Source: Bacteroidota bacterium
GTDB taxonomy: Bacteria; Bacteroidota; Rhodothermia; Rhodothermales; JAHQVL01
Assembly (NCBI GenBank): GCA_039111535.1
Contig: JBCCIM010000012.1
Coordinates: forward strand, 1 to 62,187
DNA length: 62,187 bases
Direction of reading: 5' to 3'
This document shows positions 1 to 62,187 of the stretch, one piece after another (the stretch's first letter is position 1; each line of letters begins with the position of its first letter). The translations under genes were made by a program, and so were the position numbers. The notes under the pieces are model-generated. The model searched no databases. It saw only the letters and a list, made by a program, of their open reading frames with translations, and had not been told where the DNA came from.

Positions 1-10
1 CAACCAAAAT

Positions 11-83
<73 letters not shown>

Positions 84-90
84 CATATGA

Positions 91-129
91 AAACTCCTAA
101 GCCATTGCAGCGCAATAACGTAGGAGTTT
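91..129. terminator. Nested hairpin between the convergent tRNA genes, possible bidirectional terminator
   Basis: Bases 91-99 (AAACTCCTA) pair with 121-129 (TAGGAGTTT). Inside, 104-108 (ATTGC) pairs with 112-116 (GCAAT) around a three-base loop. It lies exactly between the 3' ends of the two tRNA genes, so one hairpin could stop transcription from both sides. There is no long T-run, so the terminator role is inferred from position and fold. Confidence 0.45.
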
Positions 130-136
130 CCATATG

Positions 137-209
<73 letters not shown>

Positions 210-364
210 ATTTTGGTTGAGAATCCTATCAACGTCGATAGCGCCGGCTTGTTTCAGGCCGCTGAATAGATAAGCAGAAGGAGCTGGTACCATAATTTGC
301 CCTGTCAAAGTTTAACATAAATGGGTATGTTATGACAAACAGGTTAGCATGCAGGGATGCACAG

Positions 365-2053
365 ATGAAACACAAATTCACCCTACTCCTCATCGTTCTC
401 TTCACCCTGTCTGTAACAGATAAAGCAGAGGCACAGCGCGTCAGCACAACAGATTCGCTTGCGCTGGTTCAGCTATTCAATGCCACTGATGGCGCTAACT
501 GGACAAAAAACACCGGTTGGCTCTCAGCCGAATCTGTATGCACGTGGTATGGCATCACCTGCAGTACCTCAGCTGACGACAGCTTACGCATTGCACTTGA
601 CCTGCACCGCAACAATCTAACTGGCACACTGCCAGGTGCATTGGGTGATATTGCCGGCCTTATCGAATTATCACTGACCGACAATGCCCTCTTTGGCCCC
701 ATCCCGCCCAGCCTGGGAAATCTTGCCAATCTTGAAGAGCTTTCACTTTTTTTCAACGAGCTAAGCGGTCCGCTCCCAGCTTCCCTTGGTCAGCTAAAAA
801 ATCTCAAGGTCCTCCAACTGTATGACAACCAGTTCTCTGGAGACATTCCCGGGTCGCTGTCAGACCTGACCAGTCTCGAAGTGCTTGTCCTCTCGGGAAA
901 CCAGCATACAGGTCCGATTCCTGACAATATTGGGCAACTCTCAAACCTGACGTATCTGACGCTTGCCCATAATAACCTGAGTGGCGAGATACCTGCTTCG
1001 CTGGGCAACCTAACGCTACTCTGGTGGCTGGATCTGGGTAACACCGGCCTGACGGGCAACATCCCGACTAGCTTCAGCCAACTGGATCAACTGCAATTTC
1101 TCAACCTTGCAAACAACGCACTCAGCGGGCCAATTCCGCCAGAAATGGGCGAACTGGGCCGGCTCCATACGCTGTGGCTCAATCACAACCAGCTATCGGG
1201 TGCTATCCCTTCCGAACTTGCAAAAGCGCCTCAACTGTCAACATTGTGGCTTTTTAACAACCAGCTGATAGGGTCCATTCCGCCAGAATTTGGTAACGCC
1301 CCATCACTGGGTACATTGTCTGTACAACACAACCAACTCACCGGGACCATTCCACCCGAACTTGGTAGTTCTTCAACGCTAGGCACCCTGATTTTTAGTG
1401 ACAACCAACTTACCGGGACCATTCCACCCGAACTTGGGACATCCACGCTCAGCTTTCTCGCACTCGAAAACAATCAGTTAACGGGCACCATTCCTGAAGC
1501 ACTGGGAAATGCAGCTAACCTGCATATCCTCTGGTTGTCCAATAACAACCTGCAAGGTTCCATTCCTACATCCATCGGTAATCTGATTCAGCTCACTTCA
1601 CTTTTTATTAGCGGAAACGCCGAACTTGCAGGGCCCTTACCCCAATCTTTTGCGCAGCTGTTCAATCTGAAGCATCTTCGATTCCAGGATACAGCGCTAT
1701 GCGAAAATGGAGACGCATCCTTCCAGCGGTGGCTTGATACGCTGGAGGAACTTCAAAGTACAGGATGCCTACATCTCGGAGTGCTGCCCACCGATACCGT
1801 GTTGAATCCTAATTTCCCTAACCCTTTTATCAGCAACACCAGCTTCAGTTTTGGAATCCCCGAGACCATGCCGGTAAAGGTAACCGTTTATGATATTCAA
1901 GGGCGACTGGTCACGACTTTGACAGACCGCATTTATGACCGTGGATGGTATGAATTAACCTTCGACGCCACCAACCTCCCCGCCGGCGTCTATTTTTACC
2001 ACCTGCAAACCAATGCGGGGCAGGATACCAGGCGTATGGTTGTGCTCCGGTAA
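365..2053 (+). CDS. Secreted leucine-rich-repeat protein with T9SS sorting domain
   Basis: 562 residues. Residues 1-24 form a signal peptide (hydrophobic LLLIVLFTLSV, then A-E-A-Q), which is why I start at 365 rather than at the in-frame ATG at 332. Residues about 28-70 resemble the plant-type LRR cap (F-N-A-T-D-G-A-N-W). They are followed by about 15 repeats of roughly 24 residues with the pattern NxLxGxIPxxLGxLxxL. The last 80 residues are a T9SS type A sorting domain (F-P-N-P-F, V-Y-D-I-Q-G-R, ending R-R-M-V-V-L-R). The protein is probably exported across the outer membrane and anchored or released at the surface, where the LRR solenoid would bind protein or glycan partners. The ligand cannot be told. 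It stands alone, upstream of the aspartate-pathway genes. Confidence 0.88.
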   Translation: MKHKFTLLLIVLFTLSVTDKAEAQRVSTTDSLALVQLFNATDGANWTKNTGWLSAESVCTWYGITCSTSADDSLRIALDLHRNNLTGTLPGALGDIAGLIELSLTDNALFGPIPPSLGNLANLEELSLFFNELSGPLPASLGQLKNLKVLQLYDNQFSGDIPGSLSDLTSLEVLVLSGNQHTGPIPDNIGQLSNLTYLTLAHNNLSGEIPASLGNLTLLWWLDLGNTGLTGNIPTSFSQLDQLQFLNLANNALSGPIPPEMGELGRLHTLWLNHNQLSGAIPSELAKAPQLSTLWLFNNQLIGSIPPEFGNAPSLGTLSVQHNQLTGTIPPELGSSSTLGTLIFSDNQLTGTIPPELGTSTLSFLALENNQLTGTIPEALGNAANLHILWLSNNNLQGSIPTSIGNLIQLTSLFISGNAELAGPLPQSFAQLFNLKHLRFQDTALCENGDASFQRWLDTLEELQSTGCLHLGVLPTDTVLNPNFPNPFISNTSFSFGIPETMPVKVTVYDIQGRLVTTLTDRIYDRGWYELTFDATNLPAGVYFYHLQTNAGQDTRRMVVLR

Positions 2054-2182
2054 GAAACTTGATACCCGCTTTGCGCGGCAAAATGCACCGGAACCGCTTT
2101 CTTAGTCTATTATTTAGCAACGCAACGAGTAAAATAACTTTTATTGGGTCGATTGCGCTTCCATCCACCAGGCAAATCAAAG

Positions 2183-4327
2183 ATGCAGTCCGGCCCCTGG
2201 CACATCATCCATACGGAATTCACCACCCTGAACAAGGCGGGTGGCACTTATAACCTGGTGCATTTGCTTTCACAGCAAGCGGGGAGCCCTGTGCTGCTTC
2301 TCAGCCAGTATGCAACCGATACGTGTCCGGGGAAGGCAACTGTGCAAGCGCTGCTGGATACCATCAACGGCATAGCTGTCCACACCATTTGGCTGGCACA
2401 GCACAACACCTCCAACGCTGAATTGGCTGAGCAACTTGATGGCTGTCCGGCTGACACCGTACCCATTTTTGTAGCACCCTGCACAGATCAGGCCCTTGCT
2501 GGTGAGCAACTGGCTGCAAAACTCGTGCAGACACGGCAGGCGCAAAGATTAACCCTGCTGACCGAGGCGCCGGGTATCTGGTCTGCGCCGCCGGCATTGG
2601 CTGACGATGCATTTATCCTGCAAAACCTGAGCTTTCAGGAAGCTGCAGAGCTTGCATTTACCAACAGCGAGGTGCTACACCCACAAACGCTCATGCTGTT
2701 GCAGCCTGAACACCTGACGATCTGCGTGCATGCGCTCGATGGTGAATCATCAGGCACAAAAATTACAAACGAAAGCGGAAAAGAAGACGGACTCGCCAGG
2801 GGAATCACGGCACAAACCGGACTCTCTCTGATTGCCATCGAGGGACTCGGTATGACGGGTGTACCCGGCATTACTGCACACGCCTTCAGCGCCCTCGCCG
2901 CAGCAGACATTAACCTCGTTTTACTGTCGCAGGCCTCTACCGAGCAGAGTATTGGTATTGTCATCAAAAGGGCAGATAAAACGCGCGCGCTTGATCTGCT
3001 CGAAAAAGCTTTTGCTCCTCGGCTCGCTGCCGGCGAAGTATCGCGTATTTATGCGCTTGATGACGTGGGTATTGTTACCGTTGTCGACGACCACATGCGG
3101 TATCGTCCAGGATTAACAGGCAGCATGTTCTCCACACTCGGCCGCAGCGGCATCAACGTGCTCACCATTGCAGATGGGGCTTCAGAAAGCAATCTGTCTG
3201 CAGTTGTTGCCGGCGAAGACGTTGCTGCTGCAGTACAAGCGCTGCACGAAGCGTTTTGCTTTGGCCGGCGGGTTGCCCACGTATTTATGTTTGGTGTTGG
3301 TACCATCGGCGGCAAATTGCTCAAACTGATGGAGCAACAGGCTGAGGCCTGGCTGTCTGACCTGAATCTCAAAATCAGCCTCGTGGGTTTGTCGAACTCC
3401 CGGCACATGATATGGAATAAACGCGGCATTCCATTTAACAGGGCGCGCGATACCCTGCTGCAGGCTGAAGACCCACTCGATGTACAGGCAATTTTCAAAC
3501 ACCTCATTGAAAGCCGGCTCGACCGACTCATTGTCATCGATGCAACGGCTTCCGATGCCATTGCAAAGCTGTACCCCGACCTGCTTGAGCATAACATTGC
3601 CGTGGTCACGCCAAACAAACGCGCCAACACACAATCGGTAGCAGCATACCAACGCTTGCAAACTGCAGCCCGCGACCATCAGGTGCCCTATTTCTACGAA
3701 ACTACCGTCGGCGCCGGCTTGCCTGTCATTTCCACCTTACGGGACCTCATGCGCAGTGGCGACGAACTGATCCAAATTGAAGGGGTGGTATCAGGCACGC
3801 TGTCCTTTCTGTTTAATCAAATGGGAGATGGCAAATCGTTTGCTGAAGCGCTCGAACTTGCCTACGACAGCGGCTTCACAGAACCCGACCCCAGAGACGA
3901 TCTTTCGGGTGAGGATGTGGCCCGCAAAATGCTGATTCTTGCCCGCGAAGCCGGCATGATGGTGGAGCGCGATGCTGTTGAAATTTCCCCACTCCTACCC
4001 GACAAATTGATGGCGCTATCCAGGGAGGCATTTATGGATACATATCCGCAAGCGCTTGTCACCTGGCAACCTGACATTCCGGTACAATCCGGACAAAAAA
4101 TCCATTATGTAGGCCGCATTACTGCCGACGGCGTCCGTATAGGCTTGCAAGCATTGGATGCAAACCATCCGTTTGCCGCACTACACGGCACGGATAACAT
4201 GATCATTTTCAAGACACGCAGGTACTTTGACAATCCGCTGATTATCCGCGGCCCTGGCGCCGGCCCGGCAGTAACCGCCGGTGGTGTACTCGCCGACCTG
4301 ATCAAAGCAGCCGAACTGGTCACTTGA
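2183..4327 (+). CDS. Homoserine dehydrogenase with ACT domains and a decayed aspartokinase domain (ThrA-like)
   Basis: 714 residues. The C-terminal 350 residues are a homoserine dehydrogenase (aspartate semialdehyde to homoserine): nucleotide-binding F-G-V-G-T-I-G-G near 367, T-T-V-G-A-G-L-P near 507, and D-L-S-G-E-D-V-A-R-K near 572. Residues about 225-355 look like paired ACT domains, which bind threonine in ThrA proteins. The N-terminal part is only about 185 residues. It keeps the tail of an aspartokinase (S-F-Q-E-A-A-E-L and E-V-L-H-P-Q-T) but lacks the K-F-G-G-T-S phosphate-binding motif, which reads H-T-E-F-T-T, and about 100 residues of the catalytic core. It is therefore probably not a kinase. 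I chose ATG 2183; an in-frame TTG at 2144 adds 13 unlikely residues. dapB and dapA follow on the same strand. Confidence 0.88.
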   Translation: MQSGPWHIIHTEFTTLNKAGGTYNLVHLLSQQAGSPVLLLSQYATDTCPGKATVQALLDTINGIAVHTIWLAQHNTSNAELAEQLDGCPADTVPIFVAPCTDQALAGEQLAAKLVQTRQAQRLTLLTEAPGIWSAPPALADDAFILQNLSFQEAAELAFTNSEVLHPQTLMLLQPEHLTICVHALDGESSGTKITNESGKEDGLARGITAQTGLSLIAIEGLGMTGVPGITAHAFSALAAADINLVLLSQASTEQSIGIVIKRADKTRALDLLEKAFAPRLAAGEVSRIYALDDVGIVTVVDDHMRYRPGLTGSMFSTLGRSGINVLTIADGASESNLSAVVAGEDVAAAVQALHEAFCFGRRVAHVFMFGVGTIGGKLLKLMEQQAEAWLSDLNLKISLVGLSNSRHMIWNKRGIPFNRARDTLLQAEDPLDVQAIFKHLIESRLDRLIVIDATASDAIAKLYPDLLEHNIAVVTPNKRANTQSVAAYQRLQTAARDHQVPYFYETTVGAGLPVISTLRDLMRSGDELIQIEGVVSGTLSFLFNQMGDGKSFAEALELAYDSGFTEPDPRDDLSGEDVARKMLILAREAGMMVERDAVEISPLLPDKLMALSREAFMDTYPQALVTWQPDIPVQSGQKIHYVGRITADGVRIGLQALDANHPFAALHGTDNMIIFKTRRYFDNPLIIRGPGAGPAVTAGGVLADLIKAAELVT

Positions 4328-4498
4328 TACCAGTTAAGCAGAAAACAGTAGCTACCAAAAGAGAGTCATTTTCCAGATTTTTTGCGAGAACGTCCGCGAC
4401 CTTTTAGCGACAGTGCAAAATTTTAAATTCTGCTAAGAATCTTTTGTAGCACAAAGGCTATCTATCCAACACAACAAACGTTTTCTCTACCAAAGCCC

Positions 4499-5245
4499 AT
4501 GAAGATTGCGCTCGCCGGCACAGGCAAAACAGGAACAGCAATCGAAACCATGGCCCACGACATGGGCCACGAAATTGTTGCCCGATTTAACTCAGGCGAC
4601 CCGGTCCTTGCACAGCAAAATGACAAAATCCTGCAACACTGCGATGTTGTCATCGATTTTTCCCAGCCGGCGCTTGCATTGCCTCATATCACGCATTACT
4701 GTAAAAATAGTGTGCAGGTTGTAATGGGGACCACCGGTTGGTACACAGAATTGGAGCACGTGCAGCGCTTGCTTGCAGCACACACCTGTGGGTTACTCTA
4801 TGCGCCGAACTTTTCGATTGGTGTGGCCGTTCTTTCGCGGCTGATCGAAAAGGCAGCCGGCATCATGGATAAAATTCCGGAATATGACGTCAGCGTGCAC
4901 GAAGCGCATCACCTGCACAAACTCGACAGCCCCAGCGGTACGGCGCTACATCTGGCAAACATACTGGTTGAAGGCATCAACAGGAAAGCCCGTATTGAGC
5001 CAGAGACACAACATCAGCAAATTGCCGCAGATGCACTGCATGTAACCTCGCAACGGCTGGGACATATTTTTGGCCAACATACCGTGACATTCGACAGTCC
5101 ATACGACCAAATCAGTATTTCTCACGACGCAAAAAACCGCAATGGTTTTGCGCTGGGGGCGCTGCGTGCTGCTGAATGGATCGTCGGAAAACGAGGCCTC
5201 TACACGCTGGATAATCTGCTGGATGACTGGCTGTCCGACTTGTAG
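4499..5245 (+). CDS. dapB: 4-hydroxy-tetrahydrodipicolinate reductase
   Basis: 248 residues, a normal DapB length. It reduces the product of DapA in lysine and meso-diaminopimelate synthesis, using NAD(P)H in the cytoplasm. The N-terminal dinucleotide fold starts M-K-I-A-L-A-G-T-G-K-T-G. Near residues 132-150 is the family signature E-A-H-H-x-x-K-x-D-S-P-S-G-T-A, which contains the catalytic His and Lys. A G-T-T-G-W segment near 77 is also typical. It lies 171 bases after the homoserine dehydrogenase and 58 bases before dapA, so the last two probably share a transcript. No strong ribosome-binding site is visible before the ATG. Confidence 0.96.
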   Translation: MKIALAGTGKTGTAIETMAHDMGHEIVARFNSGDPVLAQQNDKILQHCDVVIDFSQPALALPHITHYCKNSVQVVMGTTGWYTELEHVQRLLAAHTCGLLYAPNFSIGVAVLSRLIEKAAGIMDKIPEYDVSVHEAHHLHKLDSPSGTALHLANILVEGINRKARIEPETQHQQIAADALHVTSQRLGHIFGQHTVTFDSPYDQISISHDAKNRNGFALGALRAAEWIVGKRGLYTLDNLLDDWLSDL

Positions 5246-5303
5246 TTGATTGCTTCGACGGCTTACGGCCAATCCCCGACCCTTATGCAATGCCCCCATC
5301 CCC

Positions 5304-6203
5304 ATGAACACAGACATGATTTTTAAAGGTACCGCCCCGGCACTTGTAACACCTTTTACCCCTGCCGGAGACATAGACGAAGCTGCTTTCCAGCAACTAA
5401 TTGACGACCAAATTAGTGGCGGTGTTGCTGCCCTTGTTGTGCTTGGCACGACGGGCGAAAACCCGACCATCAGTCACACCGAAAGACGTCGGCTTATCGA
5501 TCTCGCCATTGCCCACACCGCAAAACGCGTCCCTGTAATCGTGGGCAGCGGCACATACAACACGCAGGAGAGCATCACCTTTTCAAAAGAAGCGACAGCA
5601 GCTGGCGCTGATGGGCTCCTCGTTGTTGGACCGTATTACAACAAACCAACGCCTGCCGGCTACAGGGCCCATTTTGCAGCCATTGCAGACGCCACCGACT
5701 GCCCGATTATTGTTTACAATGTACCCGGGCGAACCGCATCGAATATCACAGCGGACCTGCTCCTTGAACTTGCAGCGCTTCCTACAATCGTGGGGGTCAA
5801 AGAGGCATCGGGAGACCTGGCACAAATTGCTGATATTCTGCGTAATCGACCAGAAGGGTTTGCCGTCTATGCTGGCGACGACGAAATGGCATTCCCTTGC
5901 ATTGCGCTCGGGGCAGAGGGTGTAATTTCAGTCATTAGCAACGCTTGCCCACAGCCTTTCTCGCACATGATTCAACTGGCATTGGAGGGCGACTTTACTG
6001 CTGCACGAGCCGCCCATTTGGCCATGCTGCCAGCCATGCGGGCCTGCTTCCTGGAAAGCAACCCGGTCCCGGTCAAAACCGTGCTTGCTGCCGGCGGGAA
6101 GATGCACCCCACGGTACGCCTCCCGCTTGTACCGATGAATCAATCGTCAACCGCATCGGTTCTAGCTGCATTTGAACCGTTTGTTGCACAAGTGAGCGCC
6201 TGA
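5304..6203 (+). CDS. dapA: 4-hydroxy-tetrahydrodipicolinate synthase
   Basis: 299 residues from ATG 5304; an upstream in-frame TTG at 5250 would add 18 residues that do not look like the family. It condenses pyruvate with aspartate semialdehyde at the first committed step of lysine/DAP synthesis. Visible signatures are G-T-T-G-E-N-P-T near 48, Y-N-V-P-G-R-T near 137, and the Schiff-base lysine in V-G-V-K-E-A-S-G-D near 166. The glycine-rich G-A-E-G-V-I-S-V segment follows. The reading frame ends six bases before the ATG of the membrane peptidase gene, which suggests co-transcription with it. Confidence 0.96.
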   Translation: MNTDMIFKGTAPALVTPFTPAGDIDEAAFQQLIDDQISGGVAALVVLGTTGENPTISHTERRRLIDLAIAHTAKRVPVIVGSGTYNTQESITFSKEATAAGADGLLVVGPYYNKPTPAGYRAHFAAIADATDCPIIVYNVPGRTASNITADLLLELAALPTIVGVKEASGDLAQIADILRNRPEGFAVYAGDDEMAFPCIALGAEGVISVISNACPQPFSHMIQLALEGDFTAARAAHLAMLPAMRACFLESNPVPVKTVLAAGGKMHPTVRLPLVPMNQSSTASVLAAFEPFVAQVSA

Positions 6204-6208
6204 TTTTG

Positions 6209-6775
6209 ATGCTGGAAGACCTAGCTGCTGCTTACCCGGATTACCGCATAGAAGACCGTTCCGTTGCCATTGCCAGCCTGCCTTCGTGGGTTTGGATCCT
6301 GTCACTCGTTCTCGCGATCGTTCCTATCGTGATCTACCTCTGGCTTACCGGTGCAGGTTTTGAAATACAATGGAAATGGCTCGCGTATACGTTTGGGTTG
6401 CTGCTGCTCCACGAGGGTACACACGCCGTTGCATGGAAACTTGCCAGCGGTCTCCCCTGGTCGTCGTTTACCTTTGGGGTACAGTGGAAAACAGTGACGC
6501 CGTACTGCCACAGTACGGCGCCAATGCCGGTACCAGCCTATCGTATCGGTGCAGCGATGCCCCTTTTCCTGACAGGGATCCTGCCGTGGCTGGTTAGTTT
6601 CATTACACTGGATACAGAGTTGGCATTTGCCGGCGCCATCCTGATCAGCGGCGCGGCCGGCGACCTGTACATCCTGCACGCCATCCGCGACCTTCCTGCT
6701 GATGTCTTGCTGCAAGATCACGATACGCAGGCCGGTTGCGTTGTATTATGGCCCGAGGATCAGGAAGCTACATAA
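6209..6775 (+). CDS. DUF3267-like membrane zinc metallopeptidase
   Basis: 188 residues with four to five predicted membrane segments. A zinc-binding H-E-x-x-H motif (L-L-L-L-H-E-G-T-H-A-V) lies inside the second hydrophobic segment near residue 68. A conserved P-Y-C-H-x-x-x-P-M motif is near 105, and G-A-A-G-D-L-Y-I near 155 could supply a third zinc ligand. This layout matches the DUF3267 putative zincin family; substrates are not established. The frame directly follows dapA (six-base gap), so the two are probably co-transcribed, though no functional tie to lysine synthesis is apparent. Its 3' end overlaps the convergent TraB/GumN gene by eight bases. Confidence 0.75.
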   Translation: MLEDLAAAYPDYRIEDRSVAIASLPSWVWILSLVLAIVPIVIYLWLTGAGFEIQWKWLAYTFGLLLLHEGTHAVAWKLASGLPWSSFTFGVQWKTVTPYCHSTAPMPVPAYRIGAAMPLFLTGILPWLVSFITLDTELAFAGAILISGAAGDLYILHAIRDLPADVLLQDHDTQAGCVVLWPEDQEAT

Positions 6776-7646
6776 TCGGCGTTACCGTGTATCCCGCTTT
6801 TTTCAGCAAAGCAAGTACCCCAAGCTCGCCCCCCAAATGCCCTGCGCCGACACCAAAAAACGTGGATTTTTTGCTTGCCTGTTCAACCATGCGGGGAATC
6901 CAGTTTTTATTACGCGCATGAATCATTACATCGAGCTGAGAAGGGTCGTCAAAATAAACGCCCATCATTTGATATAGCCCCGCCTGATCCTCTTGCAAAT
7001 ATTTGAGCATGAGTTCATTGAACATGGCTTTAGTTCGGGTCTCATCGTCAATCATCTCCACGAGGTCTGCCGCCTGGTCAACATAAGCGATCCGGTCAAA
7101 TACCTCCATCTGCTCCGCAACGGTTTCGAGGCCGAGCACTTCCATGTTGTTTTCAGCAGCCATTTGCATCAAACTCACTTCAAAGCTTGCCGGCTGCTCT
7201 CCCACGTATTTTGCAACAAGAAACGACGCAATGAGCATTGGCTTGAACGTGTTAAACGGCGCTAAGCCCACGCCCATCAGCGACTTTAGCTGCGCATCGA
7301 TTGCTTCGTAGGCACGCGCCGGCAATAGTTTTTCAAGCGTCTCTCCGCCTTCCATGCCGGCATTTGCCATAATTGCACCCTGCAAACCCGGATCATCGAT
7401 ATCAAGCTCGAGCACCAACTGTTCAGTTTCTTCAAACGCCGCTTTCACTTTATCTTTTACGACAAACCGGGACTGGGGCATGACGTGAATCGTACCCAAT
7501 ACATACGACGGAGCTATCCCCTCACCCTCAACCTTCCAAAGCAAGGTTTCTTCAACTGGCTGCCCAGTAACCTCCTGCGCGGGCATCAAAGCAGCCAGCA
7601 ACAGCAAAAACGGGAGCATTGTATTTAAACCAGATCTATTGTTCAT
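6768..7646 (-). CDS. TraB/GumN family secreted protein
   Basis: 292 residues with an N-terminal signal peptide (L-P-F-L-L-L-L-A-A-L, cleavage near V-T-G-Q). It has the TraB/GumN/Tiki features in order: Y-V-L-G-T-I-H near 52 with the conserved His, an E-x-D pair in L-V-L-E-L-D-I near 80, G-L-E-T-x-x-E-Q near 175, R-N-x-x-W in the final third, and V-G-A-G-H-L-G-G near the end. Eukaryotic Tiki proteins of this fold are metalloproteases; bacterial members are mostly uncharacterised. It follows the HTH gene by five bases on the same strand, so the three minus-strand genes 6768-8343 form a likely operon. Confidence 0.82.
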   Translation of the reverse strand: MNNRSGLNTMLPFLLLLAALMPAQEVTGQPVEETLLWKVEGEGIAPSYVLGTIHVMPQSRFVVKDKVKAAFEETEQLVLELDIDDPGLQGAIMANAGMEGGETLEKLLPARAYEAIDAQLKSLMGVGLAPFNTFKPMLIASFLVAKYVGEQPASFEVSLMQMAAENNMEVLGLETVAEQMEVFDRIAYVDQAADLVEMIDDETRTKAMFNELMLKYLQEDQAGLYQMMGVYFDDPSQLDVMIHARNKNWIPRMVEQASKKSTFFGVGAGHLGGELGVLALLKKAGYTVTPIM

Positions 7647-7651
7647 GTCAT

Positions 7652-7894
7652 TTATGATGTAGATGATGGATTGCTTTCAGGCGTTGCTTCCTCCTGAAGC
7701 TGAAATACCTCTTCAACGGAAGCATTAAAAATGCGCGCAATTTTTAACGCAAGCACGGTAGAAGGCACAAATCGCCCGCCTTCAATGGCATTGATGCTCT
7801 TACGCGTCACATTCACTTTCATCGCCAGGTCAGCCTGCGTGAGGTTATGCATCGCGCGGAATACCTTGATTTTGTTTTTCAGGCTATCACTCAT
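7652..7894 (-). CDS. XRE-family helix-turn-helix regulator
   Basis: 80 residues, almost entirely one Cro/CI-type HTH domain: K-V-F-R-A-M-H-N-L-T-Q-A-D-L-A, then V-T-R-K-S-I-N-A-I-E as the recognition helix, and F-x-x-x-V-E-E-V-F. This is the short YgzD/YvaO-like class that usually sits beside a small membrane protein. Its ATG overlaps the stop codon of the upstream membrane gene (ATGA at 7891-7894), which indicates translational coupling. It probably regulates its own operon; no operator was identified. Confidence 0.88.
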   Translation of the reverse strand: MSDSLKNKIKVFRAMHNLTQADLAMKVNVTRKSINAIEGGRFVPSTVLALKIARIFNASVEEVFQLQEEATPESNPSSTS

Positions 7895-8343
7895 TGGCGC
7901 TGCAGGTAAATAAATCTTCCGAGGGAAGCTGCGATGCCCAGTGCAATGCCTACATCAGCAGCCAAATCAGCAGCAAGTACATAGCCGGTAAATTTGGAGA
8001 GTAATGAAGTCCCTACGGTTACCACAACCAGCCACACAAGCACCGTCATAAAGGCAAACGAAAAAGCTTCCGTTCGGTTTTGCTGTACGCGCTCATCATC
8101 AACAACTGCCGAAGGTAGTTGCCCCTGGCGCTTTTGGTGGAGTCCGCGTAGCTGGAATACGCCTACAATAAACATTCCCCATCCAAGCAGCGAAACGATC
8201 GAAAACGCTACAACCCAGCCACCGCCGGCACTAAAACTCTCCACAACGTCGGAAGCAACCATGCCCGTCATGCCTATGATAGCACCGATAAACATGTTGA
8301 TTTGATAGCGCTCATACAACGCCTCTTGTTGATTTATATCCAT
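7891..8343 (-). CDS. Small four-helix membrane protein, partner of the HTH regulator
   Basis: 150 residues with four predicted membrane segments at about 17-35, 42-62, 95-113 and 120-140. Two hydrophilic ends and a charged central loop contain D-D-E-R-V-Q-Q-N-R-T-E. I do not recognise a named family with certainty. Pairing of such a protein with a short XRE regulator through an ATGA overlap is common and suggests a membrane input to the regulator. It is probably the first gene of the operon that ends with the TraB/GumN gene. Confidence 0.7.
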   Translation of the reverse strand: MDINQQEALYERYQINMFIGAIIGMTGMVASDVVESFSAGGGWVVAFSIVSLLGWGMFIVGVFQLRGLHQKRQGQLPSAVVDDERVQQNRTEAFSFAFMTVLVWLVVVTVGTSLLSKFTGYVLAADLAADVGIALGIAASLGRFIYLQRQ

Positions 8344-8573
8344 AGCATTGAGCAGTTTGAGTTACACAATGTAACCTATACTACTCTTTATGAGACATAA
8401 AAGTTACGTTCCTTCGATAATTTTTATACACGGGGGTAGTTTGGCGTGAAATACTGCGCGACGGGCACTCGAAGGGCTTCGCTTGATTTGGCCGTTCGGC
8501 AATGTATGGCAAACTGCTAGCCCAGATCCTTCGCTAGCTCAGATGACACGAAGGAAACAGGCTGCCATGCCCT
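8344..8573. other. Intergenic leader upstream of the membrane/HTH operon
   Basis: I see no gene here. This stretch should hold the promoter of the minus-strand operon that starts at 8343. A short fragment near 8490 (G-T-T-C-G-G-C-A-A-T-G) resembles the minisatellite unit that follows. Confidence 0.4.
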
Positions 8574-8727
8574 AATCGACATTCGGCAATCGACATTCGG
8601 CAATCGACATTCGGCAATCGACATTCGGCAATCGACATTCGGCAATCGACATTCGGCAATCGACACTCGGCAATCGACACTCGGCAATCGACACTCGGCA
8701 ATCGACACTCGGCAATCGACACTCGGC
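8574..8727. repeat. 14-bp minisatellite, 11 perfect units in two variants
   Basis: Eleven head-to-tail copies of a 14-base unit. Units 1-6 (8574-8657) read AATCGACATTCGGC and units 7-11 (8658-8727) read AATCGACACTCGGC, so one T/C change divides the array into two homogeneous blocks. Because 14 is not a multiple of three, all three minus-strand frames stay open and give spurious peptides of the S-I-A-E-C-R-L-P type. The array ends seven bases from the mreD stop codon. Confidence 0.97.
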
Positions 8728-8734
8728 TTTCGCG

Positions 8735-9208
8735 CTAATCAACAGAGATAAAACGCGAGGCAATGTTGGCAACGAGTGCGGTATAAAGGGCTGCGCCTAG
8801 CCAATGGGAAAGGATAACGGAGGGATTACGGGCACCGGACTGGAGGACAAGAAGTGCAACGAACAGTCCATTGTGTAGTAACGCGATAAACAAACCGACG
8901 AGAAATGCCTGTTGCGGTCGTACAATCACGGTGTCTCGGTCGTTGGCCTGGAAAAGGCCAACCATAAAACCCAGCAGGGTTTTGACAAACATCTGAATGC
9001 CCCAGGTGCCATAGATGGCATCCATGAGAAAACCAAGGGCAAATCCACTTATCATACCAACGCGCCGGCCGTAGATAAAGCCCATCCATGCAATAAAGAG
9101 CAGTACGCCATCAGGATATGCGCCCCAGAGTAGTAACCGCCCAAGCACCAGCCACTGCAAAGCGATGCAGGCCAATCCAATTAAAGCAGCACGAAGGGCA
9201 AAGGGCAT
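8735..9208 (-). CDS. mreD: Rod shape-determining protein MreD
   Basis: 157 residues, almost wholly hydrophobic, with about five membrane segments. The L-x-x-x-Y-P-D-G/L-L-L-F-I pattern after the first helix, the F-x-x-G-F-x-x-D-A-x-Y-G-x-W-G loop near 60-72, and K-T-L-L-G-F-x-x-G are typical of MreD. MreD is an inner-membrane part of the elongasome that works with MreB, MreC, RodA and PBP2. It stands apart from mreB and mreC, none of which is in this window. dacB, another cell-wall gene, lies 79 bases upstream on the same strand. The stop codon is seven bases from the minisatellite. Confidence 0.82.
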   Translation of the reverse strand: MPFALRAALIGLACIALQWLVLGRLLLWGAYPDGVLLFIAWMGFIYGRRVGMISGFALGFLMDAIYGTWGIQMFVKTLLGFMVGLFQANDRDTVIVRPQQAFLVGLFIALLHNGLFVALLVLQSGARNPSVILSHWLGAALYTALVANIASRFISVD

Positions 9209-9287
9209 AGTAAAACCAGCGCTGGGGTATCAGGCCGGCCACCGCCGGTCCTGTATAATTTCTACCAGTAAAATATCAAACCATCTG

Positions 9288-10757
9288 TCAGACGCCTTCA
9301 GCTTCAGTAATTGCAAGCACGATACGATCCATCGCTTGCATAATCCTGTAAGATGGTGCGGTGTAGTTGTTGGCAATCAGGGAGAACGCAATTAAACGCC
9401 CGTCATCAGTGGTGACATACCCGCTCAGCGACCGAACGTATTCCAATGAACCGGTTTTGGCCATTACAGGTACGTTTTTGAGCCGATGGTCGAGCGTCGT
9501 TTCAGCTTCTCCACCACGCGGGAGCGTTTGTTTGAACGTCTCCCAGTCGGAATGCCGCTGCATGTACGCAAGCAAACCACCGATCGTTTCTGTCGTCAGC
9601 ATGTTTTTGCGCGACAACCCTGATCCATCCCGCACAGCAAGGCCAGCCCTGCTAATCCCGGTTTTTTTCAGGAATTCTTTGACGCGCCGCTCTCCCCCTT
9701 CGACAGATCCTCCCCAGCCAAAGGTGCGAAAGACCTGTTCGGCGTAGAAGTTATTGCTTTCTTTGTTAACCTGCACAAGGATATCGGCCATTGGCGGCGA
9801 ATGGTATACAAAAAGCGGCGCTGCATTTTTATAATCGATGTTTTCGTCGATGTCATCGATATCATGCAAGGTGGCCACCATTTCAATGCCGGCTTCTTCC
9901 AGGTATGTTTTGAATGCATGCAAGGTAAACATCGTGGGATTTGAGACCGGAATGACCACGCTACGGCGATATACGCGTGGTACGGAGCCTTTCACGGTTA
10001 CCTCTTCGGTACCCAGTTTCCGGTTGACCCGAATCGAGCGGCCCCGGCGGCGGGCGCTTGTGGTTGCCTCATTGTCTAACTCAAGGTATCCCGCCGGCAT
10101 ATCGGTAAGTACTGGCGGCGCCCCTACGCGACTTGATTCGATCTGCACCCGCACAATGTTGTCGTGTGCAGATAACCCACTACTCGCGGGAGCAAAAGAC
10201 TCCGTAGCTACAAAGGAGAGGTCCCAGCCTTCAGCATAAGGCTGGTCGTCAAATGCATTGTCATCTCCAATCAGCCGGCCTTCAATGCGGGTAACGCCAA
10301 GTCCGGCCAGTTTTTCTGCCCACGCTTTGAGCGGATTCTCTCCTTTAAATTCTTTGCTTGCAAACGTAGGATCACCTGCTCCTTCAAGCACGAGGTCTCC
10401 CCGCATGACCGATCCGCCGATTTCTCCTTTGAAGTGCAAGGTCGTCTCGTAGCGATAATCAGCTCCGAGCGCATCAAGCGCCGCTGCCGCGGTTATCAAT
10501 TTCTGGTTAGATGCCGGCACCAGGGTTTTATCGCCATTGCGCTGATACAGCACACGACCGTTTGAGAGATCTTGCACATGTACTCCCCAAAATGCCGCAC
10601 TGGCGTGGGGGCCGGCAAGGATCTCATCAATTTTCTCTGGCACAGATGGCAGCCTTACGGTGCCCGTCATCGTAGCAAGGGCCAACAAAACTATCAGCAA
10701 GCCCGCTGCCTTTTCCGGAAACTTCTTCACGTTTATGCTCTTTCCTGATGATCTCAT
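9288..10757 (-). CDS. dacB: D-alanyl-D-alanine carboxypeptidase/endopeptidase (PBP4, peptidase S13)
   Basis: 489 residues. A basic N-terminus and a hydrophobic segment (about 17-33) act as signal peptide or anchor. The three penicillin-binding motifs are in order: S-N-Q-K with the nucleophile near Ser83, S-G-L-S-R-K-N near 378, and K-T-G near 433. The long insertion between the first two motifs, with A-G-D-P-T-F, is characteristic of class C PBP4/DacB. The enzyme trims or cleaves D-Ala-D-Ala and cross-bridges of peptidoglycan in the periplasm. mreD lies directly downstream on the same strand. Confidence 0.93.
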   Translation of the reverse strand: MRSSGKSINVKKFPEKAAGLLIVLLALATMTGTVRLPSVPEKIDEILAGPHASAAFWGVHVQDLSNGRVLYQRNGDKTLVPASNQKLITAAAALDALGADYRYETTLHFKGEIGGSVMRGDLVLEGAGDPTFASKEFKGENPLKAWAEKLAGLGVTRIEGRLIGDDNAFDDQPYAEGWDLSFVATESFAPASSGLSAHDNIVRVQIESSRVGAPPVLTDMPAGYLELDNEATTSARRRGRSIRVNRKLGTEEVTVKGSVPRVYRRSVVIPVSNPTMFTLHAFKTYLEEAGIEMVATLHDIDDIDENIDYKNAAPLFVYHSPPMADILVQVNKESNNFYAEQVFRTFGWGGSVEGGERRVKEFLKKTGISRAGLAVRDGSGLSRKNMLTTETIGGLLAYMQRHSDWETFKQTLPRGGEAETTLDHRLKNVPVMAKTGSLEYVRSLSGYVTTDDGRLIAFSLIANNYTAPSYRIMQAMDRIVLAITEAEGV

Positions 10758-11041
10758 CTACAATACTATTTTTCCAGCTCGTCCGTTGTTAAAGTAGGTT
10801 GTCACTAGGTTGAGCGCCAACTAGCTTTTAGCTTTCTGTAGCGCGCTTTTCGCCCACTCTTGATGCGTCTGGCAATTACCGGACCAACCGCTTCAGGAAC
10901 CCATAATTGAACAGCAGGTTTGTTTCCTGCCTGCTGCCGGCAGGTGCGCAACGTTGTATATTCAAACTAAACTGTACATCCCAACCGTACAGCCCACCAG
11001 GGTGCTCAACCGGAGCATCAACTAAACTGTAGCCTATCCTA

Positions 11042-11377
11042 ATGGCAAAGAGCGCTAGAAATAAGAGAAACCGAAACAGAAAAGTTGCCAATAAATCTTC
11101 AAGGGCAGGCAATTCGTCCAGAAGTGGCAAATCCAATGCGGCCATGGTGTTCTCCAGAAAGAACTACCTGCTCATGCTACTCGGTGTTGCACTCGTCGTT
11201 ATCGGATACTCAATTATGCGCATGGAAAATGAGGTAGACGGTTTTATCTCACTCTATGTTGCCCCGCTCATCATTTTAGGGGGGTATCTTGAGATTATTT
11301 ATGCCATCCTGTGGCGCCCGAAAGACACTTCGCAGTCTGAAGTTACCGATGCCACCCCGGCAACAGAGGCCTCTTAA
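11042..11377 (+). CDS. DUF3098 family membrane protein
   Basis: 111 residues. The first 32 are very basic and rich in Lys, Arg, Asn and Ser. F-S-R-K-N-Y-L-L-M-L-L-G opens a two-helix membrane domain (about 38-57 and 68-90), followed by a short polar tail. This matches DUF3098, a small family largely confined to Bacteroidota and relatives, with no known function. It is transcribed divergently from dacB across 284 bases and converges on namZ. Confidence 0.78.
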   Translation: MAKSARNKRNRNRKVANKSSRAGNSSRSGKSNAAMVFSRKNYLLMLLGVALVVIGYSIMRMENEVDGFISLYVAPLIILGGYLEIIYAILWRPKDTSQSEVTDATPATEAS

Positions 11378-11409
11378 CACAACCTCTTTACCCTTAGAAA
11401 GCTGCAAGG

Positions 11410-12708
11410 CTAATATAACAAATAGGGCTGCCGTGCTTGCGTGAATTGGTGTACATCTTCCTCCCAGGCGTCTACAATTTGCGCCGGCGGAACCTGCATT
11501 TCCAACAATTCCGCCAACTGATCCGTGCCTGCAAGGCGCCCCATCCAGCTTTTGTTGACAAAGTCGTTTTCCAGCGCCTGCGCGTAAAAGCCTGCAAGCA
11601 AGTGCATACCTGTTTCCAGCGGATCAAACGTCTCCAGATCAGTAATTTCTATATGCACGCCCTGCTGTAGCTCCCCTTCGAACCGTGGATTCCTCGACAT
11701 ATCGGCTATAGATTCAGGCGTAAAGGAGGCTCTTGAAAACGCAACGCCCGGCAATTGAGCCGCTTCAAGGCTGTCAACCAGTACCTGTGCATCAAGCCAT
11801 GATGCGCCAACCTGTGTAAAGGGTGTGCGTGTGCCACGGCCCTCGCTGGCATCTACTGCTTCAAAAAAGCAGGTGCCGATGTAGGCGACCGCTGTTGTAA
11901 AGTCTGGGATATTGGGACTCGTTGGTCGCCAGGTGCGGCCTGTTGCCGGCCACTTCTGCGTACGATCCCATCCTTCCATTTCAACCACATGCAGAGCAAG
12001 ATTCTCCAGGCCGTCCAAATACCCTTCACCTTTGATCATGCGCGCAAGCTCACCAACCGTCAGGCCATGTGCAACTGGCACCGGGTATAGGCCTACAAAA
12101 GAGGAAAACGCTTCTTCCAGGACAAAACCCGCAACGTAGTTGCCACCCAGCGGGTTCGGTCGATCAAGCACATAGAAGGGAATGCCGGCTTCTGCGGCTG
12201 CCTGCATCGCATATCCCATGGTTGAGATGTAGGTATAAAACCGGGCGCCAATATCCTGAATGTCAAAAACCAGGGCATCCAGGCCTACGAGGTCTTCCTG
12301 GGCAGGCTTGCGTTCCTTGCCATGCAGGCTATGGACAGGAAGGCCCGTTTTCTGGTCAACGCCATCTGCAATTTCTTCGCCGGCATCAGCATCTCCTCTT
12401 ATGCCATGTTCTGGGCTAAAAAAAGCGCCTAGCTTGACGTTGGGCGCCTGTTCTACCAGATCTCCCAGATGCATGGAATCAACCCGGGCAGTATGATTAA
12501 CCACTAACCCAATCGTTTTACCTTCAAAAAGGGCAAAGCCCGATTGGTGCAAAACGTCAGCACCCGTCTTCAATCGAACAACAGGCGGAGCCTCTACTTC
12601 AGGTGTTTGGGTAGCTGGCGCACAGGCAGCAAAAAAAAGGACGATAAAAAACAGGCAGCTCGAAGCTGCCCATTTTGAATTACACTGCCTTGACAACATG
12701 GCAATCAC
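11410..12708 (-). CDS. namZ: Exo-beta-N-acetylmuramidase NamZ-like lipoprotein (DUF1343)
   Basis: 432 residues. The N-terminus ends in a lipobox (F-F-A-A-C-A-P), so it is likely anchored to a membrane by lipid. The body is a DUF1343 domain: G-L-V-V-N-H-T-A, F-S-P-E-H-G-I-R-G, L-V-F-D-I-Q-D-I-G-A-R-F-Y-T-Y, D-R-P-N-P-L-G-G, R-x-W-x-x-x-S-P-N-I-P, and G-R-G-T-x-x-P-F. The characterised Bacillus NamZ removes terminal N-acetylmuramic acid from peptidoglycan fragments (glycoside hydrolase family 171), so a cell-wall recycling role is likely. ndk is 14 bases upstream on the same strand. Confidence 0.87.
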   Translation of the reverse strand: MIAMLSRQCNSKWAASSCLFFIVLFFAACAPATQTPEVEAPPVVRLKTGADVLHQSGFALFEGKTIGLVVNHTARVDSMHLGDLVEQAPNVKLGAFFSPEHGIRGDADAGEEIADGVDQKTGLPVHSLHGKERKPAQEDLVGLDALVFDIQDIGARFYTYISTMGYAMQAAAEAGIPFYVLDRPNPLGGNYVAGFVLEEAFSSFVGLYPVPVAHGLTVGELARMIKGEGYLDGLENLALHVVEMEGWDRTQKWPATGRTWRPTSPNIPDFTTAVAYIGTCFFEAVDASEGRGTRTPFTQVGASWLDAQVLVDSLEAAQLPGVAFSRASFTPESIADMSRNPRFEGELQQGVHIEITDLETFDPLETGMHLLAGFYAQALENDFVNKSWMGRLAGTDQLAELLEMQVPPAQIVDAWEEDVHQFTQARQPYLLY

Positions 12709-12722
12709 TTTTGAACTTGCAA

Positions 12723-13154
12723 TCAGGATCCGTTAGCAACAATGACATGCTCTGCAAAGAAATAGTTCGATTCAATTTTACCATTCTCAACAGAATCAGA
12801 GCCATGAACGATGTTTTCGCCCATTGAATCTGCAAATGCTTTACGAATGGTGCCTTCTGCAGCTTCAGCCGGGTTGGTTGCACCGATGAGTGCGCGGAAG
12901 TCTGCAATCGCGTTCTCTTTTTCGAGTACCATGGGCACACAGGCACCACTAGACATGAATGTAGTCAGTTCTCCAAAGAAAGGGCGCTCACGATGTACTG
13001 CATAAAATCCTTCTGCTTCAGCTTTCGTCAGCTTAACAAGTTTCATAGCACAGACTTTAAAGCCGGCTTCCTGGATGCGCCGGGTAACTTCGCCGATGAG
13101 GTTTTTTCTAACACAATCGGGCTTCAAAATGGTCAGGGTTCTTTCGATCGCCAT
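12723..13154 (-). CDS. ndk: Nucleoside diphosphate kinase
   Basis: 143 residues from the ATG at 13154; an in-frame TTG at 13166 would add four. It transfers the gamma-phosphate between nucleoside di- and triphosphates. The fold begins [10 protein letters not shown]. The catalytic loop N-I-V-H-G-S-D-S puts the phospho-histidine near residue 117. R-P-F-F near 57 and the R-x-x-x-G-x-T-N-P substrate-binding region are present. The length is typical. A hairpin at 13200-13226 separates it from the upstream DUF4097-like gene. Confidence 0.97.
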
Positions 13155-13199
13155 AGCCTCGTTCAAATTCAGATATATAAAGTATGATTCAAATTAAAA

Positions 13200-13226
13200 G
13201 CGGCCAGTCTGCTATAGACCGGCCGC
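13200..13226 (-). terminator. Rho-independent terminator of the DUF4097-like gene
   Basis: GCGGCCAGTCT pairs with AGACCGGCCGC around a short loop, with one A-C mismatch. On the minus strand the stem is followed by TTTTAATTTG. It lies about 80 bases after the minus-strand stop at 13308 and upstream of ndk. Confidence 0.65.
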
Positions 13227-13307
13227 AAAGATACACGGATACGAGGTTGGAGTTTCGGCAACCAACTTTAAAGTTTGATTACGGAAAAAGCTGACCGTTG
13301 CCAGCGC

Positions 13308-14144
13308 TTAGCGCATAACTGCAAGCGTGACTTCGCCCCGATACGTATCAATATCCAGATCGGGGCCACCGCCACCAACTTCGCCACGATATCTGTTTTT
13401 GTCGACAACCCTTACGTCGTCCAGGTCAAAGTCTGAATCCAGGTCGCCTTTTTTCCCCATATCAGCGTTTAGATCAAAACCAGCGGATTTCGGCAACACG
13501 AGTTCTACCGTACCGCGGTACGTGTCAACAGCGCTGTTGCCATTAAACGCGATAAACTCCGCGTTGATGTAGCCTTTGTAGGTATCAGCTTCCAGTGAGC
13601 CGGCCAGATTGGTCAATTCAACGCGCCCTTTATAGGTATCAATCCGCACCTCACCCGCTACATCATCAATTTCAACTTCACCTTTATATGTCTCGAGATC
13701 CAGGTCGGCTGCGAGGTCGTTAATTTCTATCGTTGATTTGTAATCGTCGATCTGCAGGTCAGCCGTGTGCGGCATCCGAATGCGGTAGTGGACATAGGGC
13801 AAACTCATTGATTTATTGCCAAATAGCCCGCGTTTGCCGGCTTTTTTAGCCCGCTCATAGTCTGATTCAATCCGCAGTGTTTTGCCTGACTTGTGGATAC
13901 GAACCTCGGTATACTCCACAAGGTATTCGTCCTTGTCCGCCTCAATCAAAGCTTCAATCTCAACGGTTTCTCTGTCCCACGTAGCAATGTCGATACTGCC
14001 TTTATAGGTATCAATGACCACCCGTCCTTCACCAGACAATTTGATGGATTCAGATACCTCTTTTGTATCCTGCGCCTGTGCAGGCAAGGAGATGAACAGT
14101 GCAAGCAAGAGGATTGGCAAGGCACTCTTTGAGCGGTATGACAT
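13308..14144 (-). CDS. Secreted DUF4097-like beta-repeat protein
   Basis: 278 residues from ATG 14144, chosen because a signal peptide follows directly (A-L-P-I-L-L-L-A-L-F, cleavage near A-Q-A-Q). The mature protein is a string of short beta-strand repeats of about 20 residues with a striking D-T-Y-K-G or D-T-Y-R-G motif. I count five exact copies plus E-T-Y-K-G, D-D-Y-K-S and N-R-Y-R-G. This fits the DUF4097/DUF4098 putative adhesin family, whose beta-helices often respond to cell-envelope conditions. A short basic segment (A-K-K-A-G-K-R-G) interrupts the repeats near residue 105. Function is unknown. Confidence 0.75.
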   Translation of the reverse strand: MSYRSKSALPILLLALFISLPAQAQDTKEVSESIKLSGEGRVVIDTYKGSIDIATWDRETVEIEALIEADKDEYLVEYTEVRIHKSGKTLRIESDYERAKKAGKRGLFGNKSMSLPYVHYRIRMPHTADLQIDDYKSTIEINDLAADLDLETYKGEVEIDDVAGEVRIDTYKGRVELTNLAGSLEADTYKGYINAEFIAFNGNSAVDTYRGTVELVLPKSAGFDLNADMGKKGDLDSDFDLDDVRVVDKNRYRGEVGGGGPDLDIDTYRGEVTLAVMR

Positions 14145-14254
14145 GGCCGGTTGGTTTTGATTGTAGACGTACTGGATGTCTATATACCGTATCCGAGCCG
14201 GCAAAAGTTACAGTGCCCTGCGGGAAGTCATTTGCTGTCAGCGTTATCGACTGC

Positions 14255-15256
14255 CTACACGTGCCGTTCTGCATGATAAGAAGAACGGACGAGGGGGCCA
14301 CTTTCAACGTGACCAATGCCTTTTGCCTCACCAACTTCTTTGTACCACGAAAATTTATCCGGATGGATGAATTCCACAACCGGCAGGTGCATGCGTGTGG
14401 GCTGTAGATACTGGCCGATCGTCATGACGTCAACGCCGTTTTCCACAAAGTCGTCCATCAACTGCAGAATTTCATCGTCTGTTTCCCCCAGGCCAACCAT
14501 AATTCCGCTTTTGGTTTTCAACCCCTGGTCCTTGGAACGTTTAAGCACTTCGAGGGAGCGCTCGTAGTTGGCTTGCGGGCGTACTTTCCGGTAGAGCCGT
14601 GGGACCGACTCAACGTTATGGTTCATCAATTCAGGGCGGGCGTCGATGACAATCTGGAGTGCATCCCAGAGCCCACGGAAGTCAGGAATCAGCACCTCAA
14701 TGGTACATCCTGGCTGGTATTCGCGAATGAGGCGGATCGTTTCTGCAAAAATTGGCGCCCCGCCATCTTTGCGTTCATCGCGGTTTACACTGGTCACTAC
14801 CGCGTGTTTTAGGCCCATCAACTTAACAGCATCGGCCACGCGGCGCGGCTCATCCCAATCGAGCCCTTTGTCTGGCCGGCCGGTTGCTACAGCGCAGAAT
14901 CCGCAGGAGCGGGTGCATACGTTGCCGAGGATCATGAAGGTCGCCGTGCCGGCAGTCCAGCATTCTCCCATGTTCGGGCACCGCGCGCTCTGACACACCG
15001 TGTGTAGGTCATGCGAATCGATGATATCAACGAGATTTTTATAGGTCTCGCCATAGGGAAGCTTTACCCGCAACCAATCAGGACGCTTGCTCCGTACGTT
15101 TGCCGCAACAGGCGCATTTACTACAGGGAGTTCAACGAAACCGGAATCTCCATCGCCCGTTGGAACGAGCGAATCACTCTTAACACGTTTGAGCTCAATA
15201 TCACCTGGCTTGAGCGGTTTACGAGAAGGTTTTTCTGGTGGGATAGTATTCGACAT
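14255..15256 (-). CDS. lipA: Lipoyl synthase
   Basis: 333 residues. A radical-SAM enzyme that inserts two sulfurs into octanoyl groups on lipoyl domains. The auxiliary cluster cysteines are at about 88, 93 and 99 (C-x4-C-P-N-M-G-E-C). The radical-SAM C-x3-C-x2-C is at 114, 118 and 121, and the conserved R-S-S-Y-H-A is at the C-terminus. The first 55 residues are longer than in enteric LipA and rich in Pro and Lys. The gene is transcribed divergently from the lysine transaminase across 178 bases. No lipB is in the window. Confidence 0.97.
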
Positions 15257-15330
15257 CTGCCTCTAAGATATTCCAGCAAGCATCCGATTTTAGTACCATA
15301 CTGGAGAATGACTGCAACGGCGAAAAGTTG

Positions 15331-15372
15331 CATTCCACTTCCAATGGTGGCTACCACAAGCTTTGTGGAATG
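15331..15372. promoter_or_regulatory. Nested inverted repeats between lipA and the lysine transaminase gene
   Basis: CATTCCAC (15331-15338) is inverted as GTGGAATG (15365-15372). Between them TGGTGGCTACCA (15345-15356) forms a second inverted repeat, followed by AAGCTT. It lies in the only spacer between two divergent genes, so an operator for one or both is plausible. No known regulator site was matched. Confidence 0.35.
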
Positions 15373-15434
15373 ATCCCAACCTCGTCGGGTACCACTATCC
15401 CTTTCCCATGACTGCTTAAGACTTATTTGATCGT

Positions 15435-16772
15435 ATGGAAGCTGTTGATACATCCTTAATCACCCCACAGGACGTACACTCTACCCTGGGTAACCACATG
15501 CTGGTAGACGGCATGCAAATGGTCCTCGACCTGGAGCATAGCGATGGCGTACATCTTGTTGACATGCTCAGCAACAAGAAATATGTCGATTTCTTCGGTT
15601 TTTTTGCCTCGAATGCTATCGGCATGAATCACCCGAAGATGCGCTCCGATGCCGCTTTTATGAAGCGGTTGACAGAGGCTGCGCTATGTAAGGTTACCAA
15701 CTCTGATGTGTACACCACACACATGGCGCGCTTTCTAAAAACCTTTAGCCGCGTTGGTATCCCTTCTTATCTTCCTTATGCATTTTTTGTATCGGGTGGT
15801 GCGCTTGCAGTTGAAAATGCGTTAAAAACGGCATTTGACTGGAAAGTCCGCAAAAACTTTCAGAAAGGCTACCGGGAAGAAAAAGGCCACATGGTACTTC
15901 ACTTCGACCAGGCGTTCCATGGCCGCTCGGGTTACACCCTCTCACTCACCAACACCGCTGACCCACGCAAAACCCAGTATTTCCCGAAATTTGACTGGCC
16001 GCGGATTTCCAATCCGAAGATTGAATTTCCGCTTACAGAGGAAAACATGGCCGACCTCGTTGCCCGTGAACAAGCTTCGCTGGCCCAGGCCAAAACATTT
16101 TTCGAGAACCACAAAGACGACATTGCCTGCGTGATTCTTGAGCCATTGCAGGGTGAAGGTGGAGACAACCACTTCCGGCCAGAATTCTTGCATGCCCTCA
16201 AAGCACTGGCGCATGCGAATGATGCCTTGCTGATTTTTGACGAGGTGCAATCTGGCGTTGGGATTACCGGCAATTTCTGGGCACACCAGGGACTGGGCGT
16301 TGAACCAGACATTATTTCTTTCGGCAAGAAAACGCAGGTTTGTGGCATCCTTGCCGGCCGCAAACTCGACGAAGTTGACGGCCACGTATTCCAGACCGCA
16401 AGCCGCATCAATTCAACATGGGGTGGCAACCTCGTTGATATGGTTCGCTTCGATAGAATCCTCGAAATTATCGAAGAAGAAAACCTCGTTGAGCAAGCTG
16501 CAGAAGTCGGGGCTTACCTGCTCAAACAACTGCAAGATCTCGCAGAATCAAACGCACACGTGTCAAATGCGCGTGGTGCCGGCCTCATGTGCGCGTTCGA
16601 CTTGCCAGACGCACACGTTCGAAATGCTTTCCTCGAGAATGCATTCAAAAAAGGTTTGATTATGCTCGGCTGTGGTACACATTCTGTGCGCTTCCGTCCA
16701 CCCCTTACCGTCTCGCGTGAAGAAATTGATGGTGGCATCCAGCTGATTAAAGAAACCCTCGCAGCATTATAA
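15435..16772 (+). CDS. lat: L-lysine 6-transaminase
   Basis: 445 residues. A class III PLP aminotransferase that moves the epsilon-amino group of lysine to 2-oxoglutarate, giving 2-aminoadipate semialdehyde. The sequence tracks the Mycobacterium Lat family closely: M-L-V-D-G near 23, N-S-D-V-Y, F-V-S-G-G-A-L-A-V-E-N-A-L-K, A-F-H-G-R-S-G-Y-T-L-S-L-T-N-T, F-P-K-F-D-W-P-R-I, P-L-Q-G-E-G-G-D-N-H-F-R-P-E-F, the PLP-binding Lys near 298 in F-G-K-K-T-Q-V-C-G, and N-S-T-W-G-G-N-L. The role is probably lysine catabolism or synthesis of a lysine-derived metabolite. A strong terminator follows. Confidence 0.93.
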   Translation: MEAVDTSLITPQDVHSTLGNHMLVDGMQMVLDLEHSDGVHLVDMLSNKKYVDFFGFFASNAIGMNHPKMRSDAAFMKRLTEAALCKVTNSDVYTTHMARFLKTFSRVGIPSYLPYAFFVSGGALAVENALKTAFDWKVRKNFQKGYREEKGHMVLHFDQAFHGRSGYTLSLTNTADPRKTQYFPKFDWPRISNPKIEFPLTEENMADLVAREQASLAQAKTFFENHKDDIACVILEPLQGEGGDNHFRPEFLHALKALAHANDALLIFDEVQSGVGITGNFWAHQGLGVEPDIISFGKKTQVCGILAGRKLDEVDGHVFQTASRINSTWGGNLVDMVRFDRILEIIEEENLVEQAAEVGAYLLKQLQDLAESNAHVSNARGAGLMCAFDLPDAHVRNAFLENAFKKGLIMLGCGTHSVRFRPPLTVSREEIDGGIQLIKETLAAL

Positions 16773-16785
16773 AGACCTTGACCAG

Positions 16786-16819
16786 GCGCGGAGGCATCCA
16801 GCTTCCGCGCTTGTTTTTT
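16786..16819 (+). terminator. Rho-independent terminator after the lysine transaminase gene
   Basis: GCGCGGA (16786-16792) pairs with TCCGCGC (16804-16810) and is followed by TTGTTTTTTA. It ends 12 bases before the cupin ATG, so the cupin gene must be reached by read-through or by a promoter inside this spacer. Confidence 0.8.
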
Positions 16820-16830
16820 ACCCACCTGCC

Positions 16831-17187
16831 ATGATAAAGAAAACCACGACACCCACCCGCATTCCCGTTCCCGGTAACAAGCTGATTGAAGAGTATGTCG
16901 GACGGGTACATACAGAAACCTCGACCCTCAGCGTAGCGCACATGATTGCCCCGCCCGGATGGGCAGAACCCTATCAAACGCCAGCTTTCGACGAAGTCAC
17001 GATTGTAATCAGAGGCACCATGCGTGTAGAACATGACGGCATGGAAATTGACGTAGCCACCAACGAAACCATTCTGGTTGAAGCCGGCGACCGGATTCGC
17101 TACAGCAATCCTTTTGAAGAAGAAGCAGAGTATTGGGCCGTGTGTACGCCAGCTTTCAGCCCCGATTCAGCCAATCGAGACGATTAA
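16831..17187 (+). CDS. Single-domain cupin protein
   Basis: 118 residues forming one cupin barrel. The central strand pair reads F-D-E-V-T-I-V-I-R-G-T-M-R-V, and the second motif is G-D-R-I-R-Y-S-N-P. The usual first-motif histidines are weak: metal ligands could come from Glu and a single His, so metal binding is uncertain. Small cupins of this type act as isomerases, dioxygenases or binding proteins; nothing here fixes the substrate. It follows the lysine transaminase, but a terminator separates them. Confidence 0.75.
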   Translation: MIKKTTTPTRIPVPGNKLIEEYVGRVHTETSTLSVAHMIAPPGWAEPYQTPAFDEVTIVIRGTMRVEHDGMEIDVATNETILVEAGDRIRYSNPFEEEAEYWAVCTPAFSPDSANRDD

Positions 17188-17231
17188 CCTGGGATCTTCG
17201 CCTGGCGCAGATCCTACACCTGCGCCAGCAC

Positions 17232-18917
17232 ATGAAACACTTCCTTTTTGCCGTCCTGCTGCTGACGGTATGCACTTCAGTCTTTTTACCAACAGCCAGC
17301 GCCCAACGTACGGACACACCCGTTCTCTTTCTCATCCCGGCGCCAGATCAGGAATCTATTTGCCGGCTGCATCCGGTCATGGATGAACTCGGCACCTTTA
17401 TTCCGCCGCCCACCGCCATTTCTGATCCACTGGGCGTCCGTACTTCAACCATTAATGTAACCTATATCGATGATGACGTAGCTGAACCCTGGCCGCAAGC
17501 GGCCAAAGACGCGTTCAATTACGCCAAAACCATCTGGGAAAACCACCTCGATTCACCCGTTGACATCGAAATTGACGCACACTGGTCTAACCTCGGCGGT
17601 TGCGACATCATGCAGGGTGTTACCCTCGGCGCTGCAGGGCCTACATTTGTTGCGAGTTGGGTTGGTTCACCCATTGCCAATACTACATACCCCATTGGAC
17701 TTGTAAACGCACTCTTCGGCAGCGATCAGGCTCCCGGCTCTGCTGATGTCAACGCATCGTTTAACAAAGATTGTGATGATGTAAGTACTGATCTGTGGTA
17801 CCTGGGCACCGACGGCAGCGTGCCTTCCGGCAAAATTGATTTTGTCAGCGTTGTGCTGCATGAATTGGGACATGGACTTGGCTTTGCCGGCTCAGCCAGC
17901 TATGACGACGGCGTAAACGATACCGGAAGCGGCGGCACCAATAACAATGAATGCAACGGGGCAACAGGCGCCGGCTGCTTTTCAGCCACCCCCAATGTGT
18001 ACGACCGGTTTATATTTGATGCGGCTTCCAGTGGAACTGCATTACTCGATACCGGAAGCTATCCCGACAATTCAACAACCCTGGGGACCGCGCTCGTCAG
18101 CGGGGTCGGGCATTTTTCCAGTAGTTCGGTGGAAGCAAACAATGGCGGTACAGCAGCACCCATCTTTGGCCCCAATCCGTGGGAAGGCGGCTCCAGTTAT
18201 TCACACTGGGATGAGACATCGTACAACGGCTCACCACACGCCCTGATGACACCTTATTTGAGTTCACAGGAGGCAAATCATAGCCCAGGCGCACTTACTT
18301 GCGCATTATTCCAGGACATTGGATGGCCTATGGGCCCAGATTGCCTCACGTTGTTGCCTGTGGAAATCAGTAACATCGAAGCAGTGGTTGACGCGCGAAA
18401 TATCACCCTTTCATGGACAACTGCAAGCGAAACCAACAACGCCCGTTTTGAGATCGAAGTCCAGCAAGGCAGTACACCGTTCACCTCAGTGGGTTTTATA
18501 GCTGGAGCTGGCACAACCGATGAATCGCAAAGCTATGAACACACGTTTGAGGCGCCGGCTGCAGGGATCTATACGCTTCGGTTAAAGCAAATCGACTTTG
18601 ACGGCACCTTTGCTTACAGCAAAACGGTCAACGTACAGGTTGCGCTGGAAGCGGCTTATGCATGGGAGCCGGCATACCCTAATCCGTTTAACCCAACGAC
18701 ACAATTTGGCTTGCACGTGGCAGTAGCACAGGAGGTTACCATTCAGGTTGTCGACATGACAGGCCGGATTGTGGCAACGCTGCACCAGGGCCAGCTTGCA
18801 GCGGCCAACCAGCACCGCTTTGCGTTTGAGGCCAGTACCTTACCCAGCGGTACATACTGGATCCGCGTAATTGGAGAAACCTTCCAGTCCAGCCAGCCGG
18901 CAATCTTGCTGAAGTAG
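17232..18917 (+). CDS. Secreted zinc metalloprotease with T9SS sorting domain
   Basis: 561 residues from ATG 17232; the longer in-frame start at 17133 runs through the cupin gene and lacks a signal peptide. Residues 1-25 are a signal peptide ending A-S-A-Q. A zincin-type metalloprotease core has V-V-L-H-E-L-G-H-G-L-G-F (H-E-x-x-H-x-x-G) near residue 212. The catalytic half ends near 375. A fibronectin-III-like domain (L-P-V-E-I-S-N-I-E-A, then L-S-W-T-T-A-S-E-T-N-N) follows, then a T9SS type A domain (A-Y-P-N-P-F-N-P-T-T, ending P-A-I-L-L-K). It is probably an extracellular protease. The terminator that follows is shared with gyrA. Confidence 0.87.
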   Translation: MKHFLFAVLLLTVCTSVFLPTASAQRTDTPVLFLIPAPDQESICRLHPVMDELGTFIPPPTAISDPLGVRTSTINVTYIDDDVAEPWPQAAKDAFNYAKTIWENHLDSPVDIEIDAHWSNLGGCDIMQGVTLGAAGPTFVASWVGSPIANTTYPIGLVNALFGSDQAPGSADVNASFNKDCDDVSTDLWYLGTDGSVPSGKIDFVSVVLHELGHGLGFAGSASYDDGVNDTGSGGTNNNECNGATGAGCFSATPNVYDRFIFDAASSGTALLDTGSYPDNSTTLGTALVSGVGHFSSSSVEANNGGTAAPIFGPNPWEGGSSYSHWDETSYNGSPHALMTPYLSSQEANHSPGALTCALFQDIGWPMGPDCLTLLPVEISNIEAVVDARNITLSWTTASETNNARFEIEVQQGSTPFTSVGFIAGAGTTDESQSYEHTFEAPAAGIYTLRLKQIDFDGTFAYSKTVNVQVALEAAYAWEPAYPNPFNPTTQFGLHVAVAQEVTIQVVDMTGRIVATLHQGQLAAANQHRFAFEASTLPSGTYWIRVIGETFQSSQPAILLK

Positions 18918-18944
18918 CCTGAAATACAAGTAGCCTGAAATAAA

Positions 18945-18974
18945 AAGAGCCGGCAATAAAAATTGCCGGCTCTT
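18945..18974. terminator. Bidirectional terminator between the metalloprotease gene and gyrA
   Basis: A perfect 13-base-pair stem (18945-18957 with 18962-18974) and a four-A loop. On the minus strand it is followed by a T-rich run (TTTTATTTCAGG), giving a strong gyrA terminator. On the plus strand the tail is only CAGTTT, so it is weaker for the metalloprotease. The stem contains GCCGGC on both arms. Confidence 0.88.
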
Positions 18975-18997
18975 CAGTTTACTATAATTTTTAGCTG

Positions 18998-21661
18998 CTA
19001 CACTTCTTCATCATCAGCATCAGCTTCTTCGCCGGTGCCTTCGCTGGCTGCATCTGCCGGCGTTTCTGCGGCTGCATCCGCTGGTGCAGCGTCTTCCGCA
19101 ACGGCCTCACCGTCGGCACCCTCTTCGCCTTCTTCATCTTCGTCGATAACCAGGCGGGTGACATCAGCAATGGCGTCACTGTCTTTGAGGCGAAGCAAGC
19201 GCACACCCTGGGTGTTACGGCCCTGCTGGCTGATCCGATCGACGGCCATGCGAATCATGAGTCCGTTGGTCGTCACGATCATCAGGTCGTCGGTCTCAAG
19301 CACGCCTTTCACCGAAACGAGATCACCCGTTTTATCGGTGGTTTTCATCGTGATGATGCCCGAACCGCCGCGGCTCTGGATGCGATAATCTTCAAGCGAA
19401 CTACGTTTGCCATATCCGTTGGCGCTAATCGCCAGTACGGAGCGGCCATCGCCTTCCTCAAAGATGCTCATTCCAACTACGTGTTCGTCATCACGCAGTT
19501 TAATGCCGCGTACACCACGTGTTTTGCGGCCCATTGGGCGTGCATCGTTTTCGTCAAAGCGTACGCTTCGGCCACCTGAAGCAGCGAGCAACACATCCGC
19601 TTCGCCCCCGGTAAGGTGCGCTTCGATCAGTTGGTCACCTTCGTCCACGGAAATGGCGATAATACCATCCACGCGTGGCCGGCTAAATGCCTCCAGGGAA
19701 GTTTTCTTTACCTGGCCCTTACGGGTAGCCATCAAGACGTAGTGCACATTAAGGAATTCCTCATCGCCAAAGTCAGGTTTACTGACGGCAAGCACGGCAC
19801 GTACGCGATCATTCGGTTCAATCTGTATCAGGTTTCGAATCGACCGCCCTTTACTGGTCCGCCCGCCTTCGGGTATCTCGAACACACGCAGCCAGTAACA
19901 CTGCCCGTGGTCCGTGAAGAAGAGCAGATAGTCGTGGTTGTAGGACACAAACAGGTGTTCTACGAAGTCTTCATCGCGCATGCCGCTACCACGCATGCCA
20001 ACGCCACCACGGCCCTGCTGCTTGTATTCGGTAGTGCTTGTACGCTTGGTAAGGCCCTGGTGAGAGATCGTTACGACAACCTGCTCGTCTTCGATGAGGT
20101 CTTCGAGAATGATATCGCCGCCGCCAGTGTAGTCAATTTCTGTTCGACGGACATCGTTGTACCGCTCCTTGACCTCAAGTAGCTCAGCCTTGATGATGTT
20201 CATACGCAGCTCCTCGCTACCGAGAATGCCACGCAGACGCTCGATCTCCTTCAGTACGGCTTCCAGTTCGTCTTCGATCTTCTGGCGCTCCAGGCCGGTC
20301 AGACGGCTCAGACGCAGATCAAGAATGGCCTGGGCCTGTGCTTCGGAGAGTTCAAACAGCGAATTGCCGTGTGTTGGCAAGCCGAGGCGTTGCAACTGGT
20401 CTTTGGTCAGCTTTTCAGGGAAGACGCCGGCCATCAGGTTTTTCTTGGCCGCATCCGTGTCATCTGAATGCCGGATAATCGATATCACGGCATCCAGGTG
20501 ATCCAGCGCGATAACCAGGCCTTTCAGGATGTGGGCGCGCTCTTCAGCTTTGCGGAGCTCATACTCGGTCCGGCGAATAACAACTTCGTGCCGGTGCTCC
20601 ACATAGTATTTGATAATCTCTTTTAGATTCAGCGTACGCGGCCGGCCATCCACGAGGGCAACAACGTTGACCCCAAAGGTTTGCTGGCAGGCAGTAAACT
20701 TGTACAGCTGGTTCTGCACCACGAGGGGTACAGCATCGCGCTTCAGCTCGATGACAATGCGCATACCATCGCGGTCACTTTCATCACGCAAATCGCTGAT
20801 GCCTTCGATCCGTTTCTCGCGGACGAGGAACGCAATTTTTTCGAGCAGCGTGCTTTTGTTGACCTGGTATGGAATTTCGGAGATGATGAGTGCCATGCGG
20901 GTGCCGCGCAACTCCTCTTCGTGCATTTTAGCACGGATAACAACGCGGCCGCGGCCCGTCTGGTAGGCACTCAGTACGCCGGCATAGCCATAAATGGTAC
21001 CTCCGGTAGGGAAGTCAGGCGCCGGGATGTACTTAATAAGATCTGCTATCTCGATTTCGTTGTCGTCGATGTACGCGATAACGCCGTCAACTACTTCGCC
21101 GAGATTATGCGGCGGAATTTTGGTAGCCATCCCCACGGCAATCCCGTCTGACCCATTTACGAGCAGGTTGGGATAGGTAGCCGGCAAGACCTGCGGCTCG
21201 TCCAGCGAACCGTCAAAGTTTTCCTGAAAATCAACAGTTTCTTTGTTGATGTCGCGCAGCATCTCTTCAGCAAAGCGCGTCATGCGCGCTTCAGTATAAC
21301 GCATGGCTGCTGCGGAGTCCCCATCTACGGAGCCAAAGTTGCCCTGGCCATCAACGAGGGGGTAGCGCATGGAAAATTCCTGCGCCATACGCACCATGGT
21401 GTCATACACGGCTGAGTCACCATGTGGGTGGTACTTACCAAGCACCTCCCCCACAATACGCGCACTTTTCTTGTATGCGCTGCCGGCGGTTAAGCCTAGT
21501 TCGCTCATGCCATAGAGCACGCGCCTGTGCACGGGCTTCAGGCCGTCGCGCACATCGGGCAACGCGCGACCAACAATCACCGACATGGAATAGTCGATGT
21601 ACGAAGACTTCATTTCGTCTTCGATGCTGATCGGTATTATTCGGGTATCTTCAGGCTCCAT
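18998..21661 (-). CDS. gyrA: DNA gyrase subunit A
   Basis: 887 residues. The breakage-reunion subunit of DNA gyrase. The catalytic tyrosine is at 122 (A-A-M-R-Y-T-E-A-R). The quinolone-resistance region [10 protein letters not shown] has Ser83 and Asp87, the same numbering as E. coli, so no classic resistance change is present. The C-terminal beta-pinwheel holds a GyrA-box variant (Q-Q-G-R-G-G-V-G) near residue 560, separating gyrase from topoisomerase IV. The last 55 residues are a low-complexity acidic tail of Ala, Glu and Asp, which in other species tunes supercoiling. No gyrB is in the window. Confidence 0.97.
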
Positions 21662-22013
21662 ATACGTATTCTAAGAGTAACCAAATCACTGGACAGAAAG
21701 AAAGCAACTGGAATTGCTAGCGCCTGGAAATGCTAGTGAGAACTTCGGTGAAAATCTCGGGCAAACGGTCAATAAGAAATGTTGTTGTTTGATCCGCAAA
21801 AGGTAACAGGTGGGTTGCTGTAATAATCCTTCAAAATATACAAAAAAACCCTGAAACGTGCTACCTGATCGAATGTAAAGAAGCAACAAATAAATTATTA
21901 ATTTTTAAACGCTTAAAACCCCATAGGGATCCCTTTTTACCAACGCCACGGCGATCAGGAAGCTCGTCCGTGCTGCGCCTGCTGTGATCCGGCCGAAAAG
22001 GCTCCGGGAATCA
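21662..22013. other. Intergenic region upstream of gyrA
   Basis: No gene seen. It should contain the gyrA promoter (minus strand). Bases 21860-21920 are AT-rich (AATAAATTATTAATTTTTAA). A stop-rich reading in all frames argues against a missed protein. Confidence 0.4.
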
Positions 22014-22056
22014 TAAAAAAAGCGGTGCCCGCATCGCGTCTGGATGCAGGCACCGC
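22014..22056 (-). terminator. Rho-independent terminator of the response regulator operon
   Basis: GCGGTGCC (22022-22029) pairs with GGCACCGC (22049-22056). An inner GCATC/GATGC pair extends the stem. On the minus strand eight T residues follow (22021 back to 22014). It lies about 26 bases after the response regulator stop codon. Confidence 0.88.
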
Positions 22057-22081
22057 AAGGTACTGAAGCAATCGTGTTGAT

Positions 22082-22765
22082 CTACGAACTCTTGACCCAT
22101 TCAGCTGCATAGCGGGCAAGCTCTGCGGCATCTTTGAGCATCAGCTTTTGCTTGAGTCGCGCTTTGTATGACTCTACTGTTTTAGCGCTCAGGATGAGCT
22201 TAGAGGCGATGTGCCGCGTTCTATAGCCATCCCCTATCATTCTGAACACTTCGAGCTCACGGTCACTCAGGCGGTCCACAGACGTCCCCTGGTCTGTTGT
22301 TTTGCTGTCTGAAAGCAGCTTCAGGATTTTCGAGGTGGCTTTGTCACTGGCGTATACGTCGCCATTTAACACAACGCGAATGGCCTGCACAACCTTTTCC
22401 GGGTCTTCCTCTTTCATCAGGTACCCGCGTGCGCCGGCACGCAAAGCGCGTTCTGCATACAGGTTTTCGTCGTGCATCGACAACATCAACACGGGTATTT
22501 TCGGATGGTGCGTTTTCATACTGCGCACCAGTTCCAGGCCACTAAGGCCCTTCATTTCAATGTCTACAACAACCAGATCCGGATTGAGGTCGTCAATTAC
22601 CCGCAGGGCTTCGTGGCCATCGGAGGCCTCTCCACACACCTGCAGGTCTTTTTCCTGGTTGATAAACTGGGCAATGCCCTGGCGAACAAGGGGATGATCG
22701 TCCACAATGAGAATGCGACTTCTGGCGATCTTGGTAGCTTCGGATGAGTACGGTAGTGCGTGCAT
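22082..22765 (-). CDS. NarL/LuxR-family response regulator
   Basis: 227 residues from ATG 22765, which has a good ribosome-binding site (AAGGAAG); the longer frame from 22825 would run into the kinase gene. The receiver domain has the acidic pair in I-V-D-D-H-P near 22-23, the phospho-acceptor Asp68 in V-V-V-D-I-E-M, and K-E-E-D-P near the end. The LuxR helix-turn-helix (L-S-D-R-E-L-E-V-F, then T-V-E-S-Y-K-A-R-L-K-Q-K-L) covers about 160-215. The gene starts 21 bases after the stop of a NarX-type kinase, its obvious partner. A strong terminator ends the operon. Confidence 0.95.
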   Translation of the reverse strand: MHALPYSSEATKIARSRILIVDDHPLVRQGIAQFINQEKDLQVCGEASDGHEALRVIDDLNPDLVVVDIEMKGLSGLELVRSMKTHHPKIPVLMLSMHDENLYAERALRAGARGYLMKEEDPEKVVQAIRVVLNGDVYASDKATSKILKLLSDSKTTDQGTSVDRLSDRELEVFRMIGDGYRTRHIASKLILSAKTVESYKARLKQKLMLKDAAELARYAAEWVKSS

Positions 22766-22773
22766 ATTGATTG

Positions 22774-22780
22774 CTTCCTT
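22774..22780 (-). promoter_or_regulatory. Ribosome-binding site that fixes the response regulator start
   Basis: On the minus strand AAGGAAG lies eight bases before ATG 22765. Good Shine-Dalgarno sequences are rare in this window, and this one sits in the 20-base gap after the kinase stop codon. Confidence 0.7.
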
Positions 22781-22785
22781 TTGGT

Positions 22786-24195
22786 TTAGTTCTGGGTCAC
22801 CAGGCTTGGGTTCACGAGAGAACAAGAGACGAGCGTTCCCCCCTGTGGTCGTTTGCTGATATTGAGGGCAGCATTAATCATTTGTGCGCGAAAGGCCATA
22901 ATGCGCAGTCCCATGCCTTTATTTTTTATGTTTTGAAGGCCTTTCCCATTGTCCTCTATTGAAACAATGAGCTGGTCATCTTCTTGCCTGAGCACAACTT
23001 TTACCTCACTGGCCTCGCTGTGCTTCACGGCGTTGTTAAGTGCCTCCTGGCAGATGCGGTAGATATGCATGGCTACCGTTTCATCCAGGATGGGTATTGT
23101 TAGTTTAGAGACAACGCTGCACTCCACGTCGGCAAACTGCTCTACGCGCGCAGCCAATTCTTCAATGGCCAGAATGATACCATTGCCCTTGAGGTCAACG
23201 GTTACAAGGCCCTTGGATAAATTGCGGGCGTCTGATTTTGCATCGTTCACCAGTTGTGCAATGGTCATGGCTTGCTCTGCGGCATCGCGGTCCTGGTTTT
23301 TCAACCGACGTTCCAGGCTCTTGGCCATAAAAGCCAGGCCCGTCAGTTTTTGTCCGAGACCATCGTGCAAGTCACGGCCGATCCGCTGTTGTTCGCGTTC
23401 ACTGATTTCCACCAGTTCGCGCTCAAGCCGGCGTTGCTCCGTAATTTCGCGCTGTACAGACACGTAGTGCGTAATTCGCCCCATAGAATCGCGCACAGGC
23501 GCAACATCCCATCGGACGAGATAAGGCGAATTATCTTTTTTGTAGTGCACCATTTCTGTCGAGAAAGAATCCCCGATCCGCATGGCACGGTTCATATTTT
23601 CCATCACTTCCTGGTTCGTTTTTGGCCCCTGAAAACTGGCCAGCGACTTACCAATAAGTTCTGATGGTGAATAGCCTGTCATGGCCGACATACCGTCGTT
23701 GGCATACACCACACGCGGCACTTCTTCGTCCATGTTGGTTGTCGTAATGAGGATGCCTTCGGAGGAGCTTCGAATCGCTGCGTCTAGCAGGCGCAGCTGT
23801 TCCTGGGCCTCCTTGTGCTCAAGCAGGTCGAGTACGCGGCGCTCGGCAATGGTGAGCCGCACGTTCAACAGTTCACGATCAACCGGTTTGGCCAGATAAT
23901 CATCAGCGCCGGCTTCGAGCACTTCCTCCAGATGTTGTGGCTCCGTCATGGCTGTAATAATTACAACCACGCAATAAGGGCCCATAGGCGATTCGCGGAC
24001 CTTGCGACAAAGCTCAAGTCCGCTCATACCAGGCAGCATCCAGTCCAGCACAAGCAGTGGATACGTTTTTTCCTGGAAAGCCTGCCAGGCTTCCTCCGCA
24101 TCGGCAAATGGACTTACCGTATGGCCTTGCGCAGTGACCATTTTGGTCAGCAAACGCCGGGTAATCATGTCATCTTCAACAAGTAACACTTCCAT
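22786..24195 (-). CDS. Receiver-PAS-histidine kinase (NarX type)
   Basis: 469 residues, soluble. An N-terminal receiver domain has Asp51 in L-V-L-D-W-M-L-P-G and Lys in Y-L-A-K-P-V-D. A PAS domain spans about 135-255 (Y-A-N-D-G-M-S-A-M-T-G-Y-S). The HisKA_3 dimerisation helix has the phospho-histidine near 276 (R-I-G-R-D-L-H-D-G-L-G-Q-K-L), then an HATPase domain (Q-E-A-L-N-N-A-V-K-H, D-N-G-K-G-L, G-M-G-L-R-I-M). The receiver in front suggests input from another kinase, perhaps the hybrid kinase encoded upstream, making a relay that ends in the adjacent NarL-type regulator. No membrane segment is present. Confidence 0.93.
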   Translation of the reverse strand: MEVLLVEDDMITRRLLTKMVTAQGHTVSPFADAEEAWQAFQEKTYPLLVLDWMLPGMSGLELCRKVRESPMGPYCVVVIITAMTEPQHLEEVLEAGADDYLAKPVDRELLNVRLTIAERRVLDLLEHKEAQEQLRLLDAAIRSSSEGILITTTNMDEEVPRVVYANDGMSAMTGYSPSELIGKSLASFQGPKTNQEVMENMNRAMRIGDSFSTEMVHYKKDNSPYLVRWDVAPVRDSMGRITHYVSVQREITEQRRLERELVEISEREQQRIGRDLHDGLGQKLTGLAFMAKSLERRLKNQDRDAAEQAMTIAQLVNDAKSDARNLSKGLVTVDLKGNGIILAIEELAARVEQFADVECSVVSKLTIPILDETVAMHIYRICQEALNNAVKHSEASEVKVVLRQEDDQLIVSIEDNGKGLQNIKNKGMGLRIMAFRAQMINAALNISKRPQGGTLVSCSLVNPSLVTQN

Positions 24196-24352
24196 CTATG
24201 CAACCTCTTATCGCAAGATGATATAACTTGATTTCATGTAGCTAATACAGATTTTTAAGGGGCGTCTGGCACGAGGAAAACAGGATCTCCTGTCTTCCAA
24301 TGAACAAGGATGCCAACAATTAAGCAAATACTTACCCTGACAGGTAAAGAGG

Positions 24353-26767
24353 TCAGGTATCCAGCACGTTTGCAATTACATCGTACAGCTCTTGTTTTGT
24401 AAGGGGCTTGCCCAGGTATCCGTTGAAACCGTGCGAAAGAAAACGCTCACGGTCACCTGTTACGGCATAAGCAGTCAGCGCAACAACAGGTATCTGTTCA
24501 TATCCTGACAGGTGACGTAGCGCACGCAGTGCATCCACACCGGTACGTCCGCCGCCCAGATTGATATCCATCAACACAACGTCGAACAGCTGCTCGCGCG
24601 CCAGCTCAAGAGCCAGATGCTCTTCTCCAGCCAATGCGACATCGTAACCACCTTCAAGGAATTTTTCCAGCAACCGTCGAGCATCCTGGTTGTCCTCCAG
24701 CACCAGCACCCTTGGCCGGCCACGACCGACACTGCCATCATCTTGCTTTCGGCCAGCTGCACGCCCGCGGCTATCTGCCTCGAGCACTACATCAGAAAAA
24801 GTAATAGTGAACTCCGACCCTTCGCCCAACGCACTTGCCACGTTAATTTTTCCTCCCAGAAAGTTTATCAACCGTTGTGTAATCGTTAGCCCGAGCCCGG
24901 TACCTTCGTAGGTACGGGTCATCCCGGTGCTTTCTTGCCTGAATGCCTCAAAGAGATGCGGCATAAACGGCTCACTAATGCCAATCCCGGTGTCGCGAAC
25001 CTTTATGATCAGGTCCCGATTTTTCTGTTCGATCAACACCGTTACACCACCCTGTCGGGTAAACTTGATCGCATTGCTGATCAGGTTTGACAACACACGA
25101 TCGAGGCTATCGCGATCCAGTGTGGCAAATAATTTCTTTGGCCCGGGCGCAAGCTCCAAATAGAGACCTTTCGCGCGTGCCTTGGGCTCCAGGTAATGCA
25201 CCCGGGTCAACACTTCGTCGATGATATCAAGCCGCTGCGGCTTGAGTTGCATGGTGCCAGACTCAAGCGTCGAAAGATCGAGTATTGCATTAAGTGTTTG
25301 CAACAACCGCTGTCCGCTTTGCTCGATCAGTTGTACCAGTTCTTTCTGCTCTTCGTGTACTTCGTCTTCCAAGATGGCTGCAAACCCGATAATCCCCGTA
25401 AGCGGGGTTCGAATTTCGTGGCTCATGTTGGTAAGGAAAGACGATTTGAGCAGGGTCATCTCTTCAGCCTTGCTCTGTGCAGCAACAAGTTCAGCTTCGG
25501 TTTTCTTACGGGCAGAAATGTCTTCAACCATACCGATCATGTATTCGACAGCACCTGAATCATCGCGAATTACAGCCATCGTAAGGCTGCCCCATACCAA
25601 TTTCCCGTCTTGGCGCAAATAGCGTTTTTCCAACCGATACCGATCAATTTTGCCTTCGTGTATCTGGCGGTAGAATTGCGCCTGAATCCCAAGATCTTCC
25701 TCGTGGGTGATCTCTTTGTAATTCATTTCCCGCAGATCGTCCGCTGAATAATCCAACATTTTCTGCAAAGCGGGATTGGTTTCCAGGATGCGCCCGTCGT
25801 GTGTAGACAGGATGATGCCGATACCCGCACGTTCGAACAGCGCCCAGAACCTGCGCTCGCTTCGCTCCAATGCTGCAAGCGCGCGTTTTTTATCGGTAAT
25901 GTCGCTAACCACCAGCTGAGCTGCTTTCTGGCCGTCATACTCAACGGGCACGCCGTAGCTCCGCACATAGCGCACGTGTCCGTCGAGCCGGCGAATGCGC
26001 GACTCAAGCGGCTTTGTTGCCTCTCCATTTTCAAGCAACTCAATCCGTCGCTTGAGCAATTTATGGTATGGCGCCAACGAAAACTCATACATCGAACGAC
26101 CAATCATCTCGTCGATGGCTGTTGCCCCAAAAAGGGCAGCACAGGCAGAATTTACATAGACAAAATGCTCACCTACCGTAATCGCAATGGGTTCGGGATA
26201 AGAATCAAAGAGTTGGTGCCATTTGACCCCGGCCTGCACCGAATCCTGAACGGCAACGTGTTCTTCGGTCAGCGGTTTGCCAATAAAAACGTATTTTAGT
26301 ACGCCATCAGACGGTCCGCGCTGCATGACCAGCACGGCATCCAATACCATTTGCACGCCAGATTTGTGTTGTTGAAAGACTTGCCCTTCCCATTGCCCGG
26401 AAGTCTCCAGACTCCGGGAAACAGACGCACCAGGGTCCTCCTTGAAATGCAATTGCCAGCATTCGTCAGCCGGCTTGCCAAGCACTTCATTAATTGACCA
26501 GCCGTATAGCGCTTCAGCAGCACGATTCCAGCTTCGAATAACAAATTGCTCGTCAAGGACAACTACTGCATTCGAGAGTGCCTGTAGTATCTGGCTCTCG
26601 AAAATAAAAGATCTGATCTGCGTGCGAACGCTTGCGTTCCTGCCACTCGTCCTGCCGGCATCGGTGGCGGATCCCCCGGTTTTACGGTCAGATGACGCAG
26701 CCCCCAGGAGCTGGCTCCAACCGAAGGGTGATACCCTTTTTGCCATAACAAATTTCGCCTCTTCCAT
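24353..26767 (-). CDS. Hybrid sensor kinase with three PAS domains and a C-terminal receiver
   Basis: 804 residues from the ATG at 26767; the longer frame begins with GTG at 26776. No signal peptide or membrane helix is seen, so it is cytosolic. Three PAS domains lie at about 55-165, 170-285 and 295-415; the third ends in a PAC motif (Y-M-I-G-M-V-E-D-I-S-A-R-K). HisKA follows with its His near 447 (N-M-S-H-E-I-R-T-P-L), then HATPase with N-A-I-K-F-T, D-T-G-I-G-I and G-T-G-L-G-L. The C-terminal receiver has Asp in V-V-L-M-D-I-N-L-G-G. It precedes the NarX-type kinase by 157 bases on the same strand. Confidence 0.94.
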   Translation of the reverse strand: MEEAKFVMAKRVSPFGWSQLLGAASSDRKTGGSATDAGRTSGRNASVRTQIRSFIFESQILQALSNAVVVLDEQFVIRSWNRAAEALYGWSINEVLGKPADECWQLHFKEDPGASVSRSLETSGQWEGQVFQQHKSGVQMVLDAVLVMQRGPSDGVLKYVFIGKPLTEEHVAVQDSVQAGVKWHQLFDSYPEPIAITVGEHFVYVNSACAALFGATAIDEMIGRSMYEFSLAPYHKLLKRRIELLENGEATKPLESRIRRLDGHVRYVRSYGVPVEYDGQKAAQLVVSDITDKKRALAALERSERRFWALFERAGIGIILSTHDGRILETNPALQKMLDYSADDLREMNYKEITHEEDLGIQAQFYRQIHEGKIDRYRLEKRYLRQDGKLVWGSLTMAVIRDDSGAVEYMIGMVEDISARKKTEAELVAAQSKAEEMTLLKSSFLTNMSHEIRTPLTGIIGFAAILEDEVHEEQKELVQLIEQSGQRLLQTLNAILDLSTLESGTMQLKPQRLDIIDEVLTRVHYLEPKARAKGLYLELAPGPKKLFATLDRDSLDRVLSNLISNAIKFTRQGGVTVLIEQKNRDLIIKVRDTGIGISEPFMPHLFEAFRQESTGMTRTYEGTGLGLTITQRLINFLGGKINVASALGEGSEFTITFSDVVLEADSRGRAAGRKQDDGSVGRGRPRVLVLEDNQDARRLLEKFLEGGYDVALAGEEHLALELAREQLFDVVLMDINLGGGRTGVDALRALRHLSGYEQIPVVALTAYAVTGDRERFLSHGFNGYLGKPLTKQELYDVIANVLDT

Positions 26768-26776
26768 GGGGGGCAC

Positions 26777-27178
26777 AGAATTAAACTCAAATAAGACGGT
26801 CCCTCATGATCAGGAAGCTGCCTTCCGAACAAAGCAGACATTTCTATTCCAAATAAACACTGGAAATCCCTTGTCAGGATTAAGAGAATGGAATATAAAT
26901 GCTGTTTCTAAGAGCTGATGAGGGGAGCAATAGAGACAGAACCAATGTTACTGTTTAACTAAACGGTGCTAGCGAGTGGATGTCGAGCGGAGATTTATGT
27001 TAATTTTTTAATTGCTACTAGAATACAATCCATCTTCACATCTATCTTAAACACCGATCGTCGTTTCTGTTAAGAAGTGCACGCAGAAACAAGAGTACCA
27101 TGATAATAAATCTGTGGTTAATTGCAAGTCTGCTTAAATAATTTTCTCATTCTCCATCATGTGAGGGAATTTCCCCCT
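26777..27178. other. Divergent intergenic region
   Basis: About 400 bases between the minus-strand hybrid kinase and the plus-strand GDPD gene. No coding frame or RNA was recognised. It is AT-rich (for example TTAATTTTTTAATTG near 27000) and must carry both promoters. Confidence 0.4.
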
Positions 27179-28111
27179 ATGCGAACCGTCTTTTTCTGCA
27201 TCTTTGCGTTAGTCTTTGGGGGTTGCGCACGCCCGGGCAACATGCAATTGCAACAACTTTCTCCTGCTATCCAACCTATGCTTGATTTACAAGGTCATCG
27301 TGGCGCACGCGGCCTATTGCCCGAAAATACCATCCCTGCGTTCGAAAAAGCACTTGCGCTTGAGGTTACGACGCTGGAAATGGACGTCGTTATTACAAAA
27401 GACAGCCAGGTTGTTGTTTCTCACGAGCCCTGGTTTTCTGGTACCATCTGCAGCAAGCCCTCCGGAGAGCCAATTCCGCACGACAACGAAAAGTCCTACA
27501 AAATTTTTGAAATGACCTACGAAGAGGTCAAGAGATTTGACTGTGGCCTCCGCGGCAATCCCCGGTTTCCCCGCCAGGAAAAAGTGGCTGTTCACAAACC
27601 CCTGCTGAAAGACGTCATTGCCTTTGCTGAAGCCTATGCCCGCCAGCCTGATCAACCAGCCATTTTGTATAATATTGAAACCAAATCTACCCCCGCCGGC
27701 GATAACGTATTCCACCCTGATCCGGCGACCTTTACGCAGCTACTGATCGAGGTATTGGAAGAGACGGCCATACTGAATCGCGCAACCATCCAGTCGTTCG
27801 ACCCGCGCACCTTGCAAGTTGCCCGCAGCTTAAAACCTGACTTGTCGCTGGCCTTGTTGGTGGGTGACCACGACACCTTCGATTTTGCCGGCCACATCGA
27901 ACACCTTGGGTTTACCCCTGCCATCTACAGTCCGTACTATAAGCTTGTTGACAAAGCCCTCGTGGACGCAGCCCATGCGCACGATATGCTGGTTATCCCC
28001 TGGACCATCAATACCCTCGAAGAAATGCAAGCGCTTGTTGACCTCGGTGTGGACGGCATCATTACGGATTACCCGGATATCAGCCAAAAACTTGTATCAG
28101 GTAAAAATTAG
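27179..28111 (+). CDS. Glycerophosphodiester phosphodiesterase, lipoprotein
   Basis: 310 residues from ATG 27179; the longer frame starts with TTG at 27122. The N-terminus is a lipoprotein signal (L-V-F-G-G-C-A-R). The GDPD TIM barrel shows G-H-R-G-A-R-G-L-L-P-E-N-T near 40, E-M-D-V-V-I-T-K-D near 70, S-H-E-P, Y-N-I-E-T-K near 170, and W-T-I-N-T with D-G-I-I-T-D-Y-P at the end. It hydrolyses glycerophosphodiesters to glycerol 3-phosphate and an alcohol, here outside the cytoplasm. The insertion around F-S-G-T-I-C-S is typical of periplasmic GlpQ forms. Confidence 0.93.
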   Translation: MRTVFFCIFALVFGGCARPGNMQLQQLSPAIQPMLDLQGHRGARGLLPENTIPAFEKALALEVTTLEMDVVITKDSQVVVSHEPWFSGTICSKPSGEPIPHDNEKSYKIFEMTYEEVKRFDCGLRGNPRFPRQEKVAVHKPLLKDVIAFAEAYARQPDQPAILYNIETKSTPAGDNVFHPDPATFTQLLIEVLEETAILNRATIQSFDPRTLQVARSLKPDLSLALLVGDHDTFDFAGHIEHLGFTPAIYSPYYKLVDKALVDAAHAHDMLVIPWTINTLEEMQALVDLGVDGIITDYPDISQKLVSGKN

Positions 28112-28247
28112 GGCAATCAGAAGCCCAACGACGCAGACAAACGACTTTGTGAACGAAAGTTCGTATCTTGAGAACGATCTTTTCCTGGCGGTGCTCGTTA
28201 TACCACCAACCGCCGTTTACTTTGTGACCTTTACATTTCATAATTGT

Positions 28248-28544
28248 ATGTCAACCGAACAGACACCTTCTGAGGAAGCTTACAACCCTGGTGCTGACCC
28301 GGTACTTCGCCAGCAGATTGAAGACGCACTGGAAACCATCAAACCCTATCTTAATGCAGATGGTGGTTCAGTTCGACTTGTTGATATCACGCCAGACATG
28401 GTGGTTGAACTTGAACTCCTTGGTGCATGCGGTTCGTGCCCGATGAGCACCATGACACTCCGCGCCGGCATCGAGCAGACGCTCAAAAAAGCTGTCCCCC
28501 AAATCGCGCGCGTTGAAGCCGTCAACGAAGCACCCATCTTTTAG
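28248..28544 (+). CDS. NifU C-terminal domain Fe-S carrier protein
   Basis: 98 residues from ATG 28248; the open frame runs much further upstream, back into the GDPD gene, but the domain begins here. It is a stand-alone Nfu domain: L-N-A-D-G-G-S-V near 36-42, and the cluster-binding C-G-S-C-P motif at Cys61 and Cys64. Such proteins hold a 4Fe-4S cluster between subunits of a dimer and pass it to target enzymes. Lipoyl synthase, a frequent Nfu client, is encoded elsewhere in this window (14255-15256). Confidence 0.93.
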   Translation: MSTEQTPSEEAYNPGADPVLRQQIEDALETIKPYLNADGGSVRLVDITPDMVVELELLGACGSCPMSTMTLRAGIEQTLKKAVPQIARVEAVNEAPIF

Positions 28545-28571
28545 CCCATTAACCAGGCTAGTCCCCACATC

Positions 28572-29141
28572 TTATTCCAACCCTGCTCGCCAGAATGGTA
28601 CGAAATACCATTTGCAAGCGTCATCTTTGTATAGCGAAGCCCCGGGCTCTATTGTAAGGTTTACCCTGGTCACCTCCCCTGCTGCCGGCTGCATTTTTAC
28701 AGCTATTTCCAACGGCCGATCTTTTGGCAGCGTCAATGGCCCCCCTGCATTTTCCCCAAACAACACAAACGCATCGCTTATCCTGAGCGAAAGCGAATCG
28801 TACACAACCGGGTCTACCCGCGTCGACAAAATCATTTTCCCGACATACCGATCAGGTAAGATCTCAAAGCTGTTCAATTCAACCGGATAGGTGATCCATT
28901 CTCCTTCATCCGTGTGCAAACGGATTTCATCGATCCGGAACCGCAACGCCTGTACTTCTTCGGGCAGGTTGGTTTCACCCGTTTCTACATCAATGGTGAG
29001 CAATCCCATACCCGAGGCGGGTGCCCCAGCGTTACCAGGCAAATTTACGGGGCGAGGAGATGCGGTTTCGATTTGCCGGGTTGAGCCGCAACCTGTAATC
29101 AGAAACAGCACAATCAACAGCAAACAGGACGTTCTATACAT
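28572..29141 (-). CDS. DUF4382-like lipoprotein
   Basis: 189 residues from ATG 29141, which is followed at once by a lipoprotein signal (L-I-V-L-F-L-I-T-G-C-G). The mature part has a beta-rich domain with V-Q-A-L-R-F-R-I-D-E-I-R-L-H-T, and later Y-D-S-L-S-L-R-I-S-D-A-F-V, as in DUF4382 proteins. Function is unknown. It lies downstream of the giant DUF5666 gene on the same strand, but a strong terminator sits between them. Confidence 0.65.
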   Translation of the reverse strand: MYRTSCLLLIVLFLITGCGSTRQIETASPRPVNLPGNAGAPASGMGLLTIDVETGETNLPEEVQALRFRIDEIRLHTDEGEWITYPVELNSFEILPDRYVGKMILSTRVDPVVYDSLSLRISDAFVLFGENAGGPLTLPKDRPLEIAVKMQPAAGEVTRVNLTIEPGASLYKDDACKWYFVPFWRAGLE

Positions 29142-29233
29142 AAACAACGAGTAACTGGGTGACTTCCTGAGGGACAATCTACAAACTGTACAGACAAATA
29201 GGGGCTAACGCGCAAGATCGGCTGTAAACACCA

Positions 29234-29272
29234 CAAAAAAAGCCGGCTGCTCCTTTTGAGGAGCAGCCGGCT
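29234..29272 (-). terminator. Rho-independent terminator of the giant DUF5666 gene
   Basis: A perfect 13-base-pair stem (29241-29253 with 29260-29272) with loop TTTTGA. On the minus strand seven T residues follow (29240-29234). It lies 22 bases after the stop codon at 29294. Confidence 0.92.
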
Positions 29273-29293
29273 AACAGGCGAAATATATCCTGC

Positions 29294-32200
29294 CTACTTG
29301 AGCAGCACCATCCGTCTGGTCATCACATTGCGGCCGGCTTCCAACCTGTAAAGGTAGACACCAGAAGCCACACGCAGTCCCGCACTGTTGCGTCCGTTCC
29401 ACTGGACTTCATGCGTACCTGCAGCCATTGCGCTAGACACAATGGTTTGTACTTCACGACCCGTTACGTCGAATATTTTCAACGTCACATCCGCGTTCGC
29501 CGGCAAGGAGAATCGGATGGTTGTGATCGGGTTGAACGGGTTCGGGTAGTTCTGGAAGAGGGCATAGTCTTCCGGCAGTACTTCGTCTTCTGTGGCTGTG
29601 CCTTCAGGCTCAACTTCGAGTTCGTACTCACCAGATCCTTCTGCATCGATGATTTTGATCTTCGATGCAAGAATAGATGCGCCTGTTTTACCAGCTACAC
29701 CACCTTCAGCTTCACCCACACCGCGCACTTCGAGGAACTGGCCGGCTTCGACATCATTGAGGTCGAGCTGTACGTTGTTCTCACCAAGTACCATGGTGTT
29801 TTCATCCACTGAGTAGTCATTGCCAAACATGCTGAATTCGCCATCGACAATACCCGTTGTTTCGCCAGAACTGAGTGAAACGTTCTGTACATTAACCCGG
29901 GTTACGACAACGGTGCCATTGGCCTGACCTTCACCCGTCACGGAAACGGTCTGTCCTTCTGCGAACTCATTAACCGTCACTTCATTGCGGTTGAGATCGT
30001 AGAATTGAGAGGATTCATTGATGAAGAAGAAGATACCCATCACCTCGAGCGTAGAAGCGCTCACGGATACAATTGGTCCTTCAACTTTGATGTCAGTAGC
30101 CGCTGCGTCGAGCTTGCGAACGCGCAGGGCAACAAGGTTATCGCCGGCCAGGAGCAGGGCTCGGATGCGAACTGCATCGCCAACGCTGTACCCCTGGATG
30201 CTTATTGGGCTGTCGTTTTCGTCAACCATAAGCGTGTTCGGAATAACCTGGAATCGACGGCCAAGTACAACAATCAGATCGTCGACAACAGCCTCAACGG
30301 TACCGTTGAGTACCACTTCGTCCTCGATGCGCGGCAAGAGCCGGACTTCGGTAGCCAGTGGTTGTCCACCAGGGCCGAGGGTAACGGTAAGGTTCGCCGT
30401 CTGGCCTGGTACGATATCCGTCTGACTGATGGCTTCTTCGTCGCCATTCAGGAAGACTGTCATCGGATCAATTGTGATTGTAAGGCCGGCAACAACCAGG
30501 TAATCTCCCTGGATGTCTGTTACCGTACCGGTGAGCTTGCGATCACGCGGCTTGGCCTGTACTTCGCGGGCGACGAGCACATTGCCATCAGCAACTGCTT
30601 TCACCTCAACGCGCATGCGCTCGAGCAGATCAGCAAACGCCATCGGGTCGCCAAGCGGATCGAGGTATACGGTTTCTTCATTCACCTCAAACGTGAGTTC
30701 TCGGATCGTGAACGAGTTGGTGGAAAGCGACTCAACACGGCCGAGCACAGAGCGCTCATCCCGTACGATATCAAATACGCGCATAAAGCGAACATTCAGA
30801 TCGTCGCCATCGCCAAAGGCAAATGCTGCTACGTTGTATCCATCTTGCAGGGCAGCCGCGCCAATGCGCTGGTCATTGCCATCCAGCAGGAAGGTTTTGT
30901 CGTCGTAGCTCATGCCGAGAGTACCTACATCAAACTGGTCATTGCCCAGGTTGCCCAGCGAGCCGATGACTTCGATAGATTGACGCTCATCCAGTCCGAA
31001 GATCTGAACTTTTTCTGCAATCAGGCCACCGAGTTCACCTGTGTCGCCTTCAACATTAACAACCATGCCTGGGAAGAGACGGTCAAATGCAAGCCGGCCA
31101 ATGTCGGGAGCACCAACAAAGGCTTCTGTTGGTACAAGGAATTTAACGCCATTGACATACACAAAGCGGTCTTCGATGTCGGTGAGTACACCCACAATCT
31201 GGAAGTCCTCTTTGTTCGGCAAACGTAGTTCAACGCGGAATCCTTCGATATCCCCGTTTTCGTGCAGCCAACCCCAGATCGAAACCTGCCGGCCAGCAGC
31301 CAGGGCTTCAAAAGCAATGCGCTCGTAGGTATCCCCTACAATCTCTGCTTCAGGATTGATTGCCACTACATGATTCCGTACCACAAGGATACGCCGGTCA
31401 CCATCTACGTCAACCAGGCGACCAGACACGCGAATGCTGCGGTCTTCATTGCCGTTGGAAACGAAGATATGCAGTGCATTGTGCACATCACCTTCCCCAG
31501 GCGCGCCAGCAATTGAAACGATCTGGCCAGACTGGAGGTCTTCCAGCGTAAGTGGCGTACCCTGTGCATCACCAATCCAGGTATTGGGCGTTACTACAAA
31601 AGGTAACCCACGCACGAGGATTTGCTGATCTTCCAGGATTTCTATACGGCCACGGAACTCAACCTCGAAGCCTTCGCCACTGCGAACTTCGATGCGGTAT
31701 GCATGAACCGAACCTTCTCCTTCGTATTGACCAAACACGCGGACATTCATGCCCTCTTCCAGTTCAGAAAGGGGTATGAACTCAAAGTTAGCACCAATAA
31801 CTTCTACAAAGTCTTCGACCCGCACAACGCGGCCCTGAACTTCGAGGAAGCCATTTGCCAAATCCAAGCCGGCAACCTGACCACTGATGTTCACGTGGCG
31901 GTCGCCATCACCAGCACCCACGTGCATCCGCACGATATTGAAGGTGCCTGGTCCTGCAGGTGCACCCACAACACTCACAATTGTACCAGGCGTGAGCGTC
32001 ATAAAGTCTACAGGGAAACCGTTGTTATCTTCGAAGTACGAGTCCTCATTAACGAAAAACTCTGTATCCCGAATGACAAACAGCTCACCGTTCACCGCGG
32101 CGACAACACCGCGGAACTCAATTTCTTCGAGCTGCTCTTTAAGGGCTTCTATTTTGTACGCGTGTACATTGCCGTCTGGATCAAAGCCACCAAACACAGT

Positions 32201-35200
32201 CACAATCTGACCGATTTCAAGGGCTTCGAGCGGTACAGGCTCATAGTTATCGCCAACAATCATGGTCTCTTCGCCGAGTACCACAAACCGTCCCTGCAAC
32301 ATGAGGCCGTCAGCTGTGACTTCCTGAACGGCGCCACGCATTCGGAGGTTGTTGTCGTTCTGTGATTCTTCGAGATACACTTTGGCAACCACGGGGCTAC
32401 CGGTAGCATCGGGAATAACAACAACGCTAACAAACTGACCGGGCGTCAACTCTTCGGCCGGCACTTCAAATCCATCCGGACCAGAGATGTACGTATCTTC
32501 AGTCAGCGTGTAGGTACGGCCGTTGATTTCGAGTAAATCACCATCAACAGTACCTACTGGGCCAAAGACCTGCAATTCACTGAACTCAGTACCACGTACT
32601 TCGACAGAGAAAGCCACCAGGACGCCATCTTCCCCTACTTCACCGTATACAAACACGGACTGGCCGGCTTGTACATCTGCAAGGGTAATTTGGGCATAAG
32701 AGGGATCAAAGAAGCTGGTCTCAGGACCCGTTACAATTGTGCGGCCCTGTACTTGCAGGTCTTCTGTTCCTACAAACTCAACTTCACCGTTCATCCACGC
32801 GGTAACATGGTTGCCCGGCACAAAGATGTCTGTTGCAACAACAACACCATCTTCGCCACGATCGCCTCGGATGTTGACTTCCATGCCTGGAGCAAGGTCT
32901 TCCAGGGTAAGCGGCTCTCCTTTGTCGTTGTTCACGAAAGTAAATTCGCTTGCAACGAAAGCTGTACCAAGTACAACAACAAGCTCACCCTGAATAGACT
33001 CGATGTCTCCCCAGAATTCAAGCTGCTCACCGCTGCCCGGACGAATTTCGATGTTGTGTGCGTCCACACTACCATCTGCAAGAAACTCGCCGTATACCTC
33101 GATATACTGGCCATCAACAAGCGTCTCAAGTGCGACAGATTCGAAGTTTTCGTTCTGGATGAAGGTTTCAGGACCAACCAGAACAACGCGGCCCTGCAAA
33201 AACAGGCTGCTTTCTTCAAGGCCTTCAAGTGAACCACTTATGCGGACGCGGTCTCCTTCATCATTGATATGAATGACATTGGCAACATACTCGCCATCCT
33301 GATCAAGGGCGCCAAATACTTCTACCCGGAGGCCTTCTTCAAGATTTTCGAGTCCTGTTGCTGCGCCGGCAAATTTACCTGGCCCTTCGCGCAATGGCGT
33401 ACCGGAATACTTGCCCGGCGCATCTGTGCCGCCGGCGCCTGTATCGTCGCCATTGTTATCATATACCTGTGTGCCATCGGTGATTTTGAAAGAAGTACCA
33501 CCAACAACAACGGTGAAACCGTCGAAGAATTCGATCTGACCATTTAGCGATAATTCTTCCAGGTTAGCGCCACGGAATTCCACCACGTCAGCCCGGATCA
33601 CGCCAAACTCGTCATACTGACCGAACACATCGACTTTTACACCATCAACAACAGCTTCTGGCCCAACAGGCTGGAAGTCTTCGTTGTAGAACTGGGTAAA
33701 CTCTGTGAACAGAACTTCCTGTCCCCAAAGCACCATACCGTTCTCAAAGGCACCAGATACTTCGCCACTAATACGAACCTGATCGCCTGGCTGGCGCGGC
33801 ACATATACCCATTCGATGAATGGTGTACCTTGCTCGTCCAGTACGCCCACGATTGAAACAACGTCACCAGCAACCAGGTCTCCCGGGCTGCCTTCTTCAC
33901 CACCAGTCTCGCTGTCGAAATACACGCTCGTGTTTGCGCCAACATAGAAATCAATACCGCTCACGGTGATGATATCGCCGTTTACAGTGTCAATGACGCT
34001 CCACAATTCGATTTCTTCGCGATCAGCGCCGGTGAGCATGACCTCGTAAGCAATGATGCCACCATCAGGACTGAAGTGTCCGAAAACCTGCACTGCCGTG
34101 CCATCTTCGAAGGTTGCAAAATCCAGCGGTTCGTAATTCCGATCGCGGAACTGCGTTTCAGGCATGATTACAACATCTTTGCCAAGCACGGAGAAGCCTT
34201 GTTCGCTCAGGTTGGTCATTTCGCCGCTAATGCGTACACCGTCGTCAAATCCCTGTGGGATGTGCACGCGTTCTACGGCCAATGCACCTGAAGCATCAGG
34301 CAAACCTACAACCTCTACAATCTGTCCGACTGTGAGGTCTTCAAAAGCAACAAACTCTTCTGGACCTACTTCAAACACAGCGTCTTCATCAACGGTAAAG
34401 GGGATATCCCAAACCGTCATTACACCAGGTTCGAGGGCTGTGATGGGTCCAAAGAGGGTAAATTCGTCGCGCTCTTGCCGGCGATATTCGATATGATGGG
34501 CTTTTATAACACCATCTTCGTAGATCTCACCAAACACAAGCACAAGCTGACCATCTGGCAGCTCTTCAAAGGGTACCTCTTCAAAGGTGTCGTTAAAGAG
34601 ATGGGTATAATCGGTTACATTCACCGACCAGTTGCGGATGCTGAATCCACCTTCGTTCAGCGCTTCCACTGCACCGCTTATGCGGATACCACTGTCAACA
34701 CCAGATTCGATTGCAATGCGTTCTGCCACCTGCACACCATCAGCGTTAACAACGCCGTAGACACGCACAACCAGGCCAGGATCGACATCATTGAAACTGG
34801 CAGCTTTGCCGGTACCATCAGGATTTCCACCATCATCATCTCCTCCTTCCCCACCATCACCTTCGCCGCCTTGGTCGCGGCCATCAGAGGTAAAGTCTTC
34901 AACTACCGTTGTTGGCAAAACCACAAACGGGAAGCCCTGGACAACCATTTTGTTGTCTTCAACCTCTTCAACAACGCCTCGGACTTCCAGCTCTTCACGT
35001 ACACCTTCTGCAACATGTACAAAATGTGCAAGGATTGAGTCGTCTTCCTGGAAGTGTCCGTAGATGCTGATCTGACGACCTACCAACCATTCAGGAATTT
35101 CCTGGTCACCAACGGTTTCATCTGAGTTACCCACCGAGGTATACTCATTCACGAAAACCTGGCGGTCGCGAACAACAAAACTTCTGGACTCCTGGTCGAT

Positions 35201-35935
35201 GCTCTGAACACGGCCACTGAGGTTGACTTCGCCGGGCACATAAGGCTCGCCAAAGATTTCAACGCGGCTGGCATGCAAAGCACCGTTGGAAGGCTCAACT
35301 TTTACGCGAACCTTGAATCCTTCCTTTACATCCTCAAAACTGGCGGGCTGTGGGCCGGCGTTTGGCGGCGGAGCAATGCCCGGGTCGCCATTGGGGTCTG
35401 TGTGGAAGTCAGGAAAAACAAATTCAGTCTGATCATCAACGAGAAATTCGTTGCCTTTCAGCACAAAAAAGTCCGTACCCACAGATTCAACTACAGCACG
35501 GACTTCAAATCCCGAAAATTGTGCGGGGTCTCCGATGCGAAGCAATACCCGGGTGGCAAATGAGTTGCCGGCATCGTCTTCAATCAACCCATCCCAGTTC
35601 CAGAGATAATCCACCAGATCGAGGTCTGCAATTGGAATCTCGGCGGTATAGGTACCATCGAAGTTGTTAATGAATTCGCCGTCGTACTCGGTGTCTTCGG
35701 TACGTGGCGTAAGGGTAAAGTGGGCAACTCGAACACTGGAAAAATCCACGTCCGAAGCTTCCACTTTTATATAAATTACATCGTTCTCCGCAAACTCCCG
35801 GTCTTCATTGCTGAAGGCGGCGTCTTTGGAAAACATCAGGTTACTTTGCGCCTGTATTGTCCCAATTCCCAAGGTCATACAAGCTAACAGAAGCACACAC
35901 CACCTGATGATACTAGAGGTAGCATTACGTTTCAT
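29294..35935 (-). CDS. Giant surface protein of about 25 DUF5666-like modules with T9SS sorting domain
   Basis: 2213 residues. A signal peptide (residues 1-29, ending T-I-Q-A-Q) is followed by an N-terminal beta domain to about 135. Then come about 25 consecutive modules of 65-100 residues. Each has a core like V-x-G-x-V-x-x-[IL], a buried x-V-x-G-x-x-[FV]-x-V strand, an acidic loop, and D-G-x-x-V-x-V-[FV]-G. These match the DUF5666 pattern. Two module types alternate for most of the length, so the true repeat is a pair of about 150 residues. Gly/Asp-rich loops in modules near the N-terminus and middle differ in length. The final 85 residues are a T9SS domain (N-Y-P-N-P-F-N-P-I-T-T, ending R-R-M-V-L-L-K). 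The protein is very acidic, likely a long surface fibre; function unknown. Confidence 0.9.
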   Translation of the reverse strand: MKRNATSSIIRWCVLLLACMTLGIGTIQAQSNLMFSKDAAFSNEDREFAENDVIYIKVEASDVDFSSVRVAHFTLTPRTEDTEYDGEFINNFDGTYTAEIPIADLDLVDYLWNWDGLIEDDAGNSFATRVLLRIGDPAQFSGFEVRAVVESVGTDFFVLKGNEFLVDDQTEFVFPDFHTDPNGDPGIAPPPNAGPQPASFEDVKEGFKVRVKVEPSNGALHASRVEIFGEPYVPGEVNLSGRVQSIDQESRSFVVRDRQVFVNEYTSVGNSDETVGDQEIPEWLVGRQISIYGHFQEDDSILAHFVHVAEGVREELEVRGVVEEVEDNKMVVQGFPFVVLPTTVVEDFTSDGRDQGGEGDGGEGGDDDGGNPDGTGKAASFNDVDPGLVVRVYGVVNADGVQVAERIAIESGVDSGIRISGAVEALNEGGFSIRNWSVNVTDYTHLFNDTFEEVPFEELPDGQLVLVFGEIYEDGVIKAHHIEYRRQERDEFTLFGPITALEPGVMTVWDIPFTVDEDAVFEVGPEEFVAFEDLTVGQIVEVVGLPDASGALAVERVHIPQGFDDGVRISGEMTNLSEQGFSVLGKDVVIMPETQFRDRNYEPLDFATFEDGTAVQVFGHFSPDGGIIAYEVMLTGADREEIELWSVIDTVNGDIITVSGIDFYVGANTSVYFDSETGGEEGSPGDLVAGDVVSIVGVLDEQGTPFIEWVYVPRQPGDQVRISGEVSGAFENGMVLWGQEVLFTEFTQFYNEDFQPVGPEAVVDGVKVDVFGQYDEFGVIRADVVEFRGANLEELSLNGQIEFFDGFTVVVGGTSFKITDGTQVYDNNGDDTGAGGTDAPGKYSGTPLREGPGKFAGAATGLENLEEGLRVEVFGALDQDGEYVANVIHINDEGDRVRISGSLEGLEESSLFLQGRVVLVGPETFIQNENFESVALETLVDGQYIEVYGEFLADGSVDAHNIEIRPGSGEQLEFWGDIESIQGELVVVLGTAFVASEFTFVNNDKGEPLTLEDLAPGMEVNIRGDRGEDGVVVATDIFVPGNHVTAWMNGEVEFVGTEDLQVQGRTIVTGPETSFFDPSYAQITLADVQAGQSVFVYGEVGEDGVLVAFSVEVRGTEFSELQVFGPVGTVDGDLLEINGRTYTLTEDTYISGPDGFEVPAEELTPGQFVSVVVIPDATGSPVVAKVYLEESQNDNNLRMRGAVQEVTADGLMLQGRFVVLGEETMIVGDNYEPVPLEALEIGQIVTVFGGFDPDGNVHAYKIEALKEQLEEIEFRGVVAAVNGELFVIRDTEFFVNEDSYFEDNNGFPVDFMTLTPGTIVSVVGAPAGPGTFNIVRMHVGAGDGDRHVNISGQVAGLDLANGFLEVQGRVVRVEDFVEVIGANFEFIPLSELEEGMNVRVFGQYEGEGSVHAYRIEVRSGEGFEVEFRGRIEILEDQQILVRGLPFVVTPNTWIGDAQGTPLTLEDLQSGQIVSIAGAPGEGDVHNALHIFVSNGNEDRSIRVSGRLVDVDGDRRILVVRNHVVAINPEAEIVGDTYERIAFEALAAGRQVSIWGWLHENGDIEGFRVELRLPNKEDFQIVGVLTDIEDRFVYVNGVKFLVPTEAFVGAPDIGRLAFDRLFPGMVVNVEGDTGELGGLIAEKVQIFGLDERQSIEVIGSLGNLGNDQFDVGTLGMSYDDKTFLLDGNDQRIGAAALQDGYNVAAFAFGDGDDLNVRFMRVFDIVRDERSVLGRVESLSTNSFTIRELTFEVNEETVYLDPLGDPMAFADLLERMRVEVKAVADGNVLVAREVQAKPRDRKLTGTVTDIQGDYLVVAGLTITIDPMTVFLNGDEEAISQTDIVPGQTANLTVTLGPGGQPLATEVRLLPRIEDEVVLNGTVEAVVDDLIVVLGRRFQVIPNTLMVDENDSPISIQGYSVGDAVRIRALLLAGDNLVALRVRKLDAAATDIKVEGPIVSVSASTLEVMGIFFFINESSQFYDLNRNEVTVNEFAEGQTVSVTGEGQANGTVVVTRVNVQNVSLSSGETTGIVDGEFSMFGNDYSVDENTMVLGENNVQLDLNDVEAGQFLEVRGVGEAEGGVAGKTGASILASKIKIIDAEGSGEYELEVEPEGTATEDEVLPEDYALFQNYPNPFNPITTIRFSLPANADVTLKIFDVTGREVQTIVSSAMAAGTHEVQWNGRNSAGLRVASGVYLYRLEAGRNVMTRRMVLLK

Positions 35936-36070
35936 CGTGTTTAGCTAGCTGGTTTTTAGATTTAGAAGTGCAAAACGACTACCCGTGGCATCGACGTCTG
36001 GTAATGCAGCTTAAGGGTGGGACACCCGCGTACATGGCAAATTGGAGATTCTCCCCATACCAAAAGCCCG

Positions 36071-36122
36071 GTGAGGAGTGAGGAGTGAGGAGTGAGGAGT
36101 GAGGAGTGAGGAGTGAGGAGTT
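36071..36122. repeat. Heptanucleotide tandem repeat (GTGAGGA), about seven copies
   Basis: Seven perfect copies of GTGAGGA plus a partial eighth. The array lies about 135 bases upstream of the start of the giant DUF5666 gene and 100 bases after the Ser/Thr kinase stop codon. It is a simple-sequence repeat that can change copy number by slippage. Confidence 0.95.
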
Positions 36123-36225
36123 GGATGCTTGATTTCTGGGCAGGTTCTTAACTTTGGACGAAGAACTGCGCAGTATGGGACGTAATCAGGCCTTCGATCA
36201 TTTTGTTGGATACTAAACCCGCGTA

Positions 36226-38028
36226 TTACTCGCCGGCGCCGGCCAAGTCGTAGCGGAGCGTTTTCGACTCACCTGCCTGGATGTCAAACTGCTCCTGTAC
36301 TGTTCCATAGTTCGGGTGAGTGAGTGTAATGCTGTGGGCGCCGGGTTTTAGAATAAGCGGGCTCATCAGAGGCGTTTTGTCGCGGTATGTACCGTTAATT
36401 GAAATATCAACACCGGGCTGTGTGGCAATAGTCACAGCCCCAACCAAAGACCATAACGATATCTTAAAGGGAGTTTCTCTACCAGGCACGACATCTACCA
36501 GGGTTTCAAAAGGAGGAAACGCTGGGTTTTGTAGCGTAATACGGTGCGTTCCGGGGGCAACAACCATGGTGAGTGGTGTAACCCCAAGCGAATCACTGCC
36601 CCGATATACTGTAGCCGCCGGCGTGGAGACAATCGTCATTTTACCGGTCCGGCTGTCTGGTGGTGCCAAAACAACCGTATCAGGAATTGCGTCGCTATCG
36701 CCGGCAGCCCGGAAACTGTCTGCCTTTGCAATCAGCTTCTCAAGCGGATCGTCTCCAATTACGGTTACTTCTTTTACAGGATTAGGGGCATTTTCTGCTG
36801 GCTCTGCCGCGTTTTGCGATGTGTTGTTCGTTTTTACAGGCGTCCCCCCTTTCCCACTTTTACGAACCGCGGTAGCTGTACCTCCAGAAGACGCTGAGAC
36901 TGCACCATTATTGGGGTTATTCTTTGCGCCAAACGAACCGTCTTTGCTGAAGAAGAACGAGCCGGCAAAACTGAGTCCGCCAAACACAAACAATACGGCA
37001 ACCACAATACCGATCATCCGGGTTCTCTTGAGCAGTGCATCGCGCGAAACGGCTGGTGTTTTCGCCCGTTCAGGCACCACCTCCCGGTCTTCCGCTTTTT
37101 GTCGTGGCTCCCTTGTTCGCAGGGTAACCGGTTTATCTTTGAGCCGGCGCACGTACGCTTCCGGGTCATCAAGGAAGCTTTTCATGTCCCCCGTTGTAGC
37201 AACGGCGCTTGTCCCCCTGCCTTTACGGTAAGCATTTAAATCTGCCAGTAGAACCGTGCAATCCTGATACCGCTGCTCGGGCTTCTTTTTGAGCATCTGC
37301 TGACAAATGCGACGTACCTGAGAGGGCAGGTCTTCATCATCCTGCAAATACGAAACAGGATCATATTCTCGTATTTTTTCCAGCATTTCCGCTGCATCAG
37401 CGCCTGTAAAAGCAGCCTTACCGAGCAACATCTCAAAACACACTGCCCCAAGGGAAAACACGTCAGTTGCTGGAGAAGGTGATTTGCCTACAACATATTC
37501 AGGTGCAAAATAGGCTGCTTCGCCCTGCACATCCAGATCTTTGCCGGCTGCGTCGTGTAACACGGCCCCAAAGCCAAAATCTGTTACTTTTACCTGGCCC
37601 TCTTTGGAGATGAGAATATTAGATGGCCGGATATCCCGGTGAATGTAATTCTTTTCGTGGGCACGTTTAAGCGTCGAAGCTACTTCAGCCAGTACGTACG
37701 CTGCAATAGTGGGTGGCAAAGGGCCCTTTTTGAGGAGCGTTGCCAGTGTCATGCCTTCCACATATTCGGTGGCAACGTAGACGTTATCATTGTCACGTCC
37801 GGAAGCGTATACCTGGACAACACCTTCGTGTTTAAGCCGGCTAACCTGTTGTATCTCCTCTTTAAAACGGGCTACAACTTTTTCGCTTCGTGCATGCCTA
37901 ACATGGAGAAGCTTCAGCAGAACAAAACGGTCCTTTGCTTTCTGGAAACCTTTATAGGCCGTTGTAAGCGGCCCACGATGCAACTCCGCATACGGCTGTA
38001 TATCACCAATTTTTTCTGGGCTGCCCAT
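36226..38028 (-). CDS. Membrane Ser/Thr protein kinase with PEGA domains
   Basis: 600 residues from ATG 38028; the longer frame starts with TTG at 38052. The kinase domain covers about 10-270. It has a weak glycine loop (H-R-G-P-L-T-T-A-Y-K), the ATP-anchoring Lys in F-V-L-L-K-L-L, a catalytic loop H-R-D-I-R-P-S-N near 129 in which the usual Lys is Arg, D-F-G near 149, and a P-E motif. A linker rich in Arg and Glu leads to one membrane helix (about 335-357). A Gly/Asn/Ala-rich stretch then leads to two PEGA-type repeats (T-P-L-x-x-x-x-x-P-G-x-H-x-I-T-L) outside the membrane. PknB-like signalling is likely. Confidence 0.87.
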   Translation of the reverse strand: MGSPEKIGDIQPYAELHRGPLTTAYKGFQKAKDRFVLLKLLHVRHARSEKVVARFKEEIQQVSRLKHEGVVQVYASGRDNDNVYVATEYVEGMTLATLLKKGPLPPTIAAYVLAEVASTLKRAHEKNYIHRDIRPSNILISKEGQVKVTDFGFGAVLHDAAGKDLDVQGEAAYFAPEYVVGKSPSPATDVFSLGAVCFEMLLGKAAFTGADAAEMLEKIREYDPVSYLQDDEDLPSQVRRICQQMLKKKPEQRYQDCTVLLADLNAYRKGRGTSAVATTGDMKSFLDDPEAYVRRLKDKPVTLRTREPRQKAEDREVVPERAKTPAVSRDALLKRTRMIGIVVAVLFVFGGLSFAGSFFFSKDGSFGAKNNPNNGAVSASSGGTATAVRKSGKGGTPVKTNNTSQNAAEPAENAPNPVKEVTVIGDDPLEKLIAKADSFRAAGDSDAIPDTVVLAPPDSRTGKMTIVSTPAATVYRGSDSLGVTPLTMVVAPGTHRITLQNPAFPPFETLVDVVPGRETPFKISLWSLVGAVTIATQPGVDISINGTYRDKTPLMSPLILKPGAHSITLTHPNYGTVQEQFDIQAGESKTLRYDLAGAGE

Positions 38029-38253
38029 ACCATTTACCTGACAGGCTGCCAAACAGGATTACACACCTATGCATTATCCGGCAGCGCTACTGAATTAATC
38101 AGGAATCAGGCAGAAAATGATGTGCCAAACCCAAAATTGCGCCTTTACAGGGCACAAGCGCAGATTGTGTATTGCGAGGCATGCATCCGATACGAGCATT
38201 CTTCCTCATGATGCACCCAATTTACACCTGGGCAACACCGTATGGGTGAGATT

Positions 38254-38601
38254 CTACAGTACAAGCACACTGCGCACAGACGCACCTTTGATATCAAGGT
38301 CTGTATCTACGGGTTGGCGAAATGCTTTGCGTTCACCTGCCGGCACATCTTTAACAGTGATGCTCATGCTCGACACCCTGATGTTGTTGCTGTCGAACAA
38401 CGAAATCTGAATCTGTGCACCCTTCACAAGTGCTTCAGATGGATTAAAAAGTGTACCGGACACGATGCGTGCACCACCAGGCAGCAGGGAATATTTGACG
38501 TCTTCAACCTGAACCTGATTTGCATCGGACACTTCAGGTTCTGACTGACAACCTGAGACCAGAAGCAATACAAAAACGGCACAAAAGGCTATATATCTCA
38601 A
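38254..38601 (-). CDS. FxLYD-like lipoprotein
   Basis: 115 residues. A lipoprotein signal (L-L-L-V-S-G-C-Q) is followed by one small beta-sandwich. G-T-L-F-N-P-S-E, V-K-G-A-Q-I-Q-I-S-L-F-D and the late V-P-A-G-E-R-K-A-F-R resemble the FxLYD domain, common in envelope lipoproteins of unknown role. It lies between valS and the Ser/Thr kinase on the same strand, 181 bases after the valS stop codon. Confidence 0.75.
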   Translation of the reverse strand: MRYIAFCAVFVLLLVSGCQSEPEVSDANQVQVEDVKYSLLPGGARIVSGTLFNPSEALVKGAQIQISLFDSNNIRVSSMSITVKDVPAGERKAFRQPVDTDLDIKGASVRSVLVL

Positions 38602-38636
38602 CGAACTAACGATTTAGTGATCATGATAGAGCGGCT

Positions 38637-38659
38637 CAAAACCCCGTATGCAATACGGG
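38637..38659 (-). terminator. Possible terminator after valS
   Basis: CCCGTAT (38643-38649) pairs with ATACGGG (38653-38659) around the loop GCA. On the minus strand it is followed by GGTTTTGAG. It lies about 125 bases after the valS stop codon and before the lipoprotein gene. The T-run is short. Confidence 0.45.
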
Positions 38660-38781
38660 TGCCATTCCAATTAGACAAATTCCAGTGGCAAGTGATTCCC
38701 TGCAACATGAGATAATTCTCCATGCCGTACAAACATGGGGGCGGTACCTGGCAGGACATGTTACACGGGAGTGGGTATTTC

Positions 38782-41439
38782 CTAAGCCAATTCATCCAGG
38801 TTAGCACGAAGCCGCTCCAGTTCTTCTGAAGCATTTTTAGCCTTTTCGCGCTCTCCTTCCACCACCTGGGGTGGCGCCTTGGAGACAAACTGCTCGTTTT
38901 GCAATTTGCGCTGCAAGCCCGTCAGATATTTCTCTGTCTGGGCGATAGCTTTCTCCAGCCGCTCACGTTCTACACTCAGATCGATCATGCCGGCTAGCGG
39001 AATGAAGATTTCGTGTTTACCGACAACAACAGAGGCGCTGGCTTTGGGCTTTGCCTGGTTCGCGCCAACAGTCAACTCCTGTACGCGGGCAAGTTTTGCA
39101 AAATAACGTTTGTTCGCTTCCATGATATCCGCAAGTCCATTGGCATCTTCCGGCATATTCAGGATGGCTGATATATCTTTCCCGGGAGAAACGCCATATT
39201 CACTTTTTACGTTGCGGATGCCCGAAATGAGCTCTTGCATGAGCGAAAGCGTCGTGCCGGCGTCTTTGTTCTGCTCAGCGGTGTTTTCTTCGGGCCAGGC
39301 CTGCATCATGCAGGAAGTCCCGGCTTCGCGCGGGCGAAGTTTCCACCACAGCTCTTCCGTGATAAACGGCATGAACGGGTGCAACAACAGAATCATTTTC
39401 TCAAACAGTTCTACTGCCAGTGCGATTTTATCTTCGGCCATCTGCTCGCCATAAGGCGGCTTGATAAGCTCGAGATACCAATCGCAGTAATCTCCCCAGA
39501 AGAGGGTGTAAATATGCGTAAGCGCTTCATTGAGACGATAACGCGACACATCTTCATTTACCGTTGCGATGGTTTCATTCAACCGGGTTAACATCCACTG
39601 TTCAACCAGCTCAAGCTCGTCGAAGGAACGCTGCCGGCGGTAGTCTTTGCCCTCTTCCATAAACTGGCCAAACACGTTGAACGCGTTCCAGATTTTATTG
39701 GCAAAGTTGCGCCCCATCTCAAACTTGGTCGGATCGAGCTTAATATCCTGCCCTTGCGCGCACAAAACAGTGAGCGAAAAGCGAACAGCGTCTGCCCCAT
39801 ACTGCTCACACATTTCAAGCGGATCGATTCCATTGCCGAGGCTTTTGGACATCCATCGGCCCTGTTTATCCTTGATCATGCCAGTGATAAAGATGTCCTG
39901 GTACGGGATATCTTTTTTCACGTACAGGCCGGCCATAATCATGCGGGCAATCCAGAAAAACAGGATATCATATCCTGAAACAAGCACATTACCCGGGTAG
40001 AAAAAGTCCTGGTCTTTGGTTGACGTTTCGTCTTCGTCTGGCCATCCCAGCGTAGCAAACGGCCACAACCATGAAGAGAACCACGTATCAAGTACGTCTT
40101 CGTCCTGAATCATGCCCGGCTCGGGCTGCTCGACAGATACGACAAACGGCCGGCTTTCATCGGCTTCGCCGGCGTCATTGGTGTGGTACCATACCGGTAT
40201 ACGATGCCCCCACCACAACTGCCGGCTGATACACCAGTCGCGGATGTTTTCGAGCCAGCGGTAGTATTCATTTTCCCAGCGTTTGGGGTGAAATTTGACT
40301 TTGCCACTCCGTACCGCTTCGAGTGCCGGGCCAGCAAGGGGCTCCATCTTAACAAACCACTGACGAGAAATCAGCGGTTCAATAATGGCTTTGGAGCGAC
40401 TTGAAATAGGCACCGTACTTTTATACGATTCGATTTTAACCAGCAGGCCGGCTTCTTCGAGATCCGCTACCATTTTCTTGCGGGCCTCAAACCGGTCCAT
40501 ACCTTCGTACACCCCACCATTTGCATTAATGGTGGCATCGGTGTTCATCACATTGATGATTTCAAGGCTGTGCTTTTGCCCAATTTCAAAGTCGTTTTTG
40601 TCGTGCGCGGGTGTAACCGTGAGTGCGCCGGCGCCAAAATCGCTTTTGACGTATTCGTCTGCAATGATAGGAATTTCACGACCAACCAGCGGCAAGATCG
40701 CTTTTTTGCCAATCAGGTCCGTATAGCGGGCATCATCCGGGTGTACGGCGATGGCTGAGTCTCCAAGCATCGTTTCCGGACGCGTTGTGGCTATTTCGAT
40801 GTGCCCGTTTCCATCAGCAAGCGGGTATTTGATGTACCACAGATGGCCATCTCGCTCAACATTGTTTACTTCCTCATCAGAAAGGGCCGTCATATCAACC
40901 GGACACCAGTTGATCAGGTATTCGCCGCGGTAGATAAGCCCGTCTTCATACAGGCGAACAAAAATTTCCTGCACAGCCGTAACGTACTCGGCATCCATCG
41001 TGAAGCGCTCACGATCCCAGTCACACGAATCACCTAGCCGGCGCTTCTGCTCGAATATAATGCCGCCGTATTCTTCAACCCAATCCCATACCCGCTCGAC
41101 AAACTTCTCGCGGCCAAGGTCGTGGCGATTTTTACCTTCGTTTTTCTTGAGCGTCCGCTCAACAACATTTTGTGTTGCAATGCCAGCATGGTCTTTACCA
41201 GGCATCCATAAGGCGGCGTATCCCTGCATCCGTCGCATCCGCGTCAACGCATCCTGTACCGTATCCTGCAGCGCATGGCCCATGTGCAAGCGCCCCGTCA
41301 CGTTCGGCGGCGGCATCACGATCACATGCGGCTTCTTGCTTTCGTCGCGTGTAGCATGAAAGAAACCATTTTCTTCCCAATACGGATACCACCGGTCTTC
41401 GATGGTCTTCGGGTCATAAGGCGTGTGTTTGCCGGCCAT
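38782..41439 (-). CDS. valS: Valine-tRNA ligase
   Basis: 885 residues from ATG 41439. The open frame extends to 41616, but that part is translated intergenic repeat and has no ValRS similarity. Class I motifs: P-P-P-N-V-T-G-R-L-H-M-G-H at 43-55 (HIGH), and W-M-S-K-S-L-G-N near 530 (KMSKS with Trp in place of Lys). The editing domain contains T-T-R-P-E-T-M-L-G-D, and W-C-I-S-R-Q-L-W-W-G-H-R is present. The C-terminal 70 residues form the coiled-coil tRNA-binding arm. It charges tRNA-Val and edits misactivated threonine. aroC lies upstream, beyond a 400-base repeat region. Confidence 0.97.
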   Translation of the reverse strand: MAGKHTPYDPKTIEDRWYPYWEENGFFHATRDESKKPHVIVMPPPNVTGRLHMGHALQDTVQDALTRMRRMQGYAALWMPGKDHAGIATQNVVERTLKKNEGKNRHDLGREKFVERVWDWVEEYGGIIFEQKRRLGDSCDWDRERFTMDAEYVTAVQEIFVRLYEDGLIYRGEYLINWCPVDMTALSDEEVNNVERDGHLWYIKYPLADGNGHIEIATTRPETMLGDSAIAVHPDDARYTDLIGKKAILPLVGREIPIIADEYVKSDFGAGALTVTPAHDKNDFEIGQKHSLEIINVMNTDATINANGGVYEGMDRFEARKKMVADLEEAGLLVKIESYKSTVPISSRSKAIIEPLISRQWFVKMEPLAGPALEAVRSGKVKFHPKRWENEYYRWLENIRDWCISRQLWWGHRIPVWYHTNDAGEADESRPFVVSVEQPEPGMIQDEDVLDTWFSSWLWPFATLGWPDEDETSTKDQDFFYPGNVLVSGYDILFFWIARMIMAGLYVKKDIPYQDIFITGMIKDKQGRWMSKSLGNGIDPLEMCEQYGADAVRFSLTVLCAQGQDIKLDPTKFEMGRNFANKIWNAFNVFGQFMEEGKDYRRQRSFDELELVEQWMLTRLNETIATVNEDVSRYRLNEALTHIYTLFWGDYCDWYLELIKPPYGEQMAEDKIALAVELFEKMILLLHPFMPFITEELWWKLRPREAGTSCMMQAWPEENTAEQNKDAGTTLSLMQELISGIRNVKSEYGVSPGKDISAILNMPEDANGLADIMEANKRYFAKLARVQELTVGANQAKPKASASVVVGKHEIFIPLAGMIDLSVERERLEKAIAQTEKYLTGLQRKLQNEQFVSKAPPQVVEGEREKAKNASEELERLRANLDELA

Positions 41440-41472
41440 GACGGTCCAGTTTTGCAGGTTAAAAAGGAATTG

Positions 41473-41523
41473 GGGAAAACCCCGAATGCATAGGGGGGGT
41501 TCCTCAGCGCTTTGCGCTGAGGG
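41473..41523 (-). promoter_or_regulatory. Two hairpins in the valS leader
   Basis: Read on the minus strand, CCTCAGCGC pairs with GCGCTGAGG around AAA (41522-41502). Next a C-run pairs with GGGG around TATGCATTC, and TTTTCCCC follows (about 41497-41474). The second fold looks like a weak terminator 35-60 bases before the valS ATG. It may be an attenuator or simply part of the repeat region. Confidence 0.35.
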
Positions 41524-41803
41524 GTTAAATGTTGAAGGTTGCTGGTTGAAGGTTCTTGATGTGATGAACGCAGCTAACTTTCGACCACTAATTAACTGGT
41601 AACGTTTAACGGCCAACCCAATCCTGTCATCACCAGGTTATCAGGCTGAGGGGTTAAATGCTGAAGGTTGAAGGTTCTTGAAGTGATGAGTACAGCTAAA
41701 TTTCGACCACTAATTAACTGGTAACGTTTAACGGCCAACCCAATCCTGTCACCACCAGATTATCAGACTGAGGGGTTGAAGGTTCTTGAAGCGATGACTT
41801 CCG
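41516..41803. repeat. Imperfect direct repeats of about 125 bp between valS and aroC
   Basis: Unit A spans 41516-41644, unit B 41645-41766, and a truncated unit C 41767-41803. A and B share long identical blocks, for example 41581-41630 against 41703-41752 (C-G-A-C-C-A-C-T-A-A-T-T-A-A-C-T-G-G and onward). Differences are scattered substitutions and a seven-base deletion. Each unit starts with GCTGAGGGGTTAAATG or a close variant. Bases 41808-41827 (AACCTTAAACCAGCAACCTT) are close to an inverted copy of 41535-41554. Confidence 0.9.
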
Positions 41804-41841
41804 ACAACCTTAAACCAGCAACCTTAAACCTTAAACCTAAA

Positions 41842-43029
41842 TCACCCTGCAACTTCGGCTGCGTAGCGGCGCTTGATCTCCTCGAAGCTGTCGCCACCAA
41901 ACTTTTCCAGAAAAGCATTTGCGATGGTGAATGCAACAGTGGCTTCGGCTACAGTTGATGCTGCCGGCACGCTGGTTACATCGCTGCGTTCGTAGCGGGT
42001 AGGCTGGACGTCGCCTGATTCGATATCAACGGTACCAAGCGGTTTGATCAGGGTTGGGATGGGTTTCATAAATCCGCGTACCACAATCGGCATGCCGTTG
42101 GACATACCGCCTTCGATGCCACCGGCGTGGTTGGTGCGCCGGCTATACGTGCCATTTTCACGAATGATTTCGTCGTGTACCTTCGACCCCACAGTCGCGG
42201 CATTGCGCACTCCATCACCCACTTCTACGGCTTTCTGTGCCTGAATTGACAGGATTGCCTGTGCAAGCAACCCGTCGAGCTTGCGATCCCACTGCACGTA
42301 CGATCCCAGTCCCGGGGGTACGCCGGTTACGACAACTTCGTATTGCCCCCCCAATGAATCGCCCTGCTTTTTGACAGCCTTGATGTGTTCAATGCATGCT
42401 GCAGAGAGGTCATCGTCGAGCATCCGCACTTCGCTTTCATCTGCAACATGGTTGAGTTGCTCTGCGCCTCCAACAATCAGAGACTCAACTTTCTCTCGCC
42501 ACGCTTCAGCATCTGTGTACCCTACTTCGCCAATCCGCACAACGTGACTACCAATTTCAATACCAAATTGTTTGAGGAATTGACGCGGTATAGCACAGCA
42601 GGCCACGCGCATTGCTGTTTCGCGTGCACTGGAGCGGTCGATCACCGGACGAATATCGTCGAACGCGTATTTCTGCGTACCAACAAGATCTGCATGACCT
42701 GGACGCGGAAGGGTTACGCGCTCAATGCCGGCGCCGTCTCCATCGAGGGCCATCACTTCAGGCCAGCCCGATTTGTCGCGTTTGAAAGCCGCGTTATCGA
42801 GTTGCATCGCGATCGGGCCGCCCATGGTTTTGGAAAAGCGGACACCCGAATAGAAATGAACTTTATCGCGCTCAAATTTTGCGCGTCCTCCGCGGCCAAA
42901 GCCCAGCCAGCGTCGGGCCAAATGCGTGTTGATATCCTCTGCGACAAGCGGTACGCCGGCGGGCATACCTTCTACAATACCAATCAGGGCTTCGCCGTGC
43001 GATTCCCCTGCGGTCAAATAACGAATCAT
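41842..43029 (-). CDS. aroC: Chorismate synthase
   Basis: 395 residues. The last step of the shikimate pathway, making chorismate from EPSP with reduced FMN. Signatures: T-A-G-E-S-H-G at 6-12, G-R-G-G-R-A-K-F near 45, R-S-S-A-R-E-T-A near 133, and T-N-H-A-G-G-I-E-G-G-M-S-N-G near 302. The start codon overlaps the htrA stop as ATGA (43026-43029), so translation is probably coupled with the upstream protease gene. This neighbour is unusual for a biosynthetic gene. Confidence 0.97.
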   Translation of the reverse strand: MIRYLTAGESHGEALIGIVEGMPAGVPLVAEDINTHLARRWLGFGRGGRAKFERDKVHFYSGVRFSKTMGGPIAMQLDNAAFKRDKSGWPEVMALDGDGAGIERVTLPRPGHADLVGTQKYAFDDIRPVIDRSSARETAMRVACCAIPRQFLKQFGIEIGSHVVRIGEVGYTDAEAWREKVESLIVGGAEQLNHVADESEVRMLDDDLSAACIEHIKAVKKQGDSLGGQYEVVVTGVPPGLGSYVQWDRKLDGLLAQAILSIQAQKAVEVGDGVRNAATVGSKVHDEIIRENGTYSRRTNHAGGIEGGMSNGMPIVVRGFMKPIPTLIKPLGTVDIESGDVQPTRYERSDVTSVPAASTVAEATVAFTIANAFLEKFGGDSFEEIKRRYAAEVAG

Positions 43030-44648
43030 TCTGGAGTGCCTTCCTTTAACGACAGCGGCTCTGCTTCATAAAAAGCAATTCTACCGTCTTTATGCTTCAC
43101 ACGAAAGAGAACCGGTTCACCCTGCTCACCTACTGTTTCAAACAGGGTCAACGCGCTTTCGAGAGAGTATACCGTTTCTCCGTTAACTTCCAATAACACA
43201 ACATCCCTGGGCAAGCGCGCCTTCGCTCCTTCTCCTCCCCGCCTTACAAATGCAATGTAAACACCATGCGGTACGTCATACTGGGTGCGCACCTGGTCTG
43301 TGAGTTGTTTGATACCTATGCCCCACTCCTCTATCTCGAAAGCCGTATCAGCACCGAAGCTTTCAGGCTCGATTTCAGGGACGGCGCGGCGGCGATCTCG
43401 GTCTTCCGCCTGCTGATCAAGGGCGGCCGTCCAGGCCCGGTATGAGGCGTCTTCTTTGCCAAAAAGTTCAACGTGAAATACACGCATCGCATTATTTCGC
43501 CACACTTCAACTTTGAGTCGATCACCCGGACGGTGAATGGCAACTACACGCTGGAGCTCATTGGGCTCGCTCACTTCTCGCCCTTCTATCGACAACACAA
43601 CATCATCCACTTCAAGGCCGGCTTTGGCTGCCGCGCTCAACGGATCCACTACACTCAATTGAACACCTGTAATACGATCCAGACCAAATCTCCGCGCTGA
43701 TGCTGCATCAATGGGAGAAATAGTTACGCCGAGGTAACCACGCTGTACTTCACCGTACGCAATTAAATCTTCCACAACCCGCTCCACGAGATTCACGGGC
43801 ACCGCAAAACCATAGCCTTCATAAGATCCAGACTCGGTAGCAATGGCTGTGTTGATACCAATCAATTCGCCATAAACATTTACGAGTGCGCCGCCCGAGT
43901 TACCAGGGTTAATCGCAGCATCAGTCTGAATAAAATCTTCTATCCCAAAAGCGTCTTCAATAATATTGACCTGCCGGCCCAACGCGCTTACAATGCCGGC
44001 CGTAACCGTAGAGGTAAGCCGAAAAGGGTTGCCAACAGCAATGACCCATTCGCCAACCGACACGTTATCCGAATTCCCAAAAATAGCAGAAGGCAGGGTA
44101 TCGTTGGTCTTTGCTTTTAATACCGCAAGGTCTGTAGATGGATCTGTACCGACAACGGTGGCTGCGTACTGTCGTTTGTCATCCAGCGTGACGGTAACTT
44201 CATCAGCACCTTCAACCACGTGATTGTTGGTGACGATATACCCTGTTTCGCTAATGATGACCCCACTACCAACGCTCTGACGTGGTTGTCCGAATCGGGG
44301 CAACCAGCCGCGCTCAGAACCGCTGTCAGCCATTTCAACGCGGATATAAACCACAGCCGGCGTAACGTTGCTTGCAACAAATTGAAAACTCTCACTGAGT
44401 GAGGTAAGGCCGCTAAGCTGATCTTCTTCATTGGCAAGAGAATCCGCAGGGCGATAGTGTGGCGCCTCCGATCTGTTGCCCAATTCTACGCGTTCAACAA
44501 TGGGCCGGCGTGAACCGTCTTCCATTTGCCCATTGATCACAAAGAGCATGATAAGAATACCCGCGAGCAATCCTGCGAGGACCAACCCAATGCCGGTAAG
44601 CAACGATATGCGTTGCGGCTTTTGTGGTGTGTTTGATGTTTCAGGCAT
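43026..44648 (-). CDS. HtrA/DegP-like serine protease with two PDZ domains
   Basis: 540 residues. An N-terminal membrane anchor lies at about 16-40 with no clear cleavage site, then a trypsin-like domain. The catalytic triad is visible: His in T-N-N-H-V-V-E-G near 142, Asp in S-T-D-L-A-V-L near 172, and Ser in N-P-G-N-S-G-G-A near 250. The first PDZ (G-Y-L-G-V-T-I-S) covers about 300-395 and a second about 430-530. It probably handles misfolded envelope proteins. It overlaps plsC upstream by eight bases and aroC downstream by four, forming a compact plsC-htrA-aroC operon. Confidence 0.93.
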   Translation of the reverse strand: MPETSNTPQKPQRISLLTGIGLVLAGLLAGILIMLFVINGQMEDGSRRPIVERVELGNRSEAPHYRPADSLANEEDQLSGLTSLSESFQFVASNVTPAVVYIRVEMADSGSERGWLPRFGQPRQSVGSGVIISETGYIVTNNHVVEGADEVTVTLDDKRQYAATVVGTDPSTDLAVLKAKTNDTLPSAIFGNSDNVSVGEWVIAVGNPFRLTSTVTAGIVSALGRQVNIIEDAFGIEDFIQTDAAINPGNSGGALVNVYGELIGINTAIATESGSYEGYGFAVPVNLVERVVEDLIAYGEVQRGYLGVTISPIDAASARRFGLDRITGVQLSVVDPLSAAAKAGLEVDDVVLSIEGREVSEPNELQRVVAIHRPGDRLKVEVWRNNAMRVFHVELFGKEDASYRAWTAALDQQAEDRDRRRAVPEIEPESFGADTAFEIEEWGIGIKQLTDQVRTQYDVPHGVYIAFVRRGGEGAKARLPRDVVLLEVNGETVYSLESALTLFETVGEQGEPVLFRVKHKDGRIAFYEAEPLSLKEGTPE

Positions 44649-45432
44649 TATTATCGACGTTGGTATCGACCGTTGCGGAGAGGCGGCTCAGCGCGGTAAC
44701 TGCATCATAGGAAAGCCGGGCCAGTTCTTTTCGATCACGATTGGTTGTGTCAATTGGTTCCCCTACGTGAATTTCAAATATGATTTTTTTCAGCGACAGG
44801 ATGTCCCATGCATGCAAAAACAGCGGCTGACCGTTGGTCCATGTGAAGCCGGTTAGATAGTCGCCAGATGCCGGCTCACCATCTGCCGTGATACCCCGCA
44901 TGTAGAAAGGCAAAATTGCGCCACCCTCCATATTAGCTACAGCAGCAAATGCCCCCGTTTTAAACGGTAGAATTCCCATACCGTCGCTGGTCGTTCCTTC
45001 CGGAAAGACCAATACCCTGATGCCTTCCCTGATCCGGTGCTGTACTTGCTCTACAAATTTGCCAGTCTGCATCCGTCTCTCACGCTTCACAAAGATCACA
45101 CCGACCAGTTTACAAACCCATCCGATAACAGGCCAATTGCCAATTTCAGCTTTTGCTGCAAACGCAACCGGCATTTGAGAAGATAACAGAAAGGGGTCGA
45201 GTAAACCAAGGTGGTTACTTACCGCCAACATAGCGCCTTTTGTAGGAATTTCGCCGACAAGGTGCACCTCTACGCCCAGCAGGTGACATAGTTTGGCTGT
45301 TGCCTTGCGCTGCCAGTTTGCTTTAAAAAGGGGCAATTCTTCCGATTCCACGCGCCGCTCTGCCAGGCGCAATCGTATTGCCTGGGTAATCATGGTGTTA
45401 AAAAAGCGAATCATTCGCCAAATCCGACGCAT
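44641..45432 (-). CDS. plsC: 1-acyl-sn-glycerol-3-phosphate acyltransferase (PlsC family)
   Basis: 263 residues. A membrane-associated acyltransferase of phosphatidic-acid synthesis. The catalytic H-x4-D motif is S-N-H-L-G-L-L-D near 93; the substrate motif is V-F-P-E-G-T-T-S near 160, followed by F-K-T-G-A and a P-F-Y-M-R-G loop. The N-terminal 45 residues are amphipathic. The first gene of the overlapping plsC-htrA-aroC cluster. The exact acceptor (lysophosphatidate or another lysolipid) cannot be told from the sequence. Confidence 0.9.
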   Translation of the reverse strand: MRRIWRMIRFFNTMITQAIRLRLAERRVESEELPLFKANWQRKATAKLCHLLGVEVHLVGEIPTKGAMLAVSNHLGLLDPFLLSSQMPVAFAAKAEIGNWPVIGWVCKLVGVIFVKRERRMQTGKFVEQVQHRIREGIRVLVFPEGTTSDGMGILPFKTGAFAAVANMEGGAILPFYMRGITADGEPASGDYLTGFTWTNGQPLFLHAWDILSLKKIIFEIHVGEPIDTTNRDRKELARLSYDAVTALSRLSATVDTNVDNNA

Positions 45433-45639
45433 CAGTCTGTCTCGCTAGTTGCTGGCTAGGTACGTGCATGGGTCCGTCATGCAAAACAATAGGACCTGTC
45501 CCTTTCTCTTATCGGTCAGGATGGTGAGGCTTTAGGTGAGCCTTCATCCGGCACGCCCTGCAGTTGTGGTGGATAAAGCTTCCCTTTGCTGCGGTCGAAT
45601 CTAAGACACGGGTGTCGGTCTTGCAATCATTAATCCCTG

Positions 45640-48600
45640 CTATTGTATAGCCGGATGTGGATCCTGTGCCCTGCGATCGCTCGTTTTATCATCAGGCGCT
45701 GCCGGCAGTGTCACTTCATCAATCTGGAATGAAACTGTAAACGTACTGCCGATACCCTTTTTACTGTCTACCTTGATTCTGCCATGAAGCAATTCTACAA
45801 GCTTGGCAGTAATGGTGAGCCCCAGTCCGCTGCCTTCCACCCGCACATCATTGTTGGGCTCTTGTTTAAATTCTTCAAACAACTGCGGGATAAAGTCGGG
45901 GTCGATGCCAACTCCTGTATCTACAACATGGACGTGCACCTGGTCCACGTCTTTCTCTATTTCAATGCGTACGCCACCTTCGTGGGTAAACTTAATCGCG
46001 TTGCCAACCAGGTTATACAGAATCCGCTCGTAACAATCTTCATCCAACCGCACCATGATCCGCTCAGGTGGCGTATTAACGGTGAGGGTGAGGTTACGAT
46101 TTTTTGCAAGCTGGTTGAGGAGGTCAACCACTTCTTCCGTTTTCTCTCCGATCTCAAACCGCTCAAAACTCAGTTCAAACATGCCGGCGCGCAGTTTTGC
46201 GAGATCAAGCAATGAATTGATCGTTTTCAGGAGCCGTTTTCCGTTTTCGTCTATCAGACCAAGAAACTCCAGGTTTTCCTGTGGCACTTCTTCCTTAAGA
46301 ACGGAAGTGAAGCCCAGAATGGCAGTAAGCGGCGTACGCAATTCATGCGATGCATTAGCCAAAAACTCGTCCTTCATCTGGTTGGCCTGCTCCAAGCTCG
46401 AGTTTGCTGTTCGGAGTTGTGTGTTTGCCAATTGTAGACGCGCATTCAGTTCACGTTCAATGTTGAGCAAAATCAGCTCTTTTTTTGCACGCTGAAAACG
46501 CACAAATTGCAGCAAACTAAACCCGAGAAAAAGCACATAAAGAGACTTGGTCCACCAACTCCAGAACCAGGGCGCCTTTACCGTAATCGGAATGGCAGCC
46601 TTCTGTCCCATTGGCATGCCAGAGACGCGAGACTCCAGTTCAAAGGTAACACGGCCAGGCGAGATATTGCGGTAATCGGCAAATCGCTCTTTCGTCCATG
46701 CAGACCAGCCACTGCTATGTCCTTCAAGTTTGTGTCGAAATTCTACCTGGTCGCGTTTACTATACATTGGCAGGGTAAAATCAAACCGGAAATCATTGTC
46801 TCGGTGCGACAAATCCAACGCCAGGTGTTTACCTTCCTGAAACTTTGCGTTCGCAACCGTACTGGAAAAAGCCCCGCCATACAGTGCATCTTCCGAAAGG
46901 ATCGAAATGTGCCGGACCAGCGGGTCAACGGTATTGTTCAGTAAGGGATTCGGACGCACGTCAGGCTCGAATTTAAACAGGGGGCGCACCCGCGTACTGC
47001 TGAACCAGACAGGTCCATTAGGCTCTGCATACAGATGCTTTACTTTGCCCCAATCAGGCAGCATCGCATCTTCAGAAAACACTTCGATGGCTGCAGAATC
47101 CTGATAAGACTGGATGTGCTCTAATCTATCCCGATACAATACCCAGTAACCGGAATCGGCATCACTCACAAAGTCAACAACCGGATTGTTTGCGGTGACT
47201 CCTGCGGCAAAGAACGCCTGAAACGCTTCATCAAGCACAAGTTCAAACCCTTCTGGCAATTCGTTCTTTGCAGCACGAAAAATTCCTTTGGGCAGGGCAA
47301 TCACACCTAACGTGCCACCGATATCTTCGACATACATACTTGAAACGCCCATCGCCCGGCCGCTAGCAACCTGCATGGTCTTGCTTACTTCACCCGCCGA
47401 ATCAAAGGTGACGTGCCAGAGTTCTGCCGGCTCGGTTGTACCTATCCAAAGCGAGCCATCAGCCGACTCATACATTGACGATATTTTACGCCCAATTTCA
47501 TCATACTTTTTGGCAGTATACGTCGGCCCCTTCATGGACATGACACCCCATCCCATATCGAGCCCTACATACATGCGCGCGTCGTGGAATTGGGATTTGA
47601 GTAATACCCCGGGCTTGTGCGACACTTCAAAAGCTATATTCTCAGCAAAGTGTTCTCCATCACGATCTTCCGTTACCCGAATAACACCATATTCAGAAGC
47701 GACGTACAAGGCGTCCTCCTCTGAACTAAGTCCCCAAAAAATACCATTGGATATGTCTGATATTTTTATCCGCTTGAAATGAGGAAAATCTTTTTCTGAT
47801 TCCGCTTTTCCGATACGGTCTTCCAGGGTAAAAAGTCCGTCGTTGGTTGCCACATAGAGCCGGCCCTTGTGCCGGCGTACATCGTTGACTGCACCTTTCA
47901 AGCCTTCCATGATACCGTACGAAGACAACCCCGCAGGAGAAGCCATATAAGAAAGCCCCGTAACGTTGTGCGCCAACCATAGTCCACCATGCGCATCCAC
48001 AAACGTTGCGTTTACATCTTCCCCTACTCCCCTGTCAGCATCAAGAGTCTCTACCAGACTGCCATCTTGATCTAAAACAAATACGCCGTGATAGAGCGTA
48101 GATAAGGCAAAATACCCAGCAGGTAATATGCTCCCATGGTAAAAGGTGTAGACGTCTACATCGTTGTCAAGATGGGAGTCGAGTGTCAATGCGGTTAGCC
48201 CTTCCGAATTATAACGATAAGCTTCAAGGGGGCCTTCAAGGCCTTTCTGTACATAGATGCGTACTGCGTTTGTAGCGTCCGCTCCCATGAACACAACCCG
48301 ATGATTGGCAAAACGCTCCGTACCAGGCAATAATGTCATTGCATCACCATCGATGGCCATAATGCCGATGCCATCCCGCTTCACGTAAAAGGTATCGTTA
48401 ACAACAAAGGACGTGTGCATGCGCTCCGCAGAGCGCCATGTTGTAATCTCGCTACCATCCCAACGAAAGAGATGCGAATTGGATTGATAAAATACGCCTG
48501 CGGTGGTTGCGTCGGTGTTCCAGATCTCACCGAATCGGAGTGTATCGCTTTCGGACAGAAACGGCAATAACGAGCGATATTCGAGTGTTCCTGTTGAATC

Positions 48601-48939
48601 TGGCGCCAAAAATCCAAATTCATCTCTGGCGCCGGCGTGTACGGTGCCATTGAGGCTTTTGCCAACAGAAAAGACGGTGGCAGAATCTGGCACATGAATG
48701 ATACGCCAGGTATCAGCGTCATATTCTAAAACGCCGTTGCTGTTTGCGACATATATAAGGCCACGATCGTCTTGGGTAATCGACCAGTTTTGGCCCATAT
48801 TGGGCAGTGACTCCTGATCATAGAGTGCCAACCCGTACGCCTGACCAGCGTACTCGTGCGCCTGAATTGACTGCGCAGATACTTCGACACTACAAAGCGC
48901 AAGTACAAGCAACAAACTATGTAACAATGCATACCGCAT
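45640..48939 (-). CDS. Beta-propeller sensor histidine kinase (two-component regulator propeller type)
   Basis: 1099 residues. A signal peptide (1-22, ending V-S-A-Q) is followed by a periplasmic part of about 750 residues made of propeller-like repeats (for example D-D-R-G-L-I-Y-V-A-N-S-N-G-V and G-S-L-W-I-G-T-T-E-P). A Y_Y_Y-like domain (E-F-R-H-K-L-E-G-H-S-S-G-W-S-A-W) near 710 precedes one membrane helix near 795. A coiled coil, HisKA (N-A-S-H-E-L-R-T-P-L, His near 865) and HATPase (N-A-I-K-F-T, D-T-G-V-G-I, G-S-G-L-G-L) end the protein. Unlike many relatives there is no C-terminal receiver or AraC domain, and no response regulator is adjacent. It diverges from the lipopeptide locus. Confidence 0.92.
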   Translation of the reverse strand: MRYALLHSLLLVLALCSVEVSAQSIQAHEYAGQAYGLALYDQESLPNMGQNWSITQDDRGLIYVANSNGVLEYDADTWRIIHVPDSATVFSVGKSLNGTVHAGARDEFGFLAPDSTGTLEYRSLLPFLSESDTLRFGEIWNTDATTAGVFYQSNSHLFRWDGSEITTWRSAERMHTSFVVNDTFYVKRDGIGIMAIDGDAMTLLPGTERFANHRVVFMGADATNAVRIYVQKGLEGPLEAYRYNSEGLTALTLDSHLDNDVDVYTFYHGSILPAGYFALSTLYHGVFVLDQDGSLVETLDADRGVGEDVNATFVDAHGGLWLAHNVTGLSYMASPAGLSSYGIMEGLKGAVNDVRRHKGRLYVATNDGLFTLEDRIGKAESEKDFPHFKRIKISDISNGIFWGLSSEEDALYVASEYGVIRVTEDRDGEHFAENIAFEVSHKPGVLLKSQFHDARMYVGLDMGWGVMSMKGPTYTAKKYDEIGRKISSMYESADGSLWIGTTEPAELWHVTFDSAGEVSKTMQVASGRAMGVSSMYVEDIGGTLGVIALPKGIFRAAKNELPEGFELVLDEAFQAFFAAGVTANNPVVDFVSDADSGYWVLYRDRLEHIQSYQDSAAIEVFSEDAMLPDWGKVKHLYAEPNGPVWFSSTRVRPLFKFEPDVRPNPLLNNTVDPLVRHISILSEDALYGGAFSSTVANAKFQEGKHLALDLSHRDNDFRFDFTLPMYSKRDQVEFRHKLEGHSSGWSAWTKERFADYRNISPGRVTFELESRVSGMPMGQKAAIPITVKAPWFWSWWTKSLYVLFLGFSLLQFVRFQRAKKELILLNIERELNARLQLANTQLRTANSSLEQANQMKDEFLANASHELRTPLTAILGFTSVLKEEVPQENLEFLGLIDENGKRLLKTINSLLDLAKLRAGMFELSFERFEIGEKTEEVVDLLNQLAKNRNLTLTVNTPPERIMVRLDEDCYERILYNLVGNAIKFTHEGGVRIEIEKDVDQVHVHVVDTGVGIDPDFIPQLFEEFKQEPNNDVRVEGSGLGLTITAKLVELLHGRIKVDSKKGIGSTFTVSFQIDEVTLPAAPDDKTSDRRAQDPHPAIQ

Positions 48940-49679
48940 GAAAACCCGACAAATACAAACACCTGTGGGAAGCAGGAGAATAGCCGTTAACGTGGGGGCA
49001 TCCAGTTATGGATGAACGAAAGCACCGTAGACGGGGCGATAGGGGCAGAACGTAGAAAACTGCAAAGTTTCCCCAATTACACCATGTAGATAGTTAGGTT
49101 TCACTTTCTTAAGCGAAACAAGTCCGGCACCATTTTACCCTAAGTGAACTTGGACGCACGAATCGGAAAGATTAACTGATTTAACAAGCCACTTATGTTT
49201 AAGTCATACCGAGACCATCTGTAACGAATTATTTACTAAGGAAATTCTGAAACAAGACGCGCTTTGGAATCACTTTTGCAGCTTTTAGCCGCTTCATCAA
49301 CTACAGTAGGTATTGATTAATATAGCACAAAACAATTTCAATGTGAATTTGTTGTAACGCAGTGGGCTTTATTTTTTTAACATCGTCTAATCTAAAGCAG
49401 CTTTTCCCGAGTCTTCAACCAGCCCAACGAGCTTATAGAAATAGCTTTACAAGATAGACTTTATCATACAAGCAGTGCATTTCAACATATCCCCAAGCTC
49501 AATTCTCTCTTCCGAAATCTCGATTTCGCTCTGTCAGATTGACCCACAAAATGCGCTGTACAGTGAGTCCTTGCCCCATCCTGGGCTGACTGCAAACTAT
49601 GCCTTGCCGGCACAGACGGTATCTCCGTTACCCGGCAGGCACCACCTGTAAAAAAATCTGACAACCAATAGCAAGCGAT
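48940..49679. other. 740-bp divergent intergenic region without genes
   Basis: I find no convincing coding frame. Stop codons are dense and the one 60-codon frame (49482-49664, minus) looks random. Bases 49080-49450 are clearly AT-richer than the flanking genes. The region must hold the promoters of the sensor kinase (minus) and the small-protein locus (plus) and is long enough for a small RNA, but I see no fold that proves one. Confidence 0.45.
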
Positions 49680-49943
49680 ATGAAACGCTCCCAGCTTATA
49701 CCAGTAGCCCTGTTTTTGGCCCTAACCTTTTGGGCTGTGCCACAGGCTTCATTTGCCGGCACAAGCTCAACGTCACCTGGCGCTATACACACTTCCGATC
49801 CTGAGCCCAGGTCTTACAACACCCCCAATCTGGACAAGCAAGATGGCTTCGATGCTGTTGCGCATAAAGAAAAGCTCCAGAGCAAGCCAAGACAGGTAAA
49901 GCAATTCACGTCGGACAAACCTCTCGACAAGCATAACCTGTAG
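49680..49943 (+). CDS. Small secreted protein of unknown family
   Basis: 87 residues. Residues 1-26 form a clear signal peptide (hydrophobic I-P-V-A-L-F-L-A-L-T-F, cleavage after A-S-F-A). The mature part of about 61 residues is hydrophilic, has no Cys, is rich in Asp, Lys, Ser and Pro, and ends K-H-N-L. I do not recognise a family. Its position, signal peptide and size group it with the two tiny lipoproteins that follow at 50081 and 50274, which also end in N-L. The spacer to the next gene is 137 bases. Confidence 0.65.
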   Translation: MKRSQLIPVALFLALTFWAVPQASFAGTSSTSPGAIHTSDPEPRSYNTPNLDKQDGFDAVAHKEKLQSKPRQVKQFTSDKPLDKHNL

Positions 49944-50080
49944 TCTGCGCGCGCTATAGATCCAGCGCTGCAATTTCCCAAATTTTCCCAACGTGTGTCT
50001 GCTATTGACAGGCCCATGCCATGCGTGCGTGTACGCCATTTTTTCAATCGATCCAAACAACCAACAAAACCAACAATCCT

Positions 50081-50230
50081 ATGAAAACGATCAAAAACCT
50101 CGTCATTCTCGCATTCTTCGCTGGCTCCACTATGCTCTTTGGCTGCAACGCAGCTGAACTGGCAGGCCCAGAAGCACCGCAGACACAAAATGACTGCGAA
50201 AACGAATGCTCCAACGGACGCAACCTGTAA
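50081..50230 (+). CDS. Tiny lipoprotein, copy 1 of a tandem pair
   Basis: 49 residues from ATG 50081. A lipoprotein signal ends in M-L-F-G with the lipid-bearing Cys at residue 22, leaving a predicted 28-residue mature lipopeptide. That peptide has two more cysteines four apart near its end (N-D-C-E-N-E-C-S-N-G-R-N-L). It has no family I can name. Residues 13-49 are identical to copy 2 at 50274-50435, although the first 12 residues differ. At DNA level the shared block (50117-50230 against 50322-50435) has six differences, all synonymous, so the peptide is real and conserved. The reading frame could extend to 50021, but the signal peptide argues for 50081. Confidence 0.83.
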   Translation: MKTIKNLVILAFFAGSTMLFGCNAAELAGPEAPQTQNDCENECSNGRNL

Positions 50231-50273
50231 TTCCTAATTCTCAAAACGACTCATTCTTCCTGAGGTATTCCTT

Positions 50274-50435
50274 ATGAAACGTGTTGCAAATTTTGCCAAA
50301 TCTCTCTTCGTCATCACACTCTTCGCCGGCTCTACCATGCTCTTTGGCTGCAACGCAGCTGAACTAGCCGGCCCAGAAGCACCGCAGACACAAAACGACT
50401 GCGAAAACGAATGCTCCAACGGACGCAACCTGTAA
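50274..50435 (+). CDS. Tiny lipoprotein, copy 2 of a tandem pair
   Basis: 53 residues. It begins 43 bases after copy 1 with a GAGG ribosome-binding sequence about ten bases ahead. The N-terminus (M-K-R-V-A-N-F-A-K-S) differs from copy 1, but from F-A-G-S-T-M-L-F-G-C onward the protein is identical. The lipid-bearing Cys is residue 26, and the mature peptide is the same 28 residues with the C-x3-C near the end. A strong terminator follows 26 bases after the stop, so copies 1 and 2, perhaps with the 49680 gene, form a transcription unit of their own. Confidence 0.85.
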   Translation: MKRVANFAKSLFVITLFAGSTMLFGCNAAELAGPEAPQTQNDCENECSNGRNL

Positions 50436-50460
50436 GCATCATTTTCCAGCCTGCATTGAG

Positions 50461-50496
50461 ACCCGGGCAGCACATTGCTGCCTGGGTTTTTTATTT
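50461..50496 (+). terminator. Rho-independent terminator after the lipoprotein pair
   Basis: ACCCGGGCAGCA (50461-50472) pairs with TGCTGCCTGGGT (50476-50487), with one G-T pair and loop CAT, followed by TTTTTATTTT. It separates the lipoprotein genes from fecR. Confidence 0.93.
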
Positions 50497-50614
50497 TCAG
50501 GCCCTGCGGCATGTTACTTTTTCTGCTGGTTGTGCGGCTTAATCAGTGCTTACATGCCCAAAGAAGCCCAACTACAAATTTCTGTCTCTTGATACAACGC
50601 TATACTAGTCGACA

Positions 50615-51775
50615 ATGAACGACGTTTTAGAAGCGATAATTTTTTTCGATGACCTTTCCCTCGAAAAACAAAATGCGCTTTTTGCTGAAATAGAAAAAGA
50701 CCCGAACCTGAGCCGTTCTTTTAAACGGTGGCGCGGATTGCAGCAAAAAGTGCGTGCAAGCATTGGCACCCAGCTGCCAGACAGAAATTTACTTGTACTG
50801 CAGGCTTTGGCCCAGGAAGATGCAGCATTGCTGACAGAAGATGAGCAGCGCGCACTATCCTCGGCAAAAAAAGATCTGGACAATGCACTGCGCGTGCATC
50901 CCGGACTTTCCGATGTTATAGACGACATCAAAAACGCACGTTCAGATTTCCTGAGTGTTTGGGATGACCTCGCAAACGCGTCAGATGTAAGACCCGCCTT
51001 ATCTTTCGCGCCAGATCGAGCTACGACAAAGCCAAAACGCCGCAGTCCTGCCCTTACGCGCATTGCGTCGGTGTTTACCGTATTGGCCCTGGTGGTAACT
51101 GCAAGCATTCTGATGTGGCGGAGTCAAAACCTGGAAATTGTCAGAACTTCGCCAGGAGAATTCAAAGTTATAGAATTAACCGACGGTTCTACGGTGCGGC
51201 TTTTTGGAAAATCCAAGATTTCTTATACCAAACACCAGGAGGCTTTCAGCCAGAACCGCGAAATTGAGCTGAAAGGTCGCGCTTTTTTTGACATTGCCCC
51301 TAAAACAGCCCCGTTTGTTGTTCAAACATCCACGGCGTTGACAGAAGCTACCGGCACGCGGTTCAGCATTGAAGCGGACCGGTCGCTAACAAGAGTTATC
51401 CTTACAGCCGGCCAGGTGGCTGTATCCTCGCGCAAACGGCGGGGAGAGAACATCTTGCTGGCCCCCGGACAAATGACACGCGTACCACGAAGAAGCGCAC
51501 CAAGTAACCCGGAATCCATCGTCGACCTTACCGACATGCTAAGCTGGACAGGCCTGCTCGTCTTCCATGACACGCCACTGGATGAAGTAGCTGCCCACCT
51601 GAGCGCTCACTATAACGTCACCGTCGACATCGATTCGCAACTCCTGGATGAACAATGGGTAGCCACCTACGACCCCGACACCCTCTCCGTGGACGAAATC
51701 CTCGACAACCTCGCCGCCACCCTCGGTGCGCGCGTTGAGACAAGTGGGGGAAACACGTTTCTACTTAGACCTTAG
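50615..51775 (+). CDS. FecR-family anti-sigma/transmembrane regulator
   Basis: 386 residues. An unusually long cytoplasmic part (about 145 residues) precedes one membrane helix (about 148-170, I-A-S-V-F-T-V-L-A-L-V-V). The FecR domain follows at about 172-270 (I-E-L-T-D-G-S-T-V-R-L, G-R-A-F-F-D-I-A, A-T-G-T-R-F-S-I, L-T-A-G-Q-V-A-V). A DUF4974/STN-like domain closes the protein (about 305-386, L-V-F-H-D-T-P-L-D-E-V). Such proteins pass a signal from a TonB receptor to an ECF sigma factor. The receptor gene is 213 bases downstream, but no sigma factor lies beside it. The N-terminal part does not look like the usual sigma-binding domain. Confidence 0.85.
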   Translation: MNDVLEAIIFFDDLSLEKQNALFAEIEKDPNLSRSFKRWRGLQQKVRASIGTQLPDRNLLVLQALAQEDAALLTEDEQRALSSAKKDLDNALRVHPGLSDVIDDIKNARSDFLSVWDDLANASDVRPALSFAPDRATTKPKRRSPALTRIASVFTVLALVVTASILMWRSQNLEIVRTSPGEFKVIELTDGSTVRLFGKSKISYTKHQEAFSQNREIELKGRAFFDIAPKTAPFVVQTSTALTEATGTRFSIEADRSLTRVILTAGQVAVSSRKRRGENILLAPGQMTRVPRRSAPSNPESIVDLTDMLSWTGLLVFHDTPLDEVAAHLSAHYNVTVDIDSQLLDEQWVATYDPDTLSVDEILDNLAATLGARVETSGGNTFLLRP

Positions 51776-51988
51776 TACGCAAATCCTAGCCCCTCATCAA
51801 GTCGATTTTGTCTGGCCCAGGGCACAAATAACACGCATTGTAACATCCTGAAGGGTTACCGCGTCATAATCTCGCACACTGGTCGGAATACTAAGGTTCA
51901 TCGAAGATTAAGGGATCTCCCACGCAAGCATTGAACCCTTGGGTCGGCCAGTTGTATTTTATGCTGAATCACTGCTCATCTGCTGCAC

Positions 51989-54649
51989 GTGAAGCATTTC
52001 TTACACAATTTCAACTTATGGGCGCTCGCGCTTTTTGTTCTTTTTTCGAGTCCACGGATCTCGAACGCGCAGACTATTGACCTGGATTTTGAGAAGGTAC
52101 CGCTCACACAGGCCCTCACAACACTCGGCTCTCAGACTGGCGTTGACTTCATTTACGCCGTCCGCCTGGTCTCCCGGCACAACACCACGTGCACCTATGC
52201 CGGCACAGACACGGACGCGGCATTAGACTGCCTCTTAAAAGAGAGTAATATCTTTGCCAAGCGCTTGCATGCACGTCAATACTTGCTTGCACCATTACGC
52301 CCAGCCTCTGGTGCAATCAATGCTCCCGATGCCTATTTGCCTCCCCTGATTCAAGGTAGAATTCTGGATGCCGTAACCGGTGTGGCATTACCCGGGGCAC
52401 ACATTTATATCCCTGATATCCGACGCGGCACGACTTCAGACCGAAGTGGACAGTTTTCTTTCTCTCAAAAGCAGGATACCGTGTATTATGCCCACGTATC
52501 CTACATAGGCTACAAAACGGCGAAGTCACGCCTATACCCCAAAACGCAACCATTCACCATTTATTTGCAACCTATAGCCCTTGAAGCCACAACAGTACTG
52601 GTTGAGGCCCAGGGCGATGAAGAGGCAGACCTTGCTGCTGTACCGGGGCTTGTTGCGCTGAATATCCAAGACCTGGACAACGTCCCGAGCTTTGGTGGCG
52701 AAAAAGACCTTTTCCAGACCTTGCAATGGACGCCTGGCGTACATAAAGCCGGCGTATTCAATAACGATCTCCTTATACGAGGCGGCCTTGCAGACCAAAA
52801 CCTCTATTTGCTGGACGGTGCACCCATTTACCACCCCTGGCATGCATTTAACCTTGTCTCCACCTTCCAGACCGATTCGTTTGATCGCATCAAACTCTAT
52901 CGCGGCTCTTTCCCTGCACAACATGGGGGACGACTGGCTTCCGTGCTGGATGCACGACTCAAAGATGGTAACCGCGCAAATCCTAAAACCATCGCAAGTT
53001 TCAGCCTATTGAGTGGCCGTTTTATGATCGAAAGCCCGCTTACCAAGCGGACTTCCTTCATGATCTCCGGCCGAAGGTCATACCTGGATAAAGTCATTGG
53101 AACAGAACACCCAGTGCAAGATGCCTCAGGCCGGCGAGATACGCTGCGCACCGGCTATCATTTTTCGGATATCACCTCCAAATTAAGCTTTCGCCCCAAT
53201 CGCCAGCATAAACTCTCTTTCACCTTCTATTCAGGGGGAGACGAACTGGATTTACGGCTGCCTTTTGATTTATCGCTCGACTTCTCCTCCTGGCTTCGGC
53301 CGGCAGACCTGTTTTTTGAAGTTGAACACAACTGGGGCAACCGGCTTTATAGCATGCAACATCAATACGTGCATACAGATCGGCTCCTGTTTACAACTAC
53401 TGCCTACAGAACAAGCTATAACGCAACGGAAAGCGAGCTCGTACGCCCAACCAGTAGTTCACTCGTCCAATCCAGGTACCATGTCCGCGTAAAAGACATT
53501 GGTGTACGTACAGACATTGACTTTTTCCTGTCCTCTCGTCACCACATGCAGGGCGGCTACCAGGTCATTGGCCACACCTTCAATAGTTCGCTGATATCGA
53601 CGCTTCAACGCTCGGAAAGCTCTACAAAATACCAGGATCAGACGAGCGACCTGACGGCGTTCGAAGTGGCAACCTACATTCAGGACAATTGGCAGCCCAA
53701 TAACAAATGGCTCATTCAACCAGGCCTTCGCTTAAGCTACTTTAGCGGCGGTCAGTATACGTTCCTGAGCCCGCGACTCAATGTCCAATACATTGTAAAC
53801 CCACGGTACCTCATCTTAAAAGGGGCCATAGGGAGACAAGTGCAGTATATGCAGCAATTGCGCGACCGCTACTCGTTCATGTACGACCTGGTCTCCAGCC
53901 GCTGGATCCCTACCAGCGACAACATCAAACCTTCCACCAGTGTACAAACGTCTCTCGAAGCTGAAAGTCAGATTTTGCCCTGGCTCAAGCTGGCCAGCGA
54001 AGTATACTGGCGCGATTCGGAAAACATTTTACTCCCGCGAGACGAATTCCAAACCAAAGATGGCATCGATGGGCCAGGCATTGAAGTAGCCAGCCTGCTT
54101 GCACAGTACACCCCTGGCCTTGCGCGCGCTTATGGCATGGAGTTCACCGGCATCATTGAACGGGGGCACTGGCGCTGGTTGCTGAGTTACACAGGGGGGC
54201 GTTCAAAAAGCAAAGCACCAACGCTAAACGAATCTTCGTTCAGACCAACCCGGTTTGACGTCCCACGTGCAGTAAAAAGCGCGATTATCCGTCAGTACAC
54301 AGATTGGCACCTTACGCTTTCAACAACCATTCGAAGTGGATATCCGATTACAGTACCCGTTGCGCAATACGATTTGTCGGGCCCCGGAGAAGATGAGCCT
54401 ACCCAGTATTTATATCGCCCACAAATCAATAATGGCCGGCTGCCGGCGTACATCCGGTTTGACATGAGTGTAGGCTACAGGTTCGATATGCTCGGTGCAA
54501 AGTGGCATACCAAATTCCACCTGTACAATTTCACAAACAAGCGGAACGTAATTGACAGGTTTTATGACCCAACAGGTGAAACCGTGAAAATTCAGAACCG
54601 CAAAGGACTCCCCATTCTGCCTTTGTTTGAGCTTGAAATGGAGCTTTGA
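51989..54649 (+). CDS. TonB-dependent receptor with STN and carboxypeptidase-regulatory domains
   Basis: 886 residues, starting at a GTG. A signal peptide (1-27, ending S-N-A-Q) is followed by the STN (secretin/TonB short N-terminal) domain at about 30-90 (F-E-K-V-P-L-T-Q-A-L). A CarboxypepD_reg-like domain lies at 118-195 (G-R-I-L-D-A-V-T-G-V-A-L-P-G-A). The plug domain follows from about 225 (G-G-E-K-D-L-F-Q-T-L-Q-W-T-P-G-V, L-I-R-G-G-L-A-D-Q-N), then an outer-membrane barrel to the end. The STN domain is the signalling module that talks to a FecR protein, encoded directly upstream. The substrate is unknown. The start has no alternative ATG in frame nearby. Confidence 0.9.
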   Translation: MKHFLHNFNLWALALFVLFSSPRISNAQTIDLDFEKVPLTQALTTLGSQTGVDFIYAVRLVSRHNTTCTYAGTDTDAALDCLLKESNIFAKRLHARQYLLAPLRPASGAINAPDAYLPPLIQGRILDAVTGVALPGAHIYIPDIRRGTTSDRSGQFSFSQKQDTVYYAHVSYIGYKTAKSRLYPKTQPFTIYLQPIALEATTVLVEAQGDEEADLAAVPGLVALNIQDLDNVPSFGGEKDLFQTLQWTPGVHKAGVFNNDLLIRGGLADQNLYLLDGAPIYHPWHAFNLVSTFQTDSFDRIKLYRGSFPAQHGGRLASVLDARLKDGNRANPKTIASFSLLSGRFMIESPLTKRTSFMISGRRSYLDKVIGTEHPVQDASGRRDTLRTGYHFSDITSKLSFRPNRQHKLSFTFYSGGDELDLRLPFDLSLDFSSWLRPADLFFEVEHNWGNRLYSMQHQYVHTDRLLFTTTAYRTSYNATESELVRPTSSSLVQSRYHVRVKDIGVRTDIDFFLSSRHHMQGGYQVIGHTFNSSLISTLQRSESSTKYQDQTSDLTAFEVATYIQDNWQPNNKWLIQPGLRLSYFSGGQYTFLSPRLNVQYIVNPRYLILKGAIGRQVQYMQQLRDRYSFMYDLVSSRWIPTSDNIKPSTSVQTSLEAESQILPWLKLASEVYWRDSENILLPRDEFQTKDGIDGPGIEVASLLAQYTPGLARAYGMEFTGIIERGHWRWLLSYTGGRSKSKAPTLNESSFRPTRFDVPRAVKSAIIRQYTDWHLTLSTTIRSGYPITVPVAQYDLSGPGEDEPTQYLYRPQINNGRLPAYIRFDMSVGYRFDMLGAKWHTKFHLYNFTNKRNVIDRFYDPTGETVKIQNRKGLPILPLFELEMEL

Positions 54650-54703
54650 TTGCTTCATGCACGTATACAACAGCCCCACACGCCCGTATACCGTAAGTTA
54701 AAA

Positions 54704-55612
54704 ATGCGTCACGGCCTCTATTTCCTTTTCATCCTGTGCGTTCTAACGGGATGTGACAGCATAGAACCAACAGCGGAGAACCTGCTTGTTGTTGAAGGCT
54801 TCCTTGACGCGGGCAAACCGCTGCCCAATGTCTCCATCACGCGCGTGCAGCCGCTGACGGCTGCCAGCGCCGGCACAAGCATCAACGAAGCGGTATCAGA
54901 CGCCAGCCTGTCTCTGATCATCAACAATACGCCCGTCCCATACCGACCTTCAGCCTCCTCACCGGGCACCTACGAGCCGGCAACTTCCGTTTTTGAGGTA
55001 GTCCCTCCGCATGCCCGCTTTTCCGCTGAAGTCAACTGGCAATCACAACGCGCAACCACAACAGACATCGTTCCACCGCCGATTGCTATTGAAGATGTAT
55101 TTATTCGCATCCCGGAATCACCAGTTTCTGCGGTACTCCTGGATTCACTTCGACTTGAAGATCAGGAAGTGGGTGCACGCATGGGTTTTATCTACCCTAT
55201 TGATGTTTCCGTAAGCTGGCAAAACGAAATGCCGGCAACAGACACTACCTACTGGATAGAAGCCCGCCTAAAGCCACAATCTGATTTTTCGTCCACCGTG
55301 CTCGACGTTTTCCTACTCACGGAAGATGTACAGGTGGAAGATTCGCTGCGCACTACAGGCTCTACCCGGTTTAGCTGGTCAGGCGTCTATGCCATCCCGG
55401 TGCCGGACAGCCTCGCGCCGGCGCCAGCACACCTGCTTACCGTACAGCTTACTCGCGGCACCAAAGCTTACGCTGATTTTGCAGCAAGCCGAAATGCACC
55501 GGAACGACGTGAACCCGTGTCCAATATCGCTGGCGGCATTGGCATCCTGGCCGGCATTTCGCTGGACGCAATAGTATTTGAGGTGAAGGATGGCGTGGCA
55601 ACGGCGCAATAA
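54704..55612 (+). CDS. DUF4249 lipoprotein, partner of the TonB receptor
   Basis: 302 residues from ATG 54704, where a lipoprotein signal begins (F-I-L-C-V-L-T-G-C-D-S); the longer frame from 54650 lacks one. L-L-V-V-E-G-F-L-D-A-G-K-P and V-S-I-T-R-V-Q-P-L open the domain as in DUF4249 proteins. In Bacteroidota these are coupled to a STN-type TonB receptor, as here, and are thought to be the surface substrate-binding lipoprotein. The gene starts 54 bases after the receptor stop codon and overlaps recX by 23 bases. Confidence 0.8.
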   Translation: MRHGLYFLFILCVLTGCDSIEPTAENLLVVEGFLDAGKPLPNVSITRVQPLTAASAGTSINEAVSDASLSLIINNTPVPYRPSASSPGTYEPATSVFEVVPPHARFSAEVNWQSQRATTTDIVPPPIAIEDVFIRIPESPVSAVLLDSLRLEDQEVGARMGFIYPIDVSVSWQNEMPATDTTYWIEARLKPQSDFSSTVLDVFLLTEDVQVEDSLRTTGSTRFSWSGVYAIPVPDSLAPAPAHLLTVQLTRGTKAYADFAASRNAPERREPVSNIAGGIGILAGISLDAIVFEVKDGVATAQ

Positions 55613-56339
55613 AAAGTCTGGATACAAACGCAAGTACAAAGCCAAAAGCCCGGAGGACGCCGAGAATACCCCGCCTCCAGCCCGAAACCTGTCGCCCGGA
55701 CAAATCACCGGCATCGAAATGCAAAAGAAAAATGCCAAACGCATTTCGATTTTTATCAATGATAAATTTGCGTTCGGATTACACCAGGATGTCCTCCTGC
55801 AACACGCGCTGCACAGCGGAATGTCTCTTGATGCAGCACAAATAAACATGCTTGTCGAAGCTGATGCTTTGCTGCGGGCCAAAGAAGCCGCCATTATGTA
55901 CCTAGGTCACCGTGCGAGAACCGAGCACGAGGTACGTACCAAGCTAAGAGGCAAAGCTTTTGAAGAAGAAATAATCGACCAGGTTGTAAAGCGTTTGTAT
56001 GAGCTATCGTACCTGGATGATGAGCAGTTTGCAAGCCGGTATACCCAAAACAGGTTTCAGTACAAAGGATATGGGCCCCAGCGGATTCGCACAGAATTGC
56101 GCCGACTCGGCATAGCACCAGCGCTCATAGAGCAAGCGCTCGAGGCGTTGCTACCTGCCAATGACGTTGTCGCACGCGCACAGGTTGAAGCTGAGAAGCG
56201 ATTGCGCCGGCTCAGAAATGAAAAGGACCTCTATAAAAAACGGCGGAAATTATTTGATTTTCTGGTGCGTCGTGGGCATACTTCAGAAGTAGCACGGGAA
56301 GTTATCGAAAAGTTGAATCTGGATGCAGCGGATACATAG
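55590..56339 (+). CDS. recX: Regulatory protein RecX
   Basis: 249 residues. A long basic N-terminus (about 45 residues, rich in Lys and Arg) precedes three-helix RecX repeats: L-G-H-R-A-R-T-E-H-E-V-R-T-K-L near 105, Y-L-D-D-E-Q-F-A-S-R-Y near 140, and G-P-Q-R-I-R-T-E-L-R-R-L-G near 162. RecX binds RecA filaments and modulates recombination. It starts inside the last codons of the DUF4249 gene (ATG at 55590, AAGG just ahead), but no recA is in the window and no functional link to the receptor is apparent. Confidence 0.88.
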   Translation: MAWQRRNKKSGYKRKYKAKSPEDAENTPPPARNLSPGQITGIEMQKKNAKRISIFINDKFAFGLHQDVLLQHALHSGMSLDAAQINMLVEADALLRAKEAAIMYLGHRARTEHEVRTKLRGKAFEEEIIDQVVKRLYELSYLDDEQFASRYTQNRFQYKGYGPQRIRTELRRLGIAPALIEQALEALLPANDVVARAQVEAEKRLRRLRNEKDLYKKRRKLFDFLVRRGHTSEVAREVIEKLNLDAADT

Positions 56340-56464
56340 TGCACCGCACATCGGGATCACAAGTGGAAGGCAATCGTTCGATTTTCACCCATCCACGAAG
56401 TATGTAACCATTTGCGAACGCCCCGTTATCAATCCCGGAAAGCGCGCAATTCAGTAAACAACCT

Positions 56465-57619
56465 ATGCAAATCGAGCCCGGACCAAAATCTTACGAGCGG
56501 TACGAGTACGTGGAGCCCACAGACGCTGCCCAGGCCAAACAATCTGCTACGCCGGTACGCAATGCGTTCACCGTCGACCGGGTTGTTAAATTTGTTATTG
56601 CCGTCATCTTTCTCCTTGCAGCCGGCGCGCTTTTGTGGTATTTCTCACGTCTGGTCCTTTACCTCATGGCCGGCCTGATCATCGCGTACTTGCTCCGGCC
56701 TGTTGTAGATCGAATCCAGGGATTTGGTGTTAGCCGTGTGCCAGCTATTTTGCTTTCCTTTATCCTGGTTTTTGGTGTAATGAGCGTGCTCGTCACATCA
56801 CTTATTCCCTTTTTTGGCAGCCAGATCAGCGATGTTACCCAACAAATAACCGAAGAAAAAGTCGACGCATGGGCCGTTTCGATCGAATCTCAGTTGCGCC
56901 AGCGTATTCCAGCAATCGGTGAAGGGACTGTTATTGAAGGCGTACGCAGGGTGTCTTCTACCTTGTTCCAGGAGCAGCAGTTTACCCAGTTGGTAGAATC
57001 CCTTTTTGATGTATTCACCGACATTTTTTACGCCATTCTTGTAATCCCTTTTGTTGCGTTCTTTTTCTTGCGGGATGCAACCAAAATGAGCAGGGGCATT
57101 CTGCAACTTGTGCCCAATCGATATTTTGAGGTTACCCTTTCCATTGCTGCAAAAATAGAAACCAATCTTGGCCGATATTTGCGCGGCCTGCTACTCCAGT
57201 GCACCTACGTTGCCATTGTGGCCTCTATTCTGCTGTCTTTCACAGATTTGAATTATGCATTAGTTGTTGGCATATTCACGGGCGTGGCCAATTCAATTCC
57301 GTATTTTGGGCCGTTCATGGGGCTTATAGCCGGCTCCCTGGTTGCCATCGCCCAGACGGGAGACTTTTCCCTCATTCCGGGCCTGCTAATTGCAATGGGA
57401 CTCACACAAATGGTTGACAATATTCTGATTCAACCATTTATTTTTTCCAAAGCAGCGCAAACCCACCCCCTGGTGATTCTGTTTGTCGTGCTTATAGGCG
57501 CCCAGTTGGCTGGCATCGTAGGTATGCTCATTGCCATCCCGTTAACAACCACCGTATTGGTTACGATTGAGCAAGTATTGTGGAGCTTGCGTAACTACAG
57601 AATATTGCATGTAGCCTGA
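56465..57619 (+). CDS. AI-2E family transporter (PerM-like permease)
   Basis: 384 residues with about seven membrane segments. A hydrophilic N-terminus of 38 residues is followed by paired helices, a soluble loop (about 118-190), then the conserved block near 268-300: S-I-P-Y-F-G-P-F-M-G, and V-D-N-I-L-I-Q-P-F-I-F-S-K. The P-L-V-I-L-F-V-V-L-I-G motif near the C-terminus matches the AI-2E/PerM family, named for autoinducer export but with varied substrates such as Na+/H+ exchange. The next gene begins three bases after its stop codon. Confidence 0.9.
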   Translation: MQIEPGPKSYERYEYVEPTDAAQAKQSATPVRNAFTVDRVVKFVIAVIFLLAAGALLWYFSRLVLYLMAGLIIAYLLRPVVDRIQGFGVSRVPAILLSFILVFGVMSVLVTSLIPFFGSQISDVTQQITEEKVDAWAVSIESQLRQRIPAIGEGTVIEGVRRVSSTLFQEQQFTQLVESLFDVFTDIFYAILVIPFVAFFFLRDATKMSRGILQLVPNRYFEVTLSIAAKIETNLGRYLRGLLLQCTYVAIVASILLSFTDLNYALVVGIFTGVANSIPYFGPFMGLIAGSLVAIAQTGDFSLIPGLLIAMGLTQMVDNILIQPFIFSKAAQTHPLVILFVVLIGAQLAGIVGMLIAIPLTTTVLVTIEQVLWSLRNYRILHVA

Positions 57620-57621
57620 TT

Positions 57622-60279
57622 ATGCCCCGTAGTGCAGTTTTCTCACGTGCCGACCGCATATTGCTATCCCTCGGGGTAGTCGGCCTTGCTGTATTTCTGC
57701 TGCTCATACCCCGGGTACATCCTGATGCCGTCCCGGCTTATCCATTATCCGAGGAAGAAATTCTCGACCGTGCCCAGGGATTTGCGTACAACCGGGGCTA
57801 CGATGTATCGCGACTACAATGGGAAGTATTCCCTATCCGAAACGAGCGATTGCTCGACTCTCTTCAAACCAAAGACGCACCTCCACTGCGCACGTCGCTA
57901 CTTTCCCCCAGCGTTGGTAGCCTTCCTGCATACGGTTGGGAGGCGGCGGGTACATACATTGATGATGATGACAATGAGGCATCCTCCCGCATTACCTTAA
58001 ACCTCACGCAATCTGGAGATATTTGGAAATTTGATGCCCGCACCCCCGAAGTGCCCGCCCCTGTTCGCGAGGTACTGTTGCAAGCTGAGGTACATCAGGC
58101 GAGTTCAGCAACCTTTCGTGATAGCCTGAGCACAGCTGATCTTGCTGCACGATTCTGGAGTACGCGCAGCAGAATGACCGTCTCGCCGAGAGGAGATTCG
58201 GTACCTAGCTTATTTGTATTCAACAGCAGAGACGCGGAAACCTTCTCCCGATTTTATCTGCAAAAAACGCTGCTCCGAAACTATCAGTTAGCAGTTGACA
58301 GTGTTAGCCGGCCTGACGGACCAGATAACAATACTGTACGGGTATTCTTCAGCGGTATCGACCCGAGCAATGCTGTCCCGTTGACAGCAGAAGTTGATGT
58401 CAACAATGGCGGTGGCCTGGAGAGACTTTTTACTAGATACAATCCTACGCAAAACGAAAGCCGGCCACCACCACCGGGGCCTCAAATCAGTTTTGGCCAG
58501 GGTAATCAAATACCGGGTATCATCACCATCGTTGTCACGGCGCTGATCGTCATTTTTATATTCATCCTCTTTTTGCGCAGACTCAATGCACGCCTCATTG
58601 ACGTAAAAGGTGCTCTGCAAGATGCTACATGGGGTGGCGTTTTTGCCTTCCTCGCAGCCGGAAACGCTATGGGTTGGCGTATTTTTCTCGACAGCTCTTC
58701 GTTTTGGGCCGGGTTATTATCTGGCCTCGGCGTAACGCTAATCATGGGTAGTATCGGTGCTTTTGCTGTATTTATCATCTCTTGCGCAACCGATTCAATC
58801 GCGCGTGCCATCTGGCCCAAAAGGCTCGAGACGCTTACGCTTGCCCGCAACGTCCGCTTCTTCAACGTGCCCATGGGGCGCTCGCTTATAAGAAGCCTTG
58901 GTATTGCAGCCATACTTCTTGGCGCCACAACCCTGATTTTGTATTTGCCAGGCATCCGGTTTGACGACCTGACGGAAACCATTGGTGGTACCCAAACTTT
59001 CTCTCCATTCCTTGGCATCGTAACAGTCAATGGGTTGACGGGGATTTTGACGTGTATGATCTTGCTCAGCCTCGGCGCCACCGTTTATAGCCGGCGAGCC
59101 AGTAAAGGCTTTATCATTGGCTTGATCACGCTGATTGCCATGCTCATGCAAATTGGCCCGGTCAGTATCGGGCCATTTGGATACCAGTATTTAATTTCCG
59201 GCGGGCTCGGTGCCGCTATCGCCATCACCCTGTTCCGGTTCGATTACTTTAGCAGCTTTGGCGGATTTGTACTGTTCAGTATTCTCTGGGAGACCATCCC
59301 CATCTGGATGATTGAAGCCGCCGGCGCCAACTGGGAGGTGATTGCCCTGTTCGCCCTCTTTCCAATCTTTTTCATACTAGGCTTTGTTGGCCTCAAGAGC
59401 GGAAAAGAAGCAGAAAATACCAACAACCTGATTCCTACGTACCTGCAGGAGCTGGCGTTGCAGGAACGGCTGCAGGGTGAGCTCGAAATTGCCCGACAGG
59501 TACAATCTTCCCTGTTGCCGCGGCGTATGCCCAACATCAAAGGAATACAAATTGCAGCCATGTGTCTGCCAGCGCAGGAAGTAGGTGGAGATTACTTCGA
59601 CTTTATTCAACTTGACGCCCACCGTACGGCCGTGGTAATTGGTGACGTAAGCGGCAAAGGCATTCAGGCCGGCTTCTTCATGACGCTCACCAAAGGCTTC
59701 CTGCACGCAACCTGCCAGGCAGAAGACTCGCCAGCAGAAGTACTCACCCGGGTCAACACACTCTTCTGCAACAATGCGCCGCGCGGTACCTTTATCTCTC
59801 TGATTTATGGCATCCTGGACATTTCCAATCAAACGTTCACTTTTGCACGCGCCGGCCACGATCCCATGCTGTACCTTTCGAAAAAACGCGAAGGTCCAAC
59901 CCTGATCAAGCCACAAGGCATCGCCATTGGGCTCACTCCAAAATCCACCTTTGCGGAGACCATCGAAGACGAAGTTTTGCAACTCAACATTGGCGACTTA
60001 CTGGTGTTTTACACAGACGGTGTGACCGAAGCGGTCAACCCCAGCATGGAACAATTTGGGGTAGATCGGCTATCGGATAAAATTGCAGCAACCAACCCGG
60101 ACCAGAGTGCGCGACACGTCATGCAGGAAGTATCAGAGCACATTCAGGCTTTTGTAAAAAGTGCCGGGCGCGCAGATGACATGACCATGGTTGTGCTCCG
60201 CATTGCTACACCGCACCAGGTCAAACAGGCAACTCCTTTAGCTACAGAAAGCCAATCCTGGCTAGAACATGACGCATAA
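57622..60279 (+). CDS. Membrane SpoIIE/RsbU-type PP2C phosphatase
   Basis: 885 residues. One membrane helix at about 12-32 leads to an extracytoplasmic domain of about 260 residues. Seven or so helices follow between about 295 and 590, then the cytoplasmic phosphatase. Its motifs: E-I-A-R-Q-V-Q-S-S-L-L-P at the linker, E-V-G-G-D-Y-F-D-F near 653, G-D-V-S-G-K-G near 673, Y-T-D-G-V-T-E-A near 796, and R-A-D-D-M-T-M-V-V-L near 853, giving the Asp residues for metal binding. It probably dephosphorylates an anti-sigma antagonist in a partner-switching pathway. The ligand of the large outer domain is unknown. It overlaps the next gene by 11 bases. Confidence 0.9.
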   Translation: MPRSAVFSRADRILLSLGVVGLAVFLLLIPRVHPDAVPAYPLSEEEILDRAQGFAYNRGYDVSRLQWEVFPIRNERLLDSLQTKDAPPLRTSLLSPSVGSLPAYGWEAAGTYIDDDDNEASSRITLNLTQSGDIWKFDARTPEVPAPVREVLLQAEVHQASSATFRDSLSTADLAARFWSTRSRMTVSPRGDSVPSLFVFNSRDAETFSRFYLQKTLLRNYQLAVDSVSRPDGPDNNTVRVFFSGIDPSNAVPLTAEVDVNNGGGLERLFTRYNPTQNESRPPPPGPQISFGQGNQIPGIITIVVTALIVIFIFILFLRRLNARLIDVKGALQDATWGGVFAFLAAGNAMGWRIFLDSSSFWAGLLSGLGVTLIMGSIGAFAVFIISCATDSIARAIWPKRLETLTLARNVRFFNVPMGRSLIRSLGIAAILLGATTLILYLPGIRFDDLTETIGGTQTFSPFLGIVTVNGLTGILTCMILLSLGATVYSRRASKGFIIGLITLIAMLMQIGPVSIGPFGYQYLISGGLGAAIAITLFRFDYFSSFGGFVLFSILWETIPIWMIEAAGANWEVIALFALFPIFFILGFVGLKSGKEAENTNNLIPTYLQELALQERLQGELEIARQVQSSLLPRRMPNIKGIQIAAMCLPAQEVGGDYFDFIQLDAHRTAVVIGDVSGKGIQAGFFMTLTKGFLHATCQAEDSPAEVLTRVNTLFCNNAPRGTFISLIYGILDISNQTFTFARAGHDPMLYLSKKREGPTLIKPQGIAIGLTPKSTFAETIEDEVLQLNIGDLLVFYTDGVTEAVNPSMEQFGVDRLSDKIAATNPDQSARHVMQEVSEHIQAFVKSAGRADDMTMVVLRIATPHQVKQATPLATESQSWLEHDA

Positions 60280-61093
60280 TCCACTTGGCGCTGACGTACA
60301 AGACGCACAGCAAGCCCTCTCGGCTTACAATTTTCAACCACCTGAAATCGCGCTCGTGCTGGGCTCGGGGCTTGGCGGACTGGCAGATGCCATCGAAGAC
60401 GCTGTTATAATCCCAACTGGCGAAATCCCGGGGTACCCGGTATCAACCGCACCCGGGCACAAAGGCCGGCTTGTCATTGGCAAACTGGAAGGCCGGCAGG
60501 TTGTCGCCATACAGGGCCGCGTCCATGTTTATGAGGGATATCCGGCGCGCGCCTCAGCGTTTCCAATCAGACTCGTCCATGCCCTCGGCGCCAGCAAGCT
60601 ATTGCTGACAAATGCGGCCGGGGGGATCAACAAAGACATGGGCCCGGGTACCTTGATGTTCATCAGGGACCACATCAACTTTGCCTTCGAACATCCGCTT
60701 GCAGGCCCAAACGTCGACGGTGGCCAGCGGTTTGTTGACCTTTGTAATGCCTACGACCCCGATTGGCTTGAGCGTGCAGAAGCTGCTGCTTTAGCTGCAG
60801 GAATTGCCGCACAAAAAGGCGTCTACCTCTGGACCAAGGGTCCGTCGTATGAAACCAAGGCCGAAATACATGCCTATCGCCAACTGGGCGCGGATGCAGT
60901 TGGGATGAGCACTGTACCGGAAACACTGCAAGCCAATTATCTCGGCATGAAGGTATTGGGCATCTCTACCATAACAAACCCCGCAGCGGGCATGAGCCCC
61001 GAGCCGTTGCGCCACGAAGATGTACTAGCCGTAGGCCAACAGATACGAGCGACACTCGAAAAACTGGTTCGTGTTATCCTGAAACAGACCTAG
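60269..61093 (+). CDS. Purine nucleoside phosphorylase, class I trimeric type
   Basis: 274 residues. It phosphorolyses (deoxy)guanosine and inosine to the base and (deoxy)ribose 1-phosphate. Motifs of the trimeric class: L-G-S-G-L-G near 31, G-R-V-H-V-Y-E-G near 86, T-N-A-A-G-G-I-N near 117, G-P-S-Y-E-T-K-A-E near 193, and M-S-T-V-P-E near 215, then I-T-N-P-A-A-G near 237, where Asn is the base-binding residue. It overlaps the phosphatase gene by 11 bases, so the two are translated from one transcript. Confidence 0.95.
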   Translation: MTHNPLGADVQDAQQALSAYNFQPPEIALVLGSGLGGLADAIEDAVIIPTGEIPGYPVSTAPGHKGRLVIGKLEGRQVVAIQGRVHVYEGYPARASAFPIRLVHALGASKLLLTNAAGGINKDMGPGTLMFIRDHINFAFEHPLAGPNVDGGQRFVDLCNAYDPDWLERAEAAALAAGIAAQKGVYLWTKGPSYETKAEIHAYRQLGADAVGMSTVPETLQANYLGMKVLGISTITNPAAGMSPEPLRHEDVLAVGQQIRATLEKLVRVILKQT

Positions 61094-61328
61094 AAGTGGC
61101 GGCCGATTCTAGCCAAAAATTGATAATCAGCCTACAAATCTCTATTGTATAGCTAGATTAAACGATGTGAATACTACCTAATGTAGCTGAATGCATTGTA
61201 TTTTCTTATATTCATTTGCATATTAGGATGTAAAGTTTGCCCGATTTAAGGGTTGGGTGGATTGTATTCTTATCAATTTACGGCTGTTTAACCAAAGCCT
61301 GGTGTTCAAGGGCGAGGAGAGGTAATCG

Positions 61329-61754
61329 ATGAGTTACGATCGGGATAGTTCACACCGCTCGTATGGCGATCGTGAGTACGACAAAGACGGAGATTACAGG
61401 GACCAAAATCGTTCTCGTAATTCAGGACGGTATCGTGATGAGGTTTACTCCAAGCGCGTTCCTGCCGGCAAAAGAACCTATTTCTTTGATGTCAAAACCA
61501 CGCGCTCTGGAGAGGATTACTTTCTGACCATCACAGAAAGCAAACGCATCGACGAGTCACGCTACGAAAAGCACAAAATTTTCCTTTACAAGGAGGATTT
61601 TGGCAAGTTTGTTTCTGCGATGCATGAGGTATTGATTCATATCAAAGATGAGTGTCTGCCAGACTACGAATTTAGAGGACTGCCAGAACTCACGCTACCA
61701 CCACCTGTTGAAAACGATTTTCCTGAGGATGATTATCCACAGGACGAATACTAG
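61329..61754 (+). CDS. PUR-family (DUF3276) nucleic-acid-binding protein
   Basis: 141 residues. A charged N-terminus of about 38 residues, rich in Arg, Asp, Ser and Tyr, precedes one PUR repeat (T-Y-F-F-D-V-K-T-T-R-S-G-E-D-Y-F-L-T-I-T-E-S-K, then K-I-F-L-Y-K-E-D-F-G-K-F). An acidic tail (D-F-P-E-D-D-Y-P-Q-D-E-Y) ends the protein. DUF3276 proteins of Bacteroidota and BpuR of Borrelia share this fold and bind RNA and DNA. GAGGAGAGG lies ahead of the ATG, a good ribosome-binding sequence. Confidence 0.9.
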   Translation: MSYDRDSSHRSYGDREYDKDGDYRDQNRSRNSGRYRDEVYSKRVPAGKRTYFFDVKTTRSGEDYFLTITESKRIDESRYEKHKIFLYKEDFGKFVSAMHEVLIHIKDECLPDYEFRGLPELTLPPPVENDFPEDDYPQDEY

Positions 61755-61763
61755 TCTGATCAC

Positions 61764-62187
61764 TTGATCCCAATAGTTGCTTATGCTGAACGTAACACAC
61801 GCTTACGTTCAATAATGAGTCGTCAGGCCTCTTTCGACCCCGAGGTCGATCGCGCCGTACGGTCTATCATCAAAACAGTTCGTACCCAGGGTGACGACGC
61901 CCTTCGCGCATACGCGCAACAGTTTGATAACGCCCCATCCATTACCCTGAAGGTCCCTCCAGCGGTGCTCAGGGAGGCGTACGAGCAATTCCCGAACAAC
62001 CTCAAAGACATCATATCGGAAGCGGCAGCGAATATTCGCCAGTTTCACGAGCGACAAAAGCAGGACAGCTGGTTTATGGACGATGGCAACGGTGTTGTCC
62101 TCGGCCAGCGGGTGGTTGCCATAGAAAAAGCCGGCGTGTATGTGCCTGGCGGTAAAGCCTTTTATCCGTCGAGCCTGCTGATGAATG
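61764..62187 (+). CDS. hisD: Histidinol dehydrogenase, 5' part only
   Basis: The gene runs off the right edge; 141 residues are visible. D-P-E-V-D-R-A-V-R-S-I-I, G-D-D-A-L-R-A-Y-A-Q-Q-F-D, and V-A-I-E-K-A-G-V-Y-V-P-G-G-K-A-F-Y-P-S-S-L-L-M match the N-terminal third of HisD, which oxidises histidinol to histidine. I start at TTG 61764, the only in-frame start after the stop at 61752, because HisD proteins usually have about 15-20 residues before the R-Q-A-S-F-D-P region. ATG 61815 is the simpler alternative and gives a shorter N-terminus. Confidence 0.8.
   Translation, partial: MIPIVAYAERNTRLRSIMSRQASFDPEVDRAVRSIIKTVRTQGDDALRAYAQQFDNAPSITLKVPPAVLREAYEQFPNNLKDIISEAAANIRQFHERQKQDSWFMDDGNGVVLGQRVVAIEKAGVYVPGGKAFYPSSLLMN

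What the first reader, a model, noticed from the sequence alone, without database searches (positions are those of the whole stretch)
50081..50435. Tandem lipopeptide genes with only synonymous differences
The last 37 codons plus stop of both genes (50117-50230 and 50322-50435) differ at six positions: GCT/GCC, TCC/TCT, ACT/ACC, CTG/CTA, GCA/GCC and AAT/AAC. All are silent. The N-terminal signal segments, in contrast, differ freely. So the predicted 28-residue mature lipopeptide, with cysteines at positions 1, 18 and 22, is under strong selection. In layout (two tiny tandem lipoproteins) it recalls entericidin pairs, and in size the colicin lysis lipoproteins, but the sequence resembles neither. 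The shorter and longer signal segments could give different timing or location for one peptide.
Basis: partly seen in the sequence, partly recalled or inferred. Interest (0 to 1): 0.75.

Follow-up and report, generated by a model that had tools for sequence, protein, structure and literature searches.

The report
Repeat-motif lipopeptides paired with sensor kinase
The two tiny twin genes belong to a previously unlisted family of short, membrane-anchored peptides that, across one bacterial order (Rhodothermales), is kept beside one particular membrane sensor kinase and carries repeated copies of a short histidine-asparagine-like motif, so it is probably that sensor's partner or trigger rather than a toxin.

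Summary
In detail: the last 37 codons of the two ORFs differ at six sites, all silent. The same pattern recurs independently in two genomes of the same family (12 silent codons, no replacement in one). The mature peptide is not conserved between genomes, however. Only the lipobox Cys, an S-L-x-G stretch and a terminal G/P-x-N remain, and the cysteine pair is absent from one relative.

The pair belongs to a lipoprotein family with no adequate match in Pfam, NCBIfam or the PDB. It was found in 41 of 114 genomes of the order (Rhodothermales) and convincingly nowhere else. Elsewhere the family carries 1-7 copies of [G/A/S/D/E/P]HN inside one gene (for example GGADGHNA x7, GGDNSHNI x6, GGDGHNV x5). 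In several genes these copies differ only silently.

In 34 genomes the gene lies divergently beside a double-propeller sensor histidine kinase. Those kinases fall together in a tree of 140 propeller sensors. Two genomes keep both genes unlinked. The kinase operon includes plsC and htrA in several lineages.

Best reading (inferred): a tethered peptide partner or ligand of that kinase, QseG-QseE-like in logic but not a QseG homologue. Entericidin and colicin-lysis kinship is not supported.

The parts
50081..50230 (+). lipopeptide gene A: signal peptide + lipobox (MLFG|C) + 28-residue mature part ending G-R-N-L
   Evidence: family profile hit 7.8e-10
50274..50435 (+). lipopeptide gene B: longer signal peptide, identical mature part
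   Evidence: family profile hit 3.2e-12
49680..49943 (+). companion secreted (non-lipoprotein) peptide, 87 aa, with internal TPNL and C-terminal KHNL
   Evidence: counterparts ending THNL, LHNL, PQNL at the same locus in G002 and G001
50458..50490 (+). intrinsic terminator (15-pair stem, T-rich tail) closing the lipopeptide unit before fecR
45640..48939 (-). divergent sensor histidine kinase, 1099 aa: signal/TM, two beta-propellers, Y_Y_Y, TM, HisKA, HATPase; no receiver domain
   Evidence: Pfam; model; Foldseek to BT4663 sensor; orthologues beside lipopeptides
44641..45432 (-). plsC-like acyltransferase, downstream of the kinase; same order in L149 and L247, present beside an orphan lipopeptide in L255
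43026..44648 (-). HtrA/DegQ-like PDZ protease, overlapping plsC; same order in L149, present in L255
50615..51775 (+). FecR-type anti-sigma regulator; beside the lipopeptides only in the window's family
51989..54649 (+). TonB-dependent receptor with STN-like signalling domain (weak STN hit)
54650..55612 (+). DUF4249 lipoprotein, usual partner of such receptors (family knowledge)

Best explanation
The two genes make short lipoproteins that act as the membrane-tethered partner (ligand or co-sensor) of the divergently encoded double-propeller histidine kinase. After signal peptidase II cleavage and lipidation at Cys, a flexible Gly/Asn/Asp-rich tail would present one or more copies of a small docking motif (consensus G-H-N; in the window's family G/P-R/H-N-L) to the kinase's periplasmic propellers, and so switch or tune it. 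Tails with several identical repeats, or two genes giving identical tails, would raise dose or valency, and identical tails would be needed because both must fit the same receptor. The kinase's operon with plsC and htrA suggests an envelope-state signal. SHOWN: family, repeats, silent-only divergence, stable pairing and co-retention with one kinase clade, kinase fold. INFERRED: lipidation, location, binding, direction of the effect, envelope-stress role.
For: Profile A1 finds the family in 41 of 114 genomes of the order at E<=1e-6. In 34 genomes it lies divergent from the kinase, with the lipoprotein start 60-500 nt from the 5' limit of the kinase frame in 17 loci measured. In a tree of 140 propeller kinases the 34 linked kinases need 4 label changes (shuffled mean 30.8; 0 of 500 as low) and lie outside a 102-row clade (support 95) that has none. 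The two unlinked kinases that fall among them (G060, G100) come from genomes that keep the lipopeptide elsewhere. Invariant in 25 members: Met1, lipobox Cys, one Gly and the motif Asn. Silent-only divergence between the twin genes and between internal repeats, for example SDGGNE x6 and GGDGHNV x5. The sensor is modelled as a double propeller (pLDDT 85) matching the BT4663 periplasmic sensor (TM to 0.72). Precedents: lipoprotein QseG binds and activates the kinase QseE (PMC12691602, PMC6075780), and NlpE signals to Cpx (PMC6538781).
Against: No binding, expression or localisation data. The divergent layout is equally typical of a regulator and its target. Three or four genomes keep the lipopeptide without an adjacent kinase (G089, G096, G101; G057 at a contig end), some from incomplete assemblies. 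The closest fold precedent, BT4663, senses a sugar. The motif is loose: His is replaced by Arg, Gln or Gly in some members.
Confidence: 0.45

Rival explanations
1. The lipopeptide is an output of the kinase, not its input: a small structural or surface lipoprotein whose expression the kinase controls, with the repeats serving a coat or adhesion role.
For: Divergent regulator-target layout; a strong terminator makes the lipopeptides a separate unit; low-complexity Gly/Asn tails.
Against: The kinase has no DNA-binding part and no response regulator was identified in the examined neighbourhoods, so divergence does not itself imply autoregulation. A structural coat would not need near-exact copies or an invariant Asn. 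Co-retention persists when the genes are unlinked.
Confidence: 0.22
2. A multi-copy peptide pheromone: the repeated units are cut out of the lipoprotein (HtrA next door is one candidate protease) and sensed by the propeller kinase, and in the window's family also by the FecR/TonB receptor system.
For: Tandem near-identical 7-8 residue units; identical mature parts in twin genes; extra secreted peptides with the same NL ending (NL ends only 11 of 1613 background ORFs, but all 4 companions); htrA in the kinase operon in some lineages.
Against: No conserved cleavage site; many members have only one motif; the lipid anchor argues against free diffusion; HtrA is not linked in all lineages.
Confidence: 0.15
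3. A metal- or calcium-binding lipoprotein that acts as buffer or co-sensor: His/Asn/Asp/Gly repeats such as DNDGDGHNN resemble ion-binding loops.
For: Repeat composition.
Against: His and the acidic residues are missing in several members (window: SNGRNL; G001: EPRNL), while pairing with the kinase persists. No Pfam EF-hand or RTX hit at E<=0.01 in any of the 25 members.
Confidence: 0.1
4. Entericidin-like or lysis-lipoprotein-like toxic peptides.
For: Size, lipobox and tandem layout; weak entericidin A hit restricted to the signal peptide.
Against: The two mature parts are identical, unlike a toxin/antidote pair; the match is 16 bits against a cut-off of 86; pairing is with a sensor kinase across an order; no colicin or other bacteriocin neighbour was seen.
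Confidence: 0.04

Closest known systems
QseG-QseE (accessory lipoprotein and histidine kinase, Enterobacteriaceae; PMC6075780, PMC12691602)
   Same: A lipoprotein gene stably neighbouring a sensor kinase gene; in QseEG the lipoprotein binds and activates the kinase from the periplasm
   Different: QseG is a folded protein of about 221 residues in an operon with the kinase and response regulator; here a 28-75 residue disordered-looking repeat tail, divergent gene, propeller sensor, no adjacent response regulator found, and no sequence similarity reported by the family scans
NlpE-Cpx (lipoprotein trafficking monitor; PMC6538781)
   Same: Single lipoprotein read by an envelope-stress kinase; here htrA lies in the kinase operon
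   Different: NlpE is larger and unlinked to cpxA; no repeats (own knowledge)
Hybrid two-component sensors of Bacteroides (BT4663 type)
   Same: Periplasmic double-propeller plus Y_Y_Y sensor fold
   Different: Window kinase ends after HATPase (no receiver, no AraC domain) and pairs with a lipopeptide, not a polysaccharide-utilisation locus
Entericidin A/B and colicin lysis lipoproteins
   Same: Tiny lipoproteins, tandem layout
   Different: Identical mature parts, no family match above the signal peptide, different genomic partner

Membership tests
Entericidin (EcnA/EcnB) | Match to the family model across the mature part | tested here: not met
   NF007319 16.4 bits vs cut-off 86, residues 4-26 only; no Pfam hit
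Entericidin (EcnA/EcnB) | Two different mature peptides (antidote and toxin) | tested here: not met
   Mature parts identical
Colicin lysis (release) lipoprotein | Family match and a bacteriocin operon | tested here: not met
   No Pfam or NCBIfam hit; neighbours are kinase, FecR and TonB receptor
Accessory lipoprotein of a histidine kinase (QseG-like in function) | Lipoprotein signal peptide with lipobox | tested here: met
   Lipobox Cys invariant in 25 of 25; lipidation itself not shown
Accessory lipoprotein of a histidine kinase (QseG-like in function) | Conserved gene neighbourhood or co-occurrence with one kinase | tested here: met
   34 genomes linked, 2 co-retained unlinked
Accessory lipoprotein of a histidine kinase (QseG-like in function) | Direct binding and activation of the kinase | not testable with these tools
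   Needs biochemistry or complex prediction
QseG family (homology) | Sequence similarity to QseG | tested here: not met
   No such family among Pfam or NCBIfam hits; no PDB sequence hit at E<=0.1
Propeller sensor histidine kinase (BT4663 type), for 45640-48939 | Double propeller + Y_Y_Y + HisKA + HATPase | tested here: met
Hybrid two-component system (HTCS) | Fused receiver and AraC-type output domains | tested here: not met
   No Pfam receiver or AraC hit; the protein ends about 26 residues after HATPase

The most novel reading that the evidence does not exclude
A lineage-wide, previously undescribed mode of kinase control in which a lipid-anchored peptide with a variable number of copies of a tiny G-H-N-type motif is the dedicated ligand of a propeller sensor. 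Dose or valency would be set by repeat number or by tandem genes kept identical, and the sequence would turn over together with the receptor.
Probability: 0.35. Interest if true: 0.8.

Novelty: new variant of a known kind. Interest (0 to 1): 0.6.

Why it matters
Propeller sensor kinases are abundant in Bacteroidota-like phyla and most have no known ligand (own knowledge). Here a large clade has a protein partner that can be proposed from genomics alone and tested directly. The family has no usable entry in Pfam or NCBIfam and shows an unusual evolutionary signature: motif copies frozen within a genome at the protein level, yet quickly replaced between genomes. If confirmed, it extends the lipoprotein-kinase concept (QseG, NlpE) to a minimal peptide form outside Pseudomonadota.

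Tried and rejected
Purifying selection on this particular 28-mer across species: rejected, mature parts differ between genera. Disulfide between the C-terminal cysteines as the key feature: not general, since G001 has none although G002, G060 and G100 have a Cys pair. Antisense ORFs at 50044-50244 and 50234-50512: explained as mirror frames of the conserved + frame. NL C-terminus as a PDZ (HtrA) ligand: other members end in N, D or E. FecR/TonB receptor as the ancestral partner: rejected, outside the window's family FecR is not at the lipopeptide locus and, where checked, sits beside its sigma gene. First genome-contig scan with the single peptide found nothing. Paper searches for such a system in Rhodothermales, for NVEALT and for repeat-precursor peptides gave nothing relevant. 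Weak profile hits in G187 and G226 (other orders) match only the signal end of larger frames and are judged spurious.

Full report
OBSERVATION. The two ORFs and all six silent differences are as described. Under simple mutation models, six of six silent changes has a chance of about 1e-4 to 5e-4. This repeats in relatives. Genome G002 (same family) has a tandem pair, split between contigs C294 and C132, with 12 silently changed codons and no replacement over 47 codons. In G001 the mature parts of the pair differ only silently, while the signal peptides carry replacements. The genes are therefore translated and, within each genome, held to one mature sequence.

BETWEEN GENOMES the mature peptide is not conserved. 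The three forms are CNAAELAGPEAPQTQNDCENECSNGRNL (window), CSADSLTGVQDDEAPAVQSECRGSDCPNGHNL (G002) and CNAASLTGPEPSDVQATGGTGGNGGDSHGENEPRNL (G001). Lipobox, [SE]-L-x-G and the end G/P-x-N-L remain. The cysteine pair is missing in G001.

FAMILY. Searching the order with the neighbouring kinase and reading the divergent side of each hit revealed a family of small lipoproteins, usually CxxDSLxG(P/S) followed by a Gly/Asn/Asp/Thr-rich tail with one or more H-N motifs: GGGENHNT x4, GGDNSHNI x6, DGGSGHN x3-5, SGDSHNV x4, GGDGHNV x5, GGADGHNA x7, SDGGNE x6, and a duplicated ...GADHNN block in Rhodothermus relatives. In 25 aligned members only Met1, the lipobox Cys, one Gly and the motif Asn are invariant. 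The window family appears to have replaced internal repeats by tandem genes (inference).

DISTRIBUTION. The profile finds 41 of 114 genomes of the order at E<=1e-6, from seven families, and no convincing member in the rest of the class or in the phylum sample. Named records identical to some loci (Salinivenus lutea and S. iranica, a Rhodothermus MAG) place the order as Rhodothermales. No usable Pfam, NCBIfam or PDB match exists; the scattered hits of one or two members are to lipoprotein signal regions or low-complexity repeats.

PARTNER. The linked kinases form one side of a tree of 140 propeller kinases. The clade of 102 without the lipopeptide includes paralogues from the same genomes and kinases of KSB1, Cytophagales, Acidobacteriota and Pseudomonadota. 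Two kinases on the linked side that lack the neighbour come from G060 and G100, which carry the lipopeptide on another contig. In the window, in a Salinibacteraceae genome (L149) and partly in two other lineages, the kinase is followed by plsC and then htrA. The sensor was modelled with good confidence (pLDDT 85, pTM 0.82), and its best solved relatives are the periplasmic sensors BT4663 and BT3049. It has HisKA and HATPase domains but no receiver. Residues more conserved in linked kinases than in others lie mainly in the first propeller.

WINDOW-FAMILY EXTRAS. Beside the lipopeptides lie one or two further secreted peptides without a lipobox, each with an internal and a terminal NL motif (KHNL, THNL, LHNL, PQNL). 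NL ends only 11 of 1613 background ORFs. A strong terminator closes the lipopeptide unit. A FecR-TonB receptor pair follows. In G008, G012, G014 and G021 this FecR lies next to its ECF sigma gene, whereas in the window's family the sigma orthologue is elsewhere (G000:C5) and FecR-receptor lies at the lipopeptide locus. That move may link two trans-envelope signalling systems, or be coincidence.

MECHANISM. The data show a stable, vertically kept pair: a motif-bearing lipopeptide and one propeller kinase. The simplest mechanism is that the lipopeptide is the kinase's tethered partner. QseG, an outer-membrane lipoprotein, binds and activates its kinase QseE (PMC6075780, PMC12691602), and NlpE reports lipoprotein trafficking to Cpx (PMC6538781). 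Repeats or twin genes would supply several copies of one docking motif. Binding, lipidation, location and sign of the effect are inferred. The main rival is that the lipopeptide is an output of the kinase. A processed pheromone and an ion-binding role are possible; a toxin role is unlikely.

VERDICT. The feature is real, belongs to an unlisted family, and gives a testable candidate partner for an otherwise ligand-less sensor clade.

Noticed in passing
window 1-220: Near-perfect inverted repeat of about 94 nt, each arm holding a tRNA-Ala(ggc) gene (11-84 +, 136-209 -); it lies at the start of the contig and may be an assembly fold-back or a real palindromic tRNA pair.
   Followed up: partly
window 50615-54649; G000:C5:27515-28060: The FecR/TonB receptor pair is separated from its ECF sigma orthologue in the window's family, while sigma and fecR stay adjacent in other families of the order that were checked.
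   Followed up: partly
window 49680-49943; L024 2164-2445; L026 1922-2170; L025 1985-2347: Dissimilar secreted peptides share an internal and a C-terminal x-N-L motif with the lipopeptides; possible second peptide class of the same system.
   Followed up: partly
L122 102-314 (-) (G106:C296): A lipoprotein with CDATITGPQQ but no HN motif lies divergent from a hybrid propeller kinase; could be a degenerate or independent member.
   Followed up: no
L255 (G089), L245 (G096), L246 (G101): Orphan family members without an adjacent kinase; in G089 the lipopeptide sits directly beside plsC-htrA, as if the kinase gene had been lost.
   Followed up: partly
window 22082-26776: ORFs whose N-termini look like response-regulator receivers in the same window; not tested as partners of the orphan kinase.
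   Followed up: no
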